From: Hydractinia symbiolongicarpus
Taxonomy: Eukaryota > Cnidaria > Hydrozoa > Anthoathecata > Hydractiniidae
Direction: 5' to 3'
NCBI RefSeq assembly: GCF_029227915.1
Contig: NC_079879.1
Span: 4,960,001-5,024,000, forward strand
DNA length: 64,000 bases
Below the pieces are notes generated by a model. It saw only the letters and a list, made by a program, of their open reading frames with translations. It was not told the origin of the DNA and made no database searches. Below, in pieces: positions 1-64,000 of this stretch (within the stretch, counting starts at the first letter, position 1; each line of letters starts with the position of its first letter). The position numbers were made by a program, and so were the translations under genes.

Positions 1-1754
1 TACCATTGAACTAACATTAATTCAACATTTATTTTTACCCCCCATTTTGCATCCATCTTGGTTCATCGGTTTCACTGGGATTCCCCTACTACGCCCTGCT
101 TATTTCTTATGGAGTTTGGCAATTATAAACAACAATATGAACTGTCAATGCACTCACCTTTGATGTAAAATCAACTTCTTGTAGCAGTAAAATGTCGATA
201 TCGAACTTCAAGTCGCATCGCAAAAAAGATAAACTAACAATTAAAGTGATCAAATATATTCTATAAAAAAAATACTACAAGAACGATATAGCGCTACATT
301 TTTTCACCTGTCTCTTGAAACAAGCTATTCTTTTTGTATATATTGTTCCTCTAAAGAAAATTATAACAAAAGCCACATAAAAAAAAATTCTTTTTACTTG
401 CGAATACATAAACTGACTGGGAACATGAAATAAAATTGTTATAATTAAATATATATGTAAAAATAGCGTAAAAGAGAATGAAAAACATGATAACGCATAA
501 TAAGAAATAAAGTTGTCAGGTAATCTTTTGAAACAGTGTAAAAAAGAGGTCCAACTTTACGAAGCATGTGGTGTTTCTGTGATAATGTAACCCCTGCTAA
601 CATTAACCCTCCCTGTCCAACGAATTACACCTTTCTTTTTTTAAAAGAAAAGAGAATACTATATTTATTTAAATTTTTCCACCAGGATCCATTTTAGTCT
701 TCTTTGAATTGATCTTGCGCAACACTATATAACTATTTCTCACAGCTGTCAGAATATGAATAAAAACAAGTTAGTTACCAAACTTCTAAAACATGTGCTA
801 CCTGTAACCACGCCACAAAAATTGATACCTTGTAGCATACACGTTTTTTACTGTAAAAAGCATGGTTTTAAGAAACACAGACTGAGATTATACTTTGCTA
901 ACTTAAAAAATATTGAAAAAATTAAAAAAAAAGAAATTGACAAATTAACAAAGCTCCTGCTAAAAGCATTTTAAATGCACCAGTCGTTAGCCCGTGGAAA
1001 TTTTTTAATTGTGACGTAAAAGAGGAAAAGTCAAAAATAGGATGTTGCATTTATACGATTTATTTATTTACTTGTAATAATAACTTAGATGTTTACAATG
1101 TATACAGTGATATATATTATATATATAAATCAATCTAAAGAATAGCTTCAAGAACACGTATTTGACCGATTAATAACACACCAGCAAACGCTTTTCAGTG
1201 TGACACATCATCAACCAGATAGTTCGAGTTCGACAAACGTCTGGTAAGAAGTCAAAAATAGTGCCAACTAAAAGAGATGCAGTTTATGAAAAATTCGATA
1301 TGTCATAAGTAAGGAACGTAACCACACGAAATCAAAGTCTCTCTCTCGTGTACGGTTATGTGAAAGCTTGAGATAAAACGCTTTGACAAGAGTTCTTCTA
1401 TTTAATATCATAAATTACTTTTATTATTTTAAGTTAATACCATTGTAATTGCTGAAGTTACCGTGCTAAAGTTACCGTGTTAAACCTGTTTAAACCGAGC
1501 CTGTTTGTCTCGCTTAACCTCGTTTTTGATTTATTAGAAACTTAACCTGATTGGAATAATCAAAACCCTTCTACGTAAAATTGTTTCTGCGTTTGCGTAC
1601 TTCACGTCGAAACAAATAAGTATATTTCGAGCACAAATATGAAAAACAAATGATTAGCACAAATATGAAAAATAAATGATTTTCAGGATGCAAAAAGAAA
1701 TGAATTTTTAGGATATAATAAATAAAACACAACTCACAAAATTTTTTCCAACAC
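1..1754. other. Downstream flank of MsrB1; no further gene seen
   Basis: This stretch lies 3' of the minus-strand MsrB1 gene and should include its 3' UTR. It is very AT-rich. The only open frame of note is a 72-codon lysine-rich plus-strand frame at 756-974, which I regard as chance because it has no recognisable domain and low-complexity composition. A selenoprotein mRNA should carry a SECIS hairpin here. One weak hairpin near 1150-1215 was inspected and not accepted. Confidence 0.4.
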
Positions 1755-3273
1755 TTATTTCGGATGGAACTGAAGAGAGTCTGATAAAATTCAGAATCTA
1801 GACTGACTATCTGGACCATCACCAATAAACTCATGACCCAAAATATTGTCACATTTCATGCAAAAAAGCTAAAAAAAACAAAAAAAAAACAGCATTTTAT
1901 TAAAGAAAAACCACTTTCAAGATTAGTAAATTTCAGTGTAAACTCTAGATCCATATCATGTCACACAAAACAAATAATTAATTATTCAATCAATCAATCA
2001 ATTAATCAATCAATCAATCAATCAATAGATCTGCTTCACAAAAATACCGCAGTCCATGATTGTCCAATTATACAAAATCACGCATGCTTTTGACATTACG
2101 AACAATCTGATCTTATCTCTTTTAATTCCATTATGGACACCGAAAAATCTGCATGACTATTCATGACATATTGCCTATCAAAATCTTAACGACAAAGCTA
2201 CTGCATGCCACCGTCTGTTGAGAATGAAAAATACGGATGTGCTATAATAAAAATTCACCTATGTATACACCCCATCCAGATAAACTATCTGAGTTCATCA
2301 CTAACATATAGCCACACGAAGTGTAGTGGGTTCGTCTGCGGCTTAAGTTCTGGGGTCTGCGGCTTAAGTTCTGGGGACCGCGGAATGAATCCCGCTCACT
2401 GGCAGGCAGTAGGTTAGTGATGAACAAAGTAGTTCTTCTTCAACATAAAAATTGCATAGCTTGTATTGTGAAAGCACATATAACAATTAAGGGTTAGTCT
2501 CTTAGACTTTCAATTTTTGTTATTTTTTTAGAAAAAGACAACTCACCTTGAATGCCGGTTTATCTGATGAAGTTTGTTTTTCAGTCTCAACTTCTTTTCT
2601 TATCACATTCTCTGCAACAGGTTGAGAGAAAGCTGGCCAAGCTGATGCGTGTTTGTACTTTGCTTTCGCATGAAACAACTCAGTTGAGCAAGATGAACAA
2701 GAATACACTCCTATATACAAGAAAATGATCAAACCATGCTGACATCAGCTCTTTTGTAAAAGAAATTTCAGTTCTATTCTTGTAATAATAACTCAAATAA
2801 ATGTATACACGTTTTTATAAGCAACTACAGATTTTTGATTAGAGCCTTGGTTGCGAAGGGTATAATTTTAAATTTTAGCTCTACAGTGAAGTTTTGCTTC
2901 TCTGGAAATTCAAATGATAGAAGACTTAAGTTACTTGCTATTATGCACTTGAATATTATTGATCGATATAACAGTCCTTTAAGTTTTCATTCTTTTAAAA
3001 AGAGCCTCCTTTTGTGAGTGACTTGTTAACCTTTACAATAAAACGGGCACATATAGTTATCTTGACTATAAAAAAGATCCTAATGAAACCCAACAGAAAA
3101 AAAAACAGAAATTAATGCTGGAAATGCAAGTTTTCAAGTTTTGAAATGCAAGTTTGTTTTAAATATTGTTCTTTCTAAGCAGTCATCGTGTGTACAGTAG
3201 AGAAATGTTACAAAAGCAAACCTGCTTCAAAGTGATTTGTGAATTTTTGATCATCTGGCTTCGCACAATACAT
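1755..3273 (-). CDS. MSRB1: Methionine-R-sulfoxide reductase B1, selenoprotein
   Basis: The enzyme reduces methionine-R-sulfoxide in proteins back to methionine, using selenocysteine, in the cytosol and nucleus in known animals. Three coding exons read 3273-3222, 2710-2547 and 1868-1755; all junctions keep frame (phases 1 and 0) with GT-AG sites, giving 109 residues against about 116 in mammals. Visible family features are NHFEAGVYSC at the N-terminus, the two zinc CxxC pairs (residues 22/25 and 75/78), WPAF at 42-45, GHEF at 83-86 and SRF-U-IL around residue 98, where U is an in-frame TGA. Reading continues past TGA in a conserved context (SDSLQFHPK) to TAA. The start ATG is the first in the exon and sits 15 bases after an acceptor-like TTTTTATAG, so a 5' UTR intron or spliced leader is possible. 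The N-terminal GGE common in the family is absent. The SECIS element was not resolved. Confidence 0.85.
1791..1793 (-). other. In-frame UGA codon read as selenocysteine (Sec98)
   Basis: The TGA lies between codons for Arg-Phe and Ile-Leu, exactly where MsrB1 selenoproteins carry the catalytic Sec. The frame stays open and family-like for 11 more codons before TAA. Recoding is inferred from family knowledge and not from a demonstrated SECIS. Confidence 0.8.
1981..2027. repeat. (AATC)n microsatellite
   Basis: About ten near-perfect ATCA/AATC tetranucleotide units with one interruption, inside the second intron of the MsrB1 gene. Confidence 0.9.
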
Positions 3274-5076
3274 TTTCTAATTTATCTATAAAAATTACAT
3301 AAATTATACATATTTTCAATTTTTTTTGTTCGTCTTTAAATTATTCTTTAATATAATTATTATTTTTTTGTATGAAAAATTGAAACTGGATAAAGTTATT
3401 TGTCAGACGTCAGTGAAAAATATTTTTCTACTGGTGAAGTGATCGGACAAAAAATATCACTCTTTATGTTATAACTTATATATATCTTTCAACTTTCCGA
3501 ACCTAATAACAACACGATTACTGTTTCAGATATTGTCTTACAATTACAACTACAAGGCATCATGGACACACTGACATAAATACATTAATTCAGAAGGTAA
3601 TCCAGCATTCCCCCTGAATTTCAAGTTCATTAAACTTTTTTTTTAAAATATATAGGGATTATAGATGCTTGTTATAAAACTCATAGGTGTAGAAATCTTA
3701 TCACTGGTAATGGCCGCCTTGAAATAGAACATGCATAACAATACTTTGGCCATTCAGTAATTAATTGCTGCGTTCAATCAATGCTATGTGAAATTAATTC
3801 TGAGAATTGAACTGTTTTGAAGCGTTTAAGAAAATAAAATTATTATATCCTGAGCCGTCCTATGGTACACGTCATGTGAACGATCCTCAATGAAACTCTT
3901 AATTTGGATCAAATGTTTAAAATTTCCTGACTACAACCTGACTTACCATCAGAACTTCAATTTTAAATTTAAAAGAAATTTAAAGAAAAGAACAAGCGAC
4001 AGATAAAAATATAGCATTTATTGTGCTAAAAAATAAACACTATACATACATATGCAATAAAAAATTTTTTACAGTAAAAAAAAAAATACACATTGAACGT
4101 AGTTGTTGCTAGCAACCAAAGAATCAGCTAGGTAATAACACACATATATTGTTGCGAAACTACAGCAAAGTATCCACCTGCAGCAACTATGAAATAGAAC
4201 CGAACAATGGAAAATTACTGTGCTTTACAAGTTACAAGAGGGCGGCTTATTCAAAGTTCGTTATCACATTTGCTCTATTTAACGCCCGGGGCGTACCACG
4301 TAAACAACGTTCGTGGATGCGATTAACAATTCAAAGATAACAAGGTAGTATGGAGGTGTCATAACATGATGTCTAATTCATAAACTTCTTCGCACAAAAT
4401 TGAATGAGGATGGGAAAGTAAAACAATTTTTAGATATTTTTTATAAGGATTTTTAGGGGTTGTCACCCAGGGTAAACAATAAATAAAGAAAAACAGACAC
4501 GCTTTATAAACGGGGTTGGTATTTGGGAAGGGACATAAAAAGAGAATGGGTGCTAATAGAGCAAGTCAATATTGTATTAAATTTCTAGAGCGTTTATAAC
4601 TAAAAATAATCGATTAATTAAACAAATATGTATCTAGGAATATGTACATTCATAAATTCATTACATTCATAAATTCAAGACAGACAAACAATCTCTTTTT
4701 TCGAACTAAAAAAGAAAAAGAAAACTGCAGTAAGACAACTACAGTTGTTACCAGTTTTTTAATTGCACTTGATTGACATACACCAAGACTGTATTTTAGT
4801 TGGACAACAATAGAGTGTAAAGGGCTGGCTTGTACATTGGGTGATTAAGAAATTCGAGAATATTTTATCTGTAGAAATGTTGTGCACTTAAACAACCTTA
4901 GGACAGAAAAATCATATCAATTTTATTTCTTTTTTCAGTTTATTGAAAGAATTGGTTACTCACAACATCATAACTTCCTCGTAGCAAGTGCTCTTAAGAA
5001 AGAAACACCTTTCACAAGGTCAAGAAACTTCTAATAAATTAAATTCTCAAAACTGTCATCGATACCACTACTTACG
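3274..5076. other. Intergenic stretch between MsrB1 and EXO1
   Basis: This 1.8 kb AT-rich interval separates the 5' end of MsrB1 from the 3' end of EXO1, both on the minus strand. It must hold the MsrB1 promoter and the EXO1 3' UTR. A 63-codon plus-strand frame at 4149-4340 has no recognisable domain. I see no other gene or clear repeat. Confidence 0.4.
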
Positions 5077-8000
5077 CTAACTGATATACCTTTCTATAGA
5101 CTTTGTTTTGAAGGCAAACTTCTCCAGTGACAATTTACTTTGTTTGAGTACATTGCCTTTTGAAGGTAACGGTTTATGGCGTTTACTAAGTCCAATTGGT
5201 CTGCAGTTAGACATATTTGCCTTTGCTGGCTTCGAAACTGAAATAATTCAAAATAAAAACAGCTGAATTAGACAGAATTAAACATGAAATGTTTAAAAGA
5301 AATTTGACAACATTGTCTTAAAACGTTTTGACACCTCTTCATGTTGGCTTTCCTCTCTCTCTTTTTGGGCAAAAATATACTTATTATCCCTCCTGCAACA
5401 TTGATTTTTATTCATTGCGTATTTCTCCTACTTAGTTAACCATCTTCCATTACGTCCACTGCTTTGGATGTAACTGGCTCGGGCTTTGAGAATAAGAAGA
5501 TCTGATTAATTTTAACCATTTTACGTGACTCAAATATTTTCAAAAGAACGTAAAATGTTAGAATAAGCAGAATACTATGAGTAAAAATCAAATTAGGGGG
5601 CATGTCGAAATTTGGGAATTATTAGAACCTTCACAAGTATATTGATAGAATGGACTGTGAGAATTAATTCAAATTCTTTGAGAACAAATCTAAAATTTAA
5701 TTTGGTCATTCCAATCTAGAATTTTACACATTTTTCTGACATATCAAAGGAATAGATGATATCGATTTCAACATTTTGCCAATATTTTAGAAATTTTTGA
5801 CAACTCCAATTTTTCTAAACCTGACCCTAACTTTTCTTAGGAAAGGTTAAACTATGGACACACTAGCCATATCTTCTCAGCCTTACTTTGACTACAAGAA
5901 ACAGTGAGTTAAGATTTTTTTAAAAGTACTCAAAACATGCACAAGTCATGAATATTAATAAGGAAGATAAATCACCAATTTTCTTGCATTAACAGTTCTA
6001 GACGAAATTTCGCAATAAAAAAAAAAATTCAGGGGGGTTAATAAAAAAAAAGTCACAAAAAATGCTGTAGTTGAAATTCACATTTATGCAGCTAATTCAA
6101 AGTAAAATAGAAGAAAAAAAATAGTGTAATAGTTTTTCAAAAAAAAAAAAAAATATATATATATATCCGAATTTATTATTAAGGAACATTTAAGACATTT
6201 AAAAAAAATATAAAGCTATTTGAATACAAATCAGTGTTACTTTTTGTGACTAAATGAAAGAAATATAGGATTTAAAATCAACGTAGAAATATGCAGTACT
6301 TCACATTTGATGTGTAATCTCTTCCTTTGCAAAAAGTTGTATAATGATAAAACAGTAAATTTTTAATAAAATTTTAACGTCATTTGAGATTTTTTTTATG
6401 AACAGCTTTTTACCCTGAATTTACACCAAACAATGACAGATAAAAAATGAATTGAAAAAAGTTGAACATACCGGGGCGTGTCAACGATTGTCTCGGTACC
6501 TTTAAAAAAGAAAAAAAAAGAACTGTGAACAAACATCTTATTTTTGATTCATTTGCAATTTGTTTTATAGTTATTTAAAATACATACCTTTCCTTTTTCA
6601 TTAAATTGTGGTAAACGAGGCAAGACTCCTTCATCCAAATAAATAACATTATCTTCAACATTTGTACAATTCAACACAGAAGGGCTCCCACAATCACTTG
6701 TTGGTCTCTCGTGTTTCACATCTAATAGTTCATTTGTTTTAAGTAAAGACTTTTTCGGTTGGTTATAATATTTACTCAGCCCAAGAGATATCTTGCTTTT
6801 GCATAATGTTTTTGAGATGGCAGGCTTTTTATCTTTTACAGGAGAATAAATAATAACATCACCTTCCTCTTTATCGTCCTCCACCGTGTGTAGTATTTTA
6901 AAGTCAATGTTCTCGTCGGAGCTTTTATTTACTTCAATAGGAGATAACGGTTTTCGATTTAACTCTGTCCTGTTTTTTTTATGTAAATCTTCTTTTTTCT
7001 GAGATTCTGGCGAGCACAGGGAGGGTATCTTACTTTGACGGTATATAGATTTTGTTGGTGTTTTGAGGGCTTTCTTTCTTTTTGGTGTCATTGCACTGAA
7101 ATTGGATTGATCTAAACAATCTATAAAACTACTTTTAGGTAGTGTCGATGGAGATGATTCAAGATCATCATTACATATTGTAGGAGAAATCTTCTCGTCG
7201 TTCTGATCATTCTTGCTGTTGAAATATCTAAACCAAACCCAAAAAAGTAAGAGCAAAATATGGAGCAAAATAATGGCAAATTATACTGAAGGAATAACCC
7301 TAAGTTTTAAAACAGTAAACAACAACATAAGGTTTCTTATTTCCATGATAAATTACAGAACTGTGGGATATGCCATAGACATCCCTAACCACGTCACCTT
7401 AGAAACATTTTAGATTTACTTGCCTACTTAACACTATTTTCTTGGTTGGCGAAGTTTCTGCCGTCTGTCGAAATGGATTTCTAAATTTATGACTCTTCTT
7501 AAAAACACTAAGAGAACTTTTCTGTGGTGGTGATATGCTATCATCTTCTTCAGTAGAATGTTGCTGTACTACATTATATAACTTTTGTAGTTTGATTTCT
7601 TTCTCAGGAGATGGAGAATCATCTAATTTAAAAAGTTTCAGCATGTAATCAAAATAAGAAATTGTACAACATATAAATACACTGAAAGTAAAATCGTTGT
7701 AATTAACATTGCAAGTATCAGGGCTAAGAAAAAGGCAATACAAAATATATTTTTTAATCAAATCAATACACTAAAGCACTTTTTAAGCATGTGAGCATTA
7801 CTGGTCACATGTATGTCATGCTTGGGTGTTAAAGGGGCTATGAACCGGTTAAAATGCTCACATTCCGTATATCCCGCGCACATATTAAAAATCCTGCAAA
7901 TGCGTTTTGCCCAATAAACAGACCAGCGCACTTTGCTCGTTGGTTCAATATTTTTTTTCGAAAAGTATATTACAAAGAAATATTTCAGCAAGACTCATTC

Positions 8001-11000
8001 TGGATGAAAACATGACCAAGGCTGGAGAAGATAAAAATTCTAGATATATCTAATGTTCGAGTCTGAATTTTTGTTTTTCGTCGCCATCAGCTCGACTTTC
8101 GTGTAAGTCACTAAAGTCGAAAACCAACAGCCGTTCCATAGCCCCTTTATATGCAAATCCTTCTCGGGATATGACAAGTAATTTTGGGAAAACAAAATAG
8201 CACATCCTCACCTTCTCTCAATCTTTTCAACGACTTAGTAGCTTGAAATACAGGACTCAATGAATTAGGTTTTAGACAGTTCTCCACTCTTTCAGGAGCA
8301 GTATCTAACTTACAGAGTGACAGAGGCTTCCTTTTAGTGTGAATAGTACTTGTCAATCTTTGAGTTGTTTTCTTGGCAGCTAACCAACCAGTATCCTTCT
8401 TGATATTCTTACACAACCCACTCTGCATAGAATTTTAAGTTTACTTGAAGTAAAAACCAAATGCATCATTGATTTTAGATGTCAGTTTGAAGATAAAAGT
8501 AGAGATGCAGAGAAGAATGTCTGTTGGTAAATCGCACATCTGTCATTTAAAGCTCCACTAATATTAAACATCTACAACAATACTTACTGCAAAGTCCGTT
8601 CTATCTGCTAGAATGTTATTAGTAATAGGGTCTATATTCCCAAGAGCTATTTGTAAAGCTCTGTGATCATCAATTTTCCTGGAAACTAGCAGTTAAGTTA
8701 AATTTGATCAAGATTAGAAATTCACACACAATAAATTGAAGATAAAAAAATACAATGGTAGCAAAAAATACAATGGTAGCAAAAAATACAATGGTAGCAA
8801 ACAAGCTACAGTAATACAGTCCAGGTGATCAAAGGTAATTAATGAATAGATACGGTCCAGCATATTTCAATTCTTCTGCAGTGTATTTTTCTTGACTATC
8901 CATTGCATTCAATGGTACAACACGCTTGCTTCTAGGATCAAAAACCAGCTGATACTTAAAAACCATTTCAGCTTTTCGAAAGTTCTCAAGATAATCAGGA
9001 GGAACATGGTAAGATGTGTCACACTTCAAAGCGCGTATACACTAAACAAAATAGACACATAAAAATAAAACACATAATGTACATAATAATCTTGTTGCTT
9101 TACTGACGGATGGATTATGCCAAGCACCAATTATTGCTCTATATGTTCTCTGTCAAAAGCACTATTGATGTTTTGCTTTATTCTGTATTACTTATCGATG
9201 GATACTGTCGAGAGTTTGGTAAGGGGTGGTAAAAGTTGACTTTACTACATAAAGAAGAAAAAATCTTGTTAATGAAGCAAGTAAAAGATACGCTTTTTTG
9301 CTTGTAGGAAACAATGATGGATAACATATTTATTTTCAATTTATTAGTCTTAATTAAACAAACATTGTAATTTAGCTACTCACAAGATACTTTCATTGTT
9401 ACTATTTCATCGCAAATTTTAATAAACATAGCATAAAAACATACTTGGTATGCACTTGAGTGTCTTCTTAAAGCTTTGTGGGCTTTCACCAAACCCATTC
9501 CTTTAATTGAGGGTAGGTAATCACAACCAGATAACATACACATTTGCCGAAACTTTTCAAAAGTGAATGAAGAAAGTTGAACAGTTCGAACTTTTGATAA
9601 ATTCTCTAAATCGACCAACATTCCTTCACCTTCTGGTGTCATTTTATACAAAACCTTTAAAAAGATAACAAATAAATAATCTATATATTAATACGCCTTG
9701 TGTGTGTGTGCGCACGGTGAGGCCACGTCACACAAATCACAGGTCACTTTCTTACGACGTGGCGTTACGCTAAAATTTACCAAGTTAAAGAAAACGCAAA
9801 TCAGGGGGTTACTATATAAATATTTAATTCTCTTTTCTTATTTTTTTTTTAAAATAAAACTCTTTTTCCTTACTCATTAAAACTAAATTTTATTTTAATT
9901 TCAAATGGTTTTATTTGTTTTTTTGTTGTAAAAGCCCCGCTGGTCGTTTGGGATAGAATAATTAAATTTTACCTCCGGTTTACCATGTGCGCGCCGTATC
10001 TCACGGAAACAAAGTTTATTAACTGAAAAATGAAAACCGAAGCGAAGAAAGTTGTCTCTTTTTCAAAGTAATCCTGAAAAAAGTTATTTCAAACAAGGTT
10101 TACTCATCACGAGGTTAGATTAAAGCTTATTTGTTTCTTCTATCTTTTTTGTGTTCTGGGACCGAAGTTGCTTTCTTTTAAAAAAACTATCGAATTCGAA
10201 TGATAATTCGAATCTAAGAAGTAAAGAACAAAACTGTTGTCATTGTAGAGCGACTGTTGATGTCGAGCAAGAATAAAAAAAGTTTATGTTGTTGCCAGAA
10301 ATGTCTGTTATAAAGAAGAAAAACGTACGATAATATAACGTCAAAAAGAGAACTGATTGGAAATGTATCAGACAATTGTAGCTAGCTATACATTTTCAAT
10401 TTGTTTTCTTTGGGATGAAGCGAAGTTTAATAATCGAAGTAAAAAACTGATTGGTCTTTTATCCAGAGACGCTAGCTAACTGAGAAAGCCAAAGAAAGGC
10501 AGGTGTGTTGTTTAGTTTATCTGGTAAAGAGATAAGTTTAGGTGTGTAACGTTTTTTTTAACCGTTTTAACTTTCAGAGCTCAGCTTTTCCTTTAAATTT
10601 TTAGTTCCTTGTTGCGTCTTGAGCTTAAATGCGTTTTCTTTTGACACAATTTTTATAAGAATCTAAAATGTAAAGCGACGTTTTTAAGCCGTTTACACGC
10701 TTCCAGCTAAACTTTCCCTTTAATATGAAGTTAAATATGTTTTGTCTTTAGCCTGAACATATTTAACATTTTTTGTAAGAATATACTCTAAACAATGGGT
10801 CAGAATATCCTAAGAATATGTCTAAGCTTGGTTGTTTCTTTTAATATAAAAATTTGTATGACTGAACCTCTTTCTCTCCAAAACAATGGGCAAGTACACC
10901 AGGGAAAGCTAAGAACATGAAGGCGGAAACGAAAAAAAACACTATTCTTATAAAATACAGCGTGTATATAATAGAGAAGAGTTTATATAAAATGTAGAAA

Positions 11001-13756
11001 GTATTTTTTCGTTGTTACTGTTTTTAACGCTACGAAGTGGTTGATGTCGTTATAATAAACCTTAATGTAAACAAAGTTAAATCAATGTTTACATCTGTTA
11101 CGTTACCGTTTAAAATAATATTCGATTCTTCAATTCGAAAACACTGCATTGTTATCATGCACTGCACGTTTGCGCATTGGGAAGGTTGCTATATGTAATA
11201 GACTAAATAGCTCATTTGGTATGATGCATTAGAATCTGTACGTTGTGGAAACTTTGCAATAACCTTATTTGTGTGACTTATCGATTTTTTCTAATGTCTG
11301 GTATACCATTTTCCCTTTTATATTTCGGGCATGGCAAAGCAAGTATATAGTTTTAACAGATTTGTTAGCCACCTTCGATTTTGTTAAACTTTTTGCATTT
11401 TTATGTTGCTGGACATGCTTATATTTTTAAGCGTTCTGTTTCAGCGGGTACAAATATAACGCAGATTGTGAGCAACTTCAATCCCAGGGTTTTTTTCTCC
11501 TTTATTGTTATTTTTTTATTGCTGCACATATTTATTTTTTTGGACGTTTTGTTTTAGTGGTTATAAACTAGAATAATACAAATTGTGACTTTTAAAAATT
11601 CATATTACTGTGTTGTATGTTTTTGTTTGGTATCCCTTACATCGGTTTAATGAGAGATTCAGTGGATTCCCCCACGGGTATTCAGCTAGTCTATATAATA
11701 ATACGCCAGTTCCGTGTGTGTGTCTGTCACTTTTGCAAAGTGGATAAAATGTCTTTAATAAAGTCTACAAAACATTGCCTATAAAATTGTTCTGTAATTT
11801 ACCAAACTTTTAACGTTAAAATAATAAACCTCAAAGGAAAGTATATTAAATTAATGAAGCCATTACAGTGCACTTAAAACTTTGAGGCCAAATAACTTGG
11901 AAACGAGGTGGTGACGTCAATGATTTTTCACCGCATAGGTAACTAGGGACCACCCGGGAACAATTTGGGTAGGTTTCCCAAACCTGGGTCCCCGAATCCG
12001 TTTCGGAATGGATGGGTTGATGACGTCAACAAAAAACGTTCAAACCCTAATATCTCTGCAACCGTTTGTCAAAAGTACATGATCATATACATTTTCTTGA
12101 TCAGTGTTTCAAGATCTATACAAGGTAGGCAACAGGCATATAAATACCTTAAAAAATGTTTTTGTGTTTTGGCGGGTCATTGCTGACGTTAGCAAAATTT
12201 TTAAACCATTATATCTTCTTAGGCTTTCGCATAAAATATATCATCCTATACATTATTTTGATCAGCTATTCAAGCTCTACACACATTAATTCAATGTCAA
12301 ACCCTTTTGATTGTTCTTTTGCCTATAAGTAGATTTTCAACAGGTTTATCGCCTAGTTAATATAATTAGATGACACAGGTAAATGTATCTATTAAAACTG
12401 TTTACTCCACAAATACTTGTAACGTTATTTGCAAAAAGACAAGACAAAAAATATATACCCGATGGCAACCATATAACAAAAGATCAGAATCTTCAGAAAT
12501 TGTCAACTGTGTTATTCCTTCTTTCATCAAATAAGCGAGTTGGGCATCAGCTTCATATGGTGCAACAATACATTTTACATTCAGTGTACAACACTCCTAT
12601 AACAATAATAAATCTACTAATGTATTCATATAAGGTTTGCTTCATACATACACTTGATTTGGAAATTGTGGTGAAAGGCTTACCTGCTTTTACAGCTTAA
12701 TAATAATAGCTAAAAACAAACCTTGATAACTTCAGATGCCATTTGAGGCGTGATATCACAGCACTTTTGAAAGTTTTCAAAAGCTTCCTGACTTTTCCCT
12801 TCTCTTAGTGCGGCAATACCACGGGAACGATATTCTTTTCTTTTCCTGGTGTGCAATTAAACATTTCAGTTTATATCAAAAATTTCGTTTTAATAAAAAT
12901 CCTAAGTTTTGTAATCAAGTTTGAACAATTATATAGTTATCTAATATGACAGCTGTAAGGACTGTAGAAAGATTACCACTTAGATAAATAATTGAAAAGA
13001 TGTTTAGAAAACATCTTTTCAATCAAGCAATGACCCTTCCAGACATCTAAGGATCATTAGTCATGTTTTAAATGATGTTCTAGAATCATATATATATTGT
13101 GTAATAACTGTGCCCATTCGAAACATAAATTTGACATATTTTGTTGACCTAATAATAGAGGACCACTATATCAGCCAAGAATTTAGTCTATATTGGCCAA
13201 TCTAAATATATATACTGAATTTTAATTGTAATGCTTAGTTAGATTATGGCTATTAAAGATGGCTTATTCACAATTATTTATTGATAGGTTGTGTTTCATT
13301 TTTTAACTATCAGTGTCACATTTATCTAAAAAAAAAGTTCTGTTAAAAAAAGCCTTCTAATTTGATGTTAACTGTTTGTATTACATGCATATAACAATTT
13401 TCATATAAAAAATTTTTAGAATCTAGTTCCTTCTTTCATCAGTTCATTACCATGCTGTATTGCATATTAACTTACGCTCGACGTTCCTTCTCTTTTTCAG
13501 ACTTAGCTGGCAAGTATCCACCATCAAATACCATGATTGGTGTCACACCATTGTTAATAAGCATGTTCAAGCGACGTACAACATAATGAATGTACACTTT
13601 AGTCGGTTGGCCCAGTACTAGATCTTTAGCACAACCATAAGCACCTTTGTGAAGCCAACAATATGCGTCAATTCCAACCGTTTGTCCTTTAAAGTTGGAC
13701 ATTGATGTTTTTACTTGAATGTCCTTTAACAATGGAAGGAGTCCCTGTATGCCCAT
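5077..13756 (-). CDS. EXO1: Exonuclease 1 (5'-3' exonuclease/flap endonuclease)
   Basis: EXO1 degrades DNA 5' to 3' and cuts flaps in mismatch repair and double-strand break resection in the nucleus. Eleven coding exons, all in frame, are 13756-13476, 12845-12722, 12596-12459, 9654-9445, 9041-8854, 8678-8588, 8422-8212, 7622-7424, 7227-6588, 6499-6472 (28-base microexon) and 5237-5077, giving 756 residues (human 846). The XPG-N and XPG-I nuclease core is intact: MGIQGLLP start, D30, FDGG with D78, E150 and D152 in EADAQLAY, D171 and D173 in SEDSDLL, and D226 in SGCDYL. EALREGK-like and QIALGN helical motifs follow. The C-terminal half is serine/lysine-rich and disordered. A splice-assembled SRYF motif near residue 480 resembles an MLH1-interacting box. 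The intron between exons 8 and 9 uses a GC donor. An acceptor-like TTTTTAG lies just upstream of the ATG. Confidence 0.93.
7228..7423 (-). other. GC-AG intron of EXO1
   Basis: Exon 8 must end in phase 2 to keep frame with exon 9, whose acceptor is GGTTTAG. The only donor at that phase is AG|GCAAGT, the classic consensus of the rare GC donor class. Nearby GT alternatives would shift the frame. Confidence 0.7.
8745..8798. repeat. Three tandem copies of an 18-bp unit
   Basis: The unit AAAAAATACAATGGTAGC occurs three times without change, inside an EXO1 intron between exons 5 and 6. Confidence 0.9.
9680..11690 (+). mobile_element. Helitron-like non-autonomous element in EXO1 intron
   Basis: The left end reads TCTATATATTAATACGCC followed by a GT-rich run, inserted after A. 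The right end reads CCCCCACGGGTATTCAGCTAGT, that is, a short palindrome followed by CTAGT. A TC start, a CTRRT end with a preceding hairpin, and no target duplication are Helitron hallmarks. No Rep/helicase coding is visible, so it would be non-autonomous. Immediately after it a second similar left end starts at about 11690 (TCTATATAATAATACGCC). The boundaries are by eye and could be wrong. Confidence 0.4.
11690..12340 (+). mobile_element. Second Helitron-like left end, truncated
   Basis: This begins with the same TCTATATAATAATACGCC start and GT-rich run as the element before it, then continues with sequence containing GACGTCA and CCACCCGGGAACAATTTGGG. No clear right end is seen before the next EXO1 exon (12459), so the limit given is approximate. 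Confidence 0.3.
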
Positions 13757-15356
13757 TGTTATATGTATAATTCTAAAAATAAATAAAAAGTACATAATAT
13801 TGTATTAAGACTAAAAGTTTTTAAAAGCTTGTATCTAAGCCCTACATGTTTACTCACAAAATTTGATTGCAAACCGACATGAAGATCCCAAGTTGTGAGT
13901 TCGTCAGCAAAAAATTAAGAGGCCTGGGACGAGCAAACAAGTGTCATTTTGGCAAAAATTATGTTAATCAATTAACCTTTATAATATCTATGCATTGATA
14001 AAGTTTGAATGACACCCCTTAACAGGTCTAAAATTATGATGAAAGAATGTCTAAATTTGCTATTACTGAAATATGACATCATAATTCATGCAGCATAATT
14101 AAATCTAAAATTCTTTAAATGTGAATATCTTGAGAACGAAAAGAGTTTTTAAAAAATTTAAAAAGACTTGTTAGCTAACTTTTTAAGCTCTATAATATAA
14201 GTCCAACATCATTTTATACCTCGGTTCCCTTTAAGCACTATAAGAACACTTGATCTTTTTCAAGGCCGGAGGACAGTATGTCATTTATTCAGCCTTGTCC
14301 CCAGGGATTTTCGCCGTCACCCATTATTTGCCTGGTGACGAGGGTTGTCATTAATTCAAAAATTAGAGTTATCAAAATCCAGCTCAATCAATATTCAGGA
14401 CCAGAATTAGGTCTGGGAATTTTTTGAGTTCATGGAAGAGAGGCGTTTCTCACTTTGGAAGAGAAGTGCATAAATAAAACAAAAGATTTATATATTTGAA
14501 TTAAGATACAAAGAGGATACTGCCTTTGTTAGGAATAACTGAAAAACTTCAGTGGGAAAAGATGCCTGGATTTGTCCTATGTCAACTGGGGGGATTTGAT
14601 CAATGACAAGATTGATTTTAACATCGATTATTTGAGACCTTTATTTGTAGAATCTGCTTGGAACACGTATCAGGTATGTTTTCTTCTTGTTTATGGCTTT
14701 GTTTGCTACTCATCATTGTGCTTTATTTAGTTGAAGAAAATATGTTGGGAACCAAAGTTTGTAGTAATGATTAAATACAAGAAATGTTCAACTTGGTTTC
14801 ATTGGTCATTTATCTACTGTTATTGTTTAATTTATAAAGGAAATTTAACTTTAGTGTTTCTTTTTAATATTTTATATTTTTAGGGAATGCATCGATTAGG
14901 ATACAGGGCTAAAAAGACAAAAACTAACTGAACCATAGATTGATATTATAAATATATAAACAAACTAGGAACAAAAATTGCTATTCTTTCCGAGTTTCAT
15001 TTCCACACCTTGAACACATACATTAATAGTTCAAACTAGACGGAGATACCATTCTCAAACTAAGACAGAGAGACCGTAATAATATTAAACAGAGGAAAAG
15101 TGTTCCTAAAAAATTAAATAAAATCCAGATAGTCCATAAAAAACTTTTTGTATACAGCTAGCTGAATAAACATTGGCGACAAGTCTACAAAGGTCCCCAT
15201 GGCTTACTCAGATCACGAAAGAGATAAGTGCTTCACACTTTACAAGGGAAGTGTTTTAAACAGAAAAGAAGATTTCAGAGGAAAGAAAAGGAGTGTTTTG
15301 GCTGAGAAGTGTTTTTATTAAGAAAGAGAAGTGAGCCATTATGGGCCATTGTAAAT

Positions 15357-15451
15357 AGACCTTTTTAAATGTTTACATTTTTCGCGGTAAGCTCTTTTAG
15401 CTTTAACAATTGCGCGGCAGTTAAAAAAATGCAGGTATTCAAAAAGGTCTA
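15357..15451. mobile_element. Short inverted-repeat element (MITE-like)
   Basis: The left end AGACCTTTTTAAATG and the right end, read in reverse, AGACCTTTTTGAATA match at 13 of 15 positions and enclose about 65 bases, which suggests a small non-autonomous DNA transposon. Confidence 0.45.
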
Positions 15452-16017
15452 GGCTAGCTGCTAGATGGTAGCTAGCTACACAAGTCTCATAATAACCTTT
15501 TCTTCAAATTTATGACATGACATTGATCATGTTCTTATTAAGTTAAACTTGTAAGAAGGTTTAGAATAAGTTAGTAAAAGATGTTTTAAATATTCTTACT
15601 AACTGAAGAATATAAACCAAGAATTGTTGAAAAGCATGCTGTTCTTGTTTACTGGCTTTCCCGCCATTTTTATCCCATCCAAACACACAGTAGCCGAAAA
15701 AAAGTACAACGGGCGTGACAAAAACGAGGTCGAGATTAAAAAGGACTGCCGCGCGCACTTCGATCTTATTCTCATGTCACTCGCTGTTTCTTTCATCCAC
15801 AGAAATATTAACAAAAACATAATCCATTGGAATAAAAATTGAAATGAATGACGCAAATAAATGAGAGTCAAGTGATTTTTCAAGAGGTATGGGAAAGGGA
15901 GAAAATTATTTCCTCTCGTGTGAAACACGATGCAATAAAGTATAAAAAGCATTGATAAACGTATATTCAGATGTAGTTTTTAATAAACACCTAATTTGTC
16001 TTATTAAAAAAAATCGC

Positions 16018-16056
16018 AAACGAGAAACAACTGCTTGAAACAGTTGTTTCTCGTTT
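16018..16056. repeat. Perfect 16-bp-stem hairpin
   Basis: AAACGAGAAACAACTG is followed after a 7-base loop by its exact reverse complement. It lies about 1 kb upstream of the arrestin start codon. It could be a foldback repeat or a structured RNA; nothing in the sequence decides. Confidence 0.85.
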
Positions 16057-16689
16057 TATATAGCTGCAAGAAATCGACCTTTGCTACAGGCATAACCTTT
16101 GTGAAAGTACAAATATGGGAAAAGATAAAAAAAGTAAAATTGAATGCTTGATAATAACTAAATATTGTCCTTGTTTTTAAAGCAAAAAAAATTCAAGTAT
16201 ATGTGAAGGGACGAAGTTTGAATTAAAAATAACTTCGGAATATATTTATTTTTTAGCTCGTCAAAAATGCGTAAATATGTCTTAACCACAAGATTAAAAT
16301 CTTATATTTTACCATCTTGTAGTCTCGTGTTTGCGATATTCATAATAAAGCTATATAATGTGTAAAATGGCGCGTATTAAAAAAGGGTGAATGGAAGCGC
16401 GAGGTGCGCAATTAAACATTCATATTTCGACTGAATCGTAAGCAAAAATACGATTCGTTACAGAATCAGGGGGTTGAGTATAAAGAAATTGGAACTTCCT
16501 TTTCATTTTTTTAATAGTAAAAAGTAGTACAATAGTTAAAAGAATTTACTGAAAACTTTTTTAATAGTATGCTTCGTGTTTTGTTTTGTTTTATTTACTT
16601 TTTTTTAAATTTATATGAGTTTTAAATAAAATGTTGCAAAGGTTGAATGGAAATGAAGTTGTGAAAAGTGAAATTGTTCAATTTGATAA

Positions 16690-16705
16690 CCCCCCCCCCC
16701 CCCCG
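16690..16705. repeat. Poly-C tract
   Basis: An uninterrupted run of about 16 C residues (16690-16705) lies 0.3 kb upstream of the arrestin gene. The exact length in an assembly of this kind may be unreliable. Confidence 0.85.
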
Positions 16706-17017
16706 TCTGTTGCGTTACTAATTAAGCTAACTAGTACTTGCATAAACTTAATGAAGCAAAAGTGACAGAAAAGATTTGCAAATGGTGAAAGCATGAAATT
16801 GATGCAAAGACTTAATAAGTAGGTTTTCACACAAAAAAATTTTTTTTGCACTTTAGATAAATATTTCTTTCTATATTTTGTTGCGTGTTATTTCAGGAAA
16901 AAATTGAACTGGAAAATCAGGAAGGAGATTTCAATTTGGCAGGGCGGTATTTAATCGTCGATATAGAGAGAAATTTAAGGTTTATGTATTTTACTTGTTA
17001 TACAAGTTTTAATTAAA

Positions 17018-20000
17018 ATGAAGAATCTTCGAGAATTTACGTTGGTGACAAAAGATAACCAAACTGCTTACTTACCCGGAGACGTGATCCATGGAGAACT
17101 CTATGTCAGTTTTGATGAACCGATAACCATGAAATCAATGCGAGTGTGTCTCTTTGGAGAAGGTGCAGGGACGTGGCTTCATCAGGAGGATGCCAGCTAT
17201 GCAGATGCTTCCAAAGACTCGGATGGAAAACTGATGAAGCAGACTCTCGTCGATGTTGGACTTCTCGTGTTCGGCTATGCTGGTGATAAGGATGAAAACA
17301 CAGAAACGCATGAAAATGGGAGATACGTGTACGCATTTGAATTTAACGTTCCAAAGAATCTTCCATGCACGTTTAAAAGTCCTATTGAAAAAGATCTTGG
17401 ATTTGCTAAATATTCTTTACAAGCTATAATATCCAGACCAAAAAAATATGACAAGGTTACGAAACTCGCTATAGTAATAAACAAGTTGATAAATCCAGAA
17501 CATATTCCGTCAAATATCACTCCAGGTGCTATGAAAGATGCAAGTGTTGTCAATTCTGCTTGCATGCCTGTTGGTACTCTGAGTTTTGAAAGCTACCTAC
17601 CCCAATTGTGCTACACACAAGGGGATAACATACAAATTCACGCCAATGCAGAAAATAATTCTCCAAAAGTGATGAAAGAGATATACGCTAAACTGATTCG
17701 AAGAGTTCGTTGCAAATCAAAGTTTGGCAGCAGTACGTATACAATGGAGGAAACAAAAGTTCATGGTCCAAGAATACCTTCCGAACAAAAGTAAGAATTA
17801 TATGTTTCGTTATTTAAAAATAATCGTCAACTGACTAAACAAAGTGTTTCTTAAAGTTTAAAAATGAGCAGCTAGTCAACACTAATTGTATTCTCATGCC
17901 ATGCAAATCTCACGTTTTTTCAGTATATTTTTCAATGTTTAAGTGGTGCTGACATGATGCCTGTATAGATATTCTTTACTTTCTTCAAGGCAGACATACA
18001 ATATCCTCAAAAAAACTTTGGATCAAATTTGTTCTTCTATTTACTATAAAGTTTTGTACTTACTAGCAGAATATTAAAATATTGAAAATAAAAAAAGTAT
18101 AGTGACGTTAAAAATTCAAAATCAAAACAACGTTTTGTCAATACAAATACATTATTGATTTATTTATTTATTGATGGGTTCTTTAAAGAATGTTTCGTGT
18201 ACACGTAGCTTTTGAAAATAATTAACAAATGGTTATTCCAATTAGAGGAGACTTGAGTGTGCGATCAGCCATCTTGACGACGGTTTACTACTGATACTCT
18301 TTCTCATCATCTTTGTATCTTAACTTAAAGACTATGATGTTTAACGACAACGCGTGAAAACGAGGCTATATTCAATAGGGAGACGTCTTTTAGGCTTTTT
18401 TACACTTTCCGGTGTGGTGTTCCACCCGGCGATTTATACGTTCCTGTTATAAAAAACCGCTTTACAATCGACTTATTGCCAGAACACCTAAAATTTTAAA
18501 AAAGTTAAAAACTAACAGAAAAATGATAATTTTGGTATAAGAAATTATCCAGATTTAAAAAAAGGAGAATTTCTCTAATGATTGTGGTTGCTAATGCTTC
18601 AGTTTTGTGAAAAACATAGTCGAAATCAAACTATTACCGTTGCCTATTTAAAAAACGTATCGATTTTTTTTGAGCAAAGAATTATTATTAAGTAACTTCT
18701 GGAACTATAATTTCGGCGACAGATCAAAAAATTTAAGACCTAAATCTTTCAACATCTCTGATGGTTTGCTTTACCATGCAAATAAATCGCTATGGATTAT
18801 CGCTAGTTATCACATGTTGCTAACGGTACTTTGAAATATTGTCATTGATCGTGCACATGAGAAATCGTTATTTTATGCAGAACAAAGTAGTCTCCATCCT
18901 GTGTAGTACAAATTATTATAGAAGTCTTAAATTTGATGACCTGTGAAGACACTGATCTAAAACGTTTGGTTTAAAACCACAACAACTATTCACTCTGTAA
19001 TCTGTTCAACCTTAGATTTATTTGGGACAATCAAAAAATGCGAATACCTTCAATAGGCTCAACTGTGACTGGGAATAATGATGACATAAGAGTTGATTAC
19101 ATTGTCCGTGTTGGTATGCACGAAGACAAGGGAAGCGAAATTCATCTCGACCTGCCTGTTATTATTGGTACGATTGGTAATAAGGAAGGTATGATGTTTT
19201 TCTGATTGTTCCTTTGGTTTGTTTTCTTTCATAGAATTAACAACAAGAGAGAACTTTCGATGTGCTAGCATTTAACTATAATCTTTATATGTTCGTCTTC
19301 ATATTATTTTGTTCATTTGCAGATGAAGATAAAGAAGAAAAAATTGAAGATAATTTGTTTGATCGTAACCAACATAATTATGGCCTACAAGTTATTAAAG
19401 CAGCAGAACGTGACAATTATCGCGAAACATTAAAAGATAAATTAGATAAATCGGGCACACTGCCGCAAATTAATAGTGAATCTAAAATGTCAGATGACAA
19501 CATCAGATCTAAGGAAAGTAGAAATAAAGGCGAAGACACAGCTGACGGATATGAGGCGTATCGCAGTTTTGATGACAGCAACAGATCTAGAGTGAAAATA
19601 TTTGATGATGATATCAACATAGCTCTTTCAGATGCTGATTTGGATATAACCATAGGTGATGATACATTTAATTCAGCACGTGATGAAAACGATGGCCGAA
19701 GCAAGTCGGCTGCAGGTAGACCAATAAAGAAAATAAAAAATCAGATAGGAAAGGAAAGAAGTGCTTCAGCTGATGGCAGACTAAAAACACCAAAGGACGG
19801 TTCTGCTGAACGTGGCAGAGTGGGATCCGGATTAAGTTCTAAAGGTTTGCGACAAAAGTCAGCCTCACCATTGGGTAGCAGAGGAAGTATGGGAAGCATA
19901 AAAGGGAAAAACGGTTCTAAAGGGAAATTAAATGAAAGTAACGGTTCTCTTAGGAAAACAAAGTCAGGTTTAAAGGGAAGTAGCCAATCTCTCAAATCAA

Positions 20001-23000
20001 ATGGATCAAAGGGTGCAAATAAAGGTAAAAGTGGGAAAGATGATCTAGAAAATTCAACAAAATCACTGCATGGATCACAGTCATCTCTTATGGAAGATTT
20101 AATTGCCGGAATGGACAGTAAAAAAGATGGAGAAACATACAACGAAAATAAATGGGAAATACCTAGATACGTACCAAATGCAATTGATGGAGAAGATAAA
20201 AACGCAGGATTTCGAGATGCTAATCAATGGAATAACACCCCAAATAGTAGAAACGAACTTGAAAATTCCCCAAGCCTTCTCCATGGCGCTAGCACTCCAA
20301 TAAAACCAATCACAGAAGATGTCCAAGCCTTTGCTGAAGAAGGCGACCTTCATGCAGGACTTGAAGATGAAGCTTATTTGAACAAACTGGATGAAAATTC
20401 TCCAAAACTTCTCTATGGCGATTACCCTATTCAAAACCAATCAAATGATAGTGCTGGCGCACATAGAGAACCAATTACAGAAGACGTTCAAGCCTTTGCT
20501 GAAGAAGGCGATCTCCATGCAGGACCTGAATATGAAGCTTATTTGAACAAGCTAGATGTAAATTCTTCAAAAATTCTCTCGGGCGATTACCCTATTCAAA
20601 ACCAATCAAAAGAAAGTGCTGGCGCACAAAGAGAACCAATTACAGAAGACGTAGAGTCTCCCATTATACCATTGAGGAAAAATAATGATCATGCTACCGT
20701 GGACGACGAAGAGTATTTACGAGAATTTGAAAGACTTGAACAAGAATTTCAAGCTAAGAGTCCTTCAGCACAAAAGCGAATGCAAGAAAGCCGACCTATT
20801 CCAGTAGAACACACCGAAGAGCAGGGTTCTGATCAACTTTTAAATGGAGGATATGAAGTAGATGGAGAATACCAAAGTTACTCTCAACATCCAATGTCAC
20901 CAATTACAGAAGAAAAAGAAGAGGCAGTAGCAGGTACAGGTTTAGATGGTACACAAAAAGTTTTGGGAGGAGAATTAAAAACATCAACCCCTGCATCAAA
21001 TGCAATAAGCAATGACCATAATAATTTACATAATTTGAAAGACAACGCATCTGCTGATCCGGGGAATACCAAACAGCATGTTACGCCAGGGAATGATGAT
21101 TTGCAACGTAAAGATGATGGAGATACTGACGGAGAAAAAAAAGTGGGGGATCATCAAAAAGATGAGAAAAAAACAGGACTGAGTTCCCCATGGGGAATAG
21201 TGGGGATGATTGACAGGCTATTGGGAAGGAAAAAGAAGGAGGAAGACAAAGAAGACAGACAAACACCTTTAAAAAAGACTGATGCTGATTCTGCAGCAAC
21301 TGCTAGTATGAGTGAGAATCAAAGAGAAAATACGCAACAAACAGACAAAGTGAATGATAAAGAAAGAACCAAACTTCCTGAGAAAATAGAAGGTAAGAGG
21401 GAAACTTCTGAAATTCAGGGTATGCTTGATGCAATTGATGGAGGTAAAAATTTTGATAAACAAGAAGAGCACAAAACACCAAGTAAAGATCCGTTGAACA
21501 CTTTGGATAGCAGCGGGAAAGTAGGTGAAGGTGAAGATGTACAAAAATCAAATAAAGCAGCAGAACAAGATAAAGGTAAAGATGTGCAGAAAGAAATACA
21601 AGAGGAAGGTGACTTGAAGCACGGAGATCGAAGACCATTTTTTAATGACCAAACAAATGGCATTTCAAATTCTGAAACTAAATCCACCAAAAGCGAAGAT
21701 CAATCCGAGTGTGATACAAATACTGACATGCCGGATATTCCAGATGAGGATCCAGAGGAAGACAGTCTTGAAGATATCAATCAGCAAAACAATCTACCTT
21801 CCAAAAATTCTGAATCCATAAAAGATCAAACAAACACAATTATGAAAAACAAAACAAAATCTACTAAACCGAAAACTGGACCCAACAAAAAAGAAAAATT
21901 AGAAGCGTCACAAAAGTTAGGCAAGCAGGGAAAAAATAAAAGCGAGAACATAAAGAAGATCTTGCCATTAAAACCAGGAATATCGAAAAAGCCAAAAGCT
22001 GTAGCAAAGAAACCTGCATCGGAAGCAGGCAAGAAAGGAAAAGGTATTCGCATTCCTACTAGTATACCTGCAACGAAACATGACAGTTCTTTCTCATCAG
22101 ATTCTTTCTTTTCATCACATTCATCGTCAGAAAGTGACGACGAACAGGAAAAGAGAACATCTAAATTAAAACAGGCAGCTGGGGAACTGTATGGTGACTC
22201 TACACAGGATAGGAAGACAGAAAGGGAAAAAGGAAAACACGACAGAGACAAAGTAGCTGGTCCTAGAGAGGCAAGAAACGAGAAAAAACAATGCAATGAT
22301 ATGTTTCCTGAAGATGAAGGGTACGGAACTATTGGAAGACAAAAAGATAAAAAGAGTCCAGGGAAGGGACAAGGTAAAGACAATGAAAAATTGAGCAAAC
22401 CTAACCAACCTAGCTCTAAACGACCACCACTGAATAAAATAAGCAATATTAAACCACAAGATAAGCCTGTATCGGAAAAACACAATAAAGCTAATGTAAG
22501 CAAGAATCCTGCTAAGGTGCAAGATTTATCACCTTCACAAAGTCCAGCAAAAGAAAAGATAAAAAAGCCAATCGGACTGGAGGACAAGCGTTTGAAAAAG
22601 CACACTACAATACCACCTAAAGCTTCCAAAATAAGTTCCAAATCGCTTCCGTCCAAAGGATCTACGGATAAAAATGGAGTTAAAAAGCTAAAAAAAAGTC
22701 CCGACACAGCCAGCCCAAAACTAAAAGAAGAAAAGCCATTGAAACAATCAGAACATATCAAAGAAGAAGAGCCAACACAAAACAAAGTCACCCAAAAACG
22801 ACACCCATCTGCACATACATCTTCCACAGACAAACTTCCCTATGTAGCCTCTCCTAATCATATCAGTGACCAGTACTATCCTGACCACCATAATACTGAC
22901 AATGACAATCAAGAGCCTGGAGATTCGCCACACCATCCCAACCGATCTTCATCACCGATTAAATCTAAACAGGATCCAACATCACGACAACAACATGGCT

Positions 23001-26000
23001 CAGCAACAGAGAAAATACATCAACACGATCCCTGTTATAATGATCCAGCAAGAGTACAACAAAGCCCTGAGGATCTATCACGTGGTGGAAACCGATCTTC
23101 ATCACCGATTAAATCTAAACAGGATCCAACATCACGTCAACAACATAGTTCCGCACCAGAGAAAATACATCAACACGATCCCTATTATAATGATCCAGCA
23201 AGAGTACGACAAAGACCTAAGGATACACCACGTGGTGTCAACCGACCTTTATCCCCGACTAAATCTAAACAGGATCCAACATCAAATCAACAACATGGTT
23301 CTGCACCAGAGAAAGTACATCAATATGGTCCCTATTATAATGATCCAGCAAGAGTACAACAAACACCTGAGGATATATCACGTGGTGGCAACCGATCTTC
23401 ATCACCCACAAAATCCAAACAATATTCAACATCACGTCAACAACATAGTTCCGCACCAAAGGAAATACATCAACATGATCCCTATTATAATGATCGAGCA
23501 AGAGTACAACAAACACCTGAGGATATACAAAAAGATGGCAAGCGATTTTCATCACCGAATAAATCTAAACAGGATCCAACATCACGTCAACAACATAGTT
23601 CCGCACCAGAGAAAATACATCAACATGATCTCTATTATATTGATCCAGCAAGAGTACAACAAACACCTGAGGATATATTACGTGGTGGCAACCGATCTTC
23701 ATCACCGACTAAATCCAAACAAGATCCAACATCACGTCAACAACATAGTTCCGCACCAGAGAAAATACATCAACATGATCCCTATTATAATGATCCAGCA
23801 AGAGTACAACAAACACCTGAGGATATATCACGTGGTGGCAACCGATCTTCATCACCGACTAAATCCAAACAAGGTCCCACATCACGTCAACAACATAGTT
23901 CCGCACCAGAGAAAATACATCAACATGATTCCTATTATAATGATCCAGCAAGAGTACAACAAACACCTGAGGATATATCACGTGGTGGCAACCGATCTTC
24001 ATCACCGACTAAATCCAAACAAGATCCAACATCACGTCAACAACATAGTTCCCCACCAGAGAAAATACATCAACATGATCCCTATTATAATGATCCAGCA
24101 AGAGTACAACAAACACCTGAGGATATATCACGTGGTGGCAACCGATCTTCATCACCGGCTAAATCCAAACAAGATCCAACATCACGTCAACAACATAGTT
24201 CCGCACCAGAGAAAATACATCAACATGATCCCTATTATAATGATCCAGCAAGAGTACAACAAACACCTGAGGATATATCACGTGGTGGCAACCGATCTTC
24301 ATCACCGACTAAATCCAAACAAGATCCAACATCACGTCAACAACATAGTTCCGCACCAGAGAAAATACATCAAGATGATCCCTATTATAATGATCCAGCA
24401 AGAGTACAACAAACACCTGAGGATATATCACGTGGTGGCAACCGATCTTCATCACCGACTAAATCCAAACAAGATCCAACATCACGTCAACAACATAGTT
24501 CCGCACCAGCGAAAATACATCAACATGATCCCTATTATAATGATCCAGCAAGAGTACAACAAACACCTGAGGATATATCACGTGGTGGCAACCGATCTTC
24601 ATCACCGACTAAATCCAAACAAGATCCAACATCACGTCAACAACATAGTTCCGTACCAGAGAAAATACATCAACATGATCTCTATTATAATGATCCAGCA
24701 AGAGTACAACAAACACCTGAGGATATATCACTTGTTGGCAAGCGATCTTCATCACCCACTAAATCCAAACAAGATCCCACATCACGTCAACAACATAGTT
24801 CCGCACCAGAGAAAATACATCAATATGATCCCTATTATAATGATCCAGCAAAAGCAAAACAAAGCCCTGAGGATCTATCACGTGGTGGAAACCGATCTTT
24901 ATCACCGAATAAATGCAACCAGGATCAAACATCACGTCAACAACATAGTTCCGCACCAGTGAAAATACATCAACATGATCCCTATTATAATGATCCAGCA
25001 AGAGTACAACAAACACCTGAGGATATATCACGTGGTGGCAACCGATCTTCATCACCGGCTAAATCCAAACAAGATCCAACATCACGTCAACAACATAGTT
25101 CCGCACCAGAGAAAATACATCAACATGATCCCTATTATAATGATCCAGCAAGAGTACAACAAACACCTGAGGATATATCACGTGGTGGCAACCGATCTTC
25201 ATCACCGACTAAATCCAAACAAGATCCAACATCACGTCAACAACATAGTTCCGCACCAGAGAAAATACATCAACATGATCCCTATTATAATGATCCAGCA
25301 AGAGTACAACAAACACCTGAGGATATATCACGTGGTGGCAACCGATCTTCATCACCGAATAAATCCAACCAGGATCCAACATCATGTCGACAACATAGTT
25401 CCGCACCAGAGAAAATACATCAACATGATCCCTATTATAATGATCCAGCAAGAGTACAACAAAGACCTAAGGATATATCAAAAGATGGCAACCGATATTC
25501 ATCACCCACTAAATCCAAACAATATTCAACGTCACGTCAACAACATGGCCCTGCACCAAAGAAAATACATCAACATGATCCCTATTATAATGATCCAGCA
25601 AGAGTACAACAAACACCTGAGGATATATCACGTGGTGGCAAACGATCTTCATCACCCACTAAATCCAAACAATATTCAACAACACGTCAACAACATGGCC
25701 CTGCACCAGAGAAAATACATCAACACGATCCCTATAATATTGATCGTAGAAGAACGCAGCAAAGACCCGAGGATTTATCACAAGATGGCAAGCGCCCTTC
25801 ATCATCAACTAATTCGAAACAGGACCCATATTTGCGACAATCTCATGACGAAAAACCAGCAAATGGAAAACACGTACATCAATCTCCAAATCGACAGAAG
25901 AAAGATCAGATTTGGTCAGCAAAAATCGATGACGGCTTTTATGACCCTTATTTAAAGGTGCATGAAAGCATGCCAAAAGACGCAAGTTTCATACCATCAC

Positions 26001-29000
26001 AAGTTCCGGACATAATTGCCAATGTAAAATATAAGTCTCCAAAGACAATGGTCAAAACTAAGAAAACACCCCAGGATGCTAGCAGAACTCCTGAGAAAAT
26101 GGATAAAAAGGGCAAACAAAAGAAACAAACTTTAGCGTTTGGAAAAGACAACGGCAGTAAAGAAGAAACTAAATCAAACAATCGAAAAACAAAAGTTAAA
26201 GAAGAGAAGATTCATAACAAAAAGCTATTAAGTTCTACAGCAAAACCCATAAAAGAAAAAGTGACATACAGTGACGACGAAAAGGTTCCTTTAAATGACA
26301 GATATATACCCATTATTCAACATGACAAGATACATTCAGGAGGAACTGGCGACACCTTACTTCAAACTAATAAAAATTACCCAAAAATCCAAGGTCATGT
26401 AAACTTAGCTGAAACTAGTCCGACAAAGAAAGCAGTAAACAAATATGGACATAATGACAAAACGAAGAACACACAAAGTAAAAATCAAAGTCAGAACGTT
26501 ACAAAGAAACCTTATGTATCACCCTATCGTCAGATACCTAAAAGTAAAAAGAGAGTCACTCCGCCCGAACATGCAAAACAACTTAGGGAAGCCCAGAATG
26601 ATCTTCACCCAAGACCAGATGAATTAGTCGGGTTAGAAGCTATGCTGGAAAAAGGAGTAAAAATAGGTCCTGAACTAAGTATGGACAAAAATAATGAAGA
26701 ATCTATGAGGAAAGGAAAAAATGTGTCCTCCTCTAGGTACGGATCTGGAATACAACGATCTCCTTCGGCACCTAATGCTCCAGAAGATCTTTCTAGTAAC
26801 GTTGATATGTCTGAATCTAAAGATAGGTATGTCAGAATGAAATCAGAAGACGCTGAGGTTTTAAGATCACAATGTAAGCCTAAAAATGATGCCAAAGGAT
26901 TTAGCAGCAGTTGGAATGGACCTCGTGATTACGGTTACATGGAATCACGAGGACGTGTTTTGCCATACGTCGGACACATTGAACGAATCGATCATGATAA
27001 AAGTGTTTCATTGGAAGATATAGATAGGATTCAGAATAAGTACTCAAGTAGTTTCGAGAAAAAACCAGCAGGTATTTCACCAGTTCATTCAAACAGTTTT
27101 GACTTCGTTTTGGTCCCACCATACGCGACAGAAACAGTCACACTTCATGGAGGAAACGAAGATGTAACACTGGAAGTAGTGCTGGATGAAATAAAGACAA
27201 AGCAACCAACGCAGGATAAGAAAGAAAATCAGCACATCGTAATAAAAGACGAAACTAATTCTGAAACTGGGATACATACTGCTGACGCAATAACTGAAGC
27301 TACGAAGTCTGGAAATGAAAATAAAACACAGAAAAAACAAACAGATCTCCCGCTAAAAAAAACTGAACGTGATATATATGAAAATCAAACAGGTAGTGAT
27401 AAAAATGAAGACGAAGGAGGCAATAAAAATTGCAGAGTTATAACAGAATCGCTGACTCTCCCCCCTGTACCTACTGAAAGCACGAAGGTGCCTGAAGGAA
27501 CGTTAAAGCTGCCATTACCACCAGCTAAAACAGAAAGCAAAAAGGACGACACAAAAACCGATAGAAATTTAAACATCAACAAACCGAGTTTAGGTGGTTT
27601 CGTAAATGGAGGATTCTCAGTAGAGACAACAATACCAAGCAGGGAGAAAATCATCGTGCCGGTCAATTACTTTCCTTTGACACGATCACCACCAACGACT
27701 AAAAAACAGAACCAAACACGGCAAACAAGCGATGACGTCACATCTAGGGCAAGAAGTGCCTCACCACAGAAACGCTCTTACAAAACAGAAAAAGAAAAAC
27801 GGAGTCGCAGTTTATCTCCTATTCAATTTAAAACGCCAGATGAAACAAGCCAGAAAACAGATTCGTCTAAACAAAAACCTCCCAAGATTTCTAACAATAA
27901 CACTCAAAAATCTAAAATTCCCTTACGAAGTCCTCGCGATGCAACCCAAAAAGCAAATAAAATCGCACAAACAACAACGACCTCATCAACTACCAAGATA
28001 AAGAGTCCACGTTCAACGCAGGGTGAAGTAAAAACACAAATTGATACTGGCGGCGATCACAATTTATCTACATCGTTAGATCATTCAACGTACGACGAAA
28101 GAGTCGTGATTGGCGGTGGGCTTATATTTAATTCTCCAAAAAAATCCCTGAAACGAACGATAGTAGCAAGAGAAAGGAAGTCCAAAGTTCGTGCTACTTC
28201 CTCTTCCAAAATAAGAGAAAAAGAGAAACCACCTCGATCAAGATCAAAAATTATAGATCCAACCTATACCTTAAAATCAAGTTACAAACAGCCAAATAAT
28301 AAGAAACAAAAAGATGAAGTTGACGAATTAATTGAATTAGCATTGAAAGAGGAAATAAAACGAAGCAAAATGGATGGAACAGAACCTTACAAGGAACCAA
28401 CAACTTCGTGTGGATTCGCTGGATCCATTCCACGTATTGTTGCATATGATGTTCCGTGTAGCCCTATCAAAGAAAGGAGAACTGATGAAAAAAAGAGCAG
28501 CACCATACCTTACCAAACAGAGAGAAATACACAACAAACACAAAGTATAACTTCATCGAAACAAACGTTCGATTTTGTTGGTGTTACACCTTCGTATGAA
28601 AATAAAGTCAATCTAACAAGGTTTGAAAAGAAACAGAAAGAAGAATTAATGTCAGGTAGACAAGAAGGAAAACCAATGTTCGAAGAGAATTATATTCATC
28701 AAGCACAAGAAAAACAAAATAGACAACAAGGTGTCGTTATTATGAGGAAACCGCCTAAGTCAGATGTTCGTCCTCTCCGTTCCAAATTTAAAAACAACAG
28801 TCAGTTAGATACAAACAACAAAACTGAGATTCTAGCTACAAAGATTCCACAATGGTACAAACAAACAACACCTGCGGGTGAGGGTGTAAACCACTTAAAA
28901 GTTCGGTCACGTGACGACAGTTTTGATAGTTTTGAGCATCATGAGAAGTTACTGGGAATTGTGGACGAGCATGGGAAATTAAAACGTAAACGAGGCTTGC

Positions 29001-29697
29001 TAGAAAGTATACTTGGTGAAGATGAATACGAAGAACTACAAATAAGAAAATCTAGAGTACAAAGAAGAAGATATAAAAGGTTTTTAGAGGATTTAGAAAC
29101 AGTCAAACATGGACGACCTGCAAGTTGTCCCGGTGCTATTGGACCAAGAGAAGGCTGGTTTGAAATTTCTGACCAGATGTACGGAGACATCAACAGTAGT
29201 GAGACAGGGACAGAATACACAAGTGATGACGAACACTACGCACGGTAAGAGTAAGTAACCACACTACACACCAATCATATTTCACATTAACTTGTTTCCA
29301 GACCTTTGTAAAGAAGCCAAGTGTGGCTCCGTTTTTTTTGTGAACAGCCTTGAAAAATATTCTTAAAGAGGGTCGAGCTCAAATCACCAAGTTTTTTCAA
29401 GACGTCAATAAAAACTAAGCAGGCGAAGGTCGCCGTGTTAGTCAAGTAAACATGAAACACAACAATACAATTTTTAACTTTTTATACTTTGTAACAAAAT
29501 GTGTCACTCTCTTTAGAATACAACTGACTGAGCCACAACAAAAAAATACTGATGACACAAAGTTACACAGAACAACTCCTTATCATTCTATCCCGCCCAA
29601 AGGAACACATGTCGATTTCCCGCTAGGAGGGTTTGGTTACGAAGAAGAAATATTGGAAACGTATCAATTTATAGAAGAAAGAGAGCGAAAAAGATAG
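17018..29697 (+). CDS. Alpha-arrestin fused to a giant disordered repeat tail
   Basis: Four exons, 17018-17790, 19016-19188, 19323-29244 and 29517-29697, join in frame (phases 2, 1, 2) with GT-AG sites to give about 3,682 residues. Residues 1 to about 155 form an arrestin N lobe (LPGDVIHGELYV, YAFEFNVPKNLPCTF) and about 175-315 an arrestin C lobe ending in DLPVIIGTI, as in ARRDC proteins, which act as adaptors for membrane-protein ubiquitination and trafficking. The next roughly 3,300 residues are hydrophilic, rich in Lys, Ser, Glu and Pro, with no recognised fold. They include a two-copy acidic repeat (PITEDVQAFAEEGDLHAG) and 19 copies of a 50-residue unit. I saw no PPxY motif, which most ARRDC tails carry. 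The fusion rests on exact phase agreement across the 134-base intron 19189-19322. An alternative is two adjacent genes, but the giant exon has no good start of its own before its acceptor. Confidence 0.8.
20302..20656 (+). repeat. Two-copy acidic repeat in the arrestin tail
   Basis: Two copies of about 165 bp each encode PITEDVQAFAEEGDLHAG followed by an EAYLNKLD segment and a DYPIQNQS segment. A third PITEDV start follows at about 20634. The copies differ at several codons, so the duplication is older than the central 150-bp array. Confidence 0.8.
22940..25830 (+). repeat. 19 x 150-bp in-frame coding repeat plus partial 20th
   Basis: Units start every 150 bp from 22940 to 25640, with a degenerate partial unit from 25790. 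No insertion or deletion interrupts the register. Each unit encodes 50 residues of the form NRSSSPTKSKQDPTSRQQHS, then SAPEKIHQHDPYYNDPARVQ and QTPEDISRGG. Central units (about 23690-24690) are nearly identical in DNA while the edges are diverged, as expected for recent unequal exchange in the middle of an array. Most units carry an SPxK motif, a proline-directed kinase consensus, and a DPYYND segment. Confidence 0.95.
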
Positions 29698-29868
29698 TTT
29701 AATATTTTTTATACATAAACCAACAAGTGTTTCTCTCTCAAAATTACTCAGACACGACGCATTATACAGAAAGCTGTTCATTCGCATGAAAAATCATTTT
29801 CAATAGACATTGTAGTATAAAAAACTGTACATAGTTAAAAAAATTTGTAAAAAGAATTTCTTTTTCCT

Positions 29869-29874
29869 AATAAA
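29869..29874 (+). terminator. Poly(A) signal AATAAA of the arrestin gene
   Basis: A canonical AATAAA lies 172 bases beyond the stop codon of the giant arrestin gene, in the short gap before the converging ZCCHC4 gene. Confidence 0.6.
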
Positions 29875-29955
29875 ATTACATTAGTTAATTAGAAATCTGT
29901 CATGTCTTAAATTTCTTGCTTACGCAACACTAGCCTGTCTTACGTAAAACTAGCT

Positions 29956-32900
29956 TCAAACAAGTGTTTTTCGTTTTTTCTTCTTTTTAACAGGTTCGTT
30001 GCGTGTTGTGTCTTCCGTTATCGAGCGCTTACCGTGGCTGGACAGCCTAAAAAAATATTTGAAATCATTTCTAAAAAAACTTATAAAAACAGGCCGTTTC
30101 TAAAATTTCACTTTCAGCATGAGGGTCAATTTGAAAGGGAAGAAATCTTTATATTAAAGAACTAATTCCTGTTTAAAGCACATAGAGGTACACTGAATTT
30201 ATGCGTTAATTCCAGGATGCTTATTTGAAAGGGGGCGTGTATGGAATTGTAGGTAACTTTACTATACTATTTTTTAGAGAGGCGTTGCTTTTTGATTGAG
30301 GGTAGTTGGATCGGCTACTTGCCGTGGACTCATAACAGCAGCCAAAAGAAGTCAATATGCAATCTCCTTCCTAAAAATGTCACGTGTTTCCAACGCTAGT
30401 TTGTGAGGCCAAGGACTCACTAAGCATAGGAAACGAATTAACTGATATAATTAAATGTTAGGTAGTATATTTACCTAGATTCCATTTTTTTTTGTGGGCA
30501 GTCTCTTCTTTTGTGGTTAAGATCGCCACATATATGACAACCAATCTTTTCTCTATATAACAATGAATTAGATTTGAAGCGTATACGCATGTGACAGGGA
30601 ACGGTTACAAAACAAGAAAACAATAAGATCACCCTTCTTTTCACGTAAAAAATGATTGAAAGTACCTTCCACATTCATGGTTTGCAGGTTCACAGCTTCC
30701 GCAAGTATCACAGTGAACTCGACCTATAAAACAACAAGATATTTCAGTTACTCGTATAACTTTCTGATCAGAAGATTTCACCTACATTCTTCTTACCGAA
30801 ACAAAAAAACAAACTACTTCTGCATTTCTTATTTTACCTTGATTTTTATGAGAACAGTGAATTTTGTATCAATACATTTCATTCTACAACAACAAAAATC
30901 CATGTCACAAGAGAAGCATATCGCCATTGACAAACTTAGAAGGAAAAGAAGCCAGTTTTTTTAGCCAAATTTTGAGCAAAACAACATGTCTGTCATTAAC
31001 ATGCTTCTTTGTTTATTTCGTTGACTGCGCCAATTTTTTCGCCAATAGGCGCCCTAATATATAGCAAGGCAACAACGAAATCTGGTACATTCGCTTCTTA
31101 AATTGGAGGTATACATTACATCTTTTCGGTATTACACGAGTTCTTAAATTATACAAGTCGAAGACTATGATTAATCTCGAAACATTTCTTTTTACCACTC
31201 ACCAGGTTTCACGCATTTCTTGCAAGTTTTACAATGTACATATGTACGCCCGTCCTATAAAAGGATAAAATAGACGTATAAGAGGATACTATGAACAGAG
31301 TTTATTGGAAGAAAGAAAGATGCGGAAGACATTTACCTTGGACGTGCACAGTTTGCAAATTTTACAATGTCTATTTCCTTTATAAACATATCGTTGACAT
31401 AATTTGCAAAACCTAGATTGAAAAAGAAAAAGAAATAAAAGTTTTTTAAAAGAACAAACGTTATAGGAATAGATATTGAAGCGCGATGAAAACCAAACAA
31501 TCTATGCAACAAAACAACGCACCGGTATCCTTCTTGTGGGAGCGCAACGCGATCTGCAGGGATGTTGGTGAATACTCGTACTGGCGATCCACGAGGGTTT
31601 TTTGAGTTGTTAGTGTAATGTGGATGGTTAGAGTAGGATACCTATACAAAAGAAAGAACAAAATTTGTTATATATTTTTTAAAAGTTTTGTTCTGCTCAC
31701 CAAATACAATCTAAGTGAGATACAGCGGCTTGCCAAACAAAGCATCAAGATTAAAAAAAATTGAATAAACACGAGACGAACTTATTATCTTACCTTATAG
31801 TCGAGCATGGTGAAGTCTCCTATATTCTTGTTTACATGCGATTCAAGAAAGTAGGGAAAGACTAGAATAGTTGGTAACACTTCTTCACTCCCTGCTTTTA
31901 AATAAGATACAAAACACTCAAATAGTTAGACTGTACTCGAAGTTAGTCAAAAGCAAACGAAGTAGAAAATCACAGACACAAAAGGTTACACAAGCACTTA
32001 AAGTCATTTTCGTATAATAATCATAAAAAGTAAGTACGTTATATTACGCGACAATCTTGCAATAAAGTCAGGTGTTTTCTATTAGGACCAAAAAGCGAGA
32101 ACACGAGCAAATTCATTAAGGTAAATTCTTCATGCAAATAATTGTTCAAGAATTTATTAGATTAATTTCAGGATATATTTCAATTCAACATGAATCATCA
32201 GCTAAAATAAATTAAAAACAGATTAAAACCTATCCGAAAGGTTGTCTCAGGTGGTATACTATATTGTTTGTCCAAGTTGCGAAGCTTGCTATGTAGGCCA
32301 GACTGACCGACAGATCACCCGACCCAAAAACACTCGAATCCGACAAAAACCGATGGTGCCCCTTTTTATGGAATGTGATATTAAACTAAAAATGGAACAC
32401 GTGTCTATTATCAGTACAGCAAGAACAATAACACAATTATTAATTATGGAAGTCCTAGCGATCAAGCCAATAAAACCTGAACTGAATACCAAAGATGAAT
32501 ACAGTAGGCGCATAGTGACCATTAAATTATAAATGCGCTTTAACAAAATTTCAATTTTATCCGTAGAAAACTTATTGTAGTAGACTTTAATACAAAGATT
32601 TGATGTGGACACTGTATCTCTTTTTATTTCATTTTAGCTGATGATGGTTCACGTTAAAATGAAATATTTTTAAACGATTATTTGTATGAACAAATTCTTT
32701 TTTCTTATATACCTTCTGTCTTTTGTTGTGTTTATTTAGAAATAAGAAAAGTAATTTGACATATTAAAATGACCTTTAAAATATTTGCAGTTAATCATTC
32801 TGCTTACCCATTTTCCACAATGATTTTAAAGTCTTTGCCAGAATATTTACAAGGCCACCAAACGGAGGGTCAACAATGATCAATGTTTCTATCGGACTTT

Positions 32901-34416
32901 TCTGCGACAAAAACCCTTTACACTTTTCCACACCATTCTTTTCAAAGAAGAAATTGTTGAACATGTTATACTGGAGAAAGGAATTGGATGAATAGAATTG
33001 ATGCTAAAACGAAAGAAAAATAACAAACAAAAACTATGGATTCATCGTTCACCTAAAATATTTAAAATACTAAAATAATGACCTACAGATTTTCTCCCAA
33101 ACAGCGCATGTATCACAACATTTTTCATACAAAGGATTATAAATAAAAGAACAAATGAGAAACACTTGCGATTTCTACGCAATTTATGCACTTAGAACCC
33201 AATTCCCCTGATTTTCTAGCCTTGTAAAAGTTTTTTCATTTAAAGTAATTGAACGCGAGGTGGAATTGAAAATTAAACTGAAAATTTTGTAACGGCATAC
33301 CAATCTTTTGTCGATATCCAATAAAAATACGGAGATGTCTGATTTCAGCCGAAGCACCTCAAATAGCCTAAACAAACAAAACAAGCATAATTTTTGTCAT
33401 AGGCAATAAAACAAAAATAAAAAACAAAAAGAATGAAAAAAAAAACCTACCTTGGAGTTCCAATACAAAGAATATTTTTATATCCCAAGCGAGAGATTGT
33501 TGTTGATAGGAACTTGATAGTTTCTTGATCAAAAAAATATTGCTAAAAACAACAAGATCTGATAGGTTTACTAAACAGGCTAAAATAAATATCATAATGA
33601 AAATAATAGAAAAATACGCTTACAGCATTGTATTTTTTGTTTTCTTTTGCTGTCAATAAATGACTTGGTGACTCAACATCAGATAAGCTTAAGATTTTCG
33701 TTTCATGTTCACGATGTTCGTCTTTGTTCTGTATTGTCACACTCGATTCACATTGGATGCACCATTCATCATTCTCTTTAATTACATCAGGGGATTTTCT
33801 CTTTTTTGACAAGATCTTCTTGACTTCCTGTGCAATGCGAAATCAAAATAATGCATTAGTCATAATAGAAAATATAAAAAAATTTAGCTTAAGGAACATT
33901 TTATTGCACTAAGTTTTCATTGTTATGTGTGTACTCATACAAAGAAACTTATGCTTACAGCTTTTATAAAAACAAAATTGCGAGAGAATTAATTGATGTT
34001 GTAAGAAAAAATTATACGAGATTTATTATAATTCCTTGCCCAGTTTAAAGAAAAAATGCCGAGTATGAAAATATGAAATATTAACCAAGTTTTGCTAAAA
34101 TGTGTTTTAGGTGGGAAAAACATTACCATAAAGGTAATCAAATATTGTCGAAAAATTAGGAAGTATTATTTTTAGGACAAATTTGGTCTAAAACGGTATT
34201 TAAGTGAAAAAAATGTTTTTATGTCAATGCCACTATGCCATGCAACAACAACCAAGCAAGAAAAACTTACCTTCTGTCTAAGTAACTTTCCCTTTGTTAG
34301 TTTTTCATCTGCCCATTGAAAAAAGTCACACTCCTTTCGATCTCTACAAGCTGAGCAAGCATAATACTTCCGAGAACCTTTTCCAACTGTAAAGCGTTCG
34401 AAAAGTAAAGTTGGTC
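29956..34416 (-). CDS. ZCCHC4: ZCCHC4, 28S rRNA m6A methyltransferase (5' end missing)
   Basis: In mammals ZCCHC4 methylates one adenosine of 28S rRNA in the nucleolus. Twelve exons join in frame: 34416-34271, 33827-33624, 33542-33451, 33367-33301, 33003-32808, 31891-31794, 31641-31523, 31412-31337, 31254-31203, 30723-30666, 30552-30475 and 30046-29956 (about 425 residues; human 513). In order they show a GRF zinc finger ([27 protein letters not shown]), a C2H2 finger, the methyltransferase fold with ILCIGTPR and FLLDID, the catalytic IIVDPPFGG, the VFPYF and VRVFTNIP segments, a run of Cys/His clusters, a CCHC knuckle ([14 protein letters not shown]) and a lysine-rich C-terminus (KKKKKRK). 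The first exon, which must end in phase 1 just before the GRF finger, was not found in the 700 bases upstream. A decayed transposase lies beyond that. Confidence 0.9.
32224..32532 (+). pseudogene. Remnant GIY-YIG endonuclease of a Penelope-like element
   Basis: A 96-codon frame at 32242-32532 reads [18 protein letters not shown] near its start and ends [14 protein letters not shown], typical of the GIY-YIG endonuclease at the C-terminus of Penelope-like retroelements. The middle is shortened and no reverse transcriptase is present. It lies on the opposite strand inside the ZCCHC4 intron 31892-32807. It is a dead fragment and not a working gene. Confidence 0.65.
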
Positions 34417-34499
34417 CTAGAGAGAAATCAAAAAGGTTAAAGAAAACCCAAGGTATAAAATGATGTTGAACTTATATTAGTTAAAAAGTTGGTTAATGA

Positions 34500-34890
34500 A
34501 TTATAATATCATATTTAAGAGATAGCAAATTTGGACATTTTATGTCATCAGTAATTTTAGACTTGTTAAGGGATGTGCATTTAATCAATGCATAGATATT
34601 ATAAAGGCGAATTGATTAACATAATTTTTTTTGCCAAAATAACACTTGTTTGCTCGTCTCAGGCCTCTTAATTCTTTGCTAAAAAACCCATAACTTAGGA
34701 TCTTCATGACAGTTTGCAATTAAATTTTGTGAGTAAACATATAGAGCCTACAAGGTTGTTCAAAAAATTTTATTGCAAACCAAGTCACAGATCCTGAATT
34801 ATTGGATCTTTGAAAAAATTTTAAGACGCCTGGGAAGAGCAAACAAGTGTCAATTTGGCAAAAAAATTATGTTAATCAATTCACTTTAAA
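34500..34890. mobile_element. Foldback repeat upstream of ZCCHC4
   Basis: The segments near 34612-34672 and 34822-34885 are imperfect inverted copies around TTGGCAAAAAAATTATGTTA and AGCAAACAAGTGTCA. The left part also matches, inverted, the sequence at about 13845-14060. The three occurrences suggest a mobile family with a head-to-head pair here. Confidence 0.6.
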
Positions 34891-35161
34891 AAAATATTAA
34901 CTTAAATTGACCTGAATTGTTTTTTCTGTACATTTCTATTTAACAGTTTTTTAACCTGCTAAAAAACACCTGCTTCATTTTTGTTTTCATTCTTTCCGTA
35001 TAAATGCTGCAAGTTACGCACTAATCAAAATGTTTTAAATTTAAACTACAACGAATTTGCTAATGGAATTATTATGGAACATTCTACAGTTTATTTTTAT
35101 TAAAAACACACAGTTTGAATTCCTGTGTTGAAAATATAGTCTACGTACTTTTTATGTAAAC

Positions 35162-38100
35162 ATGGCAAAACGTCAGTTAACTTTATTCAGCGAATTTGCG
35201 ACGGAAATGAAACTTTATTCACAACCAAAAAATGAGTATCAAAAATTTTAAACATGTTTTTCTCCAAAAACAGTGCTAGTGGTAAAACAAAAGAAGCTTT
35301 AAAAAAATCATCTGATAAGCTTTGGAAAGTGGTATTTCTTTGTTTTTATTATTATTTTATTATTTTATTATTATTTATGATTAGAAGTTTTTATGAGAAG
35401 AGATCAGACTCCCAAAACTAAAAGCAAATTTTTCAAAACTTCGGCTCCAAGAATCGGAGAAGCATCAAATGCAGTCTCAGAAAAAACTGACGAATCCAGT
35501 ATTGATTTTCAATGTGTATCAAGCACTCCATCTTTTTCTACTTCCACGAGTGTCAGTTCTTCGTTCGCTAACCCTGCGTCAGTGAAAAACAAGAGAAAGC
35601 TTGAAACTGCAAAAAATATCTTTTCGTTAAGCGGTAGTTGGTTCCGTAAAGACTCTAAATTAAAACAACGTCTCAATGATGTTGAAAAAATATCAAGTAA
35701 AATTCTAAAATTACTGAAAAATATGAAAAGTATAAAAATTACCGCAAATAATGGAATGTATCAAATCTTATAGCTAACATCCAAAAGAAAGAAAATTTTA
35801 TATGCCGGACCATCCCTCTCCTGTCGAATTTAATTAAACATGTTGGTGATAACACGTTTCTCAATAATTTGAAACGTCGTATCACACAAATAAGGGCAAC
35901 AAGAATCAGTAAAATAGATCCGTCGGATGACTTTCATATTGCCGGCACAAATGATACATCTCTATCCTGGGAAGAAAGTATCGATAACCTGATAGAAGCC
36001 ACAAGTTTACATGAATACATCAAGCCATTCTCATGGAAGCTCATTTTTAAACTATCAGAGTTCCTTCAAAATGTTACATCAGTTTCAGAGGAATTTTTGA
36101 CAAAAAAGTTCTCCATTGCTGATGATAAACACACCCTATTAAGAAAACACATGCTTAGCTTGTTTCCAGTTATGCATATTAAATTCGCAAAGTTCACAGC
36201 TTATGTCAATATTTGGCAAATAGGCTTGGACACAAACATTGAGCATCTGGAAGAAAAAGAAGAAACAAGCTCAACAAATGATAATAAAAACAATATGCGA
36301 TCAGGAGAGAATCAAACGGATGAGCCACACGAAAAGGTTGGCAGACCTCTAATTATTCAATATCCTGACATTATTCACAACCTTTGTGAAATCACATGGT
36401 AATGTCGCACAAGAGCAACAACATAACTACACTTCCCAGTCTGCAGGTGTAAGTTTCAAGGACGTGTGAAACCACTTACTTAAGGCAATACCGGAACTGG
36501 GTGAATGTGGAATTTCACTCAATGCTGTTGGATATCTCTTTGGTCCACCCAACAAAGCAGCTAATACATAGCTACACATTATACAAAGGTTATGTTGCGG
36601 CTAAGGTACCACAAAACAATATTAGAAAGAAAAACAAAAACGCGCATTTTCTTTTTGCTAGAGTAAAATACAGACGTGAATTAGCAGCTATGTTTTCCAA
36701 CAATTTAAGTGTAATGTCTGCAGATTGCATGAATCAGTTGCGGTGCTCTTCAAACACCACAACTTCAGGTTACCACCAAATCAGTCATCGATTCATGGAA
36801 GATGATGGACCAAGCGTATTCGACCATGATTTTCCAGTTCCAAGATATTTGATAAAACCAAGTGGCATGGAACCGTGCAGCAAAAAAAATTCGGACCCTA
36901 TTCTCTGATACCATTGTAACAACAATGACACTTCCGACAACGTGGAAGATATATTAGCTGATATAGTTTCTGCTGTATCTGAATCAGTGATTAAAAATCC
37001 TAACGAGGATTTTGTTGTGGATTCACATGGTGGGAAACATATTAAACTCCACACAGTGGTCCCAGCTTCGTTTACTTGAGATCGTCAAAGCTCTTAAGTG
37101 TGAATATGGAAACTCACAATAGGGATATTAAGTCACTTATGGAAAAAATCAAAAGTGAGAACAAAAAAGATGTCCTTCTTTTACCTGATAGAGGTCATGA
37201 CCGAAGCCAGCAATCATACCCTAATTTGTATTTTTACTACAAGTTGTGGAAAGAACATGACTTGGATATGATAATTGTATGGTCTTTCGCACCAGACTAT
37301 TCTGCTTACAATCCCATAGAACATTTGTGGTCGCCACTTTCTTGAGCTGGGGTGCCGGGAAACCCCTTTGCAGATGACGATGAATGACCTCCTGCATACC
37401 TGTCACTTCCACCAGCAGATAAATTGCAGAAAGAAATTTCTGTTTTTGATTGAGAAATGCAAAAGGTAAAGCTGCATTGGGATGGCAAAGACTTAGATGG
37501 TTGGCTAATTTTAACACAAGTCGTAGAATCAAAGGAATGTCTTGACATTGGTGAAATGGAATATAATTTGGTCCATGAAAATTGTATATTTAACTTCAGC
37601 ATTCAACTTACCCACCAAATTTAAAGAAATTCATAGGACTTTCAACGAAATCATAAAAATACTGATTGACGCAGCTGCGAAATAATGATTAAAAAGTGTG
37701 GTTCTTGCAAGTACTGTACAGAAAATCATATTTAAAGTACGGCGTTATTCAATTTTATCGAAACACACACCATCTTCGACCCACAGCCCTCACATGCAAT
37801 AGAAGGTTCTCTTAGGACCTTTTTGAAAATGACTGAAATTGAAAAAAAGGACCTCGTATTACCAAACACTTATTTCCAAAACAAAAACAAAAAGAAACTT
37901 GTGCGGAGTAATATTTGTCCTGTGTGGGTGTTTTCTTCAGAGACAGAAATGAAAAGGCACTTCAAATTGAACCACCCAAAGCATAAAATGCCACCATCCA
38001 AATCTTTAGTCAATGCTGACAAAAACGTAGTGTTAGCTAGAAAAGGGAAATGCCCAGATAAGACCTACGTTTCTTCTTTCAAAACGTACCATCAGTTGCT

Positions 38101-38463
38101 GAAGTATAAAAAAACTACCAGACATGTAGGATACAAGAAAAGAAGCTCTGATAATTTCAAAGCAGGGGTAAAGTCTAAGCAATTAAAGCTGATGGCGTTT
38201 TTTGTCAAGTCTTCTTTTAACAAGAAAAATGTTAGCATTTCATCAGTCACCAATCGAACGGACGACGACAACTTTGAAGGTTCAAGTCACAAAATGTTTG
38301 CGCTTTATGCCAAGAAGAGGAACCACCCAACATGAAAGAAAGTGCAAACACAATCAATTGGGTGTGTTGTAATATCTGCGATCAATGGTATCATAACGTT
38401 TGTGTTGTAATTGAAATAGCCTCTGGTTTCGATGTGTTTACCTGTATGGACTACGAGAAATGA
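35162..38463 (+). pseudogene. Wrecked DDE transposase-like gene with C2H2 and PHD remnants
   Basis: Open pieces at 35162-35251, 35393-35773, 35869-36402, 36501-36908, 37076-37345 and 37823-38335 read in one direction but are broken by stops and frameshifts. A conserved block LLLPDRGHDRS followed by APDYSAYNPIEHLWSPLS resembles the DDE catalytic part of invertebrate transposases whose usual form is DGGPDWS; the aspartate context is altered here. Further on a C2H2-like finger (VFSSETEMKRHFKLNH) and a PHD-like end (WVCCNICDQWYHNVC) are seen. It sits immediately upstream of ZCCHC4. Terminal repeats were not found. The family assignment is by motif resemblance only. Confidence 0.6.
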
Positions 38464-39600
38464 CTTCGGAATGTACATTTTTTACACTTAGATATTTTTT
38501 TACTAACCGCATTGTTACGATTATATCCTTCTGTTTCGTTTTATTTATAAAGACCATTGAGCAACCTCAACCCCAGGCACTCTTTGTTCTTTACATAATA
38601 TAGAGTCGGAGGTACCACAGAGTCTATCATGCTTTAAAGTATATTCTGCAAATTATCTACTCCGTAGTGCCGACCTGATAGGCTGTGTTATGAGCAGTTT
38701 GCTTATGTAGCTATATCTAGCTACGTAAATGATTTTTGACTCTTCCCGTAGATCTATCTATTTATCTATGCCCGTTAGATAGATATGCATATTTTACATA
38801 GCTAGCCTCACAAATATTGAGGGATATCACGGCTGTTTTACTACGGTCAAACCGCGAACAAAATTAAAATGGCTTCCACAAATTTTTTTGAAATTTTGCA
38901 TTTTATCATTTTTGAAAATATTGAAACCTTTTTTGTATTGCTTTAATTTTACTGAAATAAAAAGTATTAAAACGATCTATTCTCCTTTTTAAATATATAA
39001 ATATGTTATACATGTGTGTTATGGATTTCAAGCTACTTTGTTGAACAAAACACACAAAACTAAAAAAAATTATTTTTGGTGAAGTATACCATCTTTTCAA
39101 ACTTGTGCCAATGCCGCGCTACTAGCTACAGACTTGAAATTTGGCATGAGGGCCTGGAAACATGGTTCTATCAGCCGGTACCATGCACCGTTCGTCTCGC
39201 AAACTATAAACTACTTAATTTTTAAGTTAAGTTCTTCTTTAGGCGCTAAAAAAGAGGAGAAAAAGTTGCCAAAGTGGTGCACGGCAATTTGATGTAGTTT
39301 CTGTCTAATTAAATAAGTAATCTAATATTCTAAGAAAGTCACAGCTATGGCGTTTAATGTTTTGGTAAGTATGGCTTTTTCAAAAAAATTACGGCGGCCC
39401 GGTGTTTACTTTGGACTTGATTGCTTGAACGGGGAATCCTAGTTCAAAACCAGAATTTTTTAAAAGTGTTGGAATAAGCGAGACAACGGTGTCTTAGCAA
39501 TTTTGAAGCTAACTAAAGGTTGGCAGACCAGAGGTAAGGACAAAACAGTAAACTACTTTATTTTGCAGGGATTTAACATTTTTTTTTGCTATTTAATTAA

Positions 39601-40750
39601 CAACTAATTTAATTAGTTGTTCTACGGGCCTGACCAACCCTAATTTTCACGAAAACAAAAAAATAATATCAAGCAAAAAAGTTTTAAAGAAGAAAAAAAG
39701 GAAAAAAAACAAATTCTCATCCCATCTTGTGAAAATATAATGACCATAGAATGATGTTATTTTTAGTTGGTTGAATGTCAACAAGGTGAATCAACAACGT
39801 TACTTTACTTAGGACCACTGTTGTTAAGGCCACTGGAAGCTGATTTTTTGTTCATGGTAATTTGTTGTGATAAAACAAAAATGCACGATGTGCTAATTTT
39901 GTAATCACAAAAATAGTTACGTGGTTAAACAGAAGTTTTTAAATTTTTATGTGATTTACAAAAATTAGCTACTTTCGCTAAAATAGTTATAATACAAGCG
40001 AGAAACAAGACAGATTATTGTCATAAACCCTCCTTCGTTATGATTAATATACATGTTTAAAATTACGCTAGCTAAACCGTAATACAACAAGACTTTAGTC
40101 GATACCATTTAGGAAAAATAATTAAAACAAGATAGAATACGCTTGTCGTAACACCCTCCTACGTTATGGATTTTAAAAAAAAATGATTCTACCGCTGTGA
40201 AAGACTTTATATATTCTCAACTAAACAACCATAGTCTGAAAAAGAATTTGAACTTAAATTTAGATTTTACTATAAAACTGCGCAAAAAACATTAAACACT
40301 AAAATTGTTTTTTATTATTTTAAGTAGGAGAAGAATAACTTGCTGTATAAGTTTCGAAACAGCGCAAATACAACCTGCTGCAAAATAATACAAGTATAGT
40401 CTGTACAACTTTCAAAACAACACAAGAAAAATTCTTGCTGCATAAATTTTAAAAATAAGTTTTTTAGCATGCAAGTATTTTTATCTTTTCACCTTGAGAA
40501 CTAGATATACATATTTTTTAGTTAGACAAATTATTATTTTTTCTTTGCAACTAAAAAATATAAACTGCGTGCGTTATGCAAAAATACATAGAAAAACTAT
40601 TGTCATAACAACCTCCTCCATTGTTATATTTATTATTTTTTTGTTGTTCCAACCATACATTCTCGAAAAAAATTATTTTTATTTCACTGACCGACTTACC
40701 GTAAGCTACTATCGACTTTGCCCGTAGAACAACTAATTAAATTGGAGTTG
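39601..40750. mobile_element. 1.15-kb element bounded by about 30-bp inverted repeats
   Basis: The left end CAACTAATTTAATTAGTTGT continuing to TCTACGGGC is matched in reverse by the right end GCCCGTAGAACAACTAATTA continuing to GGAGTTG. Inside are several related copies of a CATAACCCTCCTTCGTTATG-like segment (about 40020, 40143 and 40600). No transposase is visible, so it looks like a non-autonomous DNA transposon. Target duplication is not obvious. Confidence 0.65.
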
Positions 40751-41015
40751 CCTAAGATCACCCTTGATTTTAAGAAATTGTTTTATAGCTTGTAAAACTT
40801 CAAGCGTGGCTAATTGTTATCTTTTTTTAATCTTTTTTCTTCTGTTTTGTATTTTTTTGTAAAAAGTAGCTATTTTTTGGCCCTACAGTTTTGCATTTTG
40901 CATCGTGTTCTGTAGCTAAGTAATTTAATACTTCTTTTTTGTATTTAGTCAAGACTTCGGTGGGCTTTCTCAAGATGAAATTGTTGAAATCAAAGATGTT
41001 TATAGCTAGCTAGCT

Positions 41016-41052
41016 AGCACCCAATCTTGGCTTTATCACAAGATTGGGTGCT
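41016..41052. repeat. Perfect 14-bp-stem hairpin
   Basis: AGCACCCAATCTTG is followed after 9 bases by its exact reverse complement. It is preceded by a short GCTA repeat run. Confidence 0.85.
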
Positions 41053-41235
41053 ATTTTATAAAATTTATAAAGAAACACAAAATGATTGCTTTGTATACAT
41101 TTAATGGGTATTAATAAATAAACTATTTATGCACAACTAGCATTTTCTACTAGCATGATAAACTAGAATGTTGAAACTGTCGACTCTGAATGACGTTTTA
41201 TTTAATGTATCGATGTCACATATTTAGCCTGAAAA

Positions 41236-41600
41236 ACCTTAGGACCAAAAGTGACCCTTAGGACAATTTCAGACAGTTAAATATTTCATCTACATCATCT
41301 TTAATGGCCTCAGAATCCAAAGTAATGTTTTTTATTCAGTTAAACGAATTTTAAGCATACATTCAGGCTATAAAGGCTGTTTTTTACATATTTCTCACAT
41401 TTCACCCAAAAATAACCCTTTGGACAATTTCAGACAGACTAATACTTCATTTACATCATTTTTCATTGCCTTAAAATCCAAAGTAATGTTTTTTATTCAG
41501 TTAATAAACGAACTTTAAGCATGTATTGAGGCCCAAAAGACCGTTTTTCACATATTTCTCACATTTGGCCAAAAAAAAAACCTTTGGACAATTTCGGAAA
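41236..41600. repeat. Diverged tandem repeat, period 161-164 bp
   Basis: The marker GGACAATTTC recurs at 41261, 41422 and 41586, and the sequence between (including AATCCAAAGTAATGTTTTTT and CATATTTCTCACATTT) is clearly duplicated. At least two full copies and a partial third are present. Confidence 0.75.
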
Positions 41601-41904
41601 TAATAAAATTAAGAAATTTAATTCCAGATTTTTAACCTAACCTGTGGACCATAAAAAACATGTTTTCTTAACTTTATTCCAGAGATATTGTGGAAGAGAT
41701 TCATCTAAATGATAATTTTTAAGTCATTTTAGACATTTTGGCCTAAATTTACCAATTTCGGACAGGTGTCCAAAACAATTTATCTGAGATTATTATTCTT
41801 TTTACAGAATATAAAAATCTTCTTTCGTTCTTGAGATATCCTGTTTTAACTGAGAGGGTAAATCAAATTATTTTTTCGTAACATTTTTGTTCGCTCCGAA
41901 ACAG

Positions 41905-42205
41905 CCATGTATACCCTGTCTATTATTTCCAGGAGGGGCCATGGCTTAGATGGAGAGTCCTGGAGTAATGCTCATTTTGAGCGACACAGACCCAACTACG
42001 GCCCCGCTCTACTAGACAACTCCCGGCAACATCCAATGGCCCACACAGTGTGCCATCTCCCCAATTTCCTTCACATTGCTTGAATTAACCTGGGGCTTTT
42101 GTACCATTCACTCGCATATGTTGAATCGCCGTCAAGAGAAATCGAACCCTGGTCTCCTGCACAGAGTACAAGAGCGATAACCAGTAATCCACGGCGCGCA
42201 TTTTC
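41905..42205 (-). mobile_element. tRNA-derived SINE
   Basis: On the minus strand the head (42200-42123) has a box A-like TGGATTACTGG (42191-42181) and a box B-like GGTTCGATT (42148-42140) at tRNA spacing, and the ends CGCCGT and ACGGCG could pair as an acceptor stem. A unique GC-richer body follows (GGCACACTGTGTGGGCCATT to ATGGCCCCTCCTGG). These are the features of a Pol III tRNA-type SINE. The exact 3' end is uncertain. Confidence 0.6.
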
Positions 42206-42994
42206 TCCAAATGAAATCAAAACAACTAGCTAGCTACGTCATGCAAAAAGTGATCTAGCTACTGGACTTTGTTTTTTTCTGACAGTAATTTTAAATAAAG
42301 AATAAATAAAAAAAGTTATACAGCATAATTTATATCCCTGGCTGTAATATTGGGCGATGGGCCGTATATAAATTGGCGGGAACTCGCTCTAGCCTTTGAA
42401 GGGATATATAAGTTAGCCTGCTAGTTGTTTGAGGGGTAACAAAAGCACTTTTAGAGTCTTAAAGTTCCTATTTAAGCCACAGAAACCACAAATGGAACCT
42501 GCGACACCTCACTTAGACATGGGAGATGGGGCCAACGCTCTGGATTTACAATTTGAAAAAATTATCCTAAAAAAAATCAGTCAAAACAATTTCCCAACTA
42601 TTTTTGCAGTCTGACATTACAACTTACCATGTTCACAAAGTGGAGAATCTTGTTCTGTTTCGCTGTCAACTAAAGCATCCACACCAAAGGATCGATACAT
42701 TTTCAAGCCTTTGACCATGTGTTACACGCTACTTCATCCGCTCTGTTTGTTTTCGAATCCTTGCAGATCACCAATAAAAAGTAGTCCCCGAACCCGTGCT
42801 AAAAAAAGGCTGGAAGAAAATAGACACCCTGCTGTTTCCGAATTAAAAAAAGCAAAAAAAAAAAACCTGGGGATGAGATTGCATAGATGTATTGGTAAAC
42901 GCCATAAGTACTACTTTAAAAAACCAATTTTACTTTGAGCGCTCCCTTGTTGTAAAATGCATTTCATCGCTTGGATTGGCTTTAAAACCCTAAA

Positions 42995-43054
42995 GCCTGT
43001 AGCGTTTTTTGATATGAGAGGATGAAACGCGTCATATCAAAAAACGCTACAGGC
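42995..43054. mobile_element. Foldback element with perfect 23-bp arms
   Basis: The arms at 42995-43017 and 43032-43054 are exact reverse complements (GCCTGTAGCGTTTTTTGATA and on) with 14 bases between. The right side runs directly into CCCTGGGATCGAGGTTGA, the end sequence of the scattered MITE family. Confidence 0.8.
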
Positions 43055-44089
43055 CCTGGGATCGAGGTTGAATTCAGATTTACCCTGAACGTACACAAGG
43101 ACTTCCCCGCAAACACAGCGTATGGACACTGAAGGGATCGCAGAGTTACAATTAAAACTTTGCTTTAATAATTTTATTTTAATTTTATTGCTTTGTAGCT
43201 AGAATATGGTTATAATTTTTCATTGTGTTAAAGGTTACCTCCTGCGTTCTCTAGAAATCTTTTTATTTATTTAAAAAATCTTTATCCGTTCTCAAGATAT
43301 TTGTCTTAAAAGTTGCGCTAAATGTGCGAAATTATGACGTTATGAGTTAGCATTGAGCATAATTATGGTAACTAAATATTGAAATTAATATAAAATGTTC
43401 AAAACGCGTCAAAGTGAATGGCCAGAAAACATTTTTAACTCTATATGGCTTGTCAAAAATGTTAAATATAACACCCTCGCAGAGCATACTCATGACATTA
43501 TGCAAAATTAGTGAATTTTCTTAGTCAAAATGGTAAATAACATATCAAAAATTTTAAAAGATATATTGAAATCCCTAGACAAGCTTTTAAGCTCTTTCAT
43601 GTGCAATTAACTTTATTGTTCGCGGGAAGTAAGCTTTAAGTCAATTACTGTTTTAAGTTTTTAGGTTTATTATTACAATGGTCAACCTTGATCCCAGAGC
43701 CCGTTCTCTCTTTATTGCTTATCTGACGGCGAGATGAACATCTGTTGTCGAATCGGAGAAAATAAAAATCAAGCTGAGACAGAATTTGGTTTTATAATGT
43801 CTTGATACACCACCAATTCTAAACACTTTAAGTAGTAACTACCCAATAGCTGACCCCGATCAAATTCTAATGAAAAAGAAGTGATTTTTATGATACAAGG
43901 AAAAATTAGACTTGTGTTCATGATTCATAACAAAGTAGTGAACATTCCTTAACTATTTTAATCAACCGGGTAATTGGTAGCGCGGGAACAACAACCTCGT
44001 CCGCAGCAACGAGGTCCTGGAAATAACTATATATATAAAAAAAAGGTTTTAAGCATTTAAGTTAATCATACAATATACATATAAATAAG

Positions 44090-44974
44090 TTAATCAATAA
44101 TAGCTCTGGTTTTGCCAAAATTTTGTCCAGCCTGACTGGCTCCCTTGTTGTAGCCCGCTTGTAATCCAATATGACCTTCTCGTCCTGCTTTCAGTTGCTC
44201 TTCTGTAAATCCTCTCACGTTCTTTTCAGATTCTTTTGGTCCAATTCCAGGTAAACCAATTTTAGCAGCTTTTCTACCGAGTGCAAATATTCCATCAATC
44301 ACCTGCGCCATATTGGTAGCTTCATATAAAGCTACAGTTTGGAACATGTCATTCTTCACGCAACCGTTGTTGACACAAGCTTCAAGAAAATTACTAATGT
44401 TTTCCATTTGTTTAAAAGCGGCCTTGGATTCGTTTATCCGAGGTACACTGTTTGGAAATATTGCGTTTACCAACTTACAAAGAATAATACCATCTTTTAA
44501 TTTTTCGCTTACTTCTTGTGCTCCAGTTACGTCTTCTAAATCAGCGTCTGGAACAAAATGCATGATCCACTCCAAAGCTTCCTGCTCTATAAGACAACAA
44601 TGAAAGAAATATATAAAAAACAGACAACAAAGTTCAACAAAGTACAAATGTCTTTATACTTCTCCTGGAAGCAAGACATGCACGTAGACTTCAAATTTTC
44701 TCCTACAAAGTGTTTCTTTACTTTATGTGCAGCGTGAAAAATATGAGGCTTCTTTTTAAAAATGCAGAACGCAAACAAACAAACAAATTCGATTCAACGT
44801 TGTAGTCGCTAAAAAAATCTCACAGGAAAGTGAGTTTGGTCTTCTTAAATATTCCTATAAATTGTTTTTTTTTAGTTTTTTCGTCAATAATGTACCTCGT
44901 TCGACGTCATACTTGCTGTCGATAACGTCACTCACTTCAGCAGTCATTCCATATCCCTTCGGTCTTTCAGCCAT
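44090..44974 (-). CDS. Transgelin/muscle protein 20 (calponin family)
   Basis: This is a small actin-bundling protein of the cytoskeleton. Two exons, 44974-44896 and 44586-44090, join in phase 1 (donor GAG|GTACAT, acceptor TTATAG) to give 191 residues, close to the usual 190-200. The first exon encodes MAERPKGYGMTAEVSDVIDS. A single calponin-homology domain follows (EALEWIMHF, LKDGIILCKLVNAIFPNSVP, FKQMENISNFLEAC, LYEATNMAQVIDGIFALGR). One C-terminal calponin-like repeat is present (IGLQAGYNKGASQAGQNFG). The layout matches transgelin and MP20 rather than three-repeat calponin. It is complete, with no sign of decay. Confidence 0.92.
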
Positions 44975-46019
44975 GATGAATTTAACGTGTACAATCACTT
45001 AGAAAAGTGTACCACTGAATGGCGAAGGTGTGTTCTTGTTTTGCTAGGAATGGAGCTGTCCACGAAGCACTAAGTACGCTTATATGGTCTGTCATGAAAA
45101 GAAAAACAAGAAAACTTCTTAATCACCTTAAATAACAGTTCAAAAACTGTGTTTTGTCCTTGTATTTTATTTTGAATTAACAGACTCTGTCTTGGCCAAA
45201 AGATAAACAAGAAAATCCATTAAAGAACCGAGAATTCACTGTTAATAATATCTAGTGAATCGAAGAATACGATGATAAGCACTGTTGTAAACATGATTGT
45301 GTTGCAACTTTGTTCTCAGGCTTTTCCAATTAAGGCGCCTGCATAGAGTTTACATAGAACAATATGACACATTATTTAAAATTATTCAGTTTTTTTTATT
45401 TAATATCCGCAACAAACATAAACAAGTTTGTTGTTTACTGAAATGAGAGAATTAGAAGTGAAACCGCTGTGTGGGTAAATAAAAGGCTTGTCAATTTAAA
45501 ATTAAATTACAAAACCAGTTTTGTATAACAAAACCATCCTTCTCTGCCTTTTTTCAGATTGGCGAAAGGAAATTATATGATTGAAAAACCTTTCTATTCA
45601 CAAGAGACTATTTCCTTGATACCTGTCTAGAGATTGGAAATATAGCATTGCTAAATTTTTGTTTTTTATATATCATGGGTGGGAAGATAATGGTAGAATT
45701 GTTTTGATAACTAAAACTTCTATCATTCCACAATTTTTTATTGTAATTGTTAAGAAGTGAAAAGGTGTTCACTCTGTACAGTATTACATAGCAAATTTTA
45801 TTTGGAGTTTTTTCTATAAGAACAACCGTAGCAAATGTTTGAACCCTGTGTTTAAATGTGCAATTTCCAGCCCATTCTCCTTTTTGTGGATGTTTACGCA
45901 TACTTAATGGCAGAAATACTAGGCACGAAGTTGAGATTTGTGTGGCCATGTAGAACTCAACCTGTATAAAATACCCTCCTGATTGTGAATGAGAGTTGTT
46001 TGCAACGTAAAAAAAACAA

Positions 46020-46095
46020 GCTTCGTCCCCAGGGCTTTTTAGAGTTCTTTTACATCTGTCCCAATGTAAAAGCACAAAAACCCTGGGGACGTGCC
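46020..46095. mobile_element. MITE, CCTCGTCCCCAGGG-type ends
   Basis: The left end GCTTCGTCCCCAGGGC and right end AAACCCTGGGGACGTGCC are inverted relatives, with an inner TTTTACATCTGTCCCAATGT palindrome-like segment. Confidence 0.6.
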
Positions 46096-46138
46096 TAGAC
46101 TTATTTATAGTATTTTTATAAACCAGGGAACTTTTTTC

Positions 46139-46243
46139 CAACCTCGACCGCAGGGTACTTTGTATCTTTTTGTTCGTGTTTTCATGTTCGTATCGCCGTC
46201 CCGGATATGAGAAAGATACAAGACGCCCTGGGGACGAGGTTGA
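46139..46243. mobile_element. MITE, CAACCTCG-type ends
   Basis: The left end CAACCTCGACCGCAGGGTAC is matched in reverse by the right end GCCCTGGGGACGAGGTTG. ACTTTTT flanks both sides as a probable target duplication. An inner pair GTATCTTT / AAAGATAC extends the fold. Confidence 0.7.
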
Positions 46244-46978
46244 CTTTTTGCTTTTTACTTTGTTATATTTTTTGTGGTGATCAGTCTCAAACATCCGCAT
46301 GCTGTTTTCATGTGAAGGGAAGGATAACTATTTAATTAACATTGTAACAACTCATTAGGTTATATTCTATGATTTTATATTTTGTCTCTGTCATCATAGG
46401 TTGTGTTTCATCTATTCTTTTACAATTAAAAAAATTTTTTGGAGCTATCCTACGACTAATTACATTCTATAAACAATATATTTATATACAATATTTTTAC
46501 CACATATTTTGTACCATACTTCTTACAAATGCCGGCTTTCACTTACCAGTTTTTGTATATACAGACACAATTTATATTCCTGCGCATGCGCGTGATGTGA
46601 ACGATTTGGTACGATGTTAACCAATAGGTAGTCAAGAAGCCCTTATCAACTGGAATTATTTTACTGTTTACAGAATAATTTAGAGGTTTCAAACTAATCA
46701 CAAACAAGAAGAAAATCCTGTTGTTTCTTTTATTCTATACAAATGTTAAAATTTAACGTAAAATTCCCATGAATCAATGCGTGCACACAGGTTACGCCCG
46801 CCCGCTCGCGATACAAAAAGTGTTAAGTGAGCATGCACCTTAGCATGTAATTTTAAAATCTTTTGTTTCTAATACCGTGTTAATGTCAAGTAAGTGTATT
46901 CTCCAAGTTGGTATGTTCTTACAATTTTGTCGCTAAAACTGCTTATAGTTGCATCTATTGAAATGAGATTCCTGAGCA

Positions 46979-49900
46979 TCAACTTTCAAAATCATCTTGC
47001 CACCTTAGTGAAGCGGGAACAACATAATCGTCATTTAAGTATTCTTCAAGTGAAGTATATTCTGCAAAGTTATTGCTTGTTTCATCGCGTGTGCCGTCTT
47101 CTAAATCCAAGAACTCGTAATCAGAGTGCAGCAAATTCAGTTTTTCCTGATTCGTTTTTCCTTAATAAACATGTAGAAATAGATAATGTATTACACTTGT
47201 TTATTTTTTAGTATCTATGTAAAAATGAAACCGAAAAGTTCAAAAAAGAGAGGCTTTGTCTGTATTTTCAATCTATAAGGAGCGGGTCCCGGAAATATTC
47301 AGGCAAAATAGCCTCACAGTTGGCTCCATAACTCCTGAGTACTAGGTTGTCATAAAAAGAGAGGATGAATTAAGATACCAATAGAGAATGGGCTACCCTA
47401 CATGTACCGTCTAGGTCTTGTTCTCTGTCACCAGTTGCGGTTCAAGTTCGGCAAGCCGACTGTGTGTTGACTGAAGAAAAGAGTTTTTTCAAAACAGACT
47501 TTCTTCAAGGGTTAAGGGTTAATACTATAACGATTATACTCCCAGTCAGCAAAGTTTGCCATACTAAAATTTGCGGCGATCAATTTTTGCGCATTTTTGC
47601 GAATTTGTGAAAACATCTTTATTACTTGTCTAGATTGCACACATTTGTAAGAAGTATTTTTTGCATTCCTAGTGGAAACAAAATAACTACCGCGCGAAAA
47701 TATCGTCTTCTTAACTGATCCGAGTGCAACAACATCTTTAGCGTAACTGATGCATTATAATATTTTACATATCTAAAACCTTACATTTCAAATTTAATAT
47801 TCAACTTTCCTGTGTAAAATTCGCTAAAGTTTTTTTTAAAATTTGCGAACAACTTGCAACAGTGCTTGGAAGGAAGGTTATTGTAAAAACAGGGCTGCTA
47901 AAAAACCTTACCTCTTTCTTGAGCTATTTTTGTTCCTTCCCGCTCAGGATTAGCATACTCATGCGGTAACAGATAACTATCAGCCAATGATGGGTTAGAC
48001 TCATGACTTCCATCTCTTGGTTTCAATATATTATGGGGCGGCGGCAAAGATGGCGGTTGGTGTTTCGATACGCCTGACGGAACTTTGTAAAGCTGACATT
48101 TGTTTTTATGTTCGACCTATGATGTGTGAAAGGATTAATTACGAGAATAAAAAAATAAATTTAAATTTAACAGTTACATTGTTCAAATAAACACCTCTAA
48201 CAGGGGGCGGAGGGGGGCGTTTGACGCCTAGGCGACGTTTATTGGAAGCAATACAGTAATGAGTATTTTATCCACAAACCTTTATATATGTGGCGAAGGA
48301 AGTATTCGTGCCTTCTTTTTGATTCCCGCCTTCTTTTTGACTTTTTCGACTCTTTGATTTCAGTCGATCAAATAGCCTTGCACTAGTTGTCTGCTGAAGC
48401 CTGCTTTTATAATCATCACAATAAGTCAATTCGCAATTTGAAATATAATCTTTGCTGCACGATCTCTGCCGTTCGAGATTCTGTTGCTCAGATTTTGTTC
48501 TTTTGTACCAACATCCAGCAAATATGAAACATGACACGACAATGAAGACAACGCAGCAGCCAATGATAGCGTATAACACAGTTGTGTTTGGACCACGTGG
48601 GACAATATCATTCTCCTTCGAAGATACTGTAACAAATTACATATACTTGATATCACAAATAATGAAGAAATGAGGATGTTTTTGGATGGTGGTACTTAAC
48701 AGACGCTATGAATGGCAAAATGCACTGTCTTGGAGAAAGAAAGGCACTGTACCTTCAGTTTGGATGGTTGATATGACAAATGATACCATGATAGGGTCTT
48801 CACCAAATGCATGTATGTTTTTATAAGGGAATTCTATACTAGATGTTATGTTGTCGCTGCATTCATCTTTACAGAAAATAAACACTGCGGACCTATAAAA
48901 AATATATAAAATATTGTATATTATACTGTTAATATAAACTAAGTTAATTTGTTTATATTTGTGAGCGTTGGTTCTCAAGATATCTAAGGTCGAAGTAGTA
49001 CCACGGTCTTCGCCATGACAGCGTCGATGAGGACTTTAAAAAAATTTAAAAATTAAAAAATTTTGTCCCATGCTATTTTCGTGATAATGTAAGAATGTTT
49101 TATTATATGTAAAAAAAAAATATTTGTAAGTTTTTTCTTTATAAGCATATTTCATCTCCGATGCACCAGCTGTGTCCGCGCTATTAGCTGCTTGCTACAT
49201 TATTCCTAGCGCTGGTTGTATATTTTCTCACATGTAATAAAAATCTAAAAAAGACGTTATAACCTGAAATTAGCAAAATGTTATCAAAGTTATCAAATAT
49301 TGTTCCATTCTCGTCCCCAGACCTCTTTGACTTTCGAGGTTTATCTTAAAGAACCCCTGGGATCGAGAATGATATTGTTGTCACTGTAATTATTCTCAAC
49401 CTTAATCCCGAGAGCTGTTGTCTCTCTTTGCATATCGGATGGCGAGACCTATCAATTAGGGCAGCGCCGATAAGAGACAAAAAGCCCTGGGACGAGGTTG
49501 AATTATTCCTTCTATAACTACTTAAAAATTCTTTTCCATGAGCAAATTTTGTATATAGAAGTCTTACCTCATACTTAGTGGGGACGTATCATATGTATCA
49601 AACGCCATTCTGTTTAAACCATGTAAAATAGATTTTTGTATTCGTAAATCCGTTGAACTCTTTTTGCTGCATAGTACTTGTGACGTCACGATTACAATCA
49701 TGTGCGGCTTGATTGCCTCGAAGAAGTCCACAAAACGTTTTGATTTCGTATGTCCAAAACTAATCGATATTACAACTTGATTTAAGATTGGATTATATAC
49801 CACCATGTTCAATCCATCGCGCTTGCGAGAATACTCTTTTCCTGATATTCGAATAGAGGAGGCTGAATTAGTTTCAATGGCGCAATTGACTGATGTTATA

Positions 49901-52491
49901 ACGAATTGCTCTAATAACGAAAAACACACACAAGATCGTGTCAAAAAATATAGATAAAAATCATTTATGAGGTTATAATTTTTTCAAAAAAGAAACAGGG
50001 TATACCAGTTGGGGTGCAAATTTTTTGATTCGTGAACTATTTTGAAATGTGAACTTGTAAGTTGGGTAATTATGATGTACTTCAACAAAATTATCTTTTG
50101 GCACAATATACTCTTTAAAATGTTAAAGGACTATGTTTCTTGCTTATCTACCTAAGATATCCTTTTCAGCTTCCATTCGTGCAGGTTCAGCTAATTGTTT
50201 TTTGTACTAGTGACAGGAAATAAAATTATAATATGTTGAAACCATCATTCATTAGAAATAAGAAAACCTTTTCCTTCACTATCTGGTATATAAAAAGTAC
50301 AACTTTTCCATATATCGTTTTTTTTTTTTTTTGACTCCAGATATAAGAAAGAGACAGGTCATGGCTTAGAGGAATCTTTCTTCTAAGGTCTTTAGGACAA
50401 GATTGCATAAATATAAATATAAACGTTCTTAGGTCTCGTAAACCAGGCTGCGAGTTTTTTATACACTCTTTCTTTCTAAACCGATTCTGGAGTGTATCGT
50501 CATCCAGTTACTATATACGGAAACAGAAGAATCACAGTAAATACTTTTGCACGGAAATTATTCAGGCGATTTTTAAGTACTTAAAAGATACAGCTTCCTG
50601 TTCAATATGGCGTAAAACAAAAAATTTTACTCATATCAATGAATTTTTACTCATTTCCAATCCGTTGTACGTTAGACAGAAATTTGATCGCAACAATTAG
50701 AACCGCTTTTTTATCTCAACGTAGGTAGTCAATAGCAACCCCTTAAAAATGTTATATTGGTGTCTCCAGTGATTGCTACATAATATGTATCACAGGAAGT
50801 GAGAAGACACTTGCTCTGTAAAATTGAGCTGATAATAATTAGCTGTAGCTAAGAACATCATTAACATATCACTTCCAGTAAAATCCTTTGTAGTACTTTT
50901 TCTTCGTTTTTTTTGGCCAAATTGGTATTAGCTAGGTGAATGGAACATCTTTCATGTATTAAATGAAATCGTAGTTTCAACCAAGGTCTTGCAAAACCCC
51001 TTTCTATTGGATGTTTTATTGGAGTAGTAGTCACAACAATTGTAGAGACGTTTCTTTTAAGCAGGTTTATTGCAACATTAATTATAAAGACCTCACCGCG
51101 TGATAAGCAAGAGAACCTGAAAACAGAGATGTCCTCATCAGAATTACATCATTCTACTATATTTGAGATTATACTTACTTTTACCCTTAATAATCCTCTA
51201 TTTTATTGTATTAAATATTTTCCCAGCTTTTGTGATCTTGCCGGATTAGGAAACAAATATTTATTGAATGTCTTTTTTGGTTACACGACTTCTTAAAGCG
51301 GTTTTTAACTTCACCTTTCGCAGGATGGAAGCAAACTGTGATGTTTAAATACTGATTGGTTTACAACTGTCTATATTTTAAATTCTTAATGTTTTTCTTG
51401 CTTTCCCGCTCTTAGGGAAATAAGACTTGTGTAAGCTAAGCAAAGAAAATTATAAGAATGAATAAAATTCAAATGCTATTGCTTCTTCATTATTGGGAAA
51501 ATACATTTTCTATTACAGTCGACTTTCTAATTGGCGGACACATTTGAGCCAATCACTTCCTTCCGCTGTGTCTGCTTTGGAGGGTCTAAGTTTCCCGCTT
51601 TAAAGCCGTAGCCCAGACTATGTAACTCGTGGACAATTCGGCCTAATTTAGGGGGAAAAAATTAAAACGATCAAATTTTTAATAGAACTTTGCTTTTTAT
51701 TCGGAATCCGCTAAATAGAGAGAACTTCTAGTAGAAAAGTTCATTTTGTACGACGAAAAAACAATCACCTTTTGTTCGTTAATCAAAGATGCCGACATTT
51801 TTAGAGTGCCCGTTAAATTAGAGGGTTGGCTGTAGAATGAAATTTAAATTTGTAAACAAAATAAAATGCTATTTCGCTAAAAAAAACAAAGCGCTATTTT
51901 GCTAACAGAAAAAAGGGTATTTCTCATTTTTAAAAGTGAAGAAATCGCGTTCAGACAAGGGCGGGACCACAAAGTATTTCATCCCACCAAAAACAAGTTT
52001 GAAATATGTCGGATGTCTGGTTTTGTATGATTTCGATATAAATCGTTTTATTTGACTGACTAAAAATGTGAAAAGTTTGTAGCTATTTTCCATTTTTTGA
52101 TATCGAGAGAACGAAATTTGGCAAAGAGCATCAAAAGTCCATAAATTTGCAAAAATTGAAGAAAATTAAAGAACCCAACAGAAATATGTTAGTAGCCTGC
52201 GCAAACAAACAATCTTGGTATACACTGGCCTACTTATATTTTGGAAGAATATTTTTTGGGGTTAAATAATTCTACTTTACTTTGCAAAAAAAATTTCGTC
52301 CTAAAAATCATAGGTTGGTTCAATTTACTTTATTAAACAGTTCTTCCTTTTTGTTTGCACGAAATTTTAACAAAGAAACACACAGTATATAAGAATGCAC
52401 AAAATTCTATGACGTTAAGTTTAAAGACAGTACCTTCTTTTGCTTGTGTTATCAATAAACATGCCAACAGAAGAAGTATCAAACCCTTCAT
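46979..52491 (-). CDS. Type I membrane protein, FAM3/ILEI-like ectodomain, tyrosine-rich tail
   Basis: Six exons, 52491-52434, 49910-49568, 48892-48753, 48626-48280, 48116-47912 and 47160-46979, join in frame (phases 1, 2, 1, 0, 1) to give 424 residues. Residues 1-17 are a clear signal peptide (MKGLILLLLACLLITQA). Residues 37-142 resemble the ILEI domain of FAM3 proteins: IRISGKEY, GLNMVVYNPILNQVV, FVDFFEAIKPHMIVIVTS, IQKSILHGLNRMAFD, SAVFIFCK. Four ectodomain cysteines (29, 100, 141, 145) and sites NIT and NTT are present. A transmembrane helix spans about 198-220 and is followed by WYKR. The tail of about 203 residues carries Y306KVP, Y344LLP, Y350ANP, Y379EFL, Y399TSL, Y405LND and Y410VVP, plus proline-rich PPSLPPP. 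Known FAM3 proteins are secreted or single-pass with no such tail, so a receptor role is inferred, not shown. The ILEI assignment is by eye. Confidence 0.68.
49307..49372. mobile_element. MITE in an intron of the ILEI-like gene
   Basis: The left end ATTCTCGTCCCCAGACCTC pairs in reverse with CCCCTGGGATCGAGAAT, with a short inner CTTTGACTTTCGAGG segment. It belongs to the same end family as the neighbouring copy. Confidence 0.6.
49388..49507. mobile_element. MITE with AATTATT target duplication
   Basis: The body 49395-49500 begins CTCAACCTTAATCCCGAGAG and ends GCCCTGGGACGAGGTTG. The 7-base direct repeat AATTATT flanks it at 49388-49394 and 49501-49507. Inner segments TTGTCTCTCTTTGCATATCG and CCGATAAGAGACAA also pair. 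Confidence 0.75.
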
Positions 52492-54177
52492 GATGAAACT
52501 TTCATACAATCCAACCTTGTTCTTTTAAATTATTTAGCATCAGACTATATTTCCTAATACCAAGCTTAAGTATCTAAGACACTTAAGATATTTAAGATAC
52601 TGTCCGACAATGTTTCATGTGAACGTTGTTAATCCAGTAAAAATGAAATACTTAAAGCCACGTTCACATGTCGGTTAATCAGAATTATTTTAGAAAATAC
52701 TAACCGCCAAACATGAGACACGTACTGTGGCAATAAAAACTAATATTTACATTTCTGTTCTACTTAAGCCTAGATGACAAATCATATTACATTATTTCCT
52801 GGACCCTTAAAACAGTGACTTTAACATAAACAACACAACTGGTGAAGAGAGAAAGGAAGATTAGCTGGCGTCCTGTTTGTAAAGTATTCTTAAGTTAGGC
52901 TGATGTGGATCAGGTCTTAGAAAATGTTTTCGTCGGACACTTCAGTGATGTTAAAAGTAACGTATTACACAGCCATTGATATGCTACTTGTGAAAGAATA
53001 ACACCAAGTGTTGTGGGGATAAACAAAAAAGAGTGATTCACACGAAAAAAAAGACAAGAATACATGAATAATAGTTAAAAATAAAAACTATCTATAGGTT
53101 GCTTAAAAACAAAAAAACTTGATGACTCCAACACTCTTTTTACAATTTAATTCAAGTTCAAAAGAAATGCTGGCGAGAATGACGATTTGAGATCATGGAT
53201 AAAAAAGGCGACATAAGGTTCCTTTGTTTCACTTTTCGTGAGGGTAAGGGGAACCTGGAAAATTCGCAAACGCTGATTATATGATTTTTTTGTCAAGTGA
53301 GAGTTTATCTCACTCACAACAATGTATCACCATGTGTCACCGCACAAATGTAAGTCAATGGAAATTCTAGTTTTGCCTTTCCTCTAGCAAAAGAACCTTA
53401 TTTTGTTTTTGTTTCCCTGATGTCTGTATATTTCAAATCAGAATGATTTGGTTATTACGTTTGTACTTCGCGGTTGATTAATCTCTCTTGTTAAGAAGCA
53501 ATCCATTGAGGAGAGTGAGCAAATATTGCTCAGGTGAATGATCAATAAAATATCCGTTATGTTTACATAAGCAGGATTGCATCTGAATAAGCGAGTCTGT
53601 GATTTTAAACTTATTTAACCATAAATAAACTTAGAGCGAGGGTCGTTTAAACCTTCTTGTCAACAACGACAAATTTAAGTTATGGAATAATTAGTTTAGA
53701 TTCGTCACGTTAGATTCGGATGGGAACTAATCAGCCCTCAAATTTCACCATTGTCGCTAAAAAAAATTTAAATTATTTTTTCTTATTGAAGAAACATTAA
53801 ATTTTACTATTGTTTGCGCTGAAATAAATTACAACGCAACCTCTATTCTAAGCTTCTATTTTATTGGACCAAATGTACTGTCCCTTATTGAATGTGCTTT
53901 TGTGTTGAGGTGGTCACAATATACAGTCAATTTAGATCGTTGTGTCGTTGAAAGGTGACCGCTGTAGGGAAAGTTTTGATTCAAACTACTATAGGTTTAA
54001 CTGTCAACAATAGATCAATGTGGGTTCGTTTAATATCAAAACAAGACCAACTTAGATGTAATTGAAAATAGGTGTAGCTATTTAACATATGTAATGACGT
54101 AATCAAACCCACACTTCCTGTTCAATAGAAAGAAAACTTCTTCTCATTTTTATTCAACCTTGTTCCCAGTGCCTATT

Positions 54178-54708
54178 GTTTTTTGCAAACAATTGAGGAT
54201 TCTGTAGTTTTTTGCAAACATTTGAGGATTCTGTAGTTTTTTTGCAAACATTTGAAGATTCTGTAGTTTTTTGCAAACATTTGAGGAATCTGTAGTTTTT
54301 TGCAAACATTTGAGGATTCTGTAGTTTTTTTGCAAACATTTGAGGATTCTGTAGTTTTTTGCAAACATTTGAGGATTCTGTAGTTTTTTGCAAACATTTG
54401 AAGATTCTGTAGTTTTTTGCAAACATTTGAGGATTCTGTAGTTTTTTGCAAACATTTGAGGATTCTGTAGTTTTTTGCAAACATTTGAGGAATCTGTAGT
54501 TTTTTGCAAACATTTGAGGATTCTGTAGTTTTTTTGCAAACATTTGAGGATTCTGTAGTTTTTTGCAAACATTTGAGGATTCTGTAGTTTTTTGCAAACA
54601 ATTGAAGATTCTGTAGTTTTTTGCAAACATTTGAGGATTCTGTAGTTTTTTGCAAACATTTGAGGATTCTGTAGTTTTTTGCAAAAATTTGAGGATTCTG
54701 CAGTTTGA
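54178..54708. repeat. Minisatellite, 18 copies of a 29/30-bp unit
   Basis: The unit is TTTTTTGCAAACATTTGAGG plus ATTCTGTAG, 29 bp, or 30 bp where the T run has seven. Variants recur with a period of seven units: GGAATC in units 4 and 11, seven T in units 6 and 13, AAGATT in units 8 and 15. This indicates a duplicated block of about 204 bp. Because 29 is not a multiple of three and the unit has no stop in three reverse frames, all three minus frames stay open, but they are not genes. Confidence 0.95.
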
Positions 54709-55173
54709 AATGGATACACAAAAATCTATGACGTGAGTTTAAAAACGTACAATCCTTTCAAGTTTCGTGTTAAAAATACCTAAAATAAAGCAATTTGAGG
54801 CAATTTTAAAGGGCCCAACTCTGATTGGTGCCATTTTGTGACCCCCTTTCATTCTCACAATTAAAAACCGCCAGCACTAAAAATCTAAAATAAAATTGTC
54901 CTTTCTGCCGTTCTTATACCCTGAAAGGAATTCATACTGTTCACTTATCACGTTAGGAAAACCGAAATTATTAGATATAGAACACCAACTCAAATATAAA
55001 ATTATTTTCTTATAAATCTATTTACATTTCTATTACAAGCTATTTTAAAGTGTGATTTGAAAGTCTTGTCAGAAGAGCAAGATCCGACATTTTGTGAACT
55101 AAAAGTATACTTAAAAAGAAAAAGAATATTTTTAACTATGTGCATTTAAGAGAAAATTAAAAGAATTTCATAT

Positions 55174-55179
55174 TTTATT
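55174..55179 (-). terminator. Poly(A) signal of the Xsc-like gene
   Basis: AATAAA on the minus strand lies about 22 bases beyond the stop codon. That is a short 3' UTR but plausible. Confidence 0.5.
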
Positions 55180-55200
55180 TAAAGCTAGTTCTAGGACAAT

Positions 55201-58200
55201 TTAGCCATCGATTGGCTGTCCAGTAGCTGACTCAGCAGATTGGATGGTGCCTTGATATTTCGGTAAATGACGTTTCGGTAGTTTCATAGCGTCTCTTCTG
55301 AATGGATCTCCCAACTCACGTGTCAACATTAGCTCTATCACCGTTGTTTTCCCTTCCTCTTGGTTTTTTACTGCCTGCTTCAAAGCATCGCCAACTTGAT
55401 CTGCATGGTCACACGTAATTCCTTCAGCACTCATACTACGAGCTATCTCTGCATATGACCAGGGATTTTCAAGATTTACACCAACATAACGATCGCCAAA
55501 CCAAAGGACCTATAAAATTTATCTTGGTAGTAGACGCGAACAAATGTGGGGCCGTTAGCTGCGATTAGTTCCAGGCGAATTCCTGTGGGCTTTTTCACGG
55601 GATAACTACTAGTTTATACAGAACAAATAAATTTATACAGAACAAATAAATTTATGATTTTATTCAAGCAATGGTAAAAATACCTGATTTTTTTTCTCGG
55701 CTCCCCATTGACAATTGTGAAATACAACCGCTATCGTCGGTATTTTTTCTCGAATGCAAGTGAGTAGTTCATTAAAACTCATACCCCATGCACCATCACC
55801 AACATACGCGATAGCCGGTCTGTCCGGTGCACCTAACTTGGCCCCCATGGCAGCTGGGAACGAATACTGACAATTTCCAAACGTCATAGCGGCAAAGAAA
55901 CTTGGAGATTTTTCAAAGCGGAGATATCCATTTGCAACAGAGCAAACGTTTCCAATGTCAGTTGATACCATGGCATTGGATGGCATCGCCTTTTCTAGTT
56001 CTCGCAAAGCCATCCTCGGATTGATTTTACCTAAAAATAAAATCCTAGAAATTGATATCTAACAGACTTAAAATGCGTCAGCAAATTATTAATCATTTTC
56101 GGTATCAGTGAAACTTTTCATTAAGAGCATTCCGTACCTTCTCTGGCATTCGTTTGGTCGTTTGTCATTTCATTTAACTTTCCCTCCCATTCCTCTCGAA
56201 TAGTCTTTAGTTTTTTCATTCTTTCATCAGCATTTTTTAAAGCACTGGCATCACCTGTTGCTTTTAAACGCTGCAACAGTTCCTTCGATGCTAATTTACA
56301 GTCGCCATTGATTCCAACATCCACTGGCTTCACCAGTCCTATTCTTCGAGGATCGACTTCAATCTGTATGATTTTTGCATTTTTTGGCCAATAATCAAAT
56401 TGATATTGCGGAAGTGTACCAAATGGACTCAATCTAGTATTTTTTTTAAAAAACAAGCTTTAGATCTTCAAAAAGTTTTCGTATTTTCCCAACCCAAAAA
56501 GTTTTCATATTTTTATATTTCCATACAAAAAGCATGTCATAGCTAAGTTTAAGATGACAAAGGGAATCATCTAGTAGACTAACCTATTTTGACTAAAAAT
56601 TCAAATACAATGCATGCCCACCTGGTTCCAACAGCAAGTACTAAGTCAGCTTCATTAATTGTCTTCATTGCAGTTTGATGTCCCAAGTATCCTAATGGTC
56701 CACACCAAAGAGAGTGTGAAGCCGGGAAAGCGTCATTGTGAAGATAAGTAGTACAAACTGGAGCTTGCAAATATTCCGCCAGTTCCTGAACATTTTTTGT
56801 GGCATTACCAATAACCACACCACCACCAGCTAGTATGACAGGATTTTTTGCAGACCTAATCAGCTCAGTAGCACGTTCTAGAGATGATGGGCCACCAGCT
56901 GACTTTTCTATGCTGCTTGGTTTTGGTATGGTATACTCCCCTGAAATAAAAACTAGGCATTTATCTTTTTTATAAAATCCTTATATTCTAAAACAAGATC
57001 TTTATATATGTATTTTCAAAATCATTTTTTTAAAAAAAATTTTTTTTTGTAGGAGGAGTTAAGACCGTTAAAGTCAAAATTCACATTATTGTGATAAATC
57101 GTTTTTTAGAAAATAAAATTTATTTAGGCAAATTTTAAAAAAAAAAAGTTTTTTTTATAAATTTTAGCAAAACTAAGCATAATTCTGAAAATTTGAGGAA
57201 ATTAATCCCCTAAGAATTGATTTGCCCAAGGCAGGTAGGATAAGTAAAGTGTGTGTTAGAGCTGTGTAAAGTAAGTTTTTTTAATAAAACAATTTCCATT
57301 ATTAAATCACATTTTTGTACCACAGACAATCACTGTGTTAAAACAATTTATTACCCTTCACAATATCATGTGTTTTTCAGAAAAGCCTCTAGTTTTCACA
57401 TGGTCAATTTGTAAAACCTTTTTTCACCTAAGCTTGAGGTAAATGAATAACCTCTCTCTTCCAATAAATAAGCATTACCTTCATGATAGAAAAAATCTCT
57501 TGGTATATTCAGCTGTGTTGGTCCTCTTTCATTCATTGCAATATCAAAGGCTCTTGCAGTAATTTCAGCAATTCGGTTAGGGTTATTCACATGACCTTGA
57601 TACTTTGTTATGGTTTCAAAGATAGGTAACTGATCAGCTTCTTGAAAACCACCAAGTCCCTTAGTTAATGTTGCTGCTTCAGGCGTGATGGCAACAACTG
57701 GAGAGTGAGCCCAATAAGCAGCAGCAACTGATGTTACAAAATTTGTTATACCTATTTTTAAAAGGCAAATATGTGTCATTGATAAATATATATTGTTGCG
57801 TATTTGCCTATCTCAGCATTTTTTTAAATGTATACAAATAGTAAAATTTCTGTGTGCAAAATAATGAATGAATGACAATTTTGTTGTACAGAAAACAAAA
57901 ACAACAATTTGGGCAGACTAACGAAAAGACAATTAAACTAATGTGCCGGCTTATTTTAAAACGTATCAATTCAATAATATTATTGCTTGTGATGTAAATG
58001 GATTACAAGCTTCTGAAAGTATACATTACCATTACTTTGGTTTTGCAAAGGTTTGAAATCTTTTACATGCTTTTATGTATAAGAATCTCAAATTATAACC
58101 AGGCTGGTTTCATTCTTTATTTCTTCGTTGTTTAAACAATAGACCTATTGTGGTTAACCCAAATTATTCCTATAAAGCATACTCTTATAAAAGAAAAAGT

Positions 58201-58966
58201 GGGTAGGTGTACACTATTCTCACTTTATTAAAAGCTTTCCTACCCAACTGTTTTCTTCGTTTTACGTTTTTGAGCAACACTTAACAATCACCCGGATAAC
58301 TGTCACCTTCCCTTTGTTTATTTTGGTTATAATATATCTTTCTTTTATAAGATTCTTGTTTGTTTGCTGGTATTTCAGGTTAAAAGTAGGCCTATTGTTA
58401 AGAAAAATAGACTTAAATGAAAAACAATGCCTGTTCCCCACACAAGTTATTTTCGTGTGGGGAACACACATTATCTTTGCTTAACAAGAAAAAATGAACT
58501 ATTTGATGCACACTATTGAGGGTCTATACTTGCATTACACATAACAATCTTGAATTCATAATACTGGATAATTTCATTAAATAATATCATGCCTATATAT
58601 ATACTACAATCTAGGAAACCTACCTGGCCCATTTTGAGCAATACACACTCCATGTCTACCGGATGCACGGGAATACCCATCTGCCATATGACCAGCATTT
58701 TGTTCATGTTGAACTGACACAAATCTTATTCCAGCTTCAGGAAAGAGATCCAGGGCATCCATAAAAGCAGAACCTACAATTCCTATAACATCAGTGACTC
58801 CCTGCGCCACTAACGTTTCAACAAATGCTTCGGAACCCATCATTTTTGTGGGCACCCCAATTGGCGCCCCTCCACTTTGATTTGTTGAGTAACAATTCAC
58901 AGCATGGTTCAGTGCTGCCGATGAAAGCCTTTTAACAGCAAATCGGCTTTTTAGTATATTTAACAT
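55201..58966 (-). CDS. Sulfoacetaldehyde acetyltransferase-like ThDP enzyme, mitochondrial
   Basis: In bacteria Xsc converts sulfoacetaldehyde, a taurine breakdown product, plus phosphate to acetyl phosphate and sulfite. Six exons, 58966-58624, 57751-57479, 56940-56622, 56433-56138, 56030-55684 and 55509-55201, join in frame (phases 1, 1, 2, 1, 0) to give 628 residues. After a basic, acid-free N-terminus that looks like a mitochondrial presequence (about residues 1-28), the ThDP fold is complete. The N domain has [17 protein letters not shown] and catalytic Glu88 in QHEQNA, then AQNGPGITNFVT. The middle domain has [11 protein letters not shown] and [15 protein letters not shown]. The ThDP/Mg motif is GDG at 488-490 with N516. 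The resemblance is much closer to Xsc than to acetolactate synthase or oxalyl-CoA decarboxylase. Sulfite would meet mitochondrial sulfite oxidase, an inference that fits the presequence. No other taurine gene lies in the window. The enzymatic activity is unproven. Confidence 0.85.
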
Positions 58967-60637
58967 GGCTATAGATAGTTCTTTCTTTATACTCTTGTCT
59001 TTTGTTTTTTTACTTTACTCTAAAATGTAGAGGAAAGTAAAACTCACGCAAAACAGTAGTGCATGTAATTTAACAAATGACTTGATAATAGTCTCTAAAA
59101 ATGAAAAAAATAGAAATATGTAGCTAGTGGAGAGTGATATTCTGCAAGATCCTTCTTTTTCCTTGACGCAAATCAAAACTGAAAGTAACCACATGTGCTT
59201 TGTTTATGGAAGCCAAACGCGATTTTAAAGTCATTGCGTAAAACCACAAAATGTAAGGCACTCGATATATCGTGTCAATAAAGGGTAGAGAAAGTTTGAT
59301 TGTTGCGCGCAGGGCCTGGAAGCTAGTTTTATCGCTTTTTCAAGGTGCTGCATTTCACTTTTTTTACAGGTGTAAACCAACCTTGGTTGCAATGTTCTAT
59401 GATGAGAATGTTCAATGTTCTAAGGATGAGAATATAAAAAGCGTCACGCGCCGGCATTGAGATTGGTTTTGTGTCTGCATTCCCTAAATTTTCTCTTTAA
59501 TCCTAGGAAACCCGCGTCAATCATCCCCACATCAGCCGGGAAGAAGAAAAATAGTTTGCTGTGGACAGATATGTCGTTGAACCACGGTCGTTCACACGGC
59601 GTCGTGCTGTCGTACCGTCGCGCAGGAGTGCAGGGGAGCTCAAAATTTATATTAAATTTGAAAAAGATAGAGTTTCTCAAGAACACATCGTTGACTTTCA
59701 ACTTTTTTTTATTACGCAGTGCCGTGCAATGGCGCTTGAACTTCTTTGAGGTGGTGGTCGGGTTTTCATTTTATCCCTTTCTTTTAAAATATCATTAACA
59801 GCGACATGAAAAACAGTTTCTTTAGTACAGTTAAAAGGAAAATAACAAATAAAAAGTAAAAAGAATAAACTGAAAGTTTTTACCTACCAGAAATACTGCT
59901 TAAGAAAAAATTGCTATCAAGCAAGTAAACTAGTATAAACTAAGTAGCTAAACTACAAATAAATAACTACCCAAGTTAAAAAAAGGAAAATATATTAGCA
60001 ACTCGTAACGCAAATTTTTTAGGCTTAATATCGAATTCTAGCTGAGTTCTCGCTGGCCTGAGTTGCTTAAATAATTTTTCATTTTTTTTAACTATTTATA
60101 TGTCATTAAATTATTCTTGATAAACCTGTTTTGCAACTGGTTGAAACCACGTTGATCGCCTGAATTGAAGTTTCAAGTTACTCAAAAGAGCTTTCTGTTG
60201 AGTAAAAAGCAAACAATAACAAACAAAAAACACAATCTGTGAAAAATGTAACACAAAGGAGATATAATTTGTTATGCAAAAATATTTTAGAGCAGTGTAT
60301 GGCTGCCTTGAGTGTTATTTTTATACTAGTTGTTGGATAGATAAAATATTTCGCAGATGATAAAACAACTGATATAAAATATAATAAAATATGGCCGAAG
60401 CAAGTAGAAAGCAAGTCGTTGTTAAACCCACAAGGTTTTTTGGAATGGCTAACCGATTCGGACCAGCGCTTTAGTAACACAAAATATGCTAGTTTGATTG
60501 AATTAATTATTCATAGTTTAAAGAGGTTATTTTTATCAGGGAGTATAAAATAGCACAAACTAGCTTAAAATTTAGCGACCTTCTCCGCCAGGTCTTTGAT
60601 GTAATTAGCCCCAAAAATATATTTTTAATTTTTTTTT
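58967..60637. other. Upstream flank of the Xsc-like gene
   Basis: This holds the promoter of the Xsc-like gene. A stretch at about 59270-59640 is richer in GC and CpG than its surroundings and has overlapping short frames on both strands (59457-59798 plus, 59444-59701 minus), none with a recognisable domain. A 27-codon frame at 60391-60474 is listed separately. Confidence 0.35.
60391..60474 (+). CDS. Possible small ORF of 27 codons
   Basis: An ATG in the context AAAATATGG opens a short frame encoding MAEASRKQVVVKPTRFFGMA followed by NRFGPAL and TAG. The composition is basic and not low-complexity, unlike most chance frames in this AT-rich DNA. There is no family match I know of and no splice or poly(A) evidence, so it may be chance. 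Confidence 0.15.
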   Translation: MAEASRKQVVVKPTRFFGMANRFGPAL

Positions 60638-61352
60638 CTAATTGAGTAAACGCACAGAGGCCTTAAAATGTTTTTCTGTTACTTGTTCGAACTTCTTCTC
60701 ACTCGTTGGTGTTTCAATGATACAAACTTGTCTTGTTGATCTATATAAATGAATAAAGTAAACAACTTTAGGAATGATGTCATAAAAGGTGTCAGATAGG
60801 TCAGTAGTTTCTAAAAATCTTGTCAAACCAGATCCCTGTGCACGTGAGTGAAGCCGTTAATTCAAATGAGAAAACACATCTAAAAATTTAAAACATGGTA
60901 AATATGTAAACCTCCTTTCTAGATTCCTAAAAGAAACCCTAGAAACGAAGCCAAGGTATGGTTGAGACTAAAGTGAAATCCAGGCGCAGTGAGGTTCCAC
61001 TTCGCAGTGTTAACATGTGAGACATTCATTCACTTCGGGTAGAATTTAATTTCCTGGGTGCCTTGTAAGTGATAGAATGTTTTACGTTCGTGGTTTTCAA
61101 GACTGCATACCGATCCAAAACCGCATTTCACTCATGGTGGAGTACACGTGGAGTACTACTTAAAGAGCCACCCAAAGTTAGTTTCATTTAGCCTGATGAT
61201 TTGTAGCGTTTTCGAAATATAAACGACTTGACAGCTGCTATACAATTCCATCCAAAAGAGTTATAAGGTTTTGCCATGGCTTTAGCGAAAGAAATATTAC
61301 TAACCTGATTATTGGTCAATTCGTATTCGTTTATTTCATCCTGGACGCTGAA
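60638..61352 (-). CDS. 3' end of an unidentified gene (two exons)
   Basis: The exon 60835-60638 (acceptor GTGCACAG) encodes 65 residues and a TAG, beginning GSGLTRFLETTDLSDTFYDI and continuing with PKVVYFIHLYRSTRQVCIIE. It has coding-like composition. An upstream 48-base exon, 61352-61305, reads FSVQDEINEYELTNNQ and joins it in phase 0 through CAG|GTTAGT. I do not recognise the family. Further upstream exons were not found with confidence in the remaining 2.6 kb, so the gene probably extends past the right edge or has short exons I missed. Confidence 0.35.
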
Positions 61353-61362
61353 CTAATCAAGG

Positions 61363-61431
61363 GTCTGGGGACAAAAGCAACTAGCAAATAGCGTTAAGGT
61401 ATTTGTTAGCAACCTTCGTCTCCAGACCTGT
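61363..61431. mobile_element. MITE-like inverted pair
   Basis: GGGTCTGGGGACAAAAG on the left and CTTCGTCTCCAGACCTG on the right are inverted relatives enclosing an inner CTAGCAAATA / TATTTGTTAG pair. It lies within the putative intron upstream of the unidentified gene's exon. Confidence 0.55.
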
Positions 61432-63508
61432 TGATAGTGATAAACTTGCACCGTTAAAAAACATATGTTACGCCGTCATTTCTTCACAAGTTTTCATTTG
61501 AACATCAGAAATTTGGGTAGCAAATATTAGTAGTTTTCTTCATAGCTTTTGTAACATCTGCAACGATAGCTTTCTGCAACTGAGATGAACCAATTTATCT
61601 GCAACTATAGTATGCAGATTACCTCACATGTTCAAATTTGTGCAAAGAAATTGATGAGCATTTATTATGCTTGATTGCGTTCTGTAAAATACTCACTGAA
61701 CACTTCATTTTTTTGTAAACTTTCCGATTTTTACACAAACCTGGTTTCTACATAAGGTCATTATGGGTTACTATAAAAACACAGCTTGAATTGATTAACA
61801 GAATGAGTTTTAAAAACACTCTCAGTGTAATCTCTTCTTTTTAGTCATCTTTTACTCCAGTTTATTTTCAAAAAATGGTTGTTTTTCTTTTACCCTTTGT
61901 TAGACGATAAAACCCAGGTTGCCTTAAAAGGTTTCAAACTGCACGCATGACTGCTCACATATGCAAATCAACTTACAAATACAAAATCATCAGCTCTAAG
62001 TTTGTGCAGATATGTTCAAATGCACAAGTGAAGACCTCACTGTGCATACTTCCATGTTTTTGTGCAGCGAAATTCCGCTTTTCTCGTTCCACTTGATTGT
62101 TCTAGCAACAAACCGTGCAAAATCATGCTCATGTTGAGAAACGTTTAACTTTTTTATTAAGAAGCAACTTCGTCTTCATTCTTTTTTATATATCTTATAT
62201 GTTCGTTATAGAAGGTTTTAAAGAAGACTTTGAGTAAGGTTGTTAAATTTGGACCTTTTTAATTTAAGTTTATTGACGTTAAACCAAGTTGGATATTTAT
62301 TTATTTGCATTCCTCGGGCACTTTTTATAATTTCTTACCATTTCACATCTGGATAAAATACATGTACAAAACATCATCTGGAAAACTTCTAGAGCTAAAA
62401 TTTCGATTGAAGATAAGAAAAATAGTGTATATGTGCTGTACACAGACCGATAGATTTTAATTCCAAAATCAACGTTTTGCATTTTTAAAAACAGGGCAAG
62501 AAAGTAAAGAGAACAAATTATCTTAAAAATTATCAAATAATGAAGAACTTCTTTTCATTTTTAAAGATTGCTTAAACAGTTCCTTAGAGCTGCTTGGTTT
62601 TGTAAGTTACTTGTGTGTTTGTGAAACATGGTCATGCTAAACCACGCACGAAATCTTTAAGCTACAAATAACAATTGCGATCTATATCGCCTTTGCTTGG
62701 ATTTTCCACGAGCTTATTATAAAAAAGCACAAAAAATGTTTGTGGGATGGGGTTGAAACTTCTTTCATTTAGAACTCCGCTTTAGTAATTATGTAAATAT
62801 ATTGCTATGTAAAATAATAATTTTGACGCAATATCTTGACGCAATATCTGTTTGTTAATGGTAGGGCCATTAGCAAACCTATTTTCAAAGAAGATTTACT
62901 GTTTGGACCAACCGTTCTCAGGAGTTCTTGCCTTTTTAACACCAAGGCTGGTGACTTCGGCGGAGCAGCGAAAAGTCATGCGCTGTGCAATGTTTCGCTG
63001 TTCTAGTACTTCATAGATTGTAGATAACCCTAACCTTGATCCTAATCCCAACCCCACCACGTTGTGCTGCGCGATGGCTTCACCGTTGTGCCGAATTCGT
63101 GAAGCGCTGTAAGTAGCTATTAATAAATAATTTATTTAATAATATTATAATAAAATTTCTTTAACTCGAAGCGGACCGTTACGCTACGCGTTAGTTTCGC
63201 CGCAACAGTGTCGAAATCGCAAAACGAAGCAAATAAACTAACAGGAATGATTAACGAGTGAAACAGTGTTTTCTCTTGGAGTAGTGACGAAAGCTGTTGT
63301 TTACTTCTTGATAAATGAAATAAATCAACAGAAATTAACGAAAACATTTAAAACATGAAATCACGGCAATATTGTGATGCAGTAGAATTGCAGAAGCCAG
63401 AAGATTTAACGCAGGCCTGAAAACAACAATATTAAGTGAAAGGTAGTGCTAAAATAACTAAAAGATTTCCAAAGAACGGGTATAAATTGAGGCGGACATA
63501 AATGGGGA

Positions 63509-63775
63509 CAAAGCAATCTCGTTCCCAGCGTCGAGAGTTGTCGCCGTCCCGAATGTCGCCGTCCTGAATGAGTTTTGAGACAAATGGAGCACTGTCGCAT
63601 TACCTCTAAATCTTAATTATTCTAAAAAGCAAGTTTATAATATTTTTACAAAAACTGAAAACATATCAATCCTGTTTTAAAAGATTTTTGCTTATTTGGC
63701 ATTGAGGACGACCGCCAAAAAGGTAGGCGTCAGAGAAACGATAACGGGTTTGACAGTAGTAGAAACCCTAGGGGA
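63509..63775. mobile_element. Larger member of the MITE family
   Basis: The left end AATCTCGTTCCCAGCGTCGA and the right end AAACCCTAGGGGACGAGGAT are diverged inverted copies of the family ends. Both inner sides carry GCCGTCC / GGACGACCGCC-like sequence. Confidence 0.45.
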
Positions 63776-64000
63776 CGAGGATATAATTGGGCACTGGGGT
63801 TTTATTTCCGTCTTTAATGCTGACTAAACGGCTGAATCAAATATGGTAGCAATGTCGCGTTGTTTTTTTGAGATTCTGTAGCCAGTTTGTTGGGTTGGGT
63901 GATGGATTTTAATATTGCCTATAGTTACGACAACAAAGCCAATCGATTTCTCAGATTTTTGTTTTTAAGCGAGCCTTTTAATTTTAGGCTGAAAGAAGTC

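Follow-up and report, generated by a model that had tools for sequence, protein, structure and literature searches.

A giant alpha-arrestin-like protein is predicted from the forward strand of a 64,000-nt stretch of Hydractinia symbiolongicarpus DNA, referred to here as the window. A two-lobed arrestin head (residues 1–315) is followed by a tail of 3,367 residues (residues 316–3682), and the arrestin part amounts to less than one-tenth of the chain. The architecture is real and unusual at the sequence level. Circumstantial evidence indicates that head and tail probably belong to one joined transcription unit. Slightly short of an even chance is the fuller reading that one gene produces one protein, in which a cargo- or lipid-binding alpha-arrestin head carries a phosphorylatable, disordered scaffold tail.

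The gene model comprises four coding exons on the plus strand (17018–17790, 19016–19188, 19323–29244 and 29517–29697) separated by three GT-AG introns. Exon 1 carries the start codon at 17018, the arrestin N lobe and the first part of the C lobe (residues 1–257 plus 2 nt), and exon 2 supplies the remainder of the C lobe, with the last strand, LPVIIGTIG, at its end. Intron 2 (19189–19322, 134 nt) separates the head from the tail. Exon 3 (9,922 nt) encodes the putatively disordered tail, and exon 4 adds, in phase, the last 60 residues, including a split codon, and the stop codon at 29695–29697. The joined reading frame of 11,049 nt (773 + 173 + 9,922 + 181 nt) contains no internal stop and predicts a product of 3,682 residues plus stop, with a mass of 413 kDa and a pI of 9.1. 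The exon ends and phases of the original prediction were reproduced in this way, with the splicing read from the sequence, and its figure of about 3,307 open codons for exon 3 agreed with the 0 in-frame stops found there. All three donors matched the generally known donor consensus at 7 of 9 positions (exon 1, AAAA/GTAAGA), and at least 7 matches were reached by 24 of the 679 GT sites in 15000–31000. The exons are presumably spliced together in the mRNA. A T-rich stretch upstream of the start, ending in an unscored AG at 16895–16896, suggests that an upstream leader precedes the first coding exon. Downstream, an AATAAA poly(A)-signal-like hexamer lies on the plus strand at 29869–29874, 172 nt beyond the stop codon; AATAAA and ATTAAA hexamers are frequent locally (40 in the 13,500 nt of 17001–30500).

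The openness of exon 3 is not due to chance. A model of first-order base statistics puts the log10 probability that no stop would occur at about −32 in the unique part on the 5′ side and at about −30 in that on the 3′ side. These unique parts, which flank a tandem array, carry the coding evidence. The array itself says less, since on the plus strand it contains 0 stops in one frame and 1 in another, so that a second frame is almost open too. Coding composition was scored against 297 control windows, with stop codons excluded, using a model from the interior of exon 3 (A) and a model from other open reading frames of the window together with exon 1 (B), the training set of B thus including exon 1 and frames trimmed by eye. 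The controls came from seven regions picked as non-coding, which may hold unrecognised exons, and three of these overlap the training sequence of the non-coding model. Scores as high as that of exon 1 were found in 4/297 controls under A and 1/297 under B (exon 1 being part of the training of B), with corresponding values of 1/297 and 2/297 for exon 2 and 0/297 and 3/297 for exon 4. For non-repeat exon 3, no control scored as high under A; under B, 1/297 did so for the 5′ part and 5/297 for the 3′ part, the latter being modestly coding-like under this independent model.

Residues 1–315 are predicted to form a complete two-lobed arrestin. With exons 1 and 2 joined, Pfam returned Arrestin_N (PF00339, E 1.3e-18, 67.8 bits against a cut-off of 24.9) and Arrestin_C (PF02752, E 8.7e-20, 71.9 bits against a cut-off of 27.7), the latter over profile positions 3–135 of 137. 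Exon 1 alone gave Arrestin_N at 1.8e-18 and only a partial Arrestin_C at 7.6e-10; the first splice is therefore well supported, because the C lobe is completed only by exon 2. The best PDB sequence match to the head was TXNIP (E 5e-18, residues 2–310 aligned). Three PDB matches fell under E 1e-6, namely two of TXNIP and the arrestin-domain protein of 7usy, and none was a beta-arrestin. Judged from these sequence matches to solved structures, the head is alpha-arrestin-like and apparently nearer to alpha- than to beta-arrestins. Single-sequence AlphaFold2 gave no usable model of exon 1 (mean pLDDT 29).

The 3,367-residue tail looks disordered. Charge-hydropathy classed all 100-residue blocks from residue 201 onward as disordered, a method that over-calls disorder, given that block 201–300, also called, lies in the folded head. 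On a residue-propensity disorder scale, the tail scored 0.24 versus 0.09 for the head; a single 40-residue window, starting at residue 396, looked ordered. Pfam gave no match up to E 10 in any of the four exon 3 pieces searched and none up to E 0.1 in exon 4, and NCBIfam gave none up to E 1 in four of four tail pieces. Towards the C terminus, single-sequence AlphaFold2 suggested at low confidence that 28928–29107 (plus strand) may be helical, with a mean pLDDT of 52 for the C-terminal piece and helices within positions 77–136 of that piece. A 181-residue stretch from the end of exon 3 had 16 PDB matches up to E 10 (best E 0.42); these were apolipoprotein E in 15 cases and YeaR in one, and were rejected as charged-helix chance. 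The tail end gave 9 pattern matches among viral contigs and 68 among bacterial and archaeal species genomes, and exon 1 gave one among viral contigs; none of these was confirmed as a relative. The absence of viral or prokaryotic relatives is expected for an animal gene.

Part of the tail is built from tandem repeats. In its centre, a 150-bp (50-residue) unit occurs in 19.3 copies at 22939–25828 on the plus strand, with the consensus RSSSPTKSKQDPTSRQQHSSAPEKIHQHDPYYNDPARVQQTPEDISRGGN, and a 165-bp (55-residue) unit occurs in 2.1 copies at 20304–20652 on the same strand. The motif SPx[KR] is present in all 19 copies of the 50-residue repeat. Relative to the consensus, the copies of the 150-bp repeat carry 79 distinct changes, of which 19 are synonymous (17.9 expected), giving a dN/dS of about 0.93; no stop is found where about 4.4 would be expected, and the register is held across the 19 copies. 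The amino-acid sequence of the repeat looks to drift freely, at a near-neutral rate. Neutral residues, absence of stops and constant register together look like the pattern of a spacer that is obliged to stay open. A second long open frame over the array (22848–24962 and onward, to 25955) was rejected as a gene, since it arises because the 150-bp unit is almost stop-free in two frames. Elsewhere in the window, a 29-bp minisatellite at 54178–54706 is repeated 18 times, shows a higher-order period of 204 bp and is open in three minus frames.

Neither PPxY nor LPxY occurs anywhere in the 3,682-residue protein, as the original prediction had stated for PPxY. Shuffled versions of the tail give only about 0.6 PPxY, so the absence is unremarkable by itself. 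The further suggestion that the absence breaks with the family is weakened, because PPxY is also missing from human ARRDC5 and from some alpha-arrestins of Drosophila (PMC10945707, PMC9105457); since ARRDC5 lacks it too, a missing PPxY does not exclude membership of the alpha-arrestins. Fifteen partly overlapping motif classes, defined in the customary way except for the [ST]x[IL]P rule, were counted in the non-repeat tail and compared with 500 local shuffles. Three of the 15 were clearly above the shuffles: [ST]P (41 versus a mean of 25, 0/500 as high), the nested class [ST]Px[KR] (12 versus 4.8, 1/500) and [ST]xIP (7 versus about 1.2, 0/500). No clear excess over shuffles was found in the non-repeat tail for 14-3-3 motifs (2 versus 1.3) or for SH3, cyclin RxL, GSK3, CK2, LxVP, PPxY and LPxY motifs. 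R[RK]x[ST] was rarer there than in shuffles (0 versus 3.6, 14/500 as low), and a looser basophilic pattern was at chance level in the whole tail (5 versus 6.2). Counted without a shuffle control, the endocytic motifs DPW/DPF, NPF and FxDxF were absent, and one clathrin-box-like LVGLE and 18 YxxPhi motifs were present.

The reading that we tentatively favour connects these properties. The two-lobed head would bind a membrane protein or membrane lipid. The tail, with its excess of sites for proline-directed phosphorylation and its added length from the 50-residue tandem repeat, would be a long scaffold or tether tunable by kinases, and would not serve to dock NEDD4-type ligases through PPxY. The scaffold idea of the original prediction is plausible in the light of the motif statistics and of one fungal precedent, Sms1 (PMC13144348). 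Against a kinase scaffold, MAPK docking motifs in the non-repeat tail were not above chance (D-motif, 8 versus a shuffle mean of 8.6; DEF, in two forms, 0). Long disordered regions are commonly S/T-P-rich, and the S/T-P enrichment is for this reason weak evidence of kinase scaffolding. The neutral drift of the repeat would also argue against a specific binding role for each repeat.

An alternative that we regard as unlikely, though as the most probable of those considered, is that the joined protein is real and is an ordinary trafficking adaptor, with a functional head and a tail that is a lineage-specific, mostly neutral expansion of little function. The near-neutral dN/dS of the repeat copies, the lack of known domains in the tail (Pfam, NCBIfam) and the existence of other PPxY-less alpha-arrestins (PMC10945707, PMC9105457) all fit such an adaptor. 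Against it, over 2,300 codons of the non-repeat tail have stayed open, the non-repeat tail scores as coding under both models, and S/T-P and [ST]xIP motifs exceed the shuffles.

A division of the locus into two genes or products is rather improbable. Here, a short PPxY-less alpha-arrestin would end at about exon 2. Exon 3 onward would encode a second product, a large disordered protein, perhaps expressed from a promoter of its own or through a leader trans-spliced at 19322, and splicing of head to tail would be occasional or would never occur. Retention of intron 2 would indeed give a tail-less arrestin of 320 residues, with a stop following GMMFF, and two ATTAAA hexamers inside exon 3 (19394 and 19429) could terminate such an intron-retaining mRNA. 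The 19322 acceptor, which ranks at the 97th percentile of AG sites in 15000–31000 for pyrimidine richness, could serve trans-splicing, which is used by some cnidarians; exon 3 has its first in-frame methionine at 19487. However, the coding composition of exon 3 already starts at the acceptor, 54 codons ahead of this methionine: scores as high as that of the intervening codons were found in 0/297 (A) and 5/297 (B) controls, and for the 27 open codons directly upstream of the acceptor, 292/297 and 261/297 controls scored as high or higher. The gap between head and tail is only 134 nt and the phases fit. A single transcription unit is favoured because of this short gap and the coding composition from the tail acceptor onward. 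The lack of AATAAA and ATTAAA in intron 2 adds nothing in its favour, since the local density predicts only about 0.4 such hexamers there. The head–tail join of the original prediction holds in its phase and in its very long, disorder-like and PPxY-free tail, the joining itself being deduced from genomic sequence. The joined product may be accompanied by a short arrestin isoform.

The least probable of the alternatives is that the head–tail protein is a microtubule plus-end linker, in which [ST]xIP motifs bind EB-family proteins, adjacent phosphorylation sets the attachment and cargo is brought to microtubule ends. The published rule for EB-binding motifs asks for [ST]x[IL]P in a disordered region, with a basic residue present and acidic residues absent within a span of 9 residues (PMC9877351). 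The motifs on the plus strand include TSIP (22058–22069, residues 1228–1231), TTIP (22604–22615, residues 1410–1413), SKIP (27911–27922, residues 3179–3182), STIP (28499–28510, residues 3375–3378) and TKIP (28838–28849, residues 3488–3491), of which STIP and TKIP passed the context rule in two of four placements. The excess of the seven [ST]xIP motifs over shuffles favours the linker, and five motifs follow the rule in two of four frame placements, against an expectation of about 0.8 (five or more in 1 and 2 of 1000 shuffles). However, only three pass in the other two placements (36 and 52 of 1000 shuffles as high), the stricter S.IP is less extreme (3 versus 0.74, 16/500 as high), and [ST]xIP was singled out from many motif classes. 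No microtubule-binding domain was found by Pfam in any of the four exon 3 pieces. Single SKIP-type motifs say little, because SKIP also occurs in an unrelated open reading frame at 6549–7280, on the strand of an XPG-type nuclease exon. It is very doubtful that an alpha-arrestin, once a ubiquitin-ligase adaptor, has become a giant cytoskeletal tether, with a head that captures membrane cargo and a tail of more than 3,300 residues that reaches growing microtubule ends, under kinase control, by means of several [ST]xIP motifs and CDK-like SPx[KR] sites. The putative microtubule link is a lead only.

Other features were observed in the window. An XPG_N domain lies at 13472–13804 on the minus strand (Pfam E 2.5e-22); together with the frames at 9376–9687 and 6549–7280, both without a Pfam match, it looks like a gene in several exons, which we read as exonuclease 1. 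Thiamine-pyrophosphate enzyme N and C domains are found at 55201–59014 (minus; Pfam E 1.1e-22 and 2.9e-23), presumably resembling oxalyl-CoA decarboxylase/HACL, and a calponin-homology domain with a calponin repeat, transgelin/calponin-like, at 44090–44653 (minus; Pfam E 4.9e-17 and 3.4e-10). An open reading frame cluster at 35381–38335 looks like a decayed DNA transposon; its frames at 35752–36402 and 37046–37345 had no Pfam match. Rfam and tRNA scans of the whole window gave no match.

Compared with known systems, the predicted protein shares its Arrestin_N and Arrestin_C lobes with the metazoan alpha-arrestins TXNIP and ARRDC1–4, the C-terminal tails of which are short. Those C termini carry PY motifs (PMC9105457), whereas the present tail has 3,367 residues without PY. 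The arrestin-domain protein of PDB 7usy matched residues 14–311 (E 2e-12) and has a chain of 469 residues, versus 3,682 here; we take it to be the C. elegans protein that is part of the TMC-1 complex. We know of no comparable long tail in ARRDC5 or in the PPxY-less Drosophila alpha-arrestins. These proteins, like the present one, have no PPxY (PMC10945707). A precedent for the favoured scaffold reading is fission-yeast Sms1, a PY-less hemi-arrestin that acts as a MAPK scaffold, has a disordered C terminus and undergoes proline-directed phosphorylation (PMC13144348). Both proteins have an arrestin fold, no PY motif and a disordered (here predicted) C terminus bearing S/T-P sites. Sms1 is a single arrestin lobe, whereas two lobes are predicted here, and all its S/T-P sites are replaced in the mutant 22A, versus 81 sites here (PMC13144348). 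By motif counts, MAPK docking motifs are not enriched here. Our literature search found no paper on an arrestin that combines a tandem repeat, disorder and a C-terminal extension, none on the arrestin domain in Nematostella and Hydra, and none joining arrestin or the arrestin domain with microtubule binding or EB1.

The unusual elements are thus the length of the tail and its repeats; PPxY absence is already known in the family and the fold is not new. If the join is true, the arrestin fold would here belong to a protein of about 413 kDa and make up less than one-tenth of its chain. The repeats, near-neutral yet unbroken, would be a possible case of selection on length, not on sequence. The favoured reading, if true, suggests that the alpha-arrestin head may be re-usable outside ligase recruitment in animals, as with Sms1 in fission yeast.
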